Shown piece after piece: positions 1 through 55,238 of a DNA stretch of 55,238 bases. Both the position numbers and the translations under genes were made by a program. The DNA is from Lysobacteraceae bacterium (GTDB lineage Bacteria > Pseudomonadota > Gammaproteobacteria > Xanthomonadales > Xanthomonadaceae), in assembly GCA_003241895.1 (NCBI GenBank), contig QBLY01000017.1:2049-57286 (forward strand), written 5' to 3'. Position 1 is the stretch's first letter. Each line of letters starts with the position of its first letter. The notes under the pieces were generated by a model. The model made no database searches and was not told where the DNA came from. It saw only the letters and a program-made list of their open reading frames with translations.

Positions 1-861
1 CTGCTGGGCGCCGGCCGAGCCGTAGCCGGCGCCCAGCAGCGCGTTGGCGGCGCCTTCGATGTCGGCGTCGGGCAGCACCACCATGTGGTTCTTGGCCCCG
101 CCCAGCGCCTGCACGCGCTTGCCGTTGGCGCTGCCGCGGGCGTAGATGTATTCGGCGATGGGCGTGGAGCCCACGAAGCTCAGCGCCTGCACGCGCGGGT
201 CGTCCAGCAGCGCGTCCACGGCTTGCTTGTCGCCATGCACCACGTTGAAGACGCCGTCGGGCAGCCCGGCTTGCTTGAGCAGGCGCGCCAGGATCATCGC
301 CGTGCCGGGGTCGCGTTCGGACGGCTTGAGGATGAAGGTGTTGCCGCAGGCCAGCGCCACCGGGAACATCCACATCGGCACCATGCACGGGAAGTTGAAC
401 GGCGTGATGCCGGCCACCACGCCCAGCGGCGCATATTCGGTCCACGAATCGACGTCGCGGCCGACGTTCATCGAATGCTCGCCCTTGAGCAGGTGCGGGG
501 CACCGCAGGCGAACTCCACCACTTCCAGCCCGCGCGTCAGCTCGCCGCGCGCGTCGGCCAGCACCTTGCCGTGCTCGGAGGTGATGCAGGCGGCGATTTC
601 CTCCGCGTGCGCCTCCAGCAGCGCCTTGTACTTGAACAGCACCCGCGCGCGATGGAGCGGGGTGGTGGCGGCCCAGGCCGGGAAGGCAGCCTGCGCCGAA
701 GACACCGCGGCTTCGACGTCGGCCTTGGAGGCCAGCGCCACGCAGGCCTGCACCTGGCCGGTGGCCGGGTCGAACACGTCGGAGTAGCGACCGCTGCCGC
801 CGTCGCGGGCCTGGCCCTGGATGAAGTGCAGGATGCGGGGCGTCTGGGCAGCTTGGGTCAT
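1..861 (-). CDS. mmsA: CoA-acylating (methyl)malonate-semialdehyde dehydrogenase, N-terminal part (3' end outside window)
   Basis: Oxidises methylmalonate or malonate semialdehyde to propionyl- or acetyl-CoA with NAD+ and CoA. The 287 codons visible start at an ATG ([14 protein letters not shown]) and show the ALDH Rossmann region with the family phrase [20 protein letters not shown], then [13 protein letters not shown] and [11 protein letters not shown]. The window edge cuts the gene at GSAGAQQ, just before the expected catalytic Cys of the RCM motif. It lies downstream of ald and the omega-aminotransferase on the same strand, which suggests a bauC-like role in beta-alanine breakdown rather than valine or inositol breakdown. 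A terminator separates it from ald, so it may have its own promoter. Confidence 0.9.
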
Positions 862-876
862 GGGGATCCCTGGTAA

Positions 877-904
877 AAGAAACCCCGGCGCTCGCGCGCC
901 GGGG
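877..904 (-). terminator. Rho-independent terminator after ald
   Basis: Read on the minus strand there is an 8-bp perfect stem (CCCCGGCG / CGCCGGGG, arms 897-904 and 883-890) with a 6-nt loop, followed by a T-rich run TTTCTTTT. It sits 15 nt after the ald stop and before the mmsA start. Confidence 0.8.
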
Positions 905-918
905 CCGGGAAAACAAAC

Positions 919-2034
919 TCAGCCGGCGAGGGCCTCGGCGGCGGGCACGTACTCGTAGCCCAGGTCCTTGGCGACCGCTTCGTAGGTGATCTTTCCGGCG
1001 TGCACGTTCAGGCCGTTGAGCAGGTGCTGGTCGTCCATCATTGCCTGGGCGCCCTTGTTGGCCAGCTGCACCGCGAAGGGCAGGGTGGCGTTGGTGAGCG
1101 CGAAGGTGGAGGTGCGGGCGACGCCGCCGGGCATGTTGGCCACGCAGTAGTGGACGATGCCGTCCACTTCGTAGGTCGGGTTCTGGTGCGTGGTGGCGCG
1201 CGAGGTCTCGAAGCAGCCGCCCTGGTCGATGGCGACGTCCACCAGCACCGAGCCCGGCTGCAGCAGCGCCAGCTGCGCACGCGACACCAGCTTGGGCGCC
1301 GCGGCGCCCGGGATCAGCACCGCGCCGATCACCAGGTCGGTGCGCGGCAGCAGCTGCTCGATGGCGTCGCGGGTGGAATAGATGGTGTTGAGCTGGTGGC
1401 CGTAGAGCTCGTCGAGGTACTTGAGCCGGTCCAGCGAGCGGTCAAGGATGGTCACGTTGGCATTCATGCCCATGGCCATGCGCGCGGCGTTGATGCCGAC
1501 CACGCCGCCGCCGATCACCAGCACTTCGGCCGGCTCCACGCCCGGCACGCCGCCCAGCAGCACGCCCGATCCGCCCTGGGCCTTTTCCAGCGCGTGCGCG
1601 CCGGCCTGGATGGACATGCGGCCGGCCACTTCCGACATCGGCGCCAGCAGCGGCAGGCCGCCCTTGCGGTCGGTGACGGTTTCATAGGCGATGCAGGTGG
1701 CGCCGGACTTCACCAGGGCCTTGGTCTGGTCGGGATCGGGCGCCAGGTGCAGGTAGGTGTAGAGGATCTGGCCGGGGCGCAGCATCGCGCATTCCACCGG
1801 CTGGGGTTCCTTCACCTTGATGATCATGTCGGCCCTGGCGAAGATCACCGCGGCGCTGTCGACGATGGTGGCGCCGGCCTTCTCGTACATCTCGTTGGTC
1901 AGGCCGATGGACAGGCCGCCGTCACGCTGCACCATTACCTGGTGGCCGTGCGCGGTGAGCTCGCGGGCGCCGGCCGGGGTCAGGCCGATGCGGTACTCGT
2001 GGTTCTTGATCTCTTTGGGGACGCCGATAAGCAT
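919..2034 (-). CDS. ald: Alanine dehydrogenase
   Basis: NAD-dependent oxidative deamination of L-alanine to pyruvate and ammonium (reversible). The 371-residue length and the N-terminus [20 protein letters not shown] are typical of the family. The substrate-binding and catalytic residues Lys75 (IIKVKEP) and His96 (YTYLHLAPD) are in their expected places, and the NAD-binding glycine motif [17 protein letters not shown] is present near residue 170. It lies between the omega-amino acid:pyruvate aminotransferase and mmsA on the same strand. Both aminotransferases of this locus probably consume pyruvate and make alanine, so Ald can recycle the amino acceptor and release the nitrogen as ammonium (inference). 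Confidence 0.96.
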
Positions 2035-2084
2035 GGAGCTGCCCTCCCGGGGCGGAACTGTTCTTGTTGGGGTCGGCCGCCCGG

Positions 2085-3437
2085 TCAGGCGGTGGCGCGT
2101 ATGGTAGCGGCCAGTCGGTCGAAAATCAGGTCGATATGGTCTTTTTGCAGGATCAGCGGCGGCGAAAGGGCCAGCACGTCACCGGTGCAGCGCACCATCA
2201 GGTTCTGTTCGTGGAACGCATGGTTGAAGGCGTCGTAACCGCGCGCACCGGGCGCGCCCTCGCGCGGCGCCAGCTCCACCGCACCGATCAGGCCGAAGTT
2301 GCGGATGTCGATGACGTTGGGCAGCCCCTTCAGGGCGTGGATGGCGTCTTCCCAGTACTGGCCCAGCTCGATCGCCTTCTCGAACAGGTTTTCATCCCGG
2401 TAGGTGTCCAGCGTGGCCAGGGCGGCCGCACAGGCCAGCGGATGGCCCGAGTAGGTGTAGCCGTGGAACAGTTCGATCGCGCCGGCGGGGCCGTGCATGA
2501 AGGTGTCGTGGATCTTGCCCGTGGCGAACACCGCGCCCATCGGCACGGTACCGCTGGTGAGCCCCTTGGCGACGGTGATCAGGTCGGGCGTGACGCCGAA
2601 GCGCTGCGCGGCGAAGGCCTTGCCGACGCGGCCGAAGCCGGTGATCACTTCGTCGAAGATGAGCAGGATGCCGTGCTTGTCGCAGATCTCGCGCAGGCGC
2701 TTGAGGTAGCCGTCGGGCGGAATCACCACGCCGGCGCTGCCGGAGATGGGCTCGACGATCACCGCGGCGATGGTGCTGGCGTCGTGCAGCGCCACCAGGC
2801 GCTCGAGGTCTTCGGCCAGCTCCACGCCGTGCTGCGGCAGGCCGCGGTTGTAGCTGTTGCGGCCGATGTCCAGCGTGTGCCGCAGGTGGTCAACGCCGGC
2901 CAGCATGGGCCCGAAGAACTTGCGGTTGTTGACCATGCCGCCCACTGAAATGCCGCCGAAGCCGACGCCGTGGTAGCCCTTCTCGCGGCCGATCAGGCGG
3001 GTGCGCTGGCCTTCGCCGCGGGCGCGGTGGTAGGCCAGGGCGATCTTGAGCGCGGTGTCCACCGACTCGGAGCCCGAATTGGTGAAGAACACGTGGTCCA
3101 GGCCCTCGGGCGCGATCTCCACCAGCCGCTCGGCCAGCACGAAGGGCAGGGGATGGCCCATCTGGAAGGTCGGCGCGAAGTCGAGCGTGGCGGCCTGGTC
3201 CTGGATGGCCTTGACGATGCGGGGACGGCCGTGGCCGGCGTTGCAGCACCACAGCCCGCCGGTGCCGTCGAGGATTTCGCGGCCGTCGGTGCTGCGGTAG
3301 TACATGCCCTCGGCGCTGGCCAGCAGGCGCGGCGTCTTCTTGAACTGCCGGTTGGCGGTGAACGGCATCCAGAACGCGTCGGTGTGGTCCGGCGCAACGG
3401 TGGCTGGGCTGGCGGAAGCGTCGTCGGACGGGCTCAT
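2085..3437 (-). CDS. bauA: Omega-amino acid:pyruvate (beta-alanine:pyruvate) aminotransferase, class III
   Basis: PLP-dependent transfer of an omega-amino group, typically from beta-alanine to pyruvate, giving malonate semialdehyde and alanine. The 450-residue protein has the family N-terminus AFWMPFTANRQFKKTPRLLA, the segment GLWCCNAGHGR, the phosphate-binding SGSESVDTA, the Asp of FDEVITGFGRVG (D262) and the PLP Lys in TVAKGLTSG (K291). I chose the ATG giving MSPSDDAS; the upstream ATG at 3497 (MIVNF) is possible, but it lies in the likely promoter region. The open frame running further upstream, antisense to the regulator, is not coding. It is divergent from puuR. The product could also act on GABA or other omega-amines. 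Confidence 0.9.
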   Translation of the reverse strand: MSPSDDASASPATVAPDHTDAFWMPFTANRQFKKTPRLLASAEGMYYRSTDGREILDGTGGLWCCNAGHGRPRIVKAIQDQAATLDFAPTFQMGHPLPFVLAERLVEIAPEGLDHVFFTNSGSESVDTALKIALAYHRARGEGQRTRLIGREKGYHGVGFGGISVGGMVNNRKFFGPMLAGVDHLRHTLDIGRNSYNRGLPQHGVELAEDLERLVALHDASTIAAVIVEPISGSAGVVIPPDGYLKRLREICDKHGILLIFDEVITGFGRVGKAFAAQRFGVTPDLITVAKGLTSGTVPMGAVFATGKIHDTFMHGPAGAIELFHGYTYSGHPLACAAALATLDTYRDENLFEKAIELGQYWEDAIHALKGLPNVIDIRNFGLIGAVELAPREGAPGARGYDAFNHAFHEQNLMVRCTGDVLALSPPLILQKDHIDLIFDRLAATIRATA

Positions 3438-3470
3438 GGCGGGGCTCGGGGCGGGGATGAAAGCAAGCTT

Positions 3471-3494
3471 ACCGCGTTGAATAAAATTTACAAT
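3471..3494. promoter_or_regulatory. Candidate operator in the bauA/puuR divergent promoter region
   Basis: The motif ACCGCGTTGAATAAAAT at 3471-3487 recurs with a single base missing at 11665-11680 in the puuA/puuD divergent region. The AT-rich run is conspicuous in this GC-rich genome and lies about 35-50 nt upstream of the bauA start. Binding by the adjacent PuuR-type regulator is an inference. The rest of the 135-nt intergenic region is AT-rich near 3538-3556 and ends in the strong Shine-Dalgarno GGGAGG (3559-3564), which supports the TTG start of puuR. Confidence 0.5.
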
Positions 3495-3572
3495 CATCGG
3501 CAAAACCCGGGTTTCATTGACCGGACCCGGGCCGGGTGTTAAATATTCAGCATCATTTGGGAGGCATGCGCT

Positions 3573-4118
3573 TTGGATATCGGTGTTCGGCTGCAGGCGG
3601 TGCGCAAGGGCAAGGGGCTGAGCCAGCGCGAGCTGGCCAAGCGCGTGGGCGTCACCAACTCCACCATCTCGCTGATCGAGCAGAACAAGGTCAGCCCGTC
3701 CATCAGCTCGCTCAAGAAGGTGCTCGACGGCATTCCCATCTCGCTGGCCGACTTCTTCACCATGGACCTGGCCGATGGCGGCGACAGCCCGTTCTACGCC
3801 GCCGCCGACCTGCCCGACGTGGGCAACAACGAGATCCACTACTTCCTGGTGGGCCAGCACCGCGCCAACCGCCAGATGTGCATCCTGCGCGAGGTGATGC
3901 CGGCGGGCAGCGACACCGGCGAAACCATGCTCAGCCACGACGGCGAAGAGGGCGGGGTGATCGTCCAGGGCCAGGTCGAGCTCACCGTGGGCGACCAGGT
4001 GCGCGTGCTGGGCCCGGGCGAGGCCTACTACTTCGAAAGCCGCCAGCCGCACCGCTTCCGCAACGTCGGCCGCGACGAGGCCATCCTCGTCAGCGCCAAT
4101 ACGCCCCCTTCGTTCTGA
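3573..4118 (+). CDS. puuR: XRE-family regulator with cupin domain (PuuR/PauR type)
   Basis: Predicted transcriptional repressor of the putrescine genes. The 181 residues hold an N-terminal lambda-repressor-type HTH at about 5-60 (GLSQRELAKRVGVTNSTISL) and a C-terminal cupin_2 domain at about 105-175 with GEEGGVIVQGQVELTVGD and the closing segment PHRFRN. This is the PuuR layout, in which the cupin senses putrescine or a derivative. Translation starts at TTG, supported by GGGAGG eight bases upstream. It is followed 10 nt later by puuC, forming a two-gene unit, and is divergent from bauA. In E. coli PuuR represses puu genes and is released by putrescine; the same logic is assumed here. Confidence 0.9.
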   Translation: MDIGVRLQAVRKGKGLSQRELAKRVGVTNSTISLIEQNKVSPSISSLKKVLDGIPISLADFFTMDLADGGDSPFYAAADLPDVGNNEIHYFLVGQHRANRQMCILREVMPAGSDTGETMLSHDGEEGGVIVQGQVELTVGDQVRVLGPGEAYYFESRQPHRFRNVGRDEAILVSANTPPSF

Positions 4119-4128
4119 GAGACCACCC

Positions 4129-5631
4129 ATGACCACGCCCAAGACCCGCGAAGACTGGCAGCAACTCGCCGCCGGCCTGTCCTTGCGCCGCCAGGCCTTC
4201 ATTGACGGCCGCTACGTGGACGCCGCCAGCGGCAAGACCTTCGACTGCATCAGCCCCATCGACGGCCGCGTGCTGGCGGCGGTGGCCGAGTGCGGCGCGC
4301 AGGACATCGACCTGGCCGTGGGCGCCGCGCGCCGCGCCTTCGACGGCGGGCAGTGGTCGGACGCTTCCCCGCGCCATCGCAAGAAGGTGATCCTGAAGTT
4401 TGCCCAGCTGCTCGAGGCACACGCCGACGAACTGGCGCTGCTGGAATCACTCGACATGGGCAAACCGGTCAACGATGCGCTGCACGTGGACGTCGCGGCG
4501 TCGGTGCGCTGCATGGCGTGGACCGGCGAAGCCATCGACAAGGTGTACGGCGAGGTGGCGTCCACCGGCCGCGACGAACTGGGCCTGGTGACGCGTGAAC
4601 CGCTGGGTGTGGTGGGCGCGATCGTGCCCTGGAACTTCCCCCTGCTGATGGCCTCCTGGAAGATTGCCCCGGCTTTGGCCATGGGCAACTCGGTGGTGCT
4701 CAAGCCGTCGGAGAAGTCGCCGCTCAGCGCGCTGCGCATCGCCGAGCTGGCGATGGAGGCGGGCATTCCGGCCGGCGTGTTCAACGTCGTGCCCGGTTTC
4801 GGCAAGGAAGCGGGCGAACCGCTGGCCCTGCACATGGACGTGGACGGGCTGGTGTTCACCGGTTCCACCGCCGTGGGCAAGCACCTGCTGACCTGCGCAG
4901 GCCGCTCCAACCTCAAGCGCGCCTACATGGAGTGCGGCGGCAAGAGCCCGAACCTGGTGTTCGCCGACGCCCCCAACCTCGACCGCGCCGCCAAGGCTGC
5001 GGCCAGCGGCATCTTCTACAACCAGGGCGAGGTGTGCACGGCAGCGTCGCGCCTGTTCGTCGAGCGCTCCATCAAGGACGCGTTCGTGGCCAAGGTGGCC
5101 GAATACGGCCAGCGCATGCAGCCGCGGCATCCGCTGGACCCGGGTGCACCGATGGGCGCGATGGTGGACGAGGGGCAGACCCGGCGCGTGCTGGACTACA
5201 TCGCCAAGGGTCGGGAAGAAGGTGGCCAGGTGGTCATCGGCGGCGAACGCCTGCAGACCGTGGACGGCGGCTGCTACATCGGGCCGACCATCTTCGACGG
5301 CGTCGAGCACGGCCACACCATTGCCCGCGAGGAGATCTTCGGGCCGGTGCTGAGCGTGATCGCCTTCGACAGCGAGGCAGACGCCCTGCGCATGGCCAAC
5401 GACAGCGACTACGGCCTGGCGGCCGGCGTGTTCACCAGCGACCTGAGCCGCGCCCACCGCGTGGCCCGCAAGCTGCGCGCGGGCAGCGTCTGGGTGAACT
5501 ACTGGGACGGCGGCGACATGACCGCGCCCTTCGGCGGCTACAAGCAGAGCGGCAACGGCCGCGACAAATCCCTGCACGCCTTCGAGAAGTACACCGAGGT
5601 CAAGGCCACCTGGATCAACCTCGAGCCCTGA
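4129..5631 (+). CDS. puuC: Gamma-glutamyl-gamma-aminobutyraldehyde dehydrogenase
   Basis: NAD(P)-dependent oxidation of gamma-glutamyl-gamma-aminobutyraldehyde to the acid, step 3 of the Puu route; the family also accepts other omega-amino aldehydes. The 500-residue ALDH has VVGAIVPWNFPLLMASWK, VLKPSEKSPLSA, LVFTGSTAVGK, catalytic Glu268 (MECGGKSPN), nucleophile Cys303 (NQGEVCTAASR) and the C-terminal PFGGYKQSGNGRDKSLHA. It lies 10 nt after puuR. It could also serve the aminobutyraldehyde made by the SpuC-type aminotransferase encoded nearby. Confidence 0.92.
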   Translation: MTTPKTREDWQQLAAGLSLRRQAFIDGRYVDAASGKTFDCISPIDGRVLAAVAECGAQDIDLAVGAARRAFDGGQWSDASPRHRKKVILKFAQLLEAHADELALLESLDMGKPVNDALHVDVAASVRCMAWTGEAIDKVYGEVASTGRDELGLVTREPLGVVGAIVPWNFPLLMASWKIAPALAMGNSVVLKPSEKSPLSALRIAELAMEAGIPAGVFNVVPGFGKEAGEPLALHMDVDGLVFTGSTAVGKHLLTCAGRSNLKRAYMECGGKSPNLVFADAPNLDRAAKAAASGIFYNQGEVCTAASRLFVERSIKDAFVAKVAEYGQRMQPRHPLDPGAPMGAMVDEGQTRRVLDYIAKGREEGGQVVIGGERLQTVDGGCYIGPTIFDGVEHGHTIAREEIFGPVLSVIAFDSEADALRMANDSDYGLAAGVFTSDLSRAHRVARKLRAGSVWVNYWDGGDMTAPFGGYKQSGNGRDKSLHAFEKYTEVKATWINLEP

Positions 5632-5666
5632 GGCCGCGGTGGCCCCGGCAGCCGTCCGCTTGCCGC

Positions 5667-6314
5667 TTACGGCCCAACGGGTAGTCGCTGGTCGCGGGTG
5701 ATCGAGTTGGCGTGGCTGCGATGGTAGATGTAGGAACGCCGCGCCAGGTAGCCACGCTGGCCGCCGTGGGCCAGCAGGCGCTGCATCAGCGCCGATTCCT
5801 CGGCATAGGGCAGGTCGGGGAAGCCGCCGACGGCCAGCATCAGCTCGCGGCGCAGCACCAGCATGCCCACGCCGATGCAATCGTCGAGGTGGATCTGCTG
5901 GCCGGGGTTTTTCGCGCAGGGAACCATCGAGCTGCCCATCACCTGCATCGGCGAGACCCAGATGTCGACGGCCGGCTCGGCCTCGATGGCCTCGCGGTGG
6001 CGGGCCAGGTGGTCGGGCTCGATCTCGTCGTCGCTGTCCAGGAAGGCGATCCACGGCGCCCTTGCCTCCAGCAGCAGGCGATTGCGAGACGCGGCCTGGC
6101 CGCGGTTGGCGTGATGCCAGGTGCGGATGCGGGTGTCACGCCCGCGGCAGGCGGCCAGCACTTGCTCGGTGCCGTCGCTGGACCCGTCATCGGCGACCAG
6201 CAGCTCCCAGGCGGCTTCGTGTTGGGCCAGCACCGACGCCACCGCGCGCGGAAGCAGCCCGCTGCGGTTGTAGGTGGGGAGCAGGAGCGAGAAGTGGGGA
6301 AGCGCGCAGGTCAT
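5667..6314 (-). CDS. Family 2 glycosyltransferase
   Basis: Predicted GT-A fold sugar transferase using a nucleotide-sugar donor; acceptor unknown. The 215 residues begin MTCALPHFSLLLPTYNRSG and contain the nucleotide-binding VADDGSSDGTEQV, the metal-binding DSDD (AFLDSDDEIEPDHLARH) and a late ED-like segment (PYAEESALMQRL). It is short and has no membrane segment, so it is probably cytosolic. A TTG start 30 nt upstream would add ten residues but has no ribosome binding site. It is convergent with puuC (35-nt gap with no clear terminator) and shows no functional link to polyamine use. Confidence 0.85.
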   Translation of the reverse strand: MTCALPHFSLLLPTYNRSGLLPRAVASVLAQHEAAWELLVADDGSSDGTEQVLAACRGRDTRIRTWHHANRGQAASRNRLLLEARAPWIAFLDSDDEIEPDHLARHREAIEAEPAVDIWVSPMQVMGSSMVPCAKNPGQQIHLDDCIGVGMLVLRRELMLAVGGFPDLPYAEESALMQRLLAHGGQRGYLARRSYIYHRSHANSITRDQRLPVGP

Positions 6315-6421
6315 GGCGTATTGCACGCCAGCGCATGTCGCCAAGCCGTGTAGACGGCCCAGGCCAGGCGCCCGGTCCTGCGCCCAGGGTCCGTTTGAAA
6401 CCTCGGCTGGCGAGGATGCAC

Positions 6422-7300
6422 CTAGCGCAGCAGCAGCACCGGAATCGGGCAGCTGCGCAGCACCTGGGTGGTGGTGCTGCCCAGGATCATCGTGCGGATG
6501 CGCGAGTGGCCGTAGGCGCCCATCACCAGCAGGTCAATGCCGCGGGCACCGACCTCGCGGGCAATAACCGCCTCGGCATGACCGGGCTCGATGCCCGCCG
6601 TTGCCTTGAACCCCGCGGAGTCCAGCTGGGCCACGGCCCAGGCGAGCTGCTCATGCAGGGCCGTCTGGCCCGGCTCGCCCACCATCAGCAGGTCGCAGGC
6701 CAGGCCCTTCAAAAGCGGGCTGGCGCACACCATCTCGACGCAGCGTCGGGTGGTGGCGCCGCCATCGAACGCGATCAGGAAGCGCTGCGGCGGCTTGAAC
6801 GCGCGTGACGCCACCAGCACCGGCCGATGCACCGCGCGCAGCACGTGCTCGAGTTGGCCGCCCAGGCGCCCGGTGTCGAAGTTGGCGTGCTCGCCGCGCT
6901 TGCCCACCACGAACACGCGCACGTCGGGCTCAAGCGCCAGCAGGCTGTCGGCCAGGTCGCCGTGCCGCTGGCGTACCTGCGCCTCGACGCCGAAGGCCTG
7001 CGCCAGGTGGGCGCGGGACTGCTCAAGCAGCACGCGGCCCTGTTCCTGCGCCAGCCTGGCGCGCTGTTCGTCCAGGTCGGCCAGCTGGGCCAGCAGGTCT
7101 TCCTGGCCGCCCAGCGACAGGTTGCCGCTCAGGTCGGCGGTGGGCGGCTTGGCGCCGCGTTCAATCGCGTGCAGCAGCTCAAGCGGCGCGGCAAGCCGCA
7201 GCGCGGCCCAGGCGGCCAGTTCGGCAACGCTGCGGGCGTAGACCGAGGCATCGATCGCGGCCAGCACGCGGCCGTCGGCATGGATCAGTGGCGTGTTCAT
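6422..7300 (-). CDS. Tandem-domain universal stress protein
   Basis: 292 residues with two UspA domains (about 8-150 and 158-292). The second carries the nucleotide-binding signature [17 protein letters not shown] followed by the usual [13 protein letters not shown] ending; the first lacks a clear copy of that motif. A good Shine-Dalgarno (AGGAG) overlaps the end of the upstream SulP gene, and the 10-nt spacing implies co-translation with the transporter. Usp genes paired with SulP anion transporters occur elsewhere; the role here is unknown. Confidence 0.9.
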
Positions 7301-7310
7301 GCGGTGCTCC

Positions 7311-8795
7311 TCAGTGGCCGCCCATCAGGCGTTCGGCGTCGGGTTTGTCGTGCACGCCGAGGCGGTCGACGAGGGTGGCGCTGGCTGCGTTCAATCCGAT
7401 CACCTCCACCGCCGTGCCTTCGCGGCGGAACTTCAGCACCACCTTGTCCAGGGCGCCGACGGCGCTGAGATCCCAGAAGTGGGCATGGGATACGTCGATC
7501 ACCACCCGCGCCATGACCTCCTTGAAGTCGAAGCCGGCCACGAACGCGTCCGCCGAAGCGAAGAAGACCTGGCCGGTGACGGTGTAGGCGCGCGCCTGGC
7601 CGCCATCGACCGGGTCCGACTGGATATGCAGCACGCGGCCGACCTTGCGCGCGAAGAACAGCGCCGACAGCAGCACGCCGGTCAGCACGCCCTTGGCCAG
7701 GTCGTGGGTGAACACGGTGACGACCACCGTGGCCACCATGACGATGCTGGACGTTCGCGGATGCGTGGCCAGGTCGCGCACCGAGCTCCAGCTGAAGGTG
7801 CCGATCGACACCATGATCATCACCGCCACCAGCGCCGCCATCGGGATCTGGCGCACCCATTGGCTGCCGAACACCACCAGCAGCAGTAGCACCGTGCCGG
7901 CCACCAGGGCCGACAGGCGGCCGCGGCCGCCGGACTTCACGTTGATCACCGACTGACCGATCATCGCGCAGCCCGCCATGCCGCCCAGCAGGCCCGAGGC
8001 GATGTTGGCGACGCCCTGGCCGGCGCATTCGCGATTCTTGTTGCTGGGCGTGTCGGTAAGGTCGTCGACGATCTGCGCGGTCAGCAGCGACTCCAGCAGG
8101 CCGACCACGGCAAGGGTCGCCGACACCGGCAGGATGATCCACAGCGTGGCCAGCGTCAGCGGGATATCCGGGAACAGGAAGACCGGCAGGCTGTCGGGCA
8201 GCTCGCCCATGTCGCCTACGGTCCGGATATCGAGCTTGAGCCAGATGGCCACGACAGTGAGCAGCACGATGGCGACCAGCGGCGAAGGAATGGCGCGGGT
8301 GAGGTAGGGGAAACCGTAAATGATGGCCAGGCCCGCCGCGCACATCGCGTACACCGTCCAGGGCACGCCGATCAGTTCCGGCAGCTGGGCCATGAAGATG
8401 AGGATGGCCAGCGCGTTGACGAAGCCGGTGATGACCGAACGCGAAATGAAGCGCATCAGCACGCCCAGCTTCAAAGCGCCGGCGATGATCTGGAACACGC
8501 CGGTGAGCAGCGTGGCGGCCAGCAGGTACTGCAGGCCGTGGTCCTTCACCAGGTCGACCATCAGCAGCGCCATCGCGCCGGTGGCGGCCGAGATCATGCC
8601 GGGCCGGCCGCCGGTGAAGGCGATCACCACCGCGATGCAGAACGAGGCGTACAGGCCTACCTTCGGGTCGACGCCAGCGATGATCGAGAAGGCGATGGCT
8701 TCCGGGATAAGGGCCAGTGCCACCACGAGGCCGGCGAGCACGTCCCCGCGGACATTGCCGAACCATTCCTGGCCCAGTCGGGAAAAAGTATTCAA
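7311..8795 (-). CDS. SulP-family anion transporter with STAS domain
   Basis: Inner-membrane anion (sulfate, bicarbonate or similar) transporter of about 494 residues. The N-terminal part has the SulP signature region [20 protein letters not shown] followed by roughly 10-12 hydrophobic segments, and the last 90 residues are a STAS domain ([20 protein letters not shown]). The open frame extends upstream into puuB, but the SulP homology starts at [20 protein letters not shown], so I place the start at TTG 8795; the only nearby ATG is out of frame. Substrate cannot be read from sequence. It lies 31 nt downstream of puuB on the same strand and may be read from the puuA promoter. Confidence 0.85.
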
Positions 8796-8826
8796 GAAGG
8801 GGTTTCCATGACGCGGGTCTGGCAGT

Positions 8827-10116
8827 TTACCAAAGCGCGTCGCGCAGCTTGAACCACGCCATCGCAGCCACCAGCATTGGCGTGCGCAGCGCACGGCCAC
8901 CGGGGAAGTTGTGGTGCGGGATGTTGGCGAAGGCGTCCAGCCGCCCGGCTTGGCCGCGGATGGCTTCAGCCAGGATCCTTCCGGCCAATCCAGTCGCCGC
9001 CACACCGTGGCCCGAGAAGCCCTGGGCGAAATAGACGTTGTCGCCCAAGCGGCCCCAGTGCGGTGCCCGGTTGAGGCTGATGTCGATCAGCCCGCCCCAG
9101 ACCGTTTCAAACTTCACGCCGTGCAGCTGCGGGAACACGCGGGCCATGCGCCGGGCCATGTTGGCGGCCAGGCGCGGCGGGGGCAGGGTGGAGTAGCTGG
9201 CGCGGCCACCGAACAGCAGGCGGTGGTCGGCGCTGAGCCGGAAATAGTCCAAGGCCCAGTTGATGTCCGCCACCGCCATGTCGTTGCGGATCAGGCTGCG
9301 GGCGCGATCTTCGCCAAGCGGTTCGGTGGCCCCGATGTAGGTGCCGACGGGCATGATCTTGTCGTCGAGCTCGGGCGCGATGCCGTGCACCAGGGCATTG
9401 CCGGCCAGCACGCAGAAGTCACCCTCCACTTCGCCCGACGCCGTGAGCAGGCGCGGACGGGCCCCGCGCGCAAGCGACAGCACGGGCGAATGTTCGAAGA
9501 TGCGCACGCCCGCGGCCACCGCCGCACGCGCCAGGCCCAGGGTGTAGTTGAGCGGATGCAGGTGGCCCGAGCGCGGGTCGTACAGCCCGCCCAGGTAACG
9601 CGGGCTGGGCAACTGCGCCTGGAGCTGGTCACGGTCCCACCACTGGACCGGGTAGGCGTAGTTTTCGACCAGGTCGCGCTGCCAGGCCTTGAGCTCATGC
9701 ACGTGCCGCGGCCTGATCGCCACATGCGCGTGGCCGTTGCGCCAGTGGGCGTCGATGTCGTGGCGTGCAATGCGCTCGCGCACCAGGTCCACGCCTTCCA
9801 CCGACCAGTCGAACATCTGGCGCGAGACGTCCAGACCGACCAGTGACGCGATTTTCGACTGATCGCAGCCGTAGCCGAAGATCACCTGGCCGCCGTTGCG
9901 TCCCGAGGCGCCCCAGCCCACGCGGTTCGCCTCCACCACCACCACGTCCAGCCCGGCCTGCGCCAGCTCCAGCGCCGCCGAAAGGCCGGTGAGGCCCGCG
10001 CCCAGCACGACCACGTCGGCGGTCAGGCGGCCTTCAAGCCGGGGATGCGCCGGCGCCGGCGTGGCGCTGCGCGAATACCACGAGTCCACGTGCGCGGACG
10101 GGTTGCGCACGGTCAT
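8827..10116 (-). CDS. puuB: Gamma-glutamylputrescine oxidase (FAD-dependent, DAO family)
   Basis: Oxidises gamma-glutamylputrescine to gamma-glutamyl-gamma-aminobutyraldehyde with O2, releasing ammonia and H2O2 (step 2 of the Puu route). The 429 residues start with [17 protein letters not shown], then the FAD dinucleotide motif [19 protein letters not shown] at about 34-52 and the PuuB-type [14 protein letters not shown] segment, and end with the second FAD motif [20 protein letters not shown]. The gene starts 1 nt after the puuA stop, so the two are translationally coupled. Related DAO-family deaminating oxidases for other amines cannot be excluded. Confidence 0.92.
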
Positions 10117-10117
10117 C

Positions 10118-11497
10118 TCAGACCGTCCGCAGGTACCAGTCGTATTCGAGCGTCGTCACCTCGCGGCTGAAGCTGCGCAGCTCCTTGAGCTTCTGCTGGC
10201 CGAAGATGTGCCGGAACGATCCGCCGAAATGGGTGGCCACGAAGTCGCTGGCCATGAAGTCGTTGATGGTGTCGCGCCAATAAAGCTCGCGGTGCTCGGT
10301 TTGTTCGTAGGCGTTGCCCACCACCGGTGCACCCGGGTCGCCCTTGTCGTCCAGCCCCTGCAGGATGCCGGCCAGCACGGCGGCCGTGACCAGGTAGGGG
10401 TTGGCGTCGGCGCCGGCGATGCGGTGTTCGATGCGGATGTTGGCCGGGTCGCTGTGCGGGATGCGCATTGCCACGGTGCGGTTGTTGAAGCCCCAGGCGT
10501 CGTTGAGCGGCACGAAGGCGTTGAGCACGAAGCGGCGGTAGCTGTTGGCGTGCGGCGCGAAGATGAGCATGCAGTCGCGGCTGGCCTTCTGCAGGCCGGC
10601 CACGCCGTGGCGCAGCGTGTCGGACGGCTGCTCTGGCGTGCAGGCGAAGATGTTCTTGCCCGCGGCGTCCAGCACGCTCACGTGGATGTGGGTGCCGCTG
10701 CCGGCCTGGTCCACGAAGGGCTTGGCCATGAAGCTGCCGATCATGCCCTGTTCCTCGGCGGTGGCCTTCACCACGCGGCGCAGCAGCAGCGCGTCGTCGC
10801 AGGCGGCCACGGCGTCGGCGCGATGCTTGAGGTTGATCTCGAACTGGCCCGGCGCGTATTCGGCCACGGCCGTGTCGGCCGGGATGCGCTGCGAGGCGCA
10901 GGCGTCGGCCACCGCGTCGGTGAACGACTGGTAGTCGTTGAGGTCCTGCATATAATAGACCTGCGTGGTCTGGTTTCGCTCGCCGGTAGCCGGGTTCACC
11001 GACGTTTGCGGGCGGCCGTCGTGGGTCAGTTCGGCGTCCAGCAGGTAGAACTCCAGCTCCACCGCCACCACCGGCGTCAGTCCGCGATCGGCGTAGCGCT
11101 GCACCACGCGCTTGAGCACTTCGCGCGGGTTGGCGGCGAACAGCCCGCCCTGGCCGTCCTCCATTTCCAGCAGCAGTTGGGCCATCGGGCGGTTCTGCCA
11201 CGGGATCGGGCGCAGGCTGCCCGGCACCGGGCGGCAGATGCGGTCTTCGTCGCCGATGTCGTAGCCCAGGCCGGTTTCTTCCACGGTGTTGCCGGTGATG
11301 TCGGTGGCTACCAGCGACATCGGCAGGCAGACGCCGTTCTGGTAGACCTTCTCCAGCGCCTCGCGGGTGATGCGCTTGCCGCGCAGCAGGCCGTTCATGT
11401 CGGGCAGCAGCAGGTCGATCTGCTCGCAGCCGTCGATCTGCGCAAGGGTGGCCGCGTCGGCGGCGGGGAGGGCTTGTGAGGTCATGGTTTCGCGCAT
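10118..11497 (-). CDS. puuA: Gamma-glutamylputrescine synthetase, copy 1 (glutamine synthetase family)
   Basis: ATP-dependent ligation of glutamate to putrescine, step 1 of the Puu route. About 459 residues from MRETMTSQALP; a second in-frame ATG at 11485 (455 residues) is equally possible and neither has a strong ribosome binding site. Glutamine-synthetase motifs are present: MNGLLRGKRITREAL, the catalytic-domain EFEINLKH-like QFEINLKHRADAV, GSGTHIHVSVLD, LIFAPHANSYRRF and RIEHRIAGADANPYL. It is a short GS without the adenylylation tail of GlnA. It heads puuA-puuB(-sulP-usp) and is divergent from puuD. A second paralogue lies at 12484-13869. Confidence 0.92.
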   Translation of the reverse strand: MRETMTSQALPAADAATLAQIDGCEQIDLLLPDMNGLLRGKRITREALEKVYQNGVCLPMSLVATDITGNTVEETGLGYDIGDEDRICRPVPGSLRPIPWQNRPMAQLLLEMEDGQGGLFAANPREVLKRVVQRYADRGLTPVVAVELEFYLLDAELTHDGRPQTSVNPATGERNQTTQVYYMQDLNDYQSFTDAVADACASQRIPADTAVAEYAPGQFEINLKHRADAVAACDDALLLRRVVKATAEEQGMIGSFMAKPFVDQAGSGTHIHVSVLDAAGKNIFACTPEQPSDTLRHGVAGLQKASRDCMLIFAPHANSYRRFVLNAFVPLNDAWGFNNRTVAMRIPHSDPANIRIEHRIAGADANPYLVTAAVLAGILQGLDDKGDPGAPVVGNAYEQTEHRELYWRDTINDFMASDFVATHFGGSFRHIFGQQKLKELRSFSREVTTLEYDWYLRTV

Positions 11498-11642
11498 CCG
11501 CTGGGGTCGCCGGATACTAGCATTGGGCCCGAGAGGCTGTAAAAAATCCTCATCATCACGAGCGGCCCCCTTGGCCGGGCTCGTGCCGGGCCCCAGCCGC
11601 ACAGGCCGTCAAAGCGACCTGTTGCGGCGCAGCACGGCGCAG

Positions 11643-11683
11643 GCCGCGTTGCGATATGGCGCAAACCGCGTTGATAAAATCAA
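11643..11683. promoter_or_regulatory. Candidate operator in the puuA/puuD divergent promoter region
   Basis: ACCGCGTTGATAAAAT (11665-11680) matches the motif upstream of bauA/puuR apart from one base. Its right part forms a perfect palindrome, TTGAT-AAA-ATCAA (11671-11683). A partial second copy, CCGCGTTGCGATAT, lies 22 nt upstream (11644-11657), about two helical turns away. The motif sits 40 nt before the puuD start, where a repressor could act. Regulation by the PuuR-type protein is inferred. Nothing else is recognised in the 226-nt intergenic region. Confidence 0.5.
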
Positions 11684-11723
11684 ACGGCCGGGGTAAGGTC
11701 GGGCATCAATTCGCGAGGCGCCC

Positions 11724-12479
11724 ATGCGTCGAATCCCGCTGGTAGGACTGCCCTCGGACCGCAGGCAGATCGGGCTGCACCCCTTCCAGGCGGTGGGCGA
11801 GAAGTACCTGCGCGCGGTGATGGACGGTACCGGGTGCCTGCCGCTGGTGATCCCCTCGCTGTCGCCGCCGCTGGACCTGCGCGAAATCCTCGGCCATCTC
11901 GACGGCCTGCTGCTCACCGGCGCCCACAGCAACATCGAGCCGCATCACTATTCCGACGAGCCCAGCTTCCCGGGCAATGACCACGATCCGGCCCGGGATG
12001 CCACCACCCTGGGCATCGTGACGCTGGCGATCGGGATGGGCGTGCCGGTGCTGGCCCTGTGCCGCGGCTTGCAGGAAGTGAACGTGGCCCTGGGCGGCAC
12101 CTTGCACCAGAAGGTGCACGAGGTGCCCGGGTACGACGACCACCGCGAGAACCCGGACGACCCGCTGGGCGTGCAGTACGCGCCGTCGCACCCGGTGGCC
12201 CTGGCTGAAGGCGGCCTGCTGGCCGGCATCGCCGGCGCCCGCGAGGCGATGGTCAATTCGCTGCACGGGCAGGGGCTGCGCACCCTTGGCCGGGGGCTGG
12301 TGGTGGAGGCCACGGCCCGCGACGGCCTGGTGGAAGCGGTCCGGCTGGACGATCCTGGGCCTTTCCTGCTTGCCGTGCAGTGGCACCCGGAGTGGAGGGT
12401 CACCGAGAATCCTTTCTACCTGGGCATCTTCCAAGCCTTCGCGGCGGCCTGCCGCGAACGCGCCAGCCAAAGACCCTAG
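11724..12479 (+). CDS. puuD: Gamma-glutamyl-GABA hydrolase
   Basis: Hydrolyses gamma-glutamyl-GABA to glutamate and GABA, step 4 of the Puu route. The 251-residue class-I glutamine-amidotransferase-like protein (peptidase C26) has the nucleophile elbow VLALCRGLQEVNVALGG (Cys113) and the His221/Glu223 pair in AVQWHPEW, giving a complete triad. It also has the family phrase LLTGAHSNIEPHHY. It is first in the plus-strand operon, with the second puuA starting 4 nt after its stop. Confidence 0.94.
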   Translation: MRRIPLVGLPSDRRQIGLHPFQAVGEKYLRAVMDGTGCLPLVIPSLSPPLDLREILGHLDGLLLTGAHSNIEPHHYSDEPSFPGNDHDPARDATTLGIVTLAIGMGVPVLALCRGLQEVNVALGGTLHQKVHEVPGYDDHRENPDDPLGVQYAPSHPVALAEGGLLAGIAGAREAMVNSLHGQGLRTLGRGLVVEATARDGLVEAVRLDDPGPFLLAVQWHPEWRVTENPFYLGIFQAFAAACRERASQRP

Positions 12480-12483
12480 CCCC

Positions 12484-13869
12484 ATGAGCAAGAAGAAAGA
12501 TCCCAAGCAAACCCCGGCCGAGCAGCAGGAAAGCACGCTCAAACGCTGGCTCAAGGAACGCCGCATCACCGAAGTGGAGTGCCTGGTGCCCGACATCACC
12601 GGCAACGCCCGCGGCAAGATCATCCCGGCGGCCAAGTTCTCGCACGACTACGGCACGCGCCTGCCCGAGGGCATCTTCGCCACCACCGTCACCGGCGAAT
12701 ACCCCGACAACTACGACGACCTGGTGTCGCCGTCGGACTCGGACATGCTGCTGCGCCCCGACGCCGACACCGTGCGCATGGTGCCCTGGGCCACCGACCC
12801 CACCGCGCAGGTGATCCACGACTGCTTCACCAAGGACGGCGCGCGCCACGAGCTGGCGCCGCGCAACGTACTGCATCGCGTGCTGGAGCTGTACGCCGCC
12901 ATGGGCCTGAGCCCGATCATCGCGCCCGAGCTGGAGTTCTTCCTGGTCCAGCGCAACACCGACCCGGATTTCCCGCTGCAGCCGCCCGCCGGCCGCAACG
13001 GCCGCCCGGAGACGGCGCGCCAGTCCTATTCCATCGACGCGGTGAACGAGTTCGACCCGATCCTGGACCTGATGTACGACTACTGCGAGGCCATGGAGCT
13101 GGACGTGGACACGCTGATCCACGAGTCGGGCGCGGCGCAGCTTGAGGTGAACTTCGAACACGCCGACCCGATGTCGCGCGCCGACCAGGTGTTCCTGTTC
13201 AAGCGCACCATGCGCGAGGCGGCGATGCGGCACGGCATCTACGCCACCTTCCTGGCCAAGCCGATGGAGAACGAGCCGGGCAGTTCGATGCACATCCACC
13301 AGAGCCTGCTGGACGCCGAGACCGGCAGGAACGTGTTCGCCGGCGGCAAGAAGGGCCAGCTCAGCGAGGTGTTCATGCATTACCTGGCCGGCCTGCAGAA
13401 ATACACGCCGGCGGCGATGGCGATCCTGGGTCCGAACGTCAATTCCTACCGCCGGCTCGCCTTCGGCGAGGTGTCGCCCAAGAACGTTCAGTGGGGCTAC
13501 GACAATCGCACCTGCGGCCTGCGCGTGCCGATGGACTCACCGGAGAATACCCGCGTGGAAAGCCGCTTTGCGGGCTCGGACGTCAATCCCTACCTGGCGC
13601 TGGCGGCCACGCTGGCCTGCGGCTACCTGGGCATCAAGGAAAAGCTGCAGCCCACCGAGCCGATGGCCGGCAGCGCGCACTCGAAGGGTTACGACCTGCC
13701 GCGTTCGCTGGAAGAGGCCATCGTGCTGCTGCGCAAGTCCAAGCCGCTGCGTGGCCTGCTGGGCGAGCGCTTCGTGAAGGCCTACACGTCGGTGAAAGAA
13801 AAGGAACACCAGACCTATTTCCGCGTCATCAGCTCGTGGGAGCGCGAATTCCTTCTGCTCAACGTCTGA
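12484..13869 (+). CDS. Gamma-glutamylputrescine synthetase paralogue, copy 2 (glutamine synthetase family)
   Basis: 461 residues from MSKKKDPKQTP; upstream open frame lies inside puuD and is not used. GS-family catalytic motifs are intact: GNARGKIIPAAKF, APELEFFLVQ, AAQLEVNFEHADP, GSSMHIHQSLLD, LGPNVNSYRRL and RVESRFAGSDVNPYLALAA. The Lys-rich N-terminus and the position between puuD and the putrescine aminotransferase distinguish it from copy 1. By analogy with the multiple PauA-type ligases of Pseudomonas, the two may prefer different polyamines or amines; this is inference. Its placement 4 nt after puuD implies coupled translation. Confidence 0.88.
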   Translation: MSKKKDPKQTPAEQQESTLKRWLKERRITEVECLVPDITGNARGKIIPAAKFSHDYGTRLPEGIFATTVTGEYPDNYDDLVSPSDSDMLLRPDADTVRMVPWATDPTAQVIHDCFTKDGARHELAPRNVLHRVLELYAAMGLSPIIAPELEFFLVQRNTDPDFPLQPPAGRNGRPETARQSYSIDAVNEFDPILDLMYDYCEAMELDVDTLIHESGAAQLEVNFEHADPMSRADQVFLFKRTMREAAMRHGIYATFLAKPMENEPGSSMHIHQSLLDAETGRNVFAGGKKGQLSEVFMHYLAGLQKYTPAAMAILGPNVNSYRRLAFGEVSPKNVQWGYDNRTCGLRVPMDSPENTRVESRFAGSDVNPYLALAATLACGYLGIKEKLQPTEPMAGSAHSKGYDLPRSLEEAIVLLRKSKPLRGLLGERFVKAYTSVKEKEHQTYFRVISSWEREFLLLNV

Positions 13870-13915
13870 CGCCAGACCGCCCTCCCGACATCCCACGCTT
13901 ACCCCGGAACCGCCC

Positions 13916-15286
13916 ATGGAAAACACCCAAAGCACGCTGCAGCAGCTCGACGCGGCACACCACATGCATCCCTTCAACGACAACGCGGCGCTGGCCAAGA
14001 AGGGCACCCGCATCCTGACCCGGGGCGAGGGCTGCTACGTCTGGGATTCGGAGGGCAACAAACTGCTCGACGCCTTCGCCGGCCTGTGGTGCGTGAACAT
14101 CGGCTACGGCCGCCGGGAGCTGGGCGAGGTGGCGTCGAAGCAGATGACGCAGCTGGCCTACTACAACAGCTTCTTCGGCTGCACCACCGAACCCACGGTG
14201 CACCTGGCCGCCAAGCTGGCCGAGCTGTGCCCGGGTGACCTCAACCATGCGTTCTTCTCGAACTCGGGCTCCGAGGCCAACGACACCATCCTGCGCATGG
14301 TCCGGCATTTCTGGGCCGTGCAGGACCAGCCCGGGAAGAACATCATCATCGGCCGCCACAACGGCTACCACGGCTCCACCGTGGCCGGCGCCAGCCTGGG
14401 CGGCATGAAGGGCATGCACAAGCAGGGCGGCCTGCCCATTCCCGACATCCACCATATCGACGCGCCGTTCTGGTTCGCCGACGGCGGCGACATGGACGAG
14501 GAGACCTACGGCCGCCACTGCGCGCAGCGTCTCGAGGACAAGATCCTCGAGCTGGGCGCGGACCGCGTGGCGGCCTTCATCGGCGAGCCGATCATGGGCG
14601 CCATCGGCGTTTACATCCCGCCCAGCAACTACTGGAAGGAAATCGAGCGCATCTGCCGCAAGCATGACGTGCTGCTGATCGCCGACGAGGTCATCTGCGG
14701 CTTCGGCCGCACCGGCGAGTGGTTCGCGGCCGACTACTACGGCTTCCAGCCCGACATCATGACCCTGGCCAAGGGCATCACCAGCGGCTACATCCCGCTG
14801 GGCGCGGCCATGTTCAACGACCGCGTGGCCGGCGTGCTCAACGCCAAGGGCGGCGAGCTGGCGCACGGCTACACCTACTCGGGGCACCCGGTGTGCGCAG
14901 CGGTGGCGCTGGAGAACATCCGCATCCTGCAGGAAGAGAAGATCGTCGACACCTGCCGCACCGACACCGCCCCGTACCTGGCCGAAAAGTGGAAGGCGCT
15001 GGGCGAGCATCCGCTGGTGGGCGAGGCCCGCATCGTCGGCATGGTGGGCGCGCTGGAGCTGGTGCCCGACAAATCGCGCCGGGAGTTCTTCCCCGACCGC
15101 GGCCGGGTGGGGCAGCTGTGCCGCGACATGGCGCTCAAGAACGGCCTGATCCTGCGGGCAACCTATGATTCGATGCTGCTCTCGCCCCCGCTGGTGATCA
15201 GCCGGGCGCAGGTGGACGAACTGGCCGAGAAGGCCTGGAAATCGCTCGACCAGACGGCCAGGGAACTGGGCATGGCTACCGGCTGA
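13916..15286 (+). CDS. spuC: Putrescine:pyruvate aminotransferase (SpuC type), class III
   Basis: PLP enzyme predicted to transaminate putrescine (and possibly cadaverine) with pyruvate, giving 4-aminobutyraldehyde and alanine. The 456 residues begin HHMHPFNDNAAL and include NSGSEANDTILRMVRHFW, the cofactor Asp in IADEVICGFGRTG (D257) and the PLP Lys of LAKGITSGYIPLGA (K286), then GYTYSGHPV. The SpuC-type N-terminus and full length distinguish it from GabT. It lies between the second puuA and potF. GABA aminotransferase activity is an alternative or additional role, because no separate gabT is seen in the window. Confidence 0.87.
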   Translation: MENTQSTLQQLDAAHHMHPFNDNAALAKKGTRILTRGEGCYVWDSEGNKLLDAFAGLWCVNIGYGRRELGEVASKQMTQLAYYNSFFGCTTEPTVHLAAKLAELCPGDLNHAFFSNSGSEANDTILRMVRHFWAVQDQPGKNIIIGRHNGYHGSTVAGASLGGMKGMHKQGGLPIPDIHHIDAPFWFADGGDMDEETYGRHCAQRLEDKILELGADRVAAFIGEPIMGAIGVYIPPSNYWKEIERICRKHDVLLIADEVICGFGRTGEWFAADYYGFQPDIMTLAKGITSGYIPLGAAMFNDRVAGVLNAKGGELAHGYTYSGHPVCAAVALENIRILQEEKIVDTCRTDTAPYLAEKWKALGEHPLVGEARIVGMVGALELVPDKSRREFFPDRGRVGQLCRDMALKNGLILRATYDSMLLSPPLVISRAQVDELAEKAWKSLDQTARELGMATG

Positions 15287-15378
15287 CGCGGGCTGGCCCG
15301 CGTCGGGCCGCTGTGTATGATTGGGCCAGCCCCGGGGCGCTGGTTCAAGCGGTTCACTCACTGAAAAGGGGATATGTG

Positions 15379-16509
15379 ATGAAGCTCAAGATGACCGTAC
15401 TGGTGGCTGCACTGCTTGCCGCCGCCTGCAGCAAAGAACCCGCGCCGGATGCCGGAGCGGACGCGGCACCGGCGCCCGCGCCGTCCAAGGTCCTGAACAT
15501 CTACAACTGGTCGGACTACATCGCCGAGGACACCATCGCCAACTTCGAAAAGGAGACCGGCATCAAGGTCACCTACGACGTGTTCGACTCCAACGAGGTG
15601 CTGGAGGCCAAGCTCCTGGCCGGCAACACCGGCTATGACATCGTGGTGCCGTCGCTGACCTTCCTTTCGCGCCAGATCCAGGCCGGGGTGTTCCAGCCGC
15701 TCGACAAGTCGCGCTTCACCCAATACGGCAACCTCGACCCCGAGATGATGGCCATGCTGGCCAAGAACGACACCGACAACGCCCACAGCGTTCCCTACCT
15801 GTGGGGCACCACCGGCATCGGCTACAACGTGGCGAAGGTGAAGGCCGCGCTGGGCGATGATTTCCCGCTCGACAGCTGGGCGATGGTGTTCGAACCCGAG
15901 AACCTGGCCAAGCTCAAGGGCTGTGGCGTGGCGATCCTGGACACCCCGTCGGAAATCATCCCGCCGATGTTGGGCTACCTGGGCGAAGAGCCCAACAGCT
16001 TCGACCCGGCCGTCATCCAGAAGGCCGTTGACCGCCTCACCCTGCTGCGCCCGTCCATCACCTACTTCCACTCGTCCCAGTACATCAACGACCTGGCCAA
16101 CGGCGACATCTGCGTGGCCATCGGCTGGTCGGGGGACATCATCCAGGCCCAGGCGCGCGCCGCCGAAGCCGACAAGGGCGTGGAGGTGAGCTACATCATC
16201 CCCAAGCAAGGCGCGCCGATGTGGTTCGACATGCTGGCCATCCCCAAGGGGGCCAAGAATATCGACAACGCCTATCTGTTCATTGACTACCTGATGCGCC
16301 CGGACGTGATGGCTGGCGTGCAGAACTACGTGGCCTACGCCAGCGCCAACCAGGCGGCGCTGCCGATGGTGGACAAGGCCATCCTGGACGACCCGGGCAT
16401 CTACCCGACGCCCGAGGCCAGGAAGGGCCTGTATACGCTGGCGGTGCTGCCGCCCGAAGTGGACCGCCTGTTCACGCGCCACTGGACCACGCTCAAGACC
16501 GGCAAGTAA
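15379..16509 (+). CDS. potF: Putrescine-binding lipoprotein of the ABC importer (PotF/SpuD type)
   Basis: Periplasmic polyamine-binding component, 376 residues. It starts at ATG with AAAGGGG upstream and has a lipoprotein signal peptide, MKLKMTVLVAALLAAAC, lipidated Cys at 17. The mature part follows the PotF/PotD pattern: LNIYNWSDYIAEDTI, GYDIVVPSLTFLSRQI, VPYLWGTTGIGYN and a late YVAYASANQAALPM. Being lipidated, it is probably membrane-tethered rather than free in the periplasm. It is followed by a strong hairpin and then the ATPase and permease genes. Confidence 0.93.
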   Translation: MKLKMTVLVAALLAAACSKEPAPDAGADAAPAPAPSKVLNIYNWSDYIAEDTIANFEKETGIKVTYDVFDSNEVLEAKLLAGNTGYDIVVPSLTFLSRQIQAGVFQPLDKSRFTQYGNLDPEMMAMLAKNDTDNAHSVPYLWGTTGIGYNVAKVKAALGDDFPLDSWAMVFEPENLAKLKGCGVAILDTPSEIIPPMLGYLGEEPNSFDPAVIQKAVDRLTLLRPSITYFHSSQYINDLANGDICVAIGWSGDIIQAQARAAEADKGVEVSYIIPKQGAPMWFDMLAIPKGAKNIDNAYLFIDYLMRPDVMAGVQNYVAYASANQAALPMVDKAILDDPGIYPTPEARKGLYTLAVLPPEVDRLFTRHWTTLKTGK

Positions 16510-16515
16510 CCGCAG

Positions 16516-16548
16516 GGGGCGGGCCGAAGGGCCCGCCCCGCGCTTTTG
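16516..16548 (+). terminator. Hairpin between potF and potG (partial terminator or mRNA stabiliser)
   Basis: Perfect 10-bp GC stem (16516-16525 with 16530-16539), GAAG loop, then GCGCTTTT. Placed between a binding-protein gene and its ATPase, it probably reduces read-through and protects potF mRNA so that PotF exceeds the other components. Confidence 0.7.
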
Positions 16549-16593
16549 CATCACCGCCGGGTCACGGCCCAGGCAAATACGAGACGGGGCTTG

Positions 16594-17742
16594 ATGATGG
16601 TAGCAGTACCCAACGGCGCGCCGGCTGGCGCCCCCAAGAACGAAATGCTCGGCGCCGACGGCTACCTGCGCATCGAATCGGTGCGCAAGGAGTTCGACGG
16701 CTTCGTGGCGGTGGACGATGTCAGCCTGTCCATCCGCAAGGGCGAGATCTTCGCCCTGCTGGGCGCTTCGGGCTGCGGAAAGTCCACGCTGCTGCGCTGC
16801 CTGGGCGGGTTCGAGAAGCCCACCAAGGGCCGGGTGATCCTGGACGGCCAGGACATCACCGACCTGCCGCCCTACGAGCGGCCGATCAACATGATGTTCC
16901 AGTCCTATGCGCTGTTCCCGCATATGAGCGTCGAGCAGAACATCGCCTTTGGCCTCAAGCAGGACGGCATGCCCAAGGCCGACATCACCCGCCGGGTGGC
17001 CGAGATGCTTTCGCTGGTGCAGATGGAGAAATTCGCCCGGCGCCGGCCGCACCAGCTTTCCGGCGGCCAGCAGCAGCGCGTGGCGCTGGCGCGATCACTC
17101 GCCAAGAGCCCCAAGCTGCTGCTGCTGGACGAACCCATGGGCGCGCTGGACAAGAAACTGCGCTCGCAGATGCAGCTTGAGCTGGGCAACATCGTCGAGC
17201 GCCTGGGCGTTACCTGCGTCATGGTCACCCACGACCAGGAAGAGGCCATGACCATGGCCCACCGCATCGCCATCATGGACGCGGGCTGGATCCGCCAGCT
17301 GGGTACGCCTGACGAGATCTACGAACAGCCCAGCTGCCGGTTCTCGGCCGAGTTCATCGGCTCGGTGAACCTGATCGAAGGCAAGATCAAGGACGACGAA
17401 AAGGACTTCATCACCATCGCCAGCCCGGCGCTGGACTGCCTGGCCTACGTCGGTCACGGCGTTACCGGCTTCGAGGGCCAGGAGGTGGCGCTGGCGCTGC
17501 GCCCCGAGAAGGTGGCCGTCAGCAAGGACGAGCCGGCCCAACCGCACAACAAGGTCCAGGGCATCATCGAGGACATCGCCTATTTCGGCAGCCATTCGGT
17601 CTTCCACGTGCGCCTGGCCAACGGCAGCAAGATCCTGGCCAACATGATCAACAGCCAGCGCTGGGCCAGCGAAAAGTTCACCTGGAACGATGCGGTCTGG
17701 CTCAGCTGGGACGACCAGGCCGGCGTGGTGCTGACCTCATGA
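16594..17742 (+). CDS. potG: Putrescine ABC importer ATP-binding protein
   Basis: Cytosolic ATPase subunit of the putrescine importer, 382 residues. Walker A GASGCGKST at 57-65, Q-loop MFQSYALFPHMSVEQN, signature LSGGQQQRVALARSLAKSP, Walker B LLLLDEPMGALDKK and switch His in VMVTHDQEEAM are intact. A C-terminal TOBE_2 domain follows (ALRPEKVAVSKDE). The start is the tandem ATG ATG after GACGGGGCTTG; an upstream ATG at 16546 falls in the hairpin region. It overlaps potH by 4 nt. Confidence 0.93.
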   Translation: MMVAVPNGAPAGAPKNEMLGADGYLRIESVRKEFDGFVAVDDVSLSIRKGEIFALLGASGCGKSTLLRCLGGFEKPTKGRVILDGQDITDLPPYERPINMMFQSYALFPHMSVEQNIAFGLKQDGMPKADITRRVAEMLSLVQMEKFARRRPHQLSGGQQQRVALARSLAKSPKLLLLDEPMGALDKKLRSQMQLELGNIVERLGVTCVMVTHDQEEAMTMAHRIAIMDAGWIRQLGTPDEIYEQPSCRFSAEFIGSVNLIEGKIKDDEKDFITIASPALDCLAYVGHGVTGFEGQEVALALRPEKVAVSKDEPAQPHNKVQGIIEDIAYFGSHSVFHVRLANGSKILANMINSQRWASEKFTWNDAVWLSWDDQAGVVLTS

Positions 17743-18656
17743 AGCGGCTGGGCGCCTCGATACGCAAGCGCCTGCCCGGGCCGCGCTGGCTGGTCATCGC
17801 CGTGCCCTACCTGTGGATGCTGCTGTTCTTCGCCGTGCCGTTCGCGATCGCGCTCAAGATCAGCTTCGCCAGTGCGGCCATCGCCATGCCGCCGTACACG
17901 CCGCTGGTGGAGTGGGTGGGCGACAGCGTGAGGCTGAGCCTGAACGGCGCGAACTACCTGTACCTGGTGCGCGACAGCCTGTACGTCAGCGCCTACCTGA
18001 GCTCGCTCAAGATCGCGGTCATCGCCACGTTCCTGTGCCTGCTGCTGGGCTATCCCATCGCCTATTCCATCGCGCGCATGTCGCCGGCCAACCGCAACAT
18101 CGCGCTGATGCTGGTCATCCTGCCGTCGTGGACGTCGTTCCTGATCCGCATCTACGCCTGGGTGGGCATCCTCAAGAACAACGGCCTGCTCAACAATTTC
18201 CTGATGAACCTCGGGCTGATCGACGAGCCGCTGCAGATCCTGCATACGCCTACGGCCGTCTACATCGGCATTGTCTACGCCTACCTGCCGTTCATGGTGC
18301 TGCCGCTGTACGCCAACCTGGTCAAGCACGACCACCGCCTGATCGAAGCCGCCAACGACCTGGGTGCGCCGCCGTGGAAGGCGTTCTTCAGCATCACCCT
18401 GCCGCTGTCCAAGGCCGGCATCATCGCCGGCGCCATGCTGGTGATGATCCCGGTGGTGGGTGAGTTCGTGATCCCGGAGATGCTGGGCGGCGCCGATACG
18501 CTGATGATCGGCCGGGTGCTGTGGCAGGAGTTCTTCAACAACCGCGACTGGCCCGTGGCCTCGGCGGTGGCCATCGTGATGCTGGCGCTGTTGATCATTC
18601 CCATCATGATCTTCCATCGCTACCAGTCCAGGGAAATGGAGGCGAGGCTGTCATGA
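17739..18656 (+). CDS. potH: Putrescine ABC importer permease PotH
   Basis: Inner-membrane permease with about six hydrophobic segments over 305 residues, the first at about 18-40 (WLVIAVPYLWMLLFFAVPFA). The EAA loop that contacts the ATPase is seen as EAANDLGAPPWKAFFSITLP. Its start overlaps the potG stop (ATGA) and its stop overlaps the potI start, so the three are translationally coupled. Confidence 0.93.
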   Translation: MKRLGASIRKRLPGPRWLVIAVPYLWMLLFFAVPFAIALKISFASAAIAMPPYTPLVEWVGDSVRLSLNGANYLYLVRDSLYVSAYLSSLKIAVIATFLCLLLGYPIAYSIARMSPANRNIALMLVILPSWTSFLIRIYAWVGILKNNGLLNNFLMNLGLIDEPLQILHTPTAVYIGIVYAYLPFMVLPLYANLVKHDHRLIEAANDLGAPPWKAFFSITLPLSKAGIIAGAMLVMIPVVGEFVIPEMLGGADTLMIGRVLWQEFFNNRDWPVASAVAIVMLALLIIPIMIFHRYQSREMEARLS

Positions 18657-19495
18657 GCCAGCAGCGCAACTCCAAGTTCACCCTGACCATGCTGGTGCTG
18701 GGCTTCGTGTTCCTCTACGCGCCCATCCTCAGCCTGATCGTTTACTCGTTCAACGAGTCGCGGCTGGTGACGGTGTGGTCGGGCTTCTCGGTGAAGTGGT
18801 ACGGCGAGCTGTTCCGCGACCAGCAGATGATGTCGGCGGCCTGGGTGAGCGTGCAGGTGGCTTTCTGGACCGCCTGCGCCTCGGTGGTGCTGGGCACGAT
18901 GTCGGCCATGGTGATGACGCGCTTCCGCGACTTCCGCGGCAAGACGCTGTTCGGCGCGCTGATCACGGCGCCGCTGGTGATGCCCGAGGTGATCACCGGG
19001 CTGTCCATCCTGCTGCTGTTCGTGTCCATCGGGCCGATCATCGGCATCGGCGAGCAGCGCGGCATGCTCACCATCTGGATCGCCCACGTCACCTTCTGCA
19101 TGGCCTTCGTCACGGTGGTGATCTCGTCGCGGCTGGGTGAGCTGGACCGGTCGCTGGAAGAGGCCGCGATGGACCTGGGCGCGAACCGGGTGAAGGTGTT
19201 CTTCGTGATCACCCTGCCCATCATCGCCCCGGCCCTGGTGTCGGGCTGGCTGCTGGCGTTCACGCTGTCGCTGGACGACCTGGTGATCGCCAGCTTCGTG
19301 TCCGGCCCTTCGTCCACCACGCTGCCGATGAAGGTGTTCTCGTCGGTGCGGCTGGGCCTGAGCCCGAAGATCAATGCGCTGGCCACCCTGATGATCCTGG
19401 CGGTGTCCATCGCCGCGGTGATCGGCTGGTGGCTGATGACCCGTGACGAAAAGAAGCGCCAGCGCGACATGCAGATGGCGCTGCAGGAAGGTTGA
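18653..19495 (+). CDS. potI: Putrescine ABC importer permease PotI
   Basis: Second permease subunit, 280 residues from MSQQRNSKFTL, with about six membrane segments and the EAA loop EAAMDLGANRVKVFFVITLP. The frame extends upstream into potH, but the ATG overlapping the potH TGA is the natural start. Followed 3 nt later by a semialdehyde dehydrogenase gene, so import and the last catabolic step are on one transcript. Confidence 0.93.
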   Translation: MSQQRNSKFTLTMLVLGFVFLYAPILSLIVYSFNESRLVTVWSGFSVKWYGELFRDQQMMSAAWVSVQVAFWTACASVVLGTMSAMVMTRFRDFRGKTLFGALITAPLVMPEVITGLSILLLFVSIGPIIGIGEQRGMLTIWIAHVTFCMAFVTVVISSRLGELDRSLEEAAMDLGANRVKVFFVITLPIIAPALVSGWLLAFTLSLDDLVIASFVSGPSSTTLPMKVFSSVRLGLSPKINALATLMILAVSIAAVIGWWLMTRDEKKRQRDMQMALQEG

Positions 19496-19498
19496 GAC

Positions 19499-20857
19499 AT
19501 GAGCATCGAGAACCGCGACCCCTTCACCGGCGAAGTGCGCCTGCACGAGAACATAGGCAAGGCTGAAATCGAAACGGCGTTGGCTGCAGCCGACCGTGCG
19601 TTTACCGCTTGGTCGGCGCTGCCCCTGGCCGACCGCGGCGCCTGCCTGCGCAACGTGGCGGCCGTGCTGAGGGTGCGGCGCGACGCCATCGCCGCGCTGA
19701 TGACCGGCGACATGGGCAAGCTGCGCCGCGAGGCCCTGACGGAAATCGAGAAGTCCGCCGCCGGCTGCGAGTACTACGCCGACAACGCCGGTCGCTATCT
19801 CGCCGACCAGGCCATCAGCACCGACGCCGCGCGCAGCTACGTCAGCTACCAGCCCATCGGCTGCGTGCTGGCGATCATGCCGTGGAATTTCCCACTCTGG
19901 CAGGTGTTTCGTTTCCTGGCGCCGTCGCTGATGGCCGGCAACGTGGCCGTGCTCAAGCACGCCACCAACGTGCCTCGCTGCGCCGACGCCATTGCCGACG
20001 TGCTGACCGCCGCAGGCGTCCCGGCCGGCGTGTTCACCGTCCTGCACATCGACAGTGAGCAGACCGCCGAGGTGATCGGCGACCCCCGTATCAAGGCCGT
20101 CACGCTCACCGGAAGCGAGCGGGCCGGCCGCTCGGTCGCGGCTACGGCCGGCAAGCACCTCAAGAAATGCGTGCTTGAACTCGGCGGCAGCGACCCGTTC
20201 GTGGTGCTGGACGACGCCGACCTCGACCAGGCCGTGCCCATGGCGGTGGCGTCGCGCTTTGGCAACGCCGGGCAGACCTGCATCGCGGCCAAGCGCTTCA
20301 TCGTGGTGGATGCCGTAGCCAATGAGTTCGTGCGCCGCTTCGTCGAGGCCAGCGCGAAGCTCGTCCCCGGCGACCCGTCGTCAGACGACACCGACCTGGC
20401 GCCCATGGCCCGCGCCGACCTGCGCGACGAACTGCACAAGCAGGTGCAGGCCAGCATCGCCCAAGGCGCGATGCCGCTGCTGGGCTGCAAGCCGGGCGAG
20501 GGCGACACGCTGTACCCGGCGTCCATCCTCGACTTCGTGGTGCCGGGCATGCCGGCCTATGACGAAGAGCTGTTCGGGCCCGTGGCCAGCATCATCCGCG
20601 CCCGGGATGAAGCCGATGCGCTGCGCATCGCCAACGACACCGCCTTCGGCCTGGGCGCCAGCGTCTGGACCCGCGACGCCGCACGCGGCGAGGCGGCCGT
20701 GCGCCTGATTACGGCCGGCGCCTGCTTCGTCAACTCCATCGTGCGCAGCGACGTGCGGTTGCCTTTCGGCGGCACCAAAACTTCGGGCTATGGCCGTGAA
20801 TTGGCCGAGCACGGCATCCACGAGTTCATGAACATCAAGACGGTGTACGTGGCCTGA
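19499..20857 (+). CDS. sad: NAD(P)-dependent succinate-semialdehyde dehydrogenase (Sad/YneI-like)
   Basis: Predicted to oxidise succinate semialdehyde to succinate, the last step of GABA breakdown. The 452-residue ALDH lacks the N-terminal extension of GabD, as in the Sad/YneI group, and has LAIMPWNFPLWQVFRFLAPS, catalytic Glu227 (LELGGSDPFVVL), nucleophile Cys261 (NAGQTCIAAKR) and PFGGTKTSGYGREL. It is 3 nt after potI and so co-transcribed with the importer. A related paralogue is at 26109-27491. Other omega-aldehydes are possible substrates. Confidence 0.88.
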   Translation: MSIENRDPFTGEVRLHENIGKAEIETALAAADRAFTAWSALPLADRGACLRNVAAVLRVRRDAIAALMTGDMGKLRREALTEIEKSAAGCEYYADNAGRYLADQAISTDAARSYVSYQPIGCVLAIMPWNFPLWQVFRFLAPSLMAGNVAVLKHATNVPRCADAIADVLTAAGVPAGVFTVLHIDSEQTAEVIGDPRIKAVTLTGSERAGRSVAATAGKHLKKCVLELGGSDPFVVLDDADLDQAVPMAVASRFGNAGQTCIAAKRFIVVDAVANEFVRRFVEASAKLVPGDPSSDDTDLAPMARADLRDELHKQVQASIAQGAMPLLGCKPGEGDTLYPASILDFVVPGMPAYDEELFGPVASIIRARDEADALRIANDTAFGLGASVWTRDAARGEAAVRLITAGACFVNSIVRSDVRLPFGGTKTSGYGRELAEHGIHEFMNIKTVYVA

Positions 20858-20928
20858 GCCGGCGCAGCGGTTGATTGTCGCCGCCGGCGACGCCATATCG
20901 TGCCCGTCCCCCCGCACCGGAGTCCCGC

Positions 20929-21372
20929 ATGCACACCTGGAAGCTTGCCCTTGAACGCGCCGCCAAGGGCAACCCAGCCCCCGACCACCGCGTGGAGAAA
21001 ACCCCGGAGCAGTGGCTCGATCTGCTGGGCGCCGACGCGTTCCGGGTGATGCGCCAGGCCGGCACCGAGCGGGCCTTCAGCTCCGAAATGTGCGGCCTGC
21101 ATGAGCCCGGCATCTACGAATGCGCCGGCTGCGGCACGCCGCTGTTCGACGCCACTTCCAAGTTCGAGTCGCACAGCGGCTGGCCTTCCTTCACCCAGCC
21201 GCTGAAGGACAACGTGGTGAGCTACATCGGCGACGACAGCCACGGCATGCAGCGCATCGAGAACACCTGCAGCACCTGCGACGGACACCTGGGGCACGTG
21301 TTCCCCGACGGCCCCGCGCCCACCGGCCTGCGCTACTGCATCAATGCGCTGTCGCTGAAGAAGTCGGCCTGA
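20929..21372 (+). CDS. msrB: Peptide-methionine (R)-S-oxide reductase
   Basis: Reduces methionine-R-sulfoxide in proteins using thioredoxin. 147 residues from MHTWKLALERAAKG; the typical SelR domain carries the zinc-binding pairs CxxC at 65/68 (YECAGCGTPLF) and 114/117 (NTCSTCDGH), the active-site frame SHSGWPSF and RIENTC, and catalytic Cys137 in GLRYCINAL. No signal peptide, so cytosolic. It lies 71 nt after sad, with room for its own promoter, and is convergent with the flavoprotein gene at 21376 (3-nt gap). Confidence 0.95.
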   Translation: MHTWKLALERAAKGNPAPDHRVEKTPEQWLDLLGADAFRVMRQAGTERAFSSEMCGLHEPGIYECAGCGTPLFDATSKFESHSGWPSFTQPLKDNVVSYIGDDSHGMQRIENTCSTCDGHLGHVFPDGPAPTGLRYCINALSLKKSA

Positions 21373-21375
21373 GGC

Positions 21376-22794
21376 TCAGCTCAGCGCTTCGGCCTTGGAC
21401 GACGGGCATGAGGCGAGGTCGGAGGGGTCCGTCGGGTAGTGGCGGGCCAGGTCGCGCAGCGCCGTGCGCAGGCCCTCTTCAATCACGGGGTGATAGAAGG
21501 GCAGGCGCAGCAGGTCCTGCACGCCCAGCCCCTGGTCGATGGCCAGCGCCAGCAGGTGCACCATGTGTTCGGCGGCGGGCGCGCACATCTCGGCGCCCAG
21601 CAGCTTGCCGCCGTCGCGCGCGGCATAGATCCGCAGCAGGCCGACATTGCGCTGCGCAACGCGCGAGCGGCCCTGGTGGCTGAAATCCACTTCACCCTCG
21701 AAGGCCGTGCCCGGCGCGATGTCGGCGTGGCGCTGGCCTACGGTGGCGATGCCCGGCTCGGCGAACACGATGCCGATGGGGGTGCGGCGGGTGAAGCAGG
21801 TGGGTTCGTCGGCCCCGGCGTTGAAGCCGGCGATATAACCTTCGTCGGCCGCTTCGTGCAGCAGCGCGGCGTGGTCGTTGGCGTCGCCGGCCAGGAACAC
21901 GTCCAGGTCGCCGATGCGCGTGGTGGTCGGGTCCCAGGGCGGCATGCCGCGCGCGTCCAGTTCGACGCCCAGCGACTCCAGCCCGATGCCCTGCAGGTTG
22001 GGCCGGCGGCCAATGGCTACCAGCACCTTGTCCACCACCACCCGGGTGTTGCCCGCGCTCACGGCGATGCCGCCGTCGGCTTCGCTCAGCTCCGCGTCGC
22101 CGTCGGTGCACAGCGTGAGCTCCTGGTCGAGCACGGCGCGCATCGCGGCATTCACTTTGTCGTCGGTCAGGCCGGCCAGCCGGGTGCCGCGGCCGAACGC
22201 CGTCACTTCGATGCCCAGCTGCGCCAACGCCTGCGCGAACTCGATGCCCAGAGCGCCCAGGCCGATCACGGCCATGCGCGGGGGCAGGGTGTCGAGTTCG
22301 AAAATGCTGTCGCTGGTCTGTACCCGGTCACCGAACGCGCGCCACGGCTCGGGCACGATCGGGTGCGAGCCGGGGGCCAGGATGATGTGCCTGGCCCGGA
22401 ACTCACGCTCGCCCACGGCCAGGTGGCCGGGACCCAGCAGGCGCGCCCGGCCGGCGATGCTGCGCTCGTCCAGCGCGTCGGTGGCCTTGACCACGCCGGC
22501 GACGAAAAAGTCGCGCAACGCACGCACGCGCGCCATCACCGCTGGCAGGTCCACCGACAGCGCTTCGCCGCCGCGGATGCCGAAGGTGTCCAGCCGCTTG
22601 CGGGCATGGAAGGCGTGCGCCGCCTCGATCAGCGCCTTGGACGGCATGCAGCCCACCCGCGCGCAGGTGGTGCCGTAGGCTCCGTCGTTGATGATGACGA
22701 AGCTTTCCGTGCGCTTGCGCACCTGGCGCAAGGCCGCCAGCCCAGCGGATCCAGCCCCGACGATGGCGATGTCAACCGTTTCGATGTTCTTCAT
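21376..22794 (-). CDS. Stand-alone dihydrolipoamide-dehydrogenase-like flavoprotein
   Basis: Class-I pyridine nucleotide-disulfide oxidoreductase, 472 residues, started at the ATG preceded by AAAGGAAGG. It has the FAD motif DIAIVGAGSAGLAALRQ, the redox disulfide CARVGC (Cys44, Cys49), the NAD motif MAVIGLGALGIEFAQALAQL, the second FAD motif DVFLAGDAND, and the C-terminal dimer domain with the His-Glu pair in FYHPVIEEGLRTAL. It is not next to any 2-oxoacid dehydrogenase genes, so it may serve another disulfide substrate. A partner can not be assigned from context; mercuric reductase is unlikely because the C-terminal Cys pair is missing. Confidence 0.85.
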   Translation of the reverse strand: MKNIETVDIAIVGAGSAGLAALRQVRKRTESFVIINDGAYGTTCARVGCMPSKALIEAAHAFHARKRLDTFGIRGGEALSVDLPAVMARVRALRDFFVAGVVKATDALDERSIAGRARLLGPGHLAVGEREFRARHIILAPGSHPIVPEPWRAFGDRVQTSDSIFELDTLPPRMAVIGLGALGIEFAQALAQLGIEVTAFGRGTRLAGLTDDKVNAAMRAVLDQELTLCTDGDAELSEADGGIAVSAGNTRVVVDKVLVAIGRRPNLQGIGLESLGVELDARGMPPWDPTTTRIGDLDVFLAGDANDHAALLHEAADEGYIAGFNAGADEPTCFTRRTPIGIVFAEPGIATVGQRHADIAPGTAFEGEVDFSHQGRSRVAQRNVGLLRIYAARDGGKLLGAEMCAPAAEHMVHLLALAIDQGLGVQDLLRLPFYHPVIEEGLRTALRDLARHYPTDPSDLASCPSSKAEALS

Positions 22795-22897
22795 GCCTTC
22801 CTTTTTGCCCCATCCGGGGTGATGCAGGCAAGGGTTGGCGAGGCAGGGCGGGCAGGCGCTAGACTCGGGGCTGAAGACGACAGCACCCGGAGCCTGC

Positions 22898-23380
22898 GTG
22901 AACATGACCTCACTTCGCTACCCTGCACCCTGGCTGCTTGCCATCGCGCTGTGCGCCGCCGCAACCCCGGCTTTGGCCCAGGAAGGCACGCCCGGGCAGC
23001 GCGCCCAGGTCCAGGCCCGGCTCGAGACCGCCGTATCGGCCGTGCAGGCCGCTCGCGCCTCGTTGGACAGTGCGCAGGCCAAGCTGGCGACCGCCCGCAG
23101 CCACCTGGACCTGGCCGACCAGGGCCGGATGGACGCCGAAAAGCAGCTTGCCGGCACCGAAGCCCAGGCGGCCCGGGGCAAGGTCACGCGTGAACAGGTG
23201 GACGCTGACCGCGCCGCGGCCGATGCGGCCACGGCGGCCGTGACCGCCGTGCGCGCCGAGATCAACGCCGCCCAGGCTGGCCTGACCGCCAGCCAGGCCA
23301 AGTTGATGTCCGCCAAGACCGCGGTGGATGCCGCCGCCGCCAGCGCGTCAGCCTTCCTGGGCGACGCGCCTGCGGGCTGA
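22898..23380 (+). CDS. Exported Ala-rich coiled-coil protein of unknown function
   Basis: No family recognised. A signal peptide (LAIALCAAATPALA, cut before QEG) precedes about 130 residues that are almost all Ala, Gln, Lys, Arg, Asp and Glu in a helical pattern (for example SAVQAARASLDSAQAKLATA and LTASQAKLMSAKTAVDAAAA), so it is probably a long periplasmic helix or coiled coil. I start at GTG 22898, 5 nt after GGAG; the ATG at 22904 is the alternative. The alternating 'AAxAxLxxAxAxL' pattern resembles the hairpin of membrane-fusion proteins but no flanking lipoyl or barrel domain is present. Divergent from the flavoprotein gene. Confidence 0.75.
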   Translation: MNMTSLRYPAPWLLAIALCAAATPALAQEGTPGQRAQVQARLETAVSAVQAARASLDSAQAKLATARSHLDLADQGRMDAEKQLAGTEAQAARGKVTREQVDADRAAADAATAAVTAVRAEINAAQAGLTASQAKLMSAKTAVDAAAASASAFLGDAPAG

Positions 23381-23424
23381 TTCGAAGCGCTGCCGGAACT
23401 TGCGGACGCTTTCGCGCTCGCGGG

Positions 23425-24498
23425 TCATGGCGTCAACGCGACCTTGAGCACACCGTCGCGCTGGTGGCTGAAAAGGTCATAGGCCGCCTCGATGTCGTCG
23501 AGCTTGTAGCGGTGCGTCACCATGGCGCTGAAGTCCACCCGCCCAGCTTCGATCACCGACATCAGCCGGCGCATGCGCTCCTTGCCGCCGGGGCACAGCG
23601 AAGTGACGATGCGGTGGTCGCCAAGGCCGGCGGCGAACGCGCCGAGCGGAATCGTCAGGTCGGTGGAGTACACGCCCAGGCTGGACAAGGTGCCGCCCGG
23701 GCGCAGCACGCGAAGCGCAGCCTCGAACGTGGCCTGCGTGCCAAGGGCTTCGATGGCGACATCCACGCCGCGCCCGCCGGTCAGGCGGAGAATCTCTTCG
23801 ACCGGGTCGACCTTGCTGCTGTCCACCACGTGGTCGGCGCCCATCCTGCCCGACATCGCCAGCCGGTCAGGCAGCCGGTCCACGCCGATGACCACGCTGG
23901 CGCCGCTGAGCTTGGCGCCCGCCGTGGCGCACAGCCCGATCGGGCCCTGCGCGAACACGGCCACCACGTCACCGATGCGGATGCCCGCCCGCTCGGCGCC
24001 ACCGAAACCGGTGGACATGATGTCCGGGCACATCAACACCTGTTCATCGCTCAAGCCATCGGGCACCGGCGCCAGGTTGACCATGGCATCGGGCACCAGC
24101 ACGTACTCGGCCTGGCAGCCGTCGATGGTGTTGCCAAACTTCCAGCCGCCCATGGCCTTGAAGCCGTGCGCGGTGCCGGCGCCATCCTGCGAGGCTTGGC
24201 CGCACAGGCAGGCGTTGCTCCAGCCGCTGGGCGTAATGGCGCCGGCTATGACGCGCTGTCCTTCGCGGTAGCCGGTCACCGCGGAGCCCAGCTTCTCGAT
24301 CACGCCCACCGGCTCGTGGCCGATGGTCAGGCCCTTGGCCACCGGGTACTCGCCTTTGCGGATATGCACATCGGTGCCGCAGATGGTGGTGGTGGTTACG
24401 CGCATCAGCGCATCCAGCGGTCCGACCTCGGGAATGGGCTTGTCGTCGATCACGATGCGCCCGGGTTCAACGAATATGGCGGCTCTCATCTTGGTCAT
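23425..24498 (-). CDS. Zinc-dependent secondary alcohol dehydrogenase (MDR superfamily)
   Basis: 357 residues from MTKMRAAIFVEPG, with CCGGAG seven bases before the ATG. Catalytic-zinc ligand candidates are Cys40 (TTTICGTDVH) and His61-Glu62 (LTIGHEPVG). The usual structural-zinc four-Cys cluster is absent, as in the thermophilic secondary alcohol dehydrogenase group, whose GGWKFGNTIDG and MCPDIMSTGFGGAE phrases it shares. The cofactor site is VVAVFAQGPIGLCA, an unusual Rossmann motif lacking the normal GxGxxG. The substrate is unknown. It lies just downstream of a relic of another MDR enzyme. Confidence 0.88.
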   Translation of the reverse strand: MTKMRAAIFVEPGRIVIDDKPIPEVGPLDALMRVTTTTICGTDVHIRKGEYPVAKGLTIGHEPVGVIEKLGSAVTGYREGQRVIAGAITPSGWSNACLCGQASQDGAGTAHGFKAMGGWKFGNTIDGCQAEYVLVPDAMVNLAPVPDGLSDEQVLMCPDIMSTGFGGAERAGIRIGDVVAVFAQGPIGLCATAGAKLSGASVVIGVDRLPDRLAMSGRMGADHVVDSSKVDPVEEILRLTGGRGVDVAIEALGTQATFEAALRVLRPGGTLSSLGVYSTDLTIPLGAFAAGLGDHRIVTSLCPGGKERMRRLMSVIEAGRVDFSAMVTHRYKLDDIEAAYDLFSHQRDGVLKVALTP

Positions 24499-24535
24499 GG
24501 CGTTCTCCGGAGGTTCTGCCGGCTGGCGGCAAGGT

Positions 24536-24700
24536 TTATTCGCGGGCCAACTTAATGACCAACTTGCCGAAGTTTTTACCCTCCAGCAGTCCAATGAACG
24601 CCTCGGGTGCGTTCTCAAGGCCGAACACGATGTCTTCGCGCACTTTGACCTTGCGTGCTTTCACCCATTCGCCCACGGTCTCCGGTGGGTGACTCAGCGG
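24536..24700 (-). pseudogene. C-terminal relic of an NADP-dependent CurA/YncB-type oxidoreductase
   Basis: Read on the minus strand, 54 codons ending in TAA encode TVGEWVKARKVKVREDIVFG and then ENAPEAFIGLLEGKNFGKLV, the characteristic C-terminus of the CurA/YncB-type MDR oxidoreductases. A TGA in frame at 24701-24703 and the lack of any homology upstream show that about 85% of the gene is deleted. The remaining 24704-24978 holds no recognisable gene; a minus frame ending at 24732 has a protein-like tail but I cannot assign it. Confidence 0.8.
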
Positions 24701-24978
24701 TCATCAACGAAGACAAACGGCTGCGTCGACGCTAGGCGGCCGGCATTTCGAAGTCGGTGCGGTAGAGAACACTCCGGTCCGGATTGCAGGGCAATGGATG
24801 ATGACGGACGCCAGCGTGGGGCCACGATCTTCCCGCCCCCTGGTCGCCCGCGGTGCGCCAGCGAACAGACCGGCGGGCGCCCGGCGTACAGGCTGTCGGA
24901 AGAAGCGCCCCCTGACCTTGCTGGCTGCCTATCGGCATGGCCACCTGTGGCGCCGCCCCCGCCAAGGAACCCAACCGA

Positions 24979-26094
24979 ATGCTCTTCGACGAGTTTTCCG
25001 CCCGCTCGCTGCACCTTGCCAATCGGATGGTGATGGCGCCGCTGACGCGCAGCCGCGCCACGCCGGCGCATACGCCCAACGAGCTGATGGCCACCTACTA
25101 CGGCCAGCGCGCTTCTGCCGGCTTGATCATCTCGGAGGGCACGTCGCCCAGCCCCAACGGACTGGGCTACCCGCGCATCCCCGGGCTCTATGACCAGGCC
25201 CAGGTGGACGCCTGGAAGGCCACCACTGGCGCGGTCCACGCACCCCGCGGCGACCAGTCCGGCGGCAAGATCTTCGTGCAGTTCATGCACTGTGGCCGGG
25301 TGGCGCATGTCGACAACCTGCCGCCCGGCGCTGAAGTGATCGGGCCTGGCGCCGCCGTGTGCCCCGGCGAGATGTATACCGATACGCTTGGCATGCAGCC
25401 CCACAGCGTGCCGCGCGAAATGTCCGCGGCCGACATCGCCCATGCCGTGGAAGAACACGCGGCATCCGCCAAGCTCGCGATGGACGCCGGTTTCGACGGA
25501 GTGGAAATACACGGCGCCAACGGCTACCTGATCGAGCAGTTCCTCAGCCCGCTGATCAACCTGCGCACCGACGCTTACGGCGGCAGCATCGAAGGCCGCA
25601 ACCGGTTTGCGCTTGAAGTTGCGCGCGCCACGGTCGCCGCCATCGGTCGCGACCGGGTCGGCATCCGGCTGTCGCCCTTTGGCGTGTTCAACGGCACCGG
25701 CGAGTTTCCGGAGGTGCGGGCGCAGTACCTGGCGCTGGCACGGTCGCTTTCCCAGCTGGGCCTGCTCTACATCCACCTGGTGGATCACTCGGCGATGGGC
25801 GCGCCGCCCGTGCCCGTCGATTTCAAGCTGGCGCTGCGTGCCGGCTTCGACGGCCTGTTCATCCTGTCGGGTGGCTTCGACCACGCCAGCGCCGAACAGG
25901 CCTTGGTAGACCAGCGCGGTGACCTGATTGCCTTCGGCCGCCCCTTCCTGGCCAACCCGGACCTGGTGGCGCGGCTGCGCGAGGACGCCCCGCTGAACCC
26001 GCCTGACAAGGACACTTTTTATACGCCAGGTGCCAAGGGTTACACCGACTATCCCACCCTGGCGGATTCGCCCAGCCACGCCGCCACTACCTGA
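24979..26094 (+). CDS. Old Yellow Enzyme family ene-reductase (NemA-like alkene reductase)
   Basis: FMN- and NADPH-dependent reduction of activated C=C bonds or nitro-compounds. 371 residues starting at MLFDEFSARSLHL, with AAGGA ten bases upstream; a longer start at 24937 is less likely. Family features: NRMVMAPLTRSRA near the N-terminus, substrate-binding His178-x-x-Asn181 and Tyr183 in EIHGANGYLIEQFL, YGGSIEGRNRF, and the FMN-phosphate region LIAFGRPFLANPDL. It starts a run of three redox genes spaced 14-16 nt apart that is probably one operon. Confidence 0.93.
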   Translation: MLFDEFSARSLHLANRMVMAPLTRSRATPAHTPNELMATYYGQRASAGLIISEGTSPSPNGLGYPRIPGLYDQAQVDAWKATTGAVHAPRGDQSGGKIFVQFMHCGRVAHVDNLPPGAEVIGPGAAVCPGEMYTDTLGMQPHSVPREMSAADIAHAVEEHAASAKLAMDAGFDGVEIHGANGYLIEQFLSPLINLRTDAYGGSIEGRNRFALEVARATVAAIGRDRVGIRLSPFGVFNGTGEFPEVRAQYLALARSLSQLGLLYIHLVDHSAMGAPPVPVDFKLALRAGFDGLFILSGGFDHASAEQALVDQRGDLIAFGRPFLANPDLVARLREDAPLNPPDKDTFYTPGAKGYTDYPTLADSPSHAATT

Positions 26095-26108
26095 GGACGA
26101 CATCCCCA

Positions 26109-27491
26109 GTGTCTTACCAAAGCATCAACCCCAATGACGGCAACGTGCTCAAGAGCTTCGAGCACATCAGCAATGCCCAGCTTGATGACGCGCTGGCGGC
26201 CGCCCAGGCCTGCTTCCAGAGTTGGAAGCAGATGAGCTACGCCGATCGGGCAGTCATCCTCAACAGGGCGGCCGCCCTGATGCACGCCCATGTCGATGAC
26301 TTCGCCCGGCTCGAAACGCTGGAAATGGGCAAGCGCATCGGCGAGGCGCGCGGCGAGGTGAAGTTCAGCGCGGACATTTTGGCGTACTACGCCGAGCATG
26401 CCGAGGCATTCCTCGCACCGACCACGCTGCATCCCGCGGCCGGCGAGGCGCACATGGAAAGCTCGCCGCTGGGCGTGCTGTTCTGCGTGGAACCCTGGAA
26501 CTTCCCTTACTACCAGCTGGCCCGCGTGGCCGGCCCGCAGCTGATGGCCGGCAATGTGCTGGTGGTCAAGCACGCCGGCTGCGTTCCGCAGTGCGCCATC
26601 GCCTTCGAGAAGCTGCTGCTCGATGCCGGCGCGCCGGTCGGTGCCTACACGAACCTGGTGATTTCCTACGAACAGTCCGACCGCGTGATCGACGACCCGC
26701 GCGTCAAGGGCGTGGCGCTGACGGGAAGCCTGGGCGCCGGGCGCAGCGTCGCCGCCCGCGCCGGACAGAACCTGAAGAAATCCACCATGGAGCTGGGCGG
26801 CAGCGACGCCTTCATCGTGCTCGAAGACGCCGACATGGACCAGGTGATCCCGTGGGCCGTCTGGGGCCGCATGTACAACTGTGGCCAGACCTGCTGCGCG
26901 GCCAAGCGCTTCATCGTGCTCGAAGAGGTCGCCGACGCGTTCCTGGCGGAGTTCACCTCGGCGCTGGAAGCGCTGCAGCCCGGTGACCCGATGTTGGAAA
27001 CCACCACGCACGGCCCGCTGTCCACGGAGGCCGCGCTGCTGCAGCTGCTGGCACAGGTGGACGCCGCCGTGAAGGGAGGGGCCAAGCTGCTGCTGGGCGG
27101 CAAGCGCATTGACCGTCCCGGCTGGTTCATGCAGCCCACGATCCTGACCGACATCCAGCCGGGCAACCCCGCGTTCCGCGATGAGTTCTTCGGCCCGGTG
27201 GTGTCCTTCTATCGCGTGAAGACCGAGGACGAGGCGATCGCACTGGCCAACGATTCCGACTTTGGCCTCGCGGGCTCGGTCTGGACGCGGGACGAAGCGC
27301 GCGGCAAGCGCGTGGCAAGCCGGGTCGACACCGGGATGATGTTCGTCAACAACATCAACTGGACTGATGCCGATTTACCTTTCGGCGGCATCAAGCACTC
27401 AGGTTACGGGCGAGAACTGGGCAACATGGGCATCCAGGAATTCGTCAACAAGAAGCTCGTGCGCACCGGGCATTTCCCGGCTCCGGTTTAA
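26109..27491 (+). CDS. Sad-like NAD(P)-dependent aldehyde dehydrogenase, second paralogue
   Basis: 460 residues with a GTG start 14 nt after the OYE stop. ALDH motifs: VEPWNFPYYQLARVAGPQLM, VALTGSLGAGRSVA, catalytic Glu228 (MELGGSDAFIVL), nucleophile Cys262 in NCGQTCCAAKR (an extra Cys follows it) and PFGGIKHSGYGREL. It belongs to the same short-N-terminus subgroup as the sad gene at 19499. Context with an ene-reductase and an SDR suggests general carbonyl detoxification rather than GABA use; succinate semialdehyde remains possible. Confidence 0.85.
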   Translation: MSYQSINPNDGNVLKSFEHISNAQLDDALAAAQACFQSWKQMSYADRAVILNRAAALMHAHVDDFARLETLEMGKRIGEARGEVKFSADILAYYAEHAEAFLAPTTLHPAAGEAHMESSPLGVLFCVEPWNFPYYQLARVAGPQLMAGNVLVVKHAGCVPQCAIAFEKLLLDAGAPVGAYTNLVISYEQSDRVIDDPRVKGVALTGSLGAGRSVAARAGQNLKKSTMELGGSDAFIVLEDADMDQVIPWAVWGRMYNCGQTCCAAKRFIVLEEVADAFLAEFTSALEALQPGDPMLETTTHGPLSTEAALLQLLAQVDAAVKGGAKLLLGGKRIDRPGWFMQPTILTDIQPGNPAFRDEFFGPVVSFYRVKTEDEAIALANDSDFGLAGSVWTRDEARGKRVASRVDTGMMFVNNINWTDADLPFGGIKHSGYGRELGNMGIQEFVNKKLVRTGHFPAPV

Positions 27492-27507
27492 ACGACAAGG
27501 ACATTGA

Positions 27508-28368
27508 ATGAACACTTCCCCCAGCAAGACACCCGTCACCGAGCCGCCGGTCTGGCTCATCACCGGCTGCTCCACGGGCTTCGGCCTGGAGTTGGCCAAG
27601 CAGTGCATCGAGCGCGGATACCGTACCGTCGTCACCGCGCGCGACCCGTCGAAATTGCAAGACCTTGGCGCCACCGACCAGGTGCTGGTGCTCGAGCTCG
27701 ACGTGACCCGGCCTGACCAGGCCGAGGCGGCGATCCAGGCCACGCTGGCCCGCTTCGGCCGCATCGACGTGCTGGTCAACAACGCCGGCATTGGTTACTT
27801 CGCCGCGGTGGAGGAAAGCGAAGAGCCCGAGGTGCGCAAGATGTTCGACGTCAACGTGTTCGGCACCGGCCGCATGATCTGGGCCGTGCTGCCCGGGATG
27901 CGCAAGCAGCGGTCCGGCTGCATCGTCAATCTTTCCTCGCTGGCGGGGCTGCGTGGCTTCCCGGCGCTGGGCTACTACAACGCGACCAAGTTCGCCGTTG
28001 AGGGCCTTTCGGCGGCATTGCGCCACGAAGTCGAGCCGCTGGGCATCCAGGTGATGGTGGTGGAGCCCAGCGGCTTCCGCACCGACTGGGCGGGCCGTTC
28101 AGCCAACGAGAGCGCGATCCAGATCGACGACTACAGCGCCACGGCCGGCAAGGTTCGAGCCGCGCTGCGCAAATCAACCGGCGACGAGCCGGGCGACCCC
28201 GTGCGCGGCGCCAAGGCGATCGTCGAGGCGGTGGCATCAGGCCACCCGCCGCACCACCTGCTGCTCGGCAACGACGCTTTCGAGGGCGCGATGGCCAAGC
28301 TTGAGCATTTGCGCCAGGACTTCGCGGCAGGCGAGGCCGTGGCCCGCGCCGCGGACTTCCCGAAGTAG
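27508..28368 (+). CDS. Short-chain dehydrogenase/reductase
   Basis: Classical SDR, 286 residues, starting 16 nt after the aldehyde dehydrogenase. NADP-binding TGCSTGFGLELAK at about 19-31, NNAGIGYF at 91-98, active Ser in VNLSSLAG (143-144) and Tyr157-x-x-x-Lys161 (YYNATKFA). It has a C-terminal extension of about 60 residues compared with minimal SDRs, as seen in the group annotated 'oxidoreductase/ketoreductase with SDR fold'. Substrate unknown; probably co-transcribed with the two preceding genes. Confidence 0.9.
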   Translation: MNTSPSKTPVTEPPVWLITGCSTGFGLELAKQCIERGYRTVVTARDPSKLQDLGATDQVLVLELDVTRPDQAEAAIQATLARFGRIDVLVNNAGIGYFAAVEESEEPEVRKMFDVNVFGTGRMIWAVLPGMRKQRSGCIVNLSSLAGLRGFPALGYYNATKFAVEGLSAALRHEVEPLGIQVMVVEPSGFRTDWAGRSANESAIQIDDYSATAGKVRAALRKSTGDEPGDPVRGAKAIVEAVASGHPPHHLLLGNDAFEGAMAKLEHLRQDFAAGEAVARAADFPK

Positions 28369-28422
28369 AGAGCAGCGGGCGCGGATTTGAGTGTGATGCT
28401 GGACTGATGAGACCATGATCCG

Positions 28423-29091
28423 ATGAAAACCAGCCCGCCCCGACTGCCTCGCCACCCCGCCGCCGCGTTCGGCGCCGCCGCCCTCTTGATCCTCGCCTTG
28501 AGCACCGTCTCCATGTCCAGCCACGCCACGGAAGAGCCCGAGTATCAGGTCGTTCGCGAGCTCGCGGACATCGAGGTGCGCCAATACGCCGCCTACGCGG
28601 TGGCCGAGGTGGTGGTGCCCGGCCCGGCGGGCAAAGCGGGCGGGCAGGCGTTCCCTATCCTGGCGGGCTATATCTTCGGCAAGAACAAGGGCGAGCGGAA
28701 ATTCGCGATGACCGCGCCGGTCACGCAGACGGCCGCGCCGGTGAAGCTGGAGATGACCGCCCCCGTCACGCAAACCGTCGCGCCCGGCGGCTTCCTGGTG
28801 CAGTTCGTGCTGCCCCGGGGCGTCACCGTGGCCAGTGCGCCCGAGCCCCTGGACGCTCGCGTGCAGCTGCGCGATGTGGTTCCGGCGCGGGTGGCCGTCA
28901 TCCGCTATTCGGGCTTCTGGTCGGCGAAGAACGACGCCCAACACCTGGCCAAGCTGAAGGCGGCCATGCGCGCTGCCGACCTGGCCTGGACGGGCGAGCC
29001 GGTGTACTCGCGCTACAACGCCCCGTTCATGCCGTGGTTCATGCGTCGCAACGAGATCTGGCTGCCCATGGCGCCGGCGAACAAACGCTAG
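28423..29091 (+). CDS. SOUL-family heme-binding protein, exported
   Basis: 222 residues. An N-terminal hydrophobic stretch (AAFGAAALLILALSTVSM) ending at SSHA suggests a signal peptide or anchor. The SOUL/HBP fold is visible from YQVVRELADIEVRQYAAYAV through GAPVKLEMTAPV-type repeats (two MTAPVTQT copies) to YNAPFMPWFMRRNEIWLPM. Family members bind heme or tetrapyrroles; the bacterial role is unknown. It is followed 9 nt later by a cupin gene, with the Shine-Dalgarno GGAGG in the gap. Confidence 0.88.
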   Translation: MKTSPPRLPRHPAAAFGAAALLILALSTVSMSSHATEEPEYQVVRELADIEVRQYAAYAVAEVVVPGPAGKAGGQAFPILAGYIFGKNKGERKFAMTAPVTQTAAPVKLEMTAPVTQTVAPGGFLVQFVLPRGVTVASAPEPLDARVQLRDVVPARVAVIRYSGFWSAKNDAQHLAKLKAAMRAADLAWTGEPVYSRYNAPFMPWFMRRNEIWLPMAPANKR

Positions 29092-29100
29092 GAGGTCCGC

Positions 29101-29493
29101 ATGAAAGGCTACGTGGAAGACATCGAGAGCATCGCCACGCGCAACGAGGATTTCCGTCAGGTGCTTTATACGGCCCAGCATTGCCAGCTGGTGGTGATGG
29201 CGCTCAAGCCCCGGGAGGAAATCGGCGCCGAGGTGCACAAGCTCGACCAGTTCTTCCGGGTCGAACAGGGCACTGGCGAGGTCGTGCTGGACGGGGTTCG
29301 TACGGCGATCAAAGCCGGCTACGCCGTGCTGGTTCCCGCGGGACCCAGGCACAACATCATCAATACCGGAATCGGGCCGCTCAAGCTTTACACGATTTAC
29401 TCACCGCCCAACCATCGCGATGGCGTGGCGCACCACACGCGCGCCGACGCCGAAGCCGACACCGAGCACTTCGACGGCAAGACCTCGGAGTAG
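29101..29493 (+). CDS. Small cupin-domain protein
   Basis: 130 residues forming a single cupin_2 barrel: EIGAEVHKLDQFFRVEQGTG (first motif) and GPRHNIINTG (second motif), with plausible metal ligands His and Glu/Gln in the first and His in the second. Strong Shine-Dalgarno (AGGAGG) and 9-nt spacing couple it to the SOUL gene. Similar proteins are annotated as mannose-6-phosphate isomerase-like cupins; the activity cannot be assigned. Confidence 0.88.
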   Translation: MKGYVEDIESIATRNEDFRQVLYTAQHCQLVVMALKPREEIGAEVHKLDQFFRVEQGTGEVVLDGVRTAIKAGYAVLVPAGPRHNIINTGIGPLKLYTIYSPPNHRDGVAHHTRADAEADTEHFDGKTSE

Positions 29494-29509
29494 CGGTCGC
29501 TGAAGACGG

Positions 29510-29540
29510 CCATGCCCCGGGCATCGCGACCAGGGCATGG
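29510..29540. terminator. Weak convergent hairpin
   Basis: CCATGCCC (29510-29517) pairs with GGGCATGG (29533-29540) over a 15-nt loop, between convergent genes. There is no T-tract, so factor-independent termination is uncertain. Confidence 0.4.
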
Positions 29541-29558
29541 CTAGCCAAATCAGGACAA

Positions 29559-30044
29559 TCAGCGCGGCATGTTTTCTTCGCGCGCTTTTTTCTTTGCAGC
29601 TTCTTCTTCTTGACGCTGCCTTAATTGTTCTTGACGTTCCTTCTTCTTGGCGGCATCCGCTTCTTGCCGCTGGCGTAGCTGTTCCTGGCGTTCTTTTTTC
29701 TTGGCCTCTTCTAGTTCGCGACGCTGTCGTTGCTGCTCTTCGCGCGCTTTTTTCTTTTCGTCATCACTTGCGCCGCTTCCGCGTTGTTGTCCACCAGTGC
29801 GGTTCCGTGCTTTTTCCGCCTTATCTTTGGCGGCATTTTCGCGGATCATGAGTGAACGATTTTTCAGGCATTCGTGATATGCTTTGCCTTTCGCGGCTGA
29901 TTCGCTGGGCGTGACGCCTTTATAGTCAGGTATTTCGCACGGCGGCGGAATGTCACCTGCTTTTTTGTCATCCTTGGCCAAGCAGGCGCTACTGTAGAAA
30001 CCACATATTAGAAGTAGTGCGATGACTCGATACTTCATTTGCAT
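29559..30044 (-). CDS. Exported Lys/Glu/Arg/Gln-rich repeat protein of unknown function
   Basis: 161 residues, not recognised. A signal peptide (MQMKYRVIALLLICGFYSSA, cut near CLA-KDD) is followed by a short Cys-containing segment (PPCEIPDYKG, YHECLKN; two Cys could pair) and then about 80 residues of charged repeat, three degenerate copies of the unit AAKKKERQEQLRQRQE, expected to form a long single helix or coiled coil. MKYRV two codons in is an alternative start. Composition is more AT-rich than flanking genes, and the DNA repeats mirror the protein repeats, so copy number may vary by slippage. It borders the mobile-element scars at 30.1 kb. Confidence 0.7.
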   Translation of the reverse strand: MQMKYRVIALLLICGFYSSACLAKDDKKAGDIPPPCEIPDYKGVTPSESAAKGKAYHECLKNRSLMIRENAAKDKAEKARNRTGGQQRGSGASDDEKKKAREEQQRQRRELEEAKKKERQEQLRQRQEADAAKKKERQEQLRQRQEEEAAKKKAREENMPR

Positions 30045-30136
30045 GTCTCCGATTGGCGAAGCTGCATTGACCTGAGACGAAACGTGTAGCCATTCGGATA
30101 GTGAGTTCTCTACCCTTAACAGGCAAGGCGAGCTCC

Positions 30137-30175
30137 ATGAAGAAGCGATTTACCGATGAGCAGATCATTTCGATG
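30137..30175 (+). pseudogene. N-terminal relic of an IS3-family transposase OrfA
   Basis: The 13 codons MKKRFTDEQIISM match the standard N-terminus of IS3-family (IS407-like) OrfA proteins, and a GGCGAG lies before the ATG. After codon 13 the similarity stops abruptly and the sequence runs into DNA also found upstream of the repeat at 38.2 kb. No other part of the IS is seen. Confidence 0.6.
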
Positions 30176-30219
30176 CGGCTCTACCCTAGAACGGCCTGGC
30201 GCGACCAAAACGGCCACAA

Positions 30220-30251
30220 ACGACAACGCCACCCGAAGGTGGCGTTGTCGT
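30220..30251 (-). terminator. Hairpin terminator behind the ssrA fragment
   Basis: Perfect 14-bp stem (ACGACAACGCCACC at 30220-30233 with 30238-30251) and a tetraloop; on the minus strand it follows the CCA end of the ssrA fragment after 3 nt. An identical stem, differing only in the loop, is at 38253-38284. It looks like an original ssrA terminator. Confidence 0.7.
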
Positions 30252-30254
30252 GTT

Positions 30255-30439
30255 TGGTGGAGGTTGGGGGAGTTGAACCCCCGTCCGAGAGCACTCCATC
30301 TCCGGTACTACATGCTTAGCTAGTTGTTAGTTCTCGTCTACCGGCAACACAACGTGCGAGGCACACCGGCATCCATACCCGCTAAGTTCACTCCTGGTTG
30401 GCGGGTCGCCGCCGGCAGCTGTTCCGTGATAATGACCCT
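30255..30439 (-). repeat. 185-nt partial copy of tmRNA (ssrA 3' part)
   Basis: Aligns without gaps to 42616-42800, the 3' half of the intact ssrA, with four mismatches (about 98% identity). It keeps the T arm, acceptor 3' strand and CCA, but lacks the tag reading frame and the 5' acceptor strand, so it cannot make tmRNA. The match ends abruptly at 30439 inside what is now an MFS gene remnant. Such duplicated ssrA 3' ends are typical leftovers of site-specific integration at ssrA, although 185 nt is long for an attachment core. Confidence 0.9.
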
Positions 30440-30677
30440 GCCGTCGGACCGGCTGCCGCCCGACGTCTTGAAGCTGGGCTTCGTCAGCCTGCCGACCGAT
30501 CTCAGTTCCGAGATGATCTTCCCGGTGTTCGCGGTCTTCTTCACCAGCGTGGCAGGCGCCTCCAACGCCCTGCTGGGGGCCACGTCATCCGCGCTGGTGT
30601 TTTCGCTGGCCGCCGGGCTGTCGGCGGTTGCCATTGCCCTGTTCGTTGGACTGAAGCCGGCGGGCACGCGGGCCTGA
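30432..30677 (+). pseudogene. Internally deleted MFS transporter remnant
   Basis: The frame reads RLPPDVLKLGFVSLPTDLSS then EMIFPVFAVFFTSVAGASNA, the first helix region of an MFS permease, and passes directly into ALVFSLAAGLSAVAIALFVG and KPAGTRA, which looks like a last membrane helix and C-terminus. A normal MFS protein has about 400 residues, so some 300 have been lost in frame. Its apparent ATG (30432) lies inside the ssrA fragment, so the gene's own 5' end is also replaced. Nothing is recognised in 30678-30790. Confidence 0.65.
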
Positions 30678-30790
30678 ATCGATCGGTTTCCAGTTGACCC
30701 CTGGCCGCCAGGACCAGCGGCAACGAAGCGGGCGTCAGTAGGCGCCACGAGGCCAAGTTACCTGCCGAGCCGTGTTGATTTACCGGGAAG

Positions 30791-33700
30791 TCATTCGGGC
30801 GAGGAGTCCGGGGCAGCCGGGTGCGGCTGCCGCCGCCCCGCGGCGAACTCGGCGAAGGCTTCGGCTTCCAGCGGCCTGCTGTAGAAGTAGCCCTGGATCT
30901 CGTTGCAGCCCTTGGCCTTGAGCAGGGCGAGCTGTTCGGCCGTTTCCACGCCTTCGGCGATCGTGCTCATGCCCAGGCTGTGCGCCAACTGCACGATGGC
31001 GCTGATGATGGCCACGTCGCGCCCGCCCGCCGCGAGTTCGCGCACGAAAGACTGGTCTATCTTGAGCTTGTCCACAGGGAAGCGCTTGAGGTAGCTCATG
31101 GACGAGTAGCCGGTGCCGAAGTCGTCGATGGACAGCTTGAAGCCTGCGTGGTGCAGGGCCTCCATGGTGAGGCGTGCGCCTTCGGGGTCGCGCAGGGCCA
31201 CCGCCTCGGTCAGCTCCAGGTCCAGCCAGCGTGTCTCGACCCCAGCTTGGGCGGCTATGCCGCGGACGGTGTCGAGCAGGTTGGGCTGGGCGAACTGGGC
31301 GGCCGCCAGGTTGATCGCCACCGTCAGCCCGTCAAGTCCGGCGTTCTGCCATTCCCGGAGCTGCCTGGCCGCAGTGCGCATCACCCATTCGCCGATGCCC
31401 ACGATCAGGCCGTTGGCCTCGGCCAGCGGCACGAATTCGCCGGGCGACACGTCGCCCCACTGCGGGCTGCGCCAGCGCAGAAGCGCCTCCGCACCGAGCA
31501 GTTCGCCGGTGACCAGAGAGTACTGGGGCTGGTAGGCCAGCCGCAGCTCGTTGCGGGCAATGGCGTACTTGAGCGCCGTGGTCAGCGCCAGCGTGCGCGC
31601 CGTGTACTCCTGCATGGCGGGCGCGAAGAAGCGGAAGGAGTTGCGGCCCTCCTTCTTCACCCGGTACATGGCTGCCTCCGCGCAGGCCCCCAGCGCGGCC
31701 ACGTTGGCGCCGTCACTGGGATACATCGCAATGCCGATAGAGCCGCTCATGATCAGCTCATCCTTGCCCAGCTGGACCGGTGCCTGCAGCGCCTCCAGCA
31801 CGCGTGCGGCCATCGCTGCGGCCTCGGCCTGAGCGGCGCCGGGCATCAGGACGGTGAAGTCGTCCCCCGACTGGCGCGAGGCCAGGTCGTGTTCGCCCAA
31901 TTGGATGCGCAATCGGTTGGCCATTTCGCGCAGCAGCAGGTCGCCGACGTCATGGCCCAGCGAGTCGTTCACCGCCTTGAAGTTGTCAAGGTCCAGCCAA
32001 AGCAGGGCGGCGGTGCCGTGTGACTTGGCCGCGGCTTCCAGGATCTCTTGGAAGCGCTCCTCGAACTGGGTGCGGTTGGGCAGGCCGGTCAGCTGGTCGT
32101 AGTGGGAGAGCTGCTGGATGCGCTCGGCCGCGGCACGCCGGGCCGTGATGTCCTCCTTGTGCGCCAGGTAGGCCACGACCGTACCGCTGACATCGCGGAC
32201 CGGGGAAATGTGCGCCAGCTCGAAGTATTCTTGCCCGTCCTTGCGCCGGTTCACGAGTTCACCCTGCCAGGCGAGGCCCCGGCGCAAGTGGCCCCACATT
32301 TCGGCATAGGTGGCGTCCGGTGTGCGGCCGGAGCGCAGGAAACGCGGGTTTTTACCCAGCACTTCCTCGGGCTGGTAGCCGCTGATGTGGGTGAAGGCCG
32401 GGTTGACGTATTCGATGCGCGCCTTTGCGTCGGTCATGATGATCGCTGCCGGACTCTGCGACACCGCCGACGACAGCCGCTGGATGGTGGCCTCCTGCTG
32501 CCGGCGCTCGGTCACGTCGCGGGCCGTCAGGTACCGCCGCTGGCCGCGGGAGCGGGCACGCCACTCCATGTGGCGGTAGGTGCCGTCCTTCGACAGGTAG
32601 CGGTTGCCGAATTCGACGCGGTCCTCGCGGCCATCCAACGACGCCAGCGCGGCGGCGGTGGTGTCGCGATCGTCCGGGTGCACGAAATCAAGCAGGCGGC
32701 GACCGGCGAGGCGTTCGGAGGGATAGCCCAGCAGGTTTTCCCAGGCATGGTTCACGCGCAGGAACATGCCCTTGGCGTCCACCAGGCTGAACAAGTCAAG
32801 GTCGGATTGGAAGAAGTGGTCCATCTCCTCCTGCTTTTCATGCAGCAGCCGGCCGTTGTGGATGCGGGTGGTGATCTGCCAGAGCGCGTCACCCACCATC
32901 TGCAGTGCCTCGATATCGCGCGAAGTGTAGGCTGCGGCTTGGTCGCCCACGCCCAGCAGTAGCCGGACGGTTGTTCCGTCGAGCACCGGTATCACCAGCA
33001 GCCGCTTTGGCGACGGCCAGGCTTCGGGGAGGCCTTGCGTATCGTTGGCCAGCCCTGCCTGGTCCAGCTGCACGGGCCGTTGCTGCCGCGCGGCGTCTGC
33101 CCAGCGGCCGGCCCGCGCCAACGGCAGGTGGGTGGCGAGTCCTTCCGGCCGGGCGCCGGCGATGCCCTCATGCGACCAGGCCAGCATCTCGAGCGTGTCG
33201 CGGCTTTCGTCCACGGCGGAAACGAAGGCCATGCTGCTGTCGCTCAGCCGCTCGATGAGCCCGACGGCATGCTGGAGCAAACCGGCTTCTCCCAGCGCCT
33301 CCGCCTTCACCGGCAACGCAAGCAGGACCTGGTTGAGGCGCGCATCTTGCTCGATCGCGGCCTGCTTCTCGACCATCCCGGTGACGTCGCGCGAGAGCAC
33401 AAGATAGTGCAGCTCACCTGCCTTTCCGACAGGTTTGCGTGTGACCGACAGTTCATAGTGTCGCCGCCCGGCGGGCACCTCCAGCTCGATGCGCGTTCCG
33501 GTGCTGCGGCCGTGGCGGCGCGCCTCGATGATCGCGGCCAGGCACGCCTGGGCCGCCGCCTCGGGCATGACGTCGCGCAGGTTTCGACCCACCAGCTGTT
33601 GCGCGGGTGCCAGCAGGTCCTCTTCCCCGTTGGCGTGGATAACGAGGTAGTTGCCCTCGACGTCCATCTCGAACAGCAGGTCGGGCAGGGTGTGGAGCGT

Positions 33701-34540
33701 AGCCGCGAGGTTGGCCTGCGAGGCCCCGAGTTCGGCATAGGGGGTACGCACGGCCTCGAGGAAAAGCGCGCGATAGAGGAACAGGTAGGCCACGACCTTG
33801 AAGACATGCCCGGCCAGTGCGTAGGCGTCGTTGATGCTGCCGTAGCTGGCGAAGAAATAGCCGCTCATGGCGCTGGCGCCGGCGGCGCCGAGCAGGGCGC
33901 CGGTGTGCCGGACGCGCGGTTTGCGCAGCTCCAGCAGCAGCAACACCAGCGCGGCCAGCGCAGCCAGCACCAGCACCAGCTCAACCGCCAGCTTGGTCGA
34001 GGTCAGCCCCTGGCCAGTGACGAAAAGCGGCGGCAGCAGATCCATCCGCCCCATCACCAGTGCATGCCCCAGCGCGATGACGGACAGCGCGATCGCCAGG
34101 GAGCCGACGCGCGGCGTCGCCGGTGCGCTTTCGTTGGGCATCAGCACGGCCACCAGGACCGCCATCGCCGCCAGGCTGCGTGCGAACAGCCAGAAGTAGA
34201 GCGTCTTGTCGTGGGTGTTGGGGCCCAGGAAGGCCGGCATGCCGGTCAGCGACAGCGTGTGGGACAGGTCGAACACCGCCACGCCCAGGAACAGGCAGCC
34301 GGTCCAGAGCGTGCGCCGCGAGGGCCGCAGCAACTGGGCGCTCCAGCCCAGCGCGAATATCATCGCCGACACGGCGACCGCAAACATCTCCAGCGCGCTG
34401 TGAGCCGGCAGGTAGAAGGACAGGGGAACGCCGGGTGTGAAGAAGGGCAGCAAGATCACGGCCAACAGCGCCAGCAACATCACGGACAGCGTCACGAAGC
34501 TTGCGCTGGCTTCCTTGCGATGGCTGGGGTGGATGAACAC
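30791..34540 (-). CDS. MASE3-PAS-GAF-PAS-PAS-GGDEF-EAL c-di-GMP signalling protein
   Basis: 1249-residue inner-membrane protein. About seven membrane segments at 1-260 form a MASE3-type sensor (LFLGVAVFDLSHTLSLTGMP). PAS (about 275-395), GAF (410-560) and two PAS domains (to about 810) follow. The GGDEF motif is degenerate, SGDDF in SRQSGDDFTVLM. The EAL domain looks complete: EALLRW, INLAAAQF, ELTEA, DDFGTGYSS, DKLKIDQSFV, AEGVET and QGYFYSRP. Net phosphodiesterase activity is therefore more likely than cyclase. It starts at GTG 4 nt after the stop of the CHASE-domain gene and probably depends on coupled translation. Confidence 0.88.
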   Translation of the reverse strand: MFIHPSHRKEASASFVTLSVMLLALLAVILLPFFTPGVPLSFYLPAHSALEMFAVAVSAMIFALGWSAQLLRPSRRTLWTGCLFLGVAVFDLSHTLSLTGMPAFLGPNTHDKTLYFWLFARSLAAMAVLVAVLMPNESAPATPRVGSLAIALSVIALGHALVMGRMDLLPPLFVTGQGLTSTKLAVELVLVLAALAALVLLLLELRKPRVRHTGALLGAAGASAMSGYFFASYGSINDAYALAGHVFKVVAYLFLYRALFLEAVRTPYAELGASQANLAATLHTLPDLLFEMDVEGNYLVIHANGEEDLLAPAQQLVGRNLRDVMPEAAAQACLAAIIEARRHGRSTGTRIELEVPAGRRHYELSVTRKPVGKAGELHYLVLSRDVTGMVEKQAAIEQDARLNQVLLALPVKAEALGEAGLLQHAVGLIERLSDSSMAFVSAVDESRDTLEMLAWSHEGIAGARPEGLATHLPLARAGRWADAARQQRPVQLDQAGLANDTQGLPEAWPSPKRLLVIPVLDGTTVRLLLGVGDQAAAYTSRDIEALQMVGDALWQITTRIHNGRLLHEKQEEMDHFFQSDLDLFSLVDAKGMFLRVNHAWENLLGYPSERLAGRRLLDFVHPDDRDTTAAALASLDGREDRVEFGNRYLSKDGTYRHMEWRARSRGQRRYLTARDVTERRQQEATIQRLSSAVSQSPAAIIMTDAKARIEYVNPAFTHISGYQPEEVLGKNPRFLRSGRTPDATYAEMWGHLRRGLAWQGELVNRRKDGQEYFELAHISPVRDVSGTVVAYLAHKEDITARRAAAERIQQLSHYDQLTGLPNRTQFEERFQEILEAAAKSHGTAALLWLDLDNFKAVNDSLGHDVGDLLLREMANRLRIQLGEHDLASRQSGDDFTVLMPGAAQAEAAAMAARVLEALQAPVQLGKDELIMSGSIGIAMYPSDGANVAALGACAEAAMYRVKKEGRNSFRFFAPAMQEYTARTLALTTALKYAIARNELRLAYQPQYSLVTGELLGAEALLRWRSPQWGDVSPGEFVPLAEANGLIVGIGEWVMRTAARQLREWQNAGLDGLTVAINLAAAQFAQPNLLDTVRGIAAQAGVETRWLDLELTEAVALRDPEGARLTMEALHHAGFKLSIDDFGTGYSSMSYLKRFPVDKLKIDQSFVRELAAGGRDVAIISAIVQLAHSLGMSTIAEGVETAEQLALLKAKGCNEIQGYFYSRPLEAEAFAEFAAGRRQPHPAAPDSSPE

Positions 34541-34544
34541 GAGG

Positions 34545-37322
34545 CTAGGCGCCGCCCGCCGCCGGGTTGATCGCGGTGTCCTCGATCAGCCCCAGCACCG
34601 GGGCATGTTCGCCTTCGCTGGCCAGGGTGGCATTGATGCCGATGGCGACGCGGCTTCCGTCCGGCCGCTCCGCGCTGATCACTTTGTTGATCGCCCGGGC
34701 CCGGCCATGGGTCAGGTCGTCCAGCGCCTGACCAATCACTTCGCGATGGCTGGGTTCGGCCAGCTCATCCAATCGGCGCCCGATCAGCGCATCGGGGCCC
34801 GGTACGCCGAGTAGTTCACCGGCGCGCGGGTTGGCATAGCGGATCACGCCGTCCTGCACGATGAACGCACCGATGCGCGAGGCATCCACCAGGATGCGGA
34901 AGCGCTCCTGGCTATCTTGCTGCAGCTTCCGGAACGCCTGGGCGTCGGATCTGATGCCCAGCCTGTCCAGTGCGAAGTTGACGTTTGAAACGATCTGCTC
35001 CACCAACTGGCGGGTGTCCGCGTTGCCCAAGCCCGGTTGGGTTGAGAACAGGGTCAGCACCGCAAACGGCTTGCGGTCGCGCAGCAGCGGCAGGAAGGCG
35101 GCGGTACGCCACCCAAAGTGGCTGCCGATGGCCTGCCAGTCGGCCAACCTGTCGTCGCCGCCGAATTCGTCGATCCAGACCGGGCGCAATTCGCGCGCCG
35201 TGATGCCGATCGGGCCGCGTCCCGCCATCTCGCCCGGATCCACCGACACCGCCACCTCACCCACGGTGCCGGCGCCTTCGCCGCGCGCGCAGGCCGGATG
35301 CACCTGGCCGCTGGCCGGATCAATCCGGCCGACCCACGCGGTATGGAAGCCAGCGTGGCGCACCAGCACGTCGCAGACGCGCTCCAGCAGTTCATCCTGG
35401 TTCGCGCAGTGCACGATCGCCCAGTTGCACTCGCTCAACGCCGTATAAAGCCGGTTCGATTGCTCCAGCCGCAAAGCCGCCTGTTTGCGTTCGGTGATGT
35501 CGGCGACGACGCCATGGATCCCGGTGACGCTGCCATCGGCGGCGCGCATCCGTTCGCCGCGCGCTTGCATCCAGCCGTGGCGGCCGTCGGCGCTTATGAA
35601 TTCCAGCTCGAGCTCGTTGGCGGTCCCGCCCGCCAGCATTTGTTCCACGGAGGCACTCAATGCCTGGAAGCTGTCCTGGGTGAAATAGCGGTGGTGGGTT
35701 TCGAACGAAGGCGCCTGGCCGCTGGGGTCCACCGGCAGGCCCAGCATCTCGAACACCTCGGGTGTCCAGGCGACCTGCCTGCTGGCCTTGTCCAGGGTCC
35801 AGCTGCCGAAGCGGGCAATGCGCTGCGCGTCCTCCAGTTCGGCCCGGCTTCGCCGAAGCGAAGCCTCCAGCGCCTTGTCCTGACTAATGTCGGCAAGGGT
35901 GCCGATCATCCGGCGCGGCGCACCCGTTTGGCTGCGGTCAACGACGATGCCGCGGTCGAGCACCCAGAGGTAGTGGCCGTCCTTGTGGCGCAGGCGGTGC
36001 TCGCAGGCATAGGTCGGGCTGCGGCCCTCCAGATAATCGTTGACGGCGGCGAACTTGCGCACGCGGTCGTCGGGATGGATGCGATCGGACCACGCGTCCA
36101 GCCGATGCTCGAGTTCGCCGGGGCCGAAGCCGAGCAACTGCTCGAAACGATGCGAGAACCAGACCGTGCCGTGGTCCAGGTTCCAGTCCCAGAGGCCGTC
36201 GCCCGAGCCTTCCAGCGCGAAGCGCCAGCGGAACTCACTTTCCTCGAGATCTTTCTCCCTGCGCCGTATCGTCTCGGTCATTGTATGGGCGAGCTGCAGG
36301 CCGCCCTCGCGGGTCCGTGCCAGCGACATCAGCAGCCCGAACAGCAGCCCGCTCAGCGCCGCGCCGCCGGCCAATGTCACCCATGCGGGCAGGTAGCTCG
36401 GAGCAGGTGCCCTGCTGCTGCGGTGGAAACCAAGCCACCAGGCGTGGCCGTGGAAATCCAGGGTCCGGTGCGTGGCGGGGCCACCGTCGCCCAGTCCGCC
36501 GCCATTGGCGTTGGCGCTGTCGAACAGCAGCCGATCGGGGTCCGGTGCGCTGCCATCGTAGATGCGAAGCTGCAGGAAGCTTCCTTCCTTGGTCTGCCAG
36601 TTCTTCAGCAGGCCCGACATCAGGTCATTCATCCGGTAAGGGCTGTAGGCCCAGCCCATCAAAGCCTCGCGGCGCTGCTCGATGGAATCGGTCGGTCTGC
36701 CGTTGCGATAGACGGGCACATACATCAGCGTGCCGGCCTGCACATCGGTGTCCTGCTCCAGCAACAGCACGACCTTGCCCGACAGCGCCGCGTGGCCGGT
36801 GTCGCGGGCCCGTGACATGGCATCGCGCCGGACCGGTTCGGAATACATGTCATAGCCAAAGGCCCGCAGGTTTCGGCCCTCGAAAGGCTCAAGGAAAACG
36901 ACGGCGCTGTAATGTTCGCGCGGCCCCTCGGGCTTTACGCGGTAGTCCGGGAAACCCTCTGCGCGGACGGCCGACTCATGCAAAGCGAGCTGCTCAGGCG
37001 AAATCGCCACTGCAAACCCGATGCCCGCGGTGCCTGGCACCAGTTCGTCGGCATGAAGCTCTTCGACGAAGCGCCGCCATTCTTCGCGACTCACGGCGTC
37101 GCTGCCCAAGTGCAGTCCGGCTGCTCCACGCAGGATTAGTTCGTAAGCGCGCAGCCTCGCGCCGATCTTTTGCGTCACCTGGTCTGCCGCGAATCCGAAC
37201 TGGTGCGCGGCGTCGCGCCGGATGTCCTGGTAAACCAGCCAGGCACCCAGGGCGCTGGCAGCCAGGCCGACGCCCAAGGCCGCGCGGGCTAGCAGGACGG
37301 CTGGGCGCGGTGCCTCGGGCAT
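34545..37322 (-). CDS. CHASE-PAS-PAS-GAF-PAS sensor protein without an output domain
   Basis: 925 residues from MPEAPRPAVLL; a TTG start 45 nt upstream is less likely. Membrane helix at about 10-30, periplasmic CHASE domain at about 60-270 (AGIGFAVAISPEQLALHE, LMYVPVYRNGRPT), second helix at about 295-320, then PAS with a clear PAC (HRLRHKDGHYLWVLDRGIV), a second PAS, a GAF domain and a last PAS ending GLIEDTAINPAAGGA. There is no kinase, GGDEF, EAL or methyl-accepting domain. The protein ends where many homologues would continue into GGDEF-EAL, and the next gene begins 4 nt later, suggesting a sensory partner of that protein or a decayed fusion. Confidence 0.82.
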   Translation of the reverse strand: MPEAPRPAVLLARAALGVGLAASALGAWLVYQDIRRDAAHQFGFAADQVTQKIGARLRAYELILRGAAGLHLGSDAVSREEWRRFVEELHADELVPGTAGIGFAVAISPEQLALHESAVRAEGFPDYRVKPEGPREHYSAVVFLEPFEGRNLRAFGYDMYSEPVRRDAMSRARDTGHAALSGKVVLLLEQDTDVQAGTLMYVPVYRNGRPTDSIEQRREALMGWAYSPYRMNDLMSGLLKNWQTKEGSFLQLRIYDGSAPDPDRLLFDSANANGGGLGDGGPATHRTLDFHGHAWWLGFHRSSRAPAPSYLPAWVTLAGGAALSGLLFGLLMSLARTREGGLQLAHTMTETIRRREKDLEESEFRWRFALEGSGDGLWDWNLDHGTVWFSHRFEQLLGFGPGELEHRLDAWSDRIHPDDRVRKFAAVNDYLEGRSPTYACEHRLRHKDGHYLWVLDRGIVVDRSQTGAPRRMIGTLADISQDKALEASLRRSRAELEDAQRIARFGSWTLDKASRQVAWTPEVFEMLGLPVDPSGQAPSFETHHRYFTQDSFQALSASVEQMLAGGTANELELEFISADGRHGWMQARGERMRAADGSVTGIHGVVADITERKQAALRLEQSNRLYTALSECNWAIVHCANQDELLERVCDVLVRHAGFHTAWVGRIDPASGQVHPACARGEGAGTVGEVAVSVDPGEMAGRGPIGITARELRPVWIDEFGGDDRLADWQAIGSHFGWRTAAFLPLLRDRKPFAVLTLFSTQPGLGNADTRQLVEQIVSNVNFALDRLGIRSDAQAFRKLQQDSQERFRILVDASRIGAFIVQDGVIRYANPRAGELLGVPGPDALIGRRLDELAEPSHREVIGQALDDLTHGRARAINKVISAERPDGSRVAIGINATLASEGEHAPVLGLIEDTAINPAAGGA

Positions 37323-37391
37323 GGGGGTCTCACGGCCGGTGGGATTGAGAAAAAGTAACAGAACCAAGGGGACGCAGGAACCACCGCTTGC

Positions 37392-38180
37392 CTAGGATTG
37401 CCCTTTATTCTTTCCCGCATGCCAGGCCACCGACAGCAGGGCAGAAAATCCGACCAAGGCCACCCCGAACGCCCCGTTCTCGTTGAACGACCCGACGAAC
37501 TCGGTCAAGGGCTGCAGGCCGCCGTACTTGCGCATGAGCGCATTGATGGCTTCGTTGATGAAAAACACCAGGCCCACCAACAGCCACGGCCAGCCATGGC
37601 GCCGGTTCCTGAGAAAGAAGGCGGTCCCGAGCACGGCGATGACAAGCCCGGCGGCCGCCGCGGCGGTGCCGAATCGATAGAAGGTCTCAGGCCCCTCGAT
37701 CCTGAACTGCGGAACGAAGCTCAGCAGGGAAAAGAACAGTGCGATTCCCAAGAACATCAGGGAAGAGCTCATCAGGAACGCGCCGTGCAGGTTCCGGTTC
37801 TTGCGCAGGGCGAACGCCAACGCGATGACCAGGCCCAACTCGAAGGTCATCATGACGTTCTGGACAATCAGGCGGTCGGCCTGCGCTTCAACCAGGGCCC
37901 TGGCGGCCGAATGCACCGAAAGCATGGCCAGGGTCGCCACGATCAAGGGACCCATCACGAAAATGGCCAGCCCGATATCCCGATGCCGGGAAAACCTTTT
38001 CCGCTCGATATTGACGAGTTGGACCAACAGCAAAGCCAGCCAGAGCAGACTTGTCACCAGGTGCAGGTAGTGCACGCCGCCTGGATCTGCCTCCGGCCCC
38101 ATGAACAGCTTCCAGAATCCCCCGATGCTCACGAGGATCACCAGCACCAACAGGGCTATCTCTGGCTTGTGGCTTTTCAT
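37392..38180 (-). CDS. Multi-pass membrane protein of unknown function
   Basis: 262 residues from MKSHKPEIALLVLVILVSIG with about seven or eight hydrophobic helices (for example YLHLVTSLLWLALLLVQLVN, LMFLGIALFFSLLSFV and GWPWLLVGLVFFINEAINAL). Several His residues fall in or near helices (VHYLHLVT), which could mean heme or metal binding, but I recognise no family. It is 69 nt upstream of the CHASE gene on the same strand, so it may belong to that signalling operon. Confidence 0.75.
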   Translation of the reverse strand: MKSHKPEIALLVLVILVSIGGFWKLFMGPEADPGGVHYLHLVTSLLWLALLLVQLVNIERKRFSRHRDIGLAIFVMGPLIVATLAMLSVHSAARALVEAQADRLIVQNVMMTFELGLVIALAFALRKNRNLHGAFLMSSSLMFLGIALFFSLLSFVPQFRIEGPETFYRFGTAAAAAGLVIAVLGTAFFLRNRRHGWPWLLVGLVFFINEAINALMRKYGGLQPLTEFVGSFNENGAFGVALVGFSALLSVAWHAGKNKGQS

Positions 38181-38222
38181 GGCGTGGTCCCAGTCAACGC
38201 TTTCGTAGCAGTTCCACCTCGG

Positions 38223-38302
38223 AACGGCCTGGCGCTGGAAGAAAGGCCACAAACGACAACGCCACCCGAGGGTGGCGTTGTCGTGTTTGGTGGAGGTGGG
38301 GG
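38223..38302. repeat. Third ssrA-3'-end scar with shared terminator flank
   Basis: TTTGGTGGAGGTGGGGG at 38286-38302 equals the extreme tmRNA 3' end plus flank at 42614-42630, then diverges. On its left, the 14-bp hairpin (38253-38284) and AACGGCCTGGCGC (38223-38235) match the flank of the 30.25-kb ssrA fragment (30190-30265). It therefore looks like an att junction separating two inserted segments. Confidence 0.75.
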
Positions 38303-38363
38303 CCACTGAACAGACGCTCCGGAGCCGCCAACTGCGCGATTCTCACCGCGGGCAGCGTGGGGC

Positions 38364-38385
38364 GTGCCCCCAAATATACCCCCGC
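38364..38385. repeat. CCCCC-type end repeat, left end of island
   Basis: GTGCCCCCAAATATACCCCC (to 38383) matches 42472-42491 at the other end of the island, with the two CCCCC blocks in the same register (16 of 22 positions identical over 38364-38385). Possible integrase arm-binding sites; inference only. Confidence 0.45.
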
Positions 38386-38864
38386 TAGTCGAGGATCCCG
38401 GTCAACAGTGGTAGCGCCTTCTGCCAGTTCGAAAGCCCGGCGTCCATCAGCTTCAATGCAAGGTGCTTGGTCATTTCGGCGGGTAGCTTCCGGAGCGTCT
38501 GAACGTAGCGCTCCTTCTCTGCAGGCGGCAGGTCTGAGTCCCGAATCTTGACCGCAACCAGTTCCTTCAACGTGTCCTCGTGCAGCCTCACTGTGACCAC
38601 TCCAAGGATCGCGCCGAGCCCGCCATCTTCAGCGAGAAAATCGATGCCCTTTGCGGTAATCGTTACGCCCTTGGGAGGACCCCGGCGGCCATGTGGCTGG
38701 GGGTGAAAAGCCTCTAGCAAGCCATGTTCATCCAGGTAGGCAACGTTGACCCTTAGCTCCCGATCCCCGATTCCGAGATCTTCAACCGGAAACGCTGCGG
38801 GATAGGTATTGAATGCGCTTTCGAGCAACTTCCTTTGCAGACCGCGATCAAGTAATTCTCCCAT
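38385..38864 (-). CDS. Small protein with probable winged-helix domain
   Basis: 159 residues from MGELLDRGLQRKLLESAFNT, with CTGGAG seven bases before the ATG; an in-frame ATG at 38936 would add 24 residues but lacks a ribosome binding site. The first 75 residues read as a winged helix (VNVAYLDEHGLLEAF... PPKGVTITAKGIDFLAEDGG), and the rest is a helical segment ending LSNWQKALPLLTGILD. Similar small proteins occur in phage and island DNA, but I cannot name a family. It lies last in the island. Confidence 0.7.
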   Translation of the reverse strand: MGELLDRGLQRKLLESAFNTYPAAFPVEDLGIGDRELRVNVAYLDEHGLLEAFHPQPHGRRGPPKGVTITAKGIDFLAEDGGLGAILGVVTVRLHEDTLKELVAVKIRDSDLPPAEKERYVQTLRKLPAEMTKHLALKLMDAGLSNWQKALPLLTGILD

Positions 38865-39177
38865 GGGGTAGCTCCAGTGCGCCGAATCGGTAGGGGTGTT
38901 GGACAAACAACGGAGCCGGACGGCGTACTCGGTCATTTGACCCGGATAGTTGGAGCCCCCTGGGCTGCCCACGCAATCTTGCAGGCATGGCCTCCACCGC
39001 TTCGAAACCAAGAGCCCGGCCAGAAGCTGCCTCAGGCCGCCCATCGGGGTCCTGTCGGCGCGGGCAGCATCTACCAGCGCATGCCGCCAAGTAGTTCCGC
39101 GATGGTTGCAAAGGGGCTGGCAGTATCCGGTGTGCACTGTGTAGCGGCCGAAGTACAGGCAGAGGCGCCAGTTTTGG
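38865..39177. other. Non-coding stretch inside the island
   Basis: 313 nt between the winged-helix-type gene and the DUF2971 gene. Open frames exist on both strands but none has a convincing start, ribosome binding site or recognisable protein. It probably holds the promoter of the downstream gene; I see no tRNA, repeat or hairpin. Confidence 0.5.
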
Positions 39178-39945
39178 TTAGTCCGGTCGGCTTGGGCCAG
39201 TTGACTCTTCTGGGCGAAAGAACTCCATTTTGAACTCGCTCAAACTCGGACGTGATATGAATATCGCCGGGGCAGGGTCGTAGTTCCTCAGCATCGCAGC
39301 TACCAAGTTGGCATTCTCGTTCGTTACGCGGGGACCGAGGTAAACGCCAGTTAAGCTTGCTGCCTCGAACCCGAACTTGGTTCCAGCTGTCTGGTGAATA
39401 ACCCGCCACTCACGCTCATACGCCCAGTCTTTCGATTTCGTAAAATATAGATCTAATGCGCGCCCATAATCCTTCTTGACGAGCAATTCATCAGCAACGA
39501 TTGACGGGAAGCAATCCCCATAATCGACCCGTCGAGCCTTAGCGAACAGAATGTCTGCTGTGTCAAACTCTAGACAGATGCCTCGGCCGCAATCCGCGTA
39601 GTGTGACCACATCAAGAGGTTATCGTTAGTCTCGGAAAAACAACTGACTCCGCGCAACTCCAAGAACTCATGGGACAACTCCTTCAGCGTTGCACGCGCC
39701 CGTTCAGTCAACAGCGTCCGGATTGAAGGCTGAAATCGCGCAAGGTTCGTTGCATTGGCTTCAGATAGGATGGTTTTTACGCCTTCTTGGGAAAGCTCTT
39801 GCACAACTGCACTAATCGCACAGTCGAACGGGTCATTGAAGTGCTTAGGTGAGCCGAAATAGACAACTCTGGCCAGCAAGTTGACCAGCGAGTTCAAGTT
39901 GATACTTTCGTACTTGTAAAGTCTCGGGGGCAGTGTAGTAGCCAT
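39178..39945 (-). CDS. DUF2971 family protein
   Basis: 255 residues, start MATTLPPRLYKYESIN. The family pattern is clear: RLYKYES near the N-terminus, VYFGSPKHFNDPFDCAI, the core SETNDNLLMWSHYADCGRGI followed by CLEFD, and YEREWRVIH. The biochemical role of DUF2971 proteins is not known, and they recur in mobile and defence islands. It lies 97 nt after ptuB on the same strand and may be an accessory of the Septu pair or an independent system. Confidence 0.85.
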   Translation of the reverse strand: MATTLPPRLYKYESINLNSLVNLLARVVYFGSPKHFNDPFDCAISAVVQELSQEGVKTILSEANATNLARFQPSIRTLLTERARATLKELSHEFLELRGVSCFSETNDNLLMWSHYADCGRGICLEFDTADILFAKARRVDYGDCFPSIVADELLVKKDYGRALDLYFTKSKDWAYEREWRVIHQTAGTKFGFEAASLTGVYLGPRVTNENANLVAAMLRNYDPAPAIFISRPSLSEFKMEFFRPEESTGPSRPD

Positions 39946-40042
39946 GGTCCCTCGCGGTTGCTATGCGCATCGCCGCGCCAATATGAGTGAAGTGCTTTCA
40001 GGCGTTCACGGCGCCGCGTGTTTAGACGTGCGCCTATCCGCG

Positions 40043-40747
40043 TCAAATTCGACCTTTTCGAACTGGCATTGTTGTCCTTCGATCAAAGCAGGCCGGGTCC
40101 GCTTGAAACGCGCGAATCAGCGCGCGGCGCACTTCAGGATGCTGTTCGAATGCTTCCATCCAAATGCTGAAGTAGCCCATCAGGGCGGCATTCGTGGCAA
40201 CGAAATCCACGTTGTCTGGGGTGGGTTCCCGCTCGTACCTCGTTCGAAACCCAACTATTTGCCCCCACTGCTGTTTGCGTTTACTCAAGCCGTCATACAC
40301 CAAGCCAAGCTTCTGATAGGAAGCGGCGTTGGCAGAGCTGAGTACAAGTCCGGCCATGTCTAGAGTTCGCTTCGCGGCATCCAAAGTCTCCCCGGTCACG
40401 CCTGTACGAACGTCTACACTTCCGTCCGGATGGTACTTGTATGCGCGGAACGTATTCTCGAGGTGTGGCCACAAGTAGCGAACGAACAGATTTTTGCACT
40501 TGCCGTTGCCGAGATGTATGCCCTTGTAGCTGTTGCAGGTATTGCACGAGATCAAGAAGTTTGACCACAGTAGTGCTCGGGCTGGGTGCGGCTTCTTTGG
40601 GTATATGTGCTCAACTGCCAAGTTCTGCGGATCCGCAGACGCCTCACAATACGAGCAGTGCATGCCCAGTCTAGCGATCAAGTCCGGCTTAGCATCGCCA
40701 TAGGCTGAATAAACTTTCGGCGACGGGCCTCTTTCTACGGGCTTCAT
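40043..40747 (-). CDS. ptuB: HNH endonuclease, Septu PtuB-like
   Basis: 234 residues with an N-terminal HNH zinc-finger nuclease domain at about 28-78: MHCSYCEASADPQNLAVEHI then YPKK, and NFLISCNTCNSYKG. Cys31, Cys34, Cys68 and Cys71 would bind zinc, and Glu46-His47 and Asn63 would be catalytic. This is the C-x2-C...EH...N...C-x2-C pattern of the PtuB / TIGR02646-like nucleases. Its start overlaps the ptuA stop by 4 nt, the usual sign of a co-translated complex. Predicted to cut nucleic acid when PtuA senses phage infection. Confidence 0.85.
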   Translation of the reverse strand: MKPVERGPSPKVYSAYGDAKPDLIARLGMHCSYCEASADPQNLAVEHIYPKKPHPARALLWSNFLISCNTCNSYKGIHLGNGKCKNLFVRYLWPHLENTFRAYKYHPDGSVDVRTGVTGETLDAAKRTLDMAGLVLSSANAASYQKLGLVYDGLSKRKQQWGQIVGFRTRYEREPTPDNVDFVATNAALMGYFSIWMEAFEQHPEVRRALIRAFQADPACFDRRTTMPVRKGRI

Positions 40748-42234
40748 GGCGCTTCCCTGGGTCCGAGCGTTAGGTCGGCGTGTAGATTCAAGAAGGCTTG
40801 GTATGCGGGGTTGTCAGCGTAAGGTTGTGACAAAGCATCTAGCGTCTCCCGCAGCTCACCCAACTTCGCACGACTTTGCCGGGACTCACCGGGTCGCAGT
40901 TCCTCTACTGATTCAAGTAGAGCGAAGTACTCGCGAGCCACTTCCAGCATTTCAAGATACCGAACACTAACTTCGGGATCTTCGATTCCCATAACTTTGA
41001 CCGCAATCTCTTCAATGCCGCGGTCTGTGAACTCCCCAAGGATCTCTCTGTCGAGATGCTGCACATTGCGCTCAGTCACCGATTGAACAACAAAGGGTGA
41101 ATGTGTTGTTGCAATGAATTGGCAATTCGGAAAGAGCTTCTCGAGGGCAGGAACGATCATCCGTTGCCATTTCGGATGAAGGTGGACATCAATTTCATCA
41201 ATTAGGACTACCGCCGCGTGCCGCTCGTCACGAAGTGTGTTTCCGTACTTAACAGAAAGTTTTCGCGCAATATCCACGAACAGTGAGAATAATCTTTGTT
41301 CTCCGTCAGAGAGCTGAGAAAGCAAAAACTCTCTACCATCCGTAGTTAATACCCGAATGCGTGGTGTGAGCCGAACTCGAACAGTGCAGTTCGAGAAATT
41401 CCCCGTCTCTTTTGACGGCTCCTGATACCTGCGAAGAAGCTCGCTGAATTCAGGCAGGACTTTTCTTGGTCGGCCGACACCTAGCGCGATGCCGTTTGAG
41501 TTTATGGTAACTGCTTCCTTATCGAGGAACCGGAGCGGTCCTTTGCGCGACTCGCGCAGGTATCGCATGACGGCCGCTTCGAGTAGCTTGTCTCGAGATG
41601 AAGGTCGGTCAAGCTTTCCTCTGGGTTCCTCCACCCATTGAACCGAACAAGCAAAGGGTTCGAAGCTCCAAGAGAAATCCCTGAATCGAGGCGAAAATCT
41701 CTCCAAGACACTGACTACGAATTCGCGTACATCTCTGCTCGACCCGAAGGTCGGTTCACCGTCAGCGAAGTTGCCCGGACGTTCGCGTTGGTCGTACAGC
41801 CATTGCTCCGTGTCATCGCCAATAGCCTGCCGGTTGATGCGCGGCTGTGATGTGCGTCGGGTTACGAAGCTACTGCACGTGGCCTCGTTAGACCGATACC
41901 AGAGTATCAGCGGCAAGGTTCTCGGAATGGAACGCGTGGCGCGAGTTCCGAAAGCGCGCCTATACATGGCGACTGATCCCGTTCTTGATGAAAGATCGTC
42001 GGCGAGACATGTTGACACTTCAAGGTGTGAATGGAAAAAACCGATATCAGTGTCTTGGAGGGCGGTGCGCCAGCGCACCTGCTCACGTGTCGCGAGAGTC
42101 GCAAAGATGGACCGCAGCACAGTCGTCTTACCTGCCCCGTTCTCGCCTACGATTAAATTGAATCCGGGGCGGAATGAGAAATCCCTCGACTCAAAACTCC
42201 GGACGTTGGCCAGGTTGATCTTGCTTACGTACAT
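40744..42234 (-). CDS. ptuA: AAA ATPase, Septu PtuA-like (RecF/OLD type)
   Basis: 496 residues. N-terminal MYVSKINLANVRSFESRDFS, Walker A GENGAGKTT at 30-38, a long middle region, then the ABC-type signature LSDGEQRLFSLFVDIARKL, Walker B VVLIDEIDVHLHPKWQ and switch His in IATTHSPFVVQ. There is no TOPRIM domain, so it is not a classical OLD nuclease. In Septu the ATPase binds and controls the HNH partner PtuB. The gene lies first in the island; a promoter must be in 42235-42400. Confidence 0.85.
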   Translation of the reverse strand: MYVSKINLANVRSFESRDFSFRPGFNLIVGENGAGKTTVLRSIFATLATREQVRWRTALQDTDIGFFHSHLEVSTCLADDLSSRTGSVAMYRRAFGTRATRSIPRTLPLILWYRSNEATCSSFVTRRTSQPRINRQAIGDDTEQWLYDQRERPGNFADGEPTFGSSRDVREFVVSVLERFSPRFRDFSWSFEPFACSVQWVEEPRGKLDRPSSRDKLLEAAVMRYLRESRKGPLRFLDKEAVTINSNGIALGVGRPRKVLPEFSELLRRYQEPSKETGNFSNCTVRVRLTPRIRVLTTDGREFLLSQLSDGEQRLFSLFVDIARKLSVKYGNTLRDERHAAVVLIDEIDVHLHPKWQRMIVPALEKLFPNCQFIATTHSPFVVQSVTERNVQHLDREILGEFTDRGIEEIAVKVMGIEDPEVSVRYLEMLEVAREYFALLESVEELRPGESRQSRAKLGELRETLDALSQPYADNPAYQAFLNLHADLTLGPREAP

Positions 42235-42442
42235 TTTACTTCGAAGGTGGCTGAGCCTTACGCTCCAATCGGAGTGTGGTCATTGCCGCGTGCCGGAGCA
42301 AGCTTGTCGAAATGCCTGACGCCGGGCCGAAGGCGCCGACCTGCCGCCGCTTGTGCGTCCTGCAAGCGCTTGTGAGCTCGCTATTTGATGGACTTTTCGC
42401 CGGGCACCTTGGATCGAATGGCTAGATCAGTGAGGGGCATGC

Positions 42443-42493
42443 TGGGGGTATCTCGGGGCAGCGAAGGAGTCGTACCCCCACACTTACCCCCAG
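42443..42493. repeat. CCCCC-type repeats, right end of island
   Basis: GTACCCCCACACTTACCCCC (42472-42491) corresponds to the repeat at 38364, and an inverted unit GGGGGTA lies at 42444-42450. Spaced repeats next to an integration site resemble integrase arm sites. No integrase gene accompanies them. Confidence 0.45.
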
Positions 42494-42539
42494 AACAGAT
42501 GATCTTGCAAGATGCCGCATGAGTCCCGATGAGACACAA

Positions 42540-42581
42540 AAAAGGCCGGAAGGCCTATTTATAAGCGCTTTCCGGCCTTTT
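42540..42581 (-). terminator. Terminator of the intact ssrA
   Basis: AAAAGGCCGGAA (42540-42551) pairs with TTCCGGCCTTTT (42570-42581); read on the minus strand the stem ends in a run of T. It lies 34 nt beyond the tmRNA CCA and differs from the hairpin terminators at 30.2 and 38.25 kb, so the intact gene now uses a different, probably island-borne, terminator. Confidence 0.75.
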
Positions 42582-42615
42582 CTGATCCCGCGTGATTCGT
42601 GCTGAATCACTCTTT

Positions 42616-42967
42616 TGGTGGAGGTGGGGGGAGTTGAACCCCCGTCCGAGAGCACTCTATCTCCGGTACTACATGCTTAGCTCGTTGTTAGTTCTCGTCT
42701 ACCGGCAACACAACGTGCGAGGCACACCGGCATCCATACCCGCTAAGTTCACTGCTGGTTGGCGGGTCGCCGCCGGCAGCTGTTCCGTGATAATGACCCT
42801 ACATCCACGAGCACGGGCACAAGTGGGTTCGGGGCTTACGCCTTAAGCGGCGAGAGCGTAGTTGTCGTCGTTGGCAACTAAATTTTGCAGCTGGATTAAC
42901 GAGGAAAGCTACCCCCTCGGCATGCACCAGTCGACTTTGCGACCCCCGTCGAAGCCAGGACACCCCC
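42616..42967 (-). ncRNA. ssrA: tmRNA
   Basis: 352 nt. The 5' end GGGGGTG pairs with CACCTCC before ACCA at the 3' end, giving a full 7-bp acceptor stem (third pair G-U), and CCA is encoded. The T arm GGGGGTTCAACTCCCCC is present. The tag frame (42875 down to 42843) encodes ANDDNYALAA followed by TAA. tmRNA acts with SmpB to rescue stalled ribosomes and tag nascent proteins. smpB lies 85 nt upstream. Partial copies at 30255 and 38288 show that its 3' end is an integration hot spot. Confidence 0.97.
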
Positions 42968-43004
42968 GGAAACGTTGGGAACACATCGATGAACTGATGC
43001 TCGA

Positions 43005-43033
43005 AGTATGGGGCCGGGGCGGGGCGGCCACAA
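43005..43033 (-). promoter_or_regulatory. Candidate ssrA promoter
   Basis: On the minus strand TTGTGG (43033-43028), a 17-nt spacer, and CATACT (43010-43005) resemble sigma70 -35 and -10 boxes, about 37 nt upstream of the mature tmRNA 5' end. This leaves a short leader for RNase P removal. Confidence 0.5.
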
Positions 43034-43052
43034 GTCGCCCAGCGGGATCCGT

Positions 43053-43568
43053 TCAGGCGTCTCTATTGTGCTTTCGCATCACGCGCTGCTTGTCGCGCTG
43101 CCAGTCCTTGTCCTTGCTGGCCTGGCGCTTGTCGTGGTCCTGCTTGCCCTTGGCCAGAGCCAGCTCGAGCTTCACCTTGTTGCCTTTCCAGTACACGGCC
43201 GTGGGGATGAGGGTGTAGCCCTCGCGCTCGACGTAGCCCACCAGCTTGTCGATCTCGTGCCGGTGCATCAGCAGCTTGCGGGTGCGGCGGTCGTCGGCCA
43301 CTACGTGGGTGGACGCCTGGCTGAGCGGGGTGATCTGGGAGCCGAACAGGAAGATCTCGCCGCGCTTCACCAGCGCGTAAGCGTCGCCCATGTTCATGCG
43401 GCCGGCGCGGATGGACTTGAGCTCCCAGCCCTGCAGGGCGATGCCCGCCTCGTAGCGGTCCTCGAGGTGGAAATCATGGCGCGCGCTGCGGTTCAGGGCG
43501 ATCGTCTTCTGCGGCGATCCCTTGTCCTTGCCCGTTCCGGTATTCTTGGCTGCGTTGTTCTTGGACAT
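43053..43568 (-). CDS. smpB: SsrA-binding protein SmpB
   Basis: tmRNA partner in trans-translation; 171 residues from MSKNNAAKNTG with AAGGAAGGAAC directly upstream of the ATG. Conserved elements include ALNRSARHDFHLEDRYEAGI, LQGWELKSIRAGRMNMGDAY, EIFLFGSQITPLSQAS, RKLLMHRHEIDKL and a basic C-terminal tail (DKRQASKDKDWQRDKQRVMR) that enters the ribosomal mRNA path. It directly precedes ssrA on the same strand and is divergent from ratA. Confidence 0.97.
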   Translation of the reverse strand: MSKNNAAKNTGTGKDKGSPQKTIALNRSARHDFHLEDRYEAGIALQGWELKSIRAGRMNMGDAYALVKRGEIFLFGSQITPLSQASTHVVADDRRTRKLLMHRHEIDKLVGYVEREGYTLIPTAVYWKGNKVKLELALAKGKQDHDKRQASKDKDWQRDKQRVMRKHNRDA

Positions 43569-43637
43569 GTTCCTTCCTTGGCGGTCATTGTCGCCCATCG
43601 CGGGCCGGCTGGGGGAGGGCGCATTCACAGAGGCCCG

Positions 43638-44063
43638 ATGACGAGCATCCACCGCCACGCGCTGGTCAGGCATTCCGCCCTGCGCATGTACACCCTGGTC
43701 AATGACGTGGCCGGCTATCCGGCCCGTTTCGGCTGGTGCGACGATTCGGAAGTACTCGAGCAGTCCGACGCCCACATGCTGGCCCGGCTGGACCTGCGCA
43801 TCGCCGGCCTGCGCACCAGCTTCACCACCCGCAACGTGCTGGAAAAACCCACGCGCATCGAGCTGGCGCTGGTGCAAGGGCCTTTCCGCCAACTCACCGG
43901 CCGCTGGGACTTCCACACCCTGGCCGAGGACGCCTGCAAGGTCAGCCTGACCCTGGACTTCGACGTGGCCGGCAAGCTGATGGGCTCGGCCTTTGCCATC
44001 GGCTTCCAGGGCCTGGCCGACCGCATGGTGGACGATTTCTGCCGCGAGGCGGACAAGCCCTGA
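43638..44063 (+). CDS. ratA: RatA family START-like protein (COQ10 type)
   Basis: 141 residues of the polyketide-cyclase/COQ10 START fold (RHALVRHSALRMYTLVNDVA then GYPARFGWC, and a late GSAFAIGFQGLADRMVDDF). E. coli RatA was described as a ribosome-association toxin, while eukaryotic COQ10 homologues bind ubiquinone, so either role is possible. Followed 2 nt later by rnfH, the conserved pairing seen in many proteobacteria next to smpB. Confidence 0.9.
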   Translation: MTSIHRHALVRHSALRMYTLVNDVAGYPARFGWCDDSEVLEQSDAHMLARLDLRIAGLRTSFTTRNVLEKPTRIELALVQGPFRQLTGRWDFHTLAEDACKVSLTLDFDVAGKLMGSAFAIGFQGLADRMVDDFCREADKP

Positions 44064-44065
44064 CC

Positions 44066-44359
44066 ATGGCCGGGCGCGAACTGCGGGTGCAGGTGGTGTA
44101 CGCGCTGCCCCAGCGCAGCTGGACCGTCGAGATGGTGCTTGCGGAAGGCGCGCTGGTGGCCGATGCGCTGGCCCGGGCCGAGCTGGCGGCGGTGCTGCCG
44201 GAAGGCGCGGTGGATCCGGCGCGGCTGGCTGTATTCGGCCGCACGGCGACCCTGGAAACCCGGCTGCACGACGGCGACCGGGTGGAAATCCTGCGGCCCC
44301 TGCTGGCCGACCCGAAACAGGCGCGCCGGCAGCGCGCCCGGGAAGCGGCGAAGCGTTAG
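44066..44359 (+). CDS. rnfH: RnfH family ubiquitin-like protein
   Basis: 97 residues of beta-grasp fold: LRVQVVYALPQRSWTVEMVL, ARLAVFGRTATLETRLHDGD and RVEILRPLLADPKQARRQRA. Starts 2 nt after ratA. Its stop overlaps the convergent bamE stop by a few bases. The function of RnfH proteins is unclear; they are not proven parts of the Rnf complex. Confidence 0.92.
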   Translation: MAGRELRVQVVYALPQRSWTVEMVLAEGALVADALARAELAAVLPEGAVDPARLAVFGRTATLETRLHDGDRVEILRPLLADPKQARRQRAREAAKR

Positions 44360-44757
44360 CCGCCGCTGGGACGCGGCTGGCGCTGCTTCTTCTTGTCGCG
44401 GGCCAGGTTGCCAAACCGGCGCATTTCCTGCGACAGGGCTTTGTCGGCCTCGGGGAAGTACTCGCCGTCCCAGCGCGCCAGGCTGTCGCCTTCGAACCAC
44501 AGGGTGAGGTTCTTCACCTCGGTGTCGCCGGTGCGGCGACGTTCGGTGGCCACGTAGTCCCAGCGCGACTGGTGGAACGGATCGGCCACCGGCGGCGAGC
44601 CCAGCAGGCTGAAGACCTGCTGGCGGGTCAGGCCGGTCTTGAGCTGTTCTACGTTCTTGGATTCAAGCAGGTTGCCTTGGAAAACAGGCTGGCGGTAAAT
44701 GATTCCGCAGCCGGCCACCAGGACGGTAGCGAGGAGGAGCGTCAGGGCCTTGCGCAT
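44356..44757 (-). CDS. bamE: Outer-membrane assembly lipoprotein BamE
   Basis: Component of the BAM complex that inserts outer-membrane proteins. 133 residues with lipoprotein signal MRKALTLLLATVLVAGC (lipidated Cys17), then the SmpA/OmlA core: YRQPVFQGNLLESKNVEQLK, GLTRQQVFSLLGSPPVADPF and WDYVATERR. The ATG at 44757 is chosen over an upstream one because it starts the signal peptide. Divergent from fur, as is common in gammaproteobacteria. Confidence 0.95.
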   Translation of the reverse strand: MRKALTLLLATVLVAGCGIIYRQPVFQGNLLESKNVEQLKTGLTRQQVFSLLGSPPVADPFHQSRWDYVATERRRTGDTEVKNLTLWFEGDSLARWDGEYFPEADKALSQEMRRFGNLARDKKKQRQPRPSGG

Positions 44758-44859
44758 TGCGTGCTGATCCGGAACGAAGACCGGCCAATGATACACTACG
44801 GCCCGCAACCGCCAGCCGGCTGCAGTGCCCCGACAGAGCCACCTTATTCAGGAGACAGC

Positions 44860-45267
44860 ATGGAATCGCCGGACCTGCGCAAGGCGGGACTCAAGGTCAC
44901 CCACCCCCGGATCCGAATCCTCGACGTGCTGGAATCGTCCAGCCCCCGGCATCTGACGGCCGAGGATATCTACCGCCAGTTGCTGGACAACGGCGACGAC
45001 ATCGGCCTGGCCACGGTCTACCGCGTGCTCACCCAGTTCGAGTCGGCCGGCCTGGTGCTCAAGCACAACTTCGAGGGCGGCCAGGCGGTCTATGAACTCG
45101 ACCGCGGTCAGCACCACGACCACATGGTGGACATCGAGACGGGCAAGGTGATCGAGTTCACCAGCCCCGAGATCGAGCGCCTGCAGAACGAAATCGCCGC
45201 CAAGCACGGCTACGTGATCGAAGAGCACTCCCTCGTGCTCTACGTCCGGGCGAAAAAGAAGAAATAG
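44860..45267 (+). CDS. fur: Ferric uptake regulator
   Basis: Iron-responsive repressor, 135 residues, with GGAG before the ATG. Winged helix at about 10-80 (ATVYRVLTQFESAGLVLKHN) and the metal-binding, dimer region with HHDHMVDIETG and the Glu/His ligands further on. The C-terminal Cys pairs seen in some Fur proteins are absent, as is usual in xanthomonads and Pseudomonas. TACACT in the 102-nt gap to bamE is a possible -10 box. Convergent with recN, only 5 nt between stops. Confidence 0.96.
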   Translation: MESPDLRKAGLKVTHPRIRILDVLESSSPRHLTAEDIYRQLLDNGDDIGLATVYRVLTQFESAGLVLKHNFEGGQAVYELDRGQHHDHMVDIETGKVIEFTSPEIERLQNEIAAKHGYVIEEHSLVLYVRAKKKK

Positions 45268-45272
45268 CTTGC

Positions 45273-46946
45273 CTACGAGGCTTGGGCGCGGCTCAGCATC
45301 TGGCGGGCGTTGGCGCGCACTTCCTTGGTGATTTCGACGCCGCCCAGCATGCGGGCCAGTTCCTCGATGCGGGCCTTGTCGTCCAGCGGCAGCACGGCGC
45401 TGTGGGTGCTGTCGCCGGCCACGGCCTTGCTGACCTGGAAATGATGGTGGCCCTGCGCGGCCACCTGGGGCAGGTGGGTGACGCACAGCACCTGGCGCTC
45501 GGCGCCCAGGGCGCGCAGCTTCTGGCCCACCACTTCGGCCACGGCGCCGCCGATGCCGGTGTCCACTTCGTCGAACACCATGGTGGGTACGGCGTCCAGG
45601 CCCAGTGCGGCCACTTCGATGGCCAGGCTGATGCGGGCCAGTTCGCCGCCCGAGGCCACCTTGCGCAGCGCCCGCGGCGGCTGGCCGGGGTTGGCCGACA
45701 CCAGGAACTCGCAGCGCTCGGCGCCTTGCGCCGCAGGGCGCGCCGAGTCCATCGGGTCCAGCTGCACGCTGAAGATGCCGCCGCCCATGCCCAGCTCGGC
45801 CATCAGGCTGGCCACGGCCTGGCCCAGCGCGGTGGCGGCGGCCGTGCGGGCGCGGCTGAGGTTGGCGGCGGCCTGGCGCCACAGCGTGTCGGCTTCGGCC
45901 AGTTCGCGGGCCAGGCGTTCGGAGCGGTCGGTGGCGCCGCTGAGGGTTTCCAGTTCGGCCTGCTGTTCGTCCAGGCGCGCGGCCAGGCCTTCCAGCGGCA
46001 CGCGGTGCTTGCGGGCCAGTTCGTGCAGGCGCGTCAGGCGGTCGTCGAGCTGCTGCAGCCGGTCGGGGTCGAGGTCGAAGTCGTCGCGGATGCGTTCGAG
46101 GCCGGTGCCGGCCTCGGCCAGCTGGATGTCAGCCGATTCGAGCAACGCCACCACCTCGGCCAAACGCGGTTCGTCGGCGCTCAGGCGCGCCAGTTCGGCG
46201 CTTACCTGGTGCAGGGCGCGGCCCAGCGACAGGCCTTCGTCGCCGGCCAGGCGGGCCAGGGCGGATTCGCAACCTTGCAGCAGGCCGGCGGCATTGGCTT
46301 GGCGGCGGTGCGCCGACAGCAGGTCGTCGATGGCGCTGGCCTGCAGGTCTTCGCGGCTGAGTTCGTCGACCTGGTGCTGCAGCCAGGACACGCGCTCGCC
46401 GACGTCGCCGGCGCGGGCGATGTCCGCCAGTTCGCGGTCGATCGCGGCCCAGCGCTGGGCGAGGTCGCGGACGCGGTCCAGCAGCGGGTCGTGGCGGCCG
46501 AAGGCGTCCAGCAGGGCCAACTGCTGGCCGCGGTCCAGCAGGGCCTGGTGTTCGTGCTGGCCGTGGATTTCCACCAGGCGGCCGCCCAGTTCGGACAACT
46601 GGCCCAGGGTGGCGGGCCGGCCGTTGATCCAGGCTCGCGAACCGCCGTCGGCGCGGATGACGCGGCGCAGCTGGCAGCCATCCTCGTCGTCTAGTTCGTT
46701 CTCACGCAGCCAGGCCAGGGCGGCCGGGGCGTCGTGCAGGCGGAATTCCGCCGCCAGTTCCGCGCGGTCGGCTCCGTGGCGGACGATGCCGGCGTCGGCG
46801 CGCGCGCCGGTCAGCCACATCAGGGCGTCCACCAGCAGCGACTTTCCGGCGCCGGTTTCGCCGGAAACCACGGTCATGCCCGGTCCGAACGCAAGTTCGG
46901 CGGCACTGACGACGGCAAAATCCTTGAGGGTGAGGTGGGTAATCAT
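45273..46946 (-). CDS. recN: DNA repair protein RecN
   Basis: SMC-like ATPase for double-strand-break repair, 557 residues from MITHLTLKDFAVVSAAELAF. Walker A GETGAGKSLL, a long central coiled-coil region, signature VASGGELARISLAIEV, Walker B MVFDEVDTGIGG and H-loop LCVTHLPQVAAQGHHH are intact. A longer frame upstream of the ATG is not needed. I see no clear LexA box in the 130 nt upstream, shared with hrcA. Confidence 0.96.
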   Translation of the reverse strand: MITHLTLKDFAVVSAAELAFGPGMTVVSGETGAGKSLLVDALMWLTGARADAGIVRHGADRAELAAEFRLHDAPAALAWLRENELDDEDGCQLRRVIRADGGSRAWINGRPATLGQLSELGGRLVEIHGQHEHQALLDRGQQLALLDAFGRHDPLLDRVRDLAQRWAAIDRELADIARAGDVGERVSWLQHQVDELSREDLQASAIDDLLSAHRRQANAAGLLQGCESALARLAGDEGLSLGRALHQVSAELARLSADEPRLAEVVALLESADIQLAEAGTGLERIRDDFDLDPDRLQQLDDRLTRLHELARKHRVPLEGLAARLDEQQAELETLSGATDRSERLARELAEADTLWRQAAANLSRARTAAATALGQAVASLMAELGMGGGIFSVQLDPMDSARPAAQGAERCEFLVSANPGQPPRALRKVASGGELARISLAIEVAALGLDAVPTMVFDEVDTGIGGAVAEVVGQKLRALGAERQVLCVTHLPQVAAQGHHHFQVSKAVAGDSTHSAVLPLDDKARIEELARMLGGVEITKEVRANARQMLSRAQAS

Positions 46947-47076
46947 GGGCCGGGCGATTTTGCCTGAATCACCCATGGTTTAGGTGTGCCTGCCGCGATG
47001 GCAGCCGAGACCCCCGTCCGGGGCGGTAGGAAAACCACGCCTTGCGCCTACCGGCCGCCGGCCTTATCTATGGAGG

Positions 47077-48126
47077 ATGGAACTGAGCCTCGACCCCCGT
47101 GCCCGCCGCCTGCTGCGCACCCTGATTTCCCAGCACATCCGCGACGGCGAGCCGGTGGGCTCGCGCACGCTGGCGCGCAGCTCGGGCCTGGACGTCAGCC
47201 CGGCCACCATCCGCAACATCATGGCCGACCTCGAGGAGATCGGCCTGGTGGCCGCCCCGCACGCCTCGGCCGGCCGCATTCCCACGGCGCAGGGCTACCG
47301 CGTCTTCGTCGACAGCCTGCTGCAGATCAAGCCGGTGCAGGAAGCCGAGGTGTCGCGCATGCGCGCCAACCTGGCGGCCGGCGCCGGCACCCAGGCCCTG
47401 CTGTCGAACACCAGCGAGCTGCTTTCGGCGATGAGCCAGTTCGTGGGCGTGGTCACCGTGCCCCAGCGCGGCCAGTTCGCCTTCCGCCACATCGACTTCG
47501 TCCCGCTGGACGCGCAGCGCGTGCTGGTGATCCTGGTTTTCACCGACAACGAAGTGCAGAACCGCATCATTACGCCGCGCCGGGCCTACACGCCGTCCGA
47601 GCTCGAACAGACCGCCAACTTCCTCAACAGCCACTTCGCCGGCCGCCCGCTTCAGGAAATACGCGCCGCGCTGCTGCGCGACCTGCGCGATACCCGCAGC
47701 GAGATGGAGCAGCTGCTTTCCGCGGCGGTGGACCTGTCCGAACAGGCGCTGGGCGACGGCACGGCCCCCAACGACGACATGCTGCTGGCGGGGCAGACCC
47801 GCCTGATGGGCGTGCAGGAGCTGTCCGACCTGGACCGCCTGCGCGACCTGTTCGAAGCCTTTTCCCGCAAGCGCGAGATCCTGCAGCTGCTCGAGCGCAC
47901 CATCCACGCCCAGGGCGTGCGGGTGTTCATCGGCGAAGAAACCGGCCTGGCGCCGCTGGACGGCTGCACCGTGGTCACCGCCCCGTACGGGGCCAACGGC
48001 CGGGTGCTGGGCGTGCTGGGCGTCATCGGCCCGACCCGCATGGCTTACGATCGCGTCATCCCCATGGTGCAGGCCACTGCCGACCTGCTCGGGGCCGCCT
48101 TGAATCCCGAGGCGCCGGCCCCATAA
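47077..48126 (+). CDS. hrcA: Heat-inducible transcription repressor HrcA
   Basis: 349 residues: N-terminal winged helix ([55 protein letters not shown]) and a C-terminal GAF-like dimer and sensor region ([40 protein letters not shown]). HrcA normally binds the CIRCE inverted repeat and needs GroEL. I see no CIRCE element upstream of hrcA, grpE or dnaK, so its target is probably groESL elsewhere. The start overlaps its GGAGG only closely (GGAGGATG), so translation may be weak. First gene of the hrcA-grpE-dnaK-dnaJ cluster. Confidence 0.95.
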
Positions 48127-48175
48127 CGCTGGCTCAGCCCGCGGGGAGCGCCGGGGGCGGCCACACTGGAATCCC

Positions 48176-48679
48176 ATGACCAACCAAGAAAGCACCCCGG
48201 ACGCACCGACGCCTGAAGGCGACTACGGCCTGGACGGCGAACTCGAACAGCTTCGTACCGCCATGGCCAGCCTGCGCGAAGAAGCCCTGCGCGAGCGCGC
48301 CGAGCTCGACAACCAGCGCAAGCGCCTGGCGCGGGACGTGGACCAGGCCCGACGCTTCGCCAACGAGAAGCTGCTCTCGCAGCTGCTGCCGGTGCTCGAC
48401 AGCCTGGACGCCGGCCTGCTGGCCGCCAGCGCCGAGACCGGCCCGCTCAAGGACGGCCTGAACATGACCCTGCGCCAGTTGCTCAAGGTGGGCGCCGACA
48501 ACGGCATGACCCAGCTCGACCCGATCGGCGTGGCCTTCGACCCCGAGTGGCACCAGGCTATCAGCCAGGTGCCGGCCGCCGGCACCGAGCCCGGCACGGT
48601 GGTGCAGGTGTTCCAGAAGGGCTATTCGCTGAACGATCGCCTGCTGCGCCCCGCCCTTGTGGTGGTGGCAGCCGGTTAG
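48176..48679 (+). CDS. grpE: Nucleotide exchange factor GrpE
   Basis: Releases ADP from DnaK. 167 residues: acidic unstructured N-terminus, long helix with [20 protein letters not shown], then [20 protein letters not shown] and the C-terminal beta domain [20 protein letters not shown] and [20 protein letters not shown]. It lies 49 nt after hrcA. Confidence 0.96.
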
Positions 48680-48692
48680 CGCGTGACGGGGG

Positions 48693-48720
48693 CTTGAAGA
48701 CGCCGGCCCCAGCCCCACTT
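48693..48720 (+). promoter_or_regulatory. Sigma32-type heat-shock promoter for dnaK
   Basis: CTTGAAG (48693-48699), a 13-nt spacer and CCCCACTT (48713-48720) closely match the sigma32 consensus boxes CTTGAAA and CCCCATNT. It lies between grpE and dnaK, 56 nt before the dnaK ATG, so dnaK has heat-inducible transcription of its own in addition to read-through from hrcA-grpE. Confidence 0.75.
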
Positions 48721-48775
48721 TAATTACCATCCGCGGCCCACGCCGCACGACACAGCATTCAGACGGAGAACTTTC

Positions 48776-50695
<1,920 letters not shown>

Positions 50696-50733
50696 GCCGG
50701 TCCGGCCCGCGCGCCTGGGCGCGCGGGTGGGCT

Positions 50734-50778
50734 GCCCGCGTCGTGCCGGTATACCCGGTGGCGCGGGCATTTTGTTTT
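50734..50778 (+). terminator. Terminator-like hairpin between dnaK and dnaJ
   Basis: GCCCGCG (50734-50740) pairs with CGCGGGC (50762-50768), with an inner CCGG-type stem, followed by ATTTTGTTTT. A second GC hairpin without T-tract lies just upstream (about 50705-50726). Partial termination here would keep DnaJ below DnaK. Confidence 0.6.
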
Positions 50779-50800
50779 CAGGGGACGATCGGGATTCGCA

Positions 50801-51928
50801 ATGAGCAAGCGTGACTACTACGAAGTGCTGGCCGTGTCGCGCACCGCGACCGAAGACGAGCTGAAAAAAGCCTACCGTCGCGCTGCCCAGAAGCACCACC
50901 CGGACCGCAACCCGGACGACAAGGCCGCCGAGGCGAACTTCAAGGAGGCCAAGGAGGCCTACGAAGTGTTGTCCGACGGCGGCAAGCGCCGCATGTACGA
51001 CCAGCACGGCCACAAGGCTTTCGAACACGGCATGGGCGGCGGCAACAGCAACGCCGGCGCCGGCTTCGGCGACGTCAACGACATCTTCGGCGACATTTTC
51101 GGCGACATTTTCGGGGGTGGCCGCCAGCGCGCTCCGCGCCGCGGCGCCGACCTGCGCTTCGTGATCGAGCTCGACCTGGAAGAGGCCGTGTTCGGCGTGG
51201 ACAAGCGCATCGAAGTGCCCAGCCTGGTGGCCTGCAAGCCCTGCGACGGCACCGGCGCCGAGGACCGCAAGGTCGAGACCTGCAAGACCTGCCAGGGCCA
51301 CGGCCAGGTGCGCATGCAGCGCGGCATCTTCGCCGTGCAGCAGAACTGCCCCACCTGCGGCGGCCGCGGCAAGTCCATCCCCAACCCCTGCAAGACCTGC
51401 CACGGCAACGGCCGCGTTCAGGAAGACAAGGTGCTGCAGGTGAAGATCCCCGCGGGCGTGGACAACGGCGACCGCATCCGCCTGTCGGGCGAAGGCGAGG
51501 CGGGCCCGCCGGGCGCGCCGGCCGGCGACCTGTACGTGGAAGTGAACGTGAACGACCACCCGATCTTCCAGCGTGACGGCAACGACCTTTACTGCGAAGT
51601 GCCCGTCCGGTTCTCGCAGGCGGCGCTGGGCGCCGACATCGTGGTGCCCACGCTCGACGGCGAGGCCCTGATCAAGGTGCCGCTGGAAACCCAGACCGGC
51701 AAGCAGTTCCGCCTGCGCGGCAAGGGCGTGAAGTCGGTGCGCAGCCACGGCCACGGCGACCTGCTGTGCCGGGTGGTGGTGGAAACCCCGGTGAACCTCA
51801 CCAGCCGCCAGCGCGAACTGCTCAAGGACTTCGAGCAGACCTTCGAGGGCGAGGGCGCAAGGCACTCGCCGCGTTCAAGCGGCTTCCTGGACGGGGTGAA
51901 GGCGTTCTGGGACCGCATGACGTCCTGA
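50801..51928 (+). CDS. dnaJ: Chaperone DnaJ (Hsp40)
   Basis: DnaK co-chaperone, 375 residues. J domain with the HPD motif ([20 protein letters not shown]), Gly/Phe-rich linker ([20 protein letters not shown]), and the zinc-finger region with four CxxCxGxG units ([40 protein letters not shown]), then the C-terminal substrate domain. A strong terminator follows 24 nt after the stop. Confidence 0.98.
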
Positions 51929-51951
51929 TCCCGGGGCGGATGCAGAAGCAA

Positions 51952-51980
51952 AAAAAAGCCCGGCCGAAGCCGGGCTTTTT
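51952..51980. terminator. Bidirectional terminator between dnaJ and the M48 protease gene
   Basis: AAAAAAGCCCGGC - CGAA - GCCGGGCTTTTT: 8-bp GC stem flanked by an A run and a T run, so it can end transcripts of both convergent operons. Confidence 0.9.
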
Positions 51981-51994
51981 CATTGGCGGAGAAG

Positions 51995-52837
51995 TTACTT
52001 CTTCGGCCGGTACAGTCGCCCCGGCGCTGTCTGGGCGGCGTAAGGATCGAGCTTCTCGCCCACCACGGCCCCGAGGCGTTCGATGCGGCTTGACGGCGTG
52101 GGGTGGGTGGAGAACAGCAGCGCCACCGATTTGTCCGAAGGGTTGGCGGAGTCGAGCGTCTGCAGCACGCCGGCCAGCGCGAACGGGTTGTAGCCCGCGC
52201 GCGCCGCCAGCACCATGCCGCGCTGGTCGGCGTCGTACTCGTCGTTCTTGTCCAGGCCGCGGGCGTACATTTCAGTGCCGGCGCGGAAGGCCTTGTCGCC
52301 GAAGCGGCGGACCAGTTCGTTGTCGCTGCGGCCGGCCACTTCGCCGGCGATCTCGGTGGCGAAGTCGCGGCCCATCGCGACCTGGATGGCCTTCACATGG
52401 TGCTTCTGCACCACGTGCGAGATCTCGTGGCCCAGCACGCTGGCCAGCTCGGCCTCGTCGCGCAGGCGATCGTACAGGCCGGCCGTGACCAGGATGGTGC
52501 CGCCGGGCAGGGCAAAGGCGTTCACATCGGAGCTGTCGATCACGCCGAAGCGCCAGGGCAGGCTGGGGCGCTCGCTTTGCATGGCCACCCACAGGCCCAC
52601 GCGGTTCACGTAGCGCTGCAGCTCCGCGTCGGGCACCAGCGGCGCGGCGCCCAGCACGTTGGCGGCGATGCCGCGGCCCAGCTCCACTTCGTCCTGTTCA
52701 GTGATGGGCTGGCTGGCCTTGGCAGCGCGCTGGCCCAGGTTGAGCAGGTCCTCGGCGTTGCCCAGGCGGCCGAAGGCGCCGGCCGGGGCGGACAGGGCCA
52801 GGGCGAGCATGGCGACGAGACAGCGGGACGGGCTCAT
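51995..52837 (-). CDS. Exported M48-family metalloprotease
   Basis: 280 residues with a signal peptide (CLVAMLALALSAPAGAFG). Zinc site HEISH at 137-141 (LGHEISHVVQKHH) and third ligand Glu200 in NDEYDADQRGM. The domain is similar to the periplasmic protease BepA/LoiP group but lacks TPR repeats. Its start overlaps the stop of the SH3-domain gene by 4 nt. A role in envelope quality control is inferred from the family. Confidence 0.92.
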   Translation of the reverse strand: MSPSRCLVAMLALALSAPAGAFGRLGNAEDLLNLGQRAAKASQPITEQDEVELGRGIAANVLGAAPLVPDAELQRYVNRVGLWVAMQSERPSLPWRFGVIDSSDVNAFALPGGTILVTAGLYDRLRDEAELASVLGHEISHVVQKHHVKAIQVAMGRDFATEIAGEVAGRSDNELVRRFGDKAFRAGTEMYARGLDKNDEYDADQRGMVLAARAGYNPFALAGVLQTLDSANPSDKSVALLFSTHPTPSSRIERLGAVVGEKLDPYAAQTAPGRLYRPKK

Positions 52838-53373
52838 CGGTTTCTCCTTCGGCTGCCGCGTTCTTCGGCGAGGTAGTTCACGCGCTGTGCCGACAGCGGC
52901 GCCTGCGCGGCGAATGACGAGGCGTCCCCGGTGCTGACCGCGAAGCCGTCGAGAAGCGCCACCTGGCGGGAGTCGGGCGATGCGCCGATCAGCTGTTCAG
53001 CCGACAGGCCCTTGACGCCCGTACTGACCGATCGACCGCTGGATCCGGTGGCGAACACCGAAGCCAACTGCAGGCCGGCGGCGGTGGCCGCCGCGGCCGA
53101 GGCGGTGCGCAGGTTGAGGATGCGAGCCCAGCCCTCGGCGCCGGCGGACGTCTTGACGCCGGCCCAGGCGCCCTGGCGGGCGGTGATCTCGACGGTTTCG
53201 CGGGCCTTGAGTTGCGCCACTTCGCTGGCGGAGCCCAGCGGTTCGCTGCGCAGCGGCGTGTCCTTGAGGACGGCGCCGGATTCGGCCAGGACAGCGCCGC
53301 CGGCAAGGGTTGCCGCCATCGCCAGGGCAAGTGCCCGGCGTCGGGGCAGACCGGGAAGTCTGGATTGGGTCAT
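52834..53373 (-). CDS. Exported SH3-like domain protein
   Basis: 179 residues. Signal peptide RRRALALAMAATLAGGAVLA, then a bacterial SH3 domain at about 30-90 (DTPLRSEPLGSASEVAQLKA, GAWAGVKTSAGAEGWARIL) and an Ala/Ser-rich tail with no known fold. The tail has a conserved-looking VKGLSAEQLIGASPDSRQVA. It overlaps both neighbours by 4 nt, so the three proteins are made together and probably act in one envelope process. Confidence 0.82.
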   Translation of the reverse strand: MTQSRLPGLPRRRALALAMAATLAGGAVLAESGAVLKDTPLRSEPLGSASEVAQLKARETVEITARQGAWAGVKTSAGAEGWARILNLRTASAAAATAAGLQLASVFATGSSGRSVSTGVKGLSAEQLIGASPDSRQVALLDGFAVSTGDASSFAAQAPLSAQRVNYLAEERGSRRRNR

Positions 53374-55220
53374 GGGGCTGGCTCCGCTGGTGATGGCTCG
53401 GGGTGGAGCAGGGGTTCGTACAGTTCCACCGGCTGTTCACGTCCTTTGACGTGGAATTGTCCCCGGTGTACGAAATGGAAACGGGATTCAGGGCCGCATG
53501 CGGACCTGGTGGCTCCCGACACCAGCACCCTGGCTACGCCCTTGGTGGCGCCTTCGATGCGGCTGCCCAGGTTCACGGTGTCTCCTATGGCGGTGTACTC
53601 CATTCGCGTGTCGCTGCCAAGGAAGCCGACCACGGCCGGTCCGGTATGCAGGCCGATGCCCACGTCGAAGTCGCCCAGACCCTCGTTGCCGGCCTGCAGC
53701 TCGCGCTTGAAATCGTCCAGCGCCTGGGTCATCTCGATCGCCGCCGCCACGGCCTTCTCGGCGTGGCCTTCCGACGGCGTGGGCGCGTTCCAGAAGGCCA
53801 TCACCGCATCGCCGATGAATTTGTCCAGCGTTCCTCCGTGCCGGAAGATCACCTCCACCTGCCGGGTGAAATAGCGGTTGAGCAGGTCCACCACCTGTTC
53901 AGGCGTGCGGGTTTCCGACAGGGTGGTGAAGCCGCGGATGTCGGAGAACAGGATGGTGATCTCGCGCGCCTCGGGCTTGCTGTCGCGCGAGAGTTCGCCG
54001 GCGTCCACGAGGGTCTGCACAACGCGCGGGTCCAGGAAGCGGCCGAAGATACCCACGGTGACCTCGCGCTCCCGGCGTTCCAGCCACTGGGCCTGCACGG
54101 TGAACAGGCCGAAGGCGATCCACGCCAGCATCAGCGCCGCGCCCACCGGCAAGTACTGATCCAGCCGCAGCGCGAAATAGGATCCGGCCAGTATCGCCAC
54201 GCTGGCCGCGCCCAGCGCCATGCCGATGTAGAAGGGGCTGTGCCGTCGGCGGAAGGCAAACGCAATCAGGCCCGACAGCGCCAGCGCCAGCGGCCAGCGC
54301 GTCGGGACGTCACGCAACCAGTCACCGGCGCGCAGGTTCGCCAGCGCCGTGGTGATCACCAGCACGCCATCGGTTTGCACTCCCAGCGGGGTGGGGCGCA
54401 TGTCGTTGAGTCCCGGCGCGGTGACGCCCACCACCACGAACCTTCCTTCCAGCGTCGGGGCGATGACGGGCGTCTTCTGGTTGACGTCGTGCCACAGGTC
54501 GCTGAAGGCGATGGTGCGCGGCGCCTCGCGGAACCAGTTCAGGCGGAATCGGTCGCGGTCGGGAAGCGGTGTGCCGGCGAAGCGCGCCATGCTGGCGGCC
54601 ATGCTGGGCATGCGCCAGCCGCCCAGGTCGGTCCAGATGCGGTGGTGGCGGCCGGTGCCGTCGCCATCGGTTTCGAAGGTGATCAGGCCGCCCTGCCAGT
54701 TCACCTTGTCCAGCACGTGGGGCAGCAGCAGGGTGGGGGGCACCATGTCGGTGGTGGTGGCAGTGCGCTCCAGGCCCATGGACGGCGGCAGCTGATCGAT
54801 CGGCGTGGCGTTCCCGTCCGCCAACCGCGTGGAGGCGAAGAACAGGTTGGCCTGGGTCCTGGCGATATCCTTGAGCGCCTGGTCGCTGTCGGGTTGGACC
54901 GTGTCGGCCTCGTTGAACATGATGTCGAAGGCGACCGCGCGCGGCTTGAACGGCGCCAGTTTGTCCACCAATTCGCCGTGGATGACGCGCGGCCAGGGCC
55001 AGGCGCCGGCTTCCTCGTTGAGGCCCTCCAGGCTTTTCTGGTCGATCGCCACCAGCACGATGTCGTCCGGCGGCGAGCGCGTGTGCGAGTGCTGCAGCAC
55101 CAGTTGGTCGCCGAGCGCGCGGTCGGCGCGGTCCAGGCCGCCGGCCAGCCAAAGCAGGGCGGCGGCGGCGGCGAGCGCCAGCAGGGGCAGGCGGAGCGGG
55201 GCGCGCTTGGCGGAGCTCAT
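53370..55220 (-). CDS. CHASE2-domain class III adenylate/guanylate cyclase
   Basis: 616 residues. N-terminal membrane segment, periplasmic CHASE2 sensor at about 30-300 (DDIVLVAIDQKSLEGLNEEA, AVAFDIMFNEADTVQPD), three membrane helices at about 300-380, then the cyclase domain at about 415-590. Metal-binding Asp residues lie in TILFSDIRGFTTLSE and DKFIGDAVMAFWNAP; the substrate Lys (LDKF) and the transition-state Asn-Arg pair in GDTVNLGSRIEGATK are present, so it should be active, probably as an adenylate cyclase. It heads a three-gene overlapping operon with the SH3 and M48 genes. Confidence 0.93.
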   Translation of the reverse strand: MSSAKRAPLRLPLLALAAAAALLWLAGGLDRADRALGDQLVLQHSHTRSPPDDIVLVAIDQKSLEGLNEEAGAWPWPRVIHGELVDKLAPFKPRAVAFDIMFNEADTVQPDSDQALKDIARTQANLFFASTRLADGNATPIDQLPPSMGLERTATTTDMVPPTLLLPHVLDKVNWQGGLITFETDGDGTGRHHRIWTDLGGWRMPSMAASMARFAGTPLPDRDRFRLNWFREAPRTIAFSDLWHDVNQKTPVIAPTLEGRFVVVGVTAPGLNDMRPTPLGVQTDGVLVITTALANLRAGDWLRDVPTRWPLALALSGLIAFAFRRRHSPFYIGMALGAASVAILAGSYFALRLDQYLPVGAALMLAWIAFGLFTVQAQWLERREREVTVGIFGRFLDPRVVQTLVDAGELSRDSKPEAREITILFSDIRGFTTLSETRTPEQVVDLLNRYFTRQVEVIFRHGGTLDKFIGDAVMAFWNAPTPSEGHAEKAVAAAIEMTQALDDFKRELQAGNEGLGDFDVGIGLHTGPAVVGFLGSDTRMEYTAIGDTVNLGSRIEGATKGVARVLVSGATRSACGPESRFHFVHRGQFHVKGREQPVELYEPLLHPEPSPAEPAP

Positions 55221-55238
55221 GCTTCCTCGGGGTCGGGC

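Follow-up and report, generated by a model that had tools for sequence, protein, structure and literature searches.

The region behind the tmRNA gene ssrA in the 55,238-nt stretch of DNA analysed here (the window) probably consists of stacked additions: a chromosomal segment that would have been gained first, by recombination, and an ssrA-specific tyrosine-integrase island with a predicted Septu gene pair that would have been inserted later. We assign this reading a probability of roughly 70%. The features concerned are, from left to right (window positions, strand where one applies):

28254-30065, segment lying directly behind ssrA and its terminator in the related genome G023, where one more terminator copy bounds it; older layer
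30066-30182, about 117 nt unaligned in the empty-site comparison, where G023 has 9 nt; in part, we presume, an insertion-sequence remnant
30214-30254 (-), original ssrA terminator in its native context with the left flank
30255-30439 (-), ssrA 3' half of 185 nt (ssrA positions 168-352), differing from the intact gene at 4 sites
30440-30677 (+), open 79-codon piece abutting the 185-nt copy, no Pfam match; presumably a decayed transporter
30791-34540 (-), MASE3-GAF-PAS-GGDEF-EAL c-di-GMP protein (Pfam), 74% relative in genome G014
34545-37367 (-), CHASE-PAS-GAF sensor protein (Pfam), relative in G014
37392-38180 (-), predicted membrane protein, 262 aa assuming a start at the ATG at 38180; weak 7TMR-DISM_7TM match below cut-off
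38247-38285 (-), second copy of the chromosome-type ssrA terminator, then flank GAACGGCCTGGCGC; it differs from the left copy at 1 of 43 nt
38286-38302 (-), displaced 17-nt copy of the ssrA 3' end, where the Septu island has its distal attachment site
38365-38383 (-), distal-end motif GGGGGTA-N5-GGGGGCA (from alignment)
38385-39137 (-), ORF at the distal island end, without a Pfam, PADLOC or NCBIfam match
39178-39945 (-), DUF2971 protein, PADLOC candidate PDC-S31
40043-40747 (-), ptuB-like HNH nuclease (Septu; PADLOC PtuB 7.5e-56, HNH)
40744-42234 (-), ptuA-like ATPase (Septu; Pfam AAA_21/AAA_15, PADLOC PtuA 1.1e-60)
42381-42440 (-), probable integrase remnant, a 19-codon start (MPLTDLAIRSKVPGEKSIK, stop) resembling the start of the Arm-DNA-bind_3 tyrosine integrase of genome G015
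42443-42492, TGGGGGTA in three copies, which may be arm sites for an integrase at the proximal end
42538-42583 (-), terminator-like hairpin on the island side of the regenerated ssrA 3' end, GGCCGGAA...TTCCGGCC plus T run, not of the chromosomal type
42616-42967 (-), intact ssrA (ARAGORN), target gene whose 3' end is the attachment core; sole full copy in the draft genome

ARAGORN called one tmRNA in the window, the intact gene with the tag ANDDNYALAA, and BLAST within the window placed the two displaced copies: 30253-30439 matches 42614-42800 over 187 nt with 4 mismatches (E 6e-90 to 1e-89), and 38286-38302 is identical to 42614-42630 at 17/17 positions (E 0.003-0.008 alone). The three ssrA 3' ends described in the initial annotation are confirmed. 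At E 0.001, a search of the draft genome gave two ssrA matches, the intact gene and the 185-nt copy. Though marginal by itself, the 17-nt copy goes beyond chance because it shares terminator and flank with the left copy; the partial copies with their flanks (30168-30269 and 38201-38302) align over 102 nt at 84% (BLAST, E 2e-27 to 1e-27). The near-identical terminators and the presence of GAACGGCCTGGCGC at both partial copies bear out the common context that had been described for them, as does the other hairpin behind the intact gene the different type of terminator claimed there. The 3' cores of the partial copies lie 8.03 kb apart, and they differ, since a mismatch of the left copy falls within the final 15 nt of the gene.

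Two bases, an A in aligned column 234 and a T in column 270, are common to the intact gene and its 185-nt partial copy and occur in none of the 18 aligned relatives (of 22). The two copies differ from each other at 4/185 sites, while the relatives differ from the intact gene at 7-32. The small difference and the two private changes point to very close kin as the donor. In column 314 the intact gene carries the A of G015 and the left copy differs, so ssrA itself may have a more mosaic history.

An empty site, as predicted in the initial annotation, was found in G023, which lacks both segments and joins ssrA and its terminator directly to the DNA left of 30.2 kb. When the window flanks are joined, they align with G023 over 895 nt at 88%, continuously through the junction, and G023 and others show synteny with the outer flanks. 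An allele without the Septu island alone was found in none of the relatives compared. The gene order of the 30-43 kb region, named beforehand as evidence against insertion if seen in relatives, occurs in 0/22 same-genus loci compared, of which three have less than 300 nt behind ssrA and cannot tell gene order, as is also the case for 4 further genomes of the genus that gave no ssrA match. The chromosome-type terminator adjoins ssrA in 7/17 same-genus loci tested (22 fetched). The position of 28254-30065 in G023 hints at a third, older layer behind ssrA.

The ssrA-proximal segment (38303-42613; 4.3 kb) is a decayed member of an ssrA-specific tyrosine-integrase island family, not a complete one. 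It lies between a regenerated ssrA and a displaced 3' fragment in the same orientation, its empty-site allele is that of G023, and its GC is 0.55, compared with 0.665 in 30440-38246 and 0.67-0.69 in the outer stretches. The proposal that relatives should contain att-flanked ssrA islands was borne out by G017 and G010. In G017 an integrase directly follows ssrA, and the displaced core with the chromosomal terminator lies 6.2 kb behind the gene; in G010, which gave no integrase match, the displaced core lies 3.7 kb behind ssrA and is followed by a terminator of another type. The distal ends of these two islands and of the window align in a GGGGGTA-type repeat pair (AGGGGTA-N5-GGGGGTA in G017, GGGGGTA-N5-GGGGGTA in G010) and in GGCCCCCACCTCCACCAAA. 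The proximal end is held in common, more weakly, with the integrase-bearing island of G015, whose hairpin at nearly the same position matches that at 42538-42583 at 77% over 43 nt. All 3 matches to TGGGGGTA in the window fall within 42443-42492 (0.57 expected; in 4 of 100 shuffles at least 3 occur, at any position); the proximal end of G017 has two such sites, those of G015 and G010 have no exact one, and the G015 end lacks an exact GGGGGTA.

The integrases of G017 and G015 carry Arm-DNA-bind_3 and Phage_integrase domains and, as tblastn queries, gave no match at E 1e-4 in the 16 kb behind the window ssrA. Within 38303-42613 the search for an intact tyrosine integrase yielded only the 19-codon start. 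Its best tblastn alignment is weak alone (E 0.022), and the same lax search also matched an integrase stretch to 30033-30146 (E 0.065) among the matches listed, with noise beginning close by; position and frame fit, and the 19 codons are likely an integrase remnant. Family searches found no transfer or integration families among the 4 ORFs of 38385-42234. Both att sites are kept and the genes for integration and transfer are lost, as in a CIME, so that the segment is possibly a decayed cis-mobilizable element.

The genes ptuA and ptuB, which overlap by 4 nt at the end of ptuA, match a PtuA ATPase and a PtuB HNH side by side in PADLOC, stay below the cut-offs in NCBIfam, and are likely a phage-defence gene pair. 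A scan of genome contigs for PtuA gave 29 loci, 15 of them with a PtuB match at E 1e-4 (3 at 47-57%, L102-L104, and 12 at 25-30%). At these loci neither the DUF2971 protein nor the ORF at 38385-39137 found a match, and aragorn detected a tRNA at 1 and a tmRNA at none; several of the loci are short, so these absences carry little weight.

The distal segment (30440-38246; 7.8 kb) has a host-like GC and is headed by a chromosome-type terminator. It is most likely chromosomal DNA of close kin that would have entered by recombination in ssrA. No integrase or arm-type sites were found at either end; the sole GGGGGTA lies inside, at 33740. In G014, a CHASE-GGDEF arrangement abuts a gene (named msrB in this analysis) that elsewhere adjoins ssrA, and two contigs end in complementary arms of seemingly one hairpin; the c-di-GMP genes thus appear to lie directly behind ssrA in that genome. 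A GGDEF-EAL relative in G007, 18 kb from ssrA with other ORFs between, was set aside as probably coincidence. The membrane protein has relatives at 44-53% in 5 other genomes (294 searched); for the 79-codon piece, 118 other genomes of the family gave none at E 1e-10. No genome with the presumed donor order (ssrA, terminator, membrane gene, CHASE, GGDEF, transporter piece) was found.

With the 185-nt 3' half as query, 7/297 family genomes had two matches, our own included. Two candidates per genome were scored, and on this basis 185 nt is the longest second copy seen; the other six genomes were re-searched with up to 40 candidates, and their shorter matches measure 69 nt (G299, contig edge), 83 (G108), 67 (G135), 34 (G252), 34 (G173) and 25 nt (G063, opposite strand). 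Among these six, both matches share a contig and strand in G252 alone. The genus search also showed a 136-nt 5' ssrA piece at a contig end in G020.

The length of the left copy bears on a less probable explanation, according to which both segments were made by integrases: the 7.8-kb segment would be a circle cut out between two donor ssrA cores, with an att site including 185 nt of ssrA and an integrase that was lost too. Excision between two cores would explain why the segment starts with a chromosomal terminator, the 3' core is present in both partial copies (with the one mismatch in the left), inter-core circles could conceivably form from stacked islands, and tandem ssrA islands are described in passages on Dehalococcoides (PMC3146451). 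However, 185 nt, without equal in the family search, is far above the 15-17 nt core of the island family, and the 185-nt copy was set aside as an att core in the main reading. The missing integrase match in the first 16 kb behind ssrA, the lack of GGGGGTA at both segment ends, the host-like GC and the apparent residence of the two large genes behind ssrA in G014 likewise argue against an integrase origin.

A tandem duplication within one genome, starting in ssrA, ending in the transporter-like gene and followed by loss of the other genes' second copy, would yield the junction of the transporter-like piece with ssrA position 168 in one step and would account for the private changes of both ssrA copies. 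It seems improbable nonetheless, as does the segmental duplication named in the initial annotation as a counter-explanation: the flanks behind the two terminators differ, only the left one matching the native flank of G023 (GTTTTGGTC block), and the window positions 1-30254 hold no DNA or protein remnant of the segment at E 1e-3. The left and middle flanks also have bases in common that G023 lacks. Chimeric joins at the repeated ssrA sequence could be suspected in a draft genome of 53 contigs, where the stack is read from the assembled sequence. This is very improbable given the 4 differing sites and distinct flanks of the ssrA copies, the outer flanks, whose synteny extends to G023 and further genomes, and the apparent position of the inserted genes next to ssrA in G014.

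According to the favoured reading, recombination within ssrA, probably of the RecA type, would first have added the 7.8-kb segment from close kin, consisting of an ssrA 3' part, terminator, membrane gene, the CHASE and GGDEF-EAL genes and the broken transporter-like piece, and would have displaced the 185-nt 3' half, terminator and flank of the recipient's ssrA to 30.2 kb. The second event would have been the entry, between the gene and the first segment, of a tyrosine-integrase island that targets the final 15-17 nt of ssrA; this island would have regenerated the ssrA 3' end, brought its own terminator and displaced the 17-nt copy to 38.29 kb. Its integrase would afterwards have been lost except for the first 19 codons, with the Septu pair and the DUF2971 gene remaining between the att ends. 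The empty site and the repeats support the earlier proposal of at least two insertions stacked in the same orientation, and an ssrA-proximal island coming last fits the claim that the final insertion supplied the new ssrA 3' end and terminator. For the 185-nt copy, homologous recombination had been suggested there, or alternatively an element with half of a tmRNA gene on it; either origin is a reasonable candidate.

Having lost its own integrase, the island could move only with an integrase supplied in trans. More tentatively, the zone behind ssrA may grow without as well as with integrases: ssrA-downstream regions of kin would be added side by side through recombination in ssrA and the terminator, while defence cassettes that lack an integrase retain their att ends and may be carried along by the integrases of related islands. 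If growth is integrase-free, a terminator copy would be left per addition, as in the window at 30.2 and 38.2 kb and in the terminator pair of G023. The locus presents an ordered stack at a frequent island-target gene, with an empty-site allele and with related islands, in only some of which an integrase was detected; one insertion appears to have used recombination instead of an integrase. It suggests a way for a defence cassette to settle behind ssrA and offers concrete junctions for asking whether att-framed, integrase-less defence cassettes still move.

Similar to Islander-type tyrosine-integrase islands in tRNA and tmRNA genes, as characterised in parts of PMC4383910, the window has a regenerated ssrA, a same-orientation 3' fragment downstream and the island between them; it differs in its 19-codon integrase start and in the second fragment of 185 nt. 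Since only this start remains, the integrase filter of Islander, as outlined in that source, would reject the island. In Dehalococcoides, passages of PMC3146451 describe several islands stacked downstream of one ssrA and bounded by ssrA 3' direct repeats, an arrangement resembling ours, whereas those with an integration module have serine recombinases and a 20-bp repeat instead of a tyrosine-integrase remnant and copies of 17 and 185 nt. An att-framed segment without integration gene, stacked with another, also recalls the CIMEs and site-specific accretion treated in sections of PMC5704250, although no conjugative relative was identified for the window island, which may have kept a latent mobility. 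Mobile elements have likewise been studied for defence cargo at the E. coli tmRNA hotspot (PMC10121019), although that is another taxon and the source passages put no Septu system at this locus. The accretion of islands at tmRNA genes is a known kind of genome traffic, in which the leftover 185-nt ssrA fragment is unusually long.

The window holds a single tmRNA gene, ssrA, and two partial copies lie downstream (leftwards) of its 3' end:

42616-42967, minus strand: intact ssrA
38286-38302: 17-nt copy of the ssrA 3' end, exact match
30255-30439: 185-nt copy of the ssrA 3' half, 4 mismatches

A search at E 0.001 detected the intact gene and, as the only other ssrA match in the draft genome, the 185-nt copy. 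The same hairpin terminator follows both partial copies (1 mismatch in 43 nt) and their flanks are alike (84% over 102 nt, copy included), while a different terminator is located behind the intact gene. The initial annotation, which had described this trio, the shared terminator and flank and the deviating terminator of the intact gene, is thereby confirmed.

The genus search covered 27 genomes including its own, 23 of which gave an ssrA match, and longer stretches were fetched for 22 relatives. The empty site expected under successive insertions, with ssrA next to the DNA that lies left of 30.2 kb, was found in genome G023, where ssrA abuts the terminator followed by this DNA without the insert. 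The joined window flanks align with G023 over 895 nt at 88% across the junction; beyond, a further 619 nt align at 82% after the following stretch:

30066-30182: ~117 nt in the window, 9 nt in G023

Part of this stretch presumably resembles the start of an insertion-sequence transposase. The same terminator type, here called chromosomal, directly follows ssrA in seven of the 17 loci tested out of 22 (G023, G026, G008, G003, G012, G006 and G004). The situation named as evidence against insertion, a shared 30-43 kb gene order in relatives and no empty site, was not encountered: the order was seen in none of the 22 same-genus loci, three of which (G014, G025 and G013) are uninformative with less than 300 nt behind ssrA. 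Among the same-genus loci compared, no genome was found to lack just one of the two inserted segments.

The segment between the intact ssrA and the 17-nt copy (38303-42613) has a GC content of 0.55, and its predicted defence cargo consists of the Septu pair PtuA and PtuB (PADLOC), adjoined by a further gene:

39178-39945: DUF2971 protein, PADLOC defence candidate PDC-S31

No match to the DUF2971 protein was obtained at E 1e-4 in 29 PtuA loci from other taxa, nor to the remaining island ORF in Pfam, PADLOC and NCBIfam.

In G017 an integrase gene begins ~170 nt behind ssrA, and the 15-nt ssrA core (CCCCCACCTCCACCA) recurs 6.2 kb behind the gene with the chromosomal terminator next to it. The core is also present in G010, 3.7 kb behind ssrA and followed by a different sequence; the search for an integrase behind ssrA gave no match in this genome. 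G015 harbours an integrase behind ssrA, and a second core was not found up to the contig end. The integrases of G017 and G015 contain Arm-DNA-bind_3 and Phage_integrase domains. The distal (far) island ends of the window, G017 and G010 align, comprising a GGGGGTA-type repeat pair 5 bases apart and the core. At the proximal (ssrA-side) end the window resembles G015 in the terminator (77% over 43 nt) and in the start of the integrase (79% across 29 nt; at the protein level E 0.022, obtained with lax settings where noise sets in at ~0.065). Three TGGGGGTA sites lie within 50 nt at the window's proximal end and none elsewhere in the window (0.57 expected; at least three anywhere in 4 of 100 shuffles); two occur at the proximal end of G017 and none at those of G015 and G010. 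The integrase frame of the window stops after 19 codons, a stretch that is likely an integrase remnant, recognised mainly by its position. We conclude that the Septu island is an ssrA-specific tyrosine-integrase island whose integrase has been lost, and that it comes near to what is called a cis-mobilizable element (CIME; PMC5704250). It appears to be the later addition, the segment 30440-38246 being the earlier one.

This earlier segment, headed by a chromosomal-type terminator, has a GC content similar to its surroundings (0.665) and encodes a membrane protein and two large proteins, of the CHASE-PAS and MASE3-GGDEF-EAL types, together with a 79-codon piece that matches nothing in Pfam and that we take to be a decayed transporter. 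At the strict cut-offs of E 1e-150 and 1e-120, G014 is the only further genome among the 27 in which relatives of both large proteins co-occur; there they abut a gene which, from its translation, we presume to be msrB; the membrane gene was not found there at E 1e-15. Putative msrB adjoins ssrA and terminator in G026, G006 and others. In G014 the ssrA contig ends in one hairpin arm and the CHASE-GGDEF contig starts with its complement and a run of T, suggesting, by eye and across the contig gap, that both adjoin via one hairpin.

Against 18 aligned relatives, A at column 234 and T at column 270 are private to both window ssrA copies. Since the copies share these changes and differ at only 4 of 185 sites (7 to 32 differences between relatives and the intact gene), the donor of the earlier segment was, judged by sequence, very close kin. 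A mosaic history within ssrA is possible, because column 314 groups the intact gene with G015 and the 185-nt copy with most relatives. The arrangement would result from a circle inserted by single crossover, or from a linear piece with one homologous and one illegitimate end, a route known in print as homology-facilitated illegitimate recombination. Tandem duplication as the source of the repeats is disfavoured, since no remnant of the segment was found in window 1-30254 (blastn and tblastn, E 1e-3) and the flanks after the two terminators differ.

The counterpart of window 28254-30065 in G023 is bounded, 1.8 kb behind ssrA, by a degenerate ssrA end with a terminator (locus L026, 9050-9107; terminator matching at all 43 nt). 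Due to this further boundary, the DNA to the left of 30.1 kb may likewise have been added at an earlier time. The window contains no third terminator copy on the ssrA strand, even with as many as 13 of 43 nt allowed to differ. Further left, putative msrB and its neighbour (20929-21387 and 22929-23374) are swapped in order relative to G026 and G014.

Within the family, the 185-nt probe gave two matches in at least 7 of 297 genomes, own included (two candidates scored per genome), a lower bound given the low power for short fragments and the breaking of drafts at repeats. The shorter matches in the six other genomes measure 25-83 nt, making 185 nt the longest. In one genome of another genus, a 34-nt 3' copy lies 21.4 kb from ssrA on the same strand (G252:C1:226119-247762), the two possibly framing an ssrA island. 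The G010 locus (L031, ~140-3858) is an att-framed segment of 3.7 kb in which no integrase was detected; genes for a BrnT-like toxin (below the Pfam cut-off) and a CopG antitoxin lie at its distal end.

Williams reportedly published in 2003 under the title "Traffic at the tmRNA gene". Islander describes the tmRNA gene as enriched as an integration target above any tRNA isoacceptor type and lists tandem arrays (PMC4383910), multiple tandem ssrA islands are reported for Dehalococcoides (PMC3146451), and a defence-island study presents the E. coli tmRNA locus as a hotspot of mobile elements of several kinds (PMC10121019). As these reports describe tmRNA-targeting elements or tandem arrays, the stack in the window is a further example of the already known build-up of islands at tmRNA genes.
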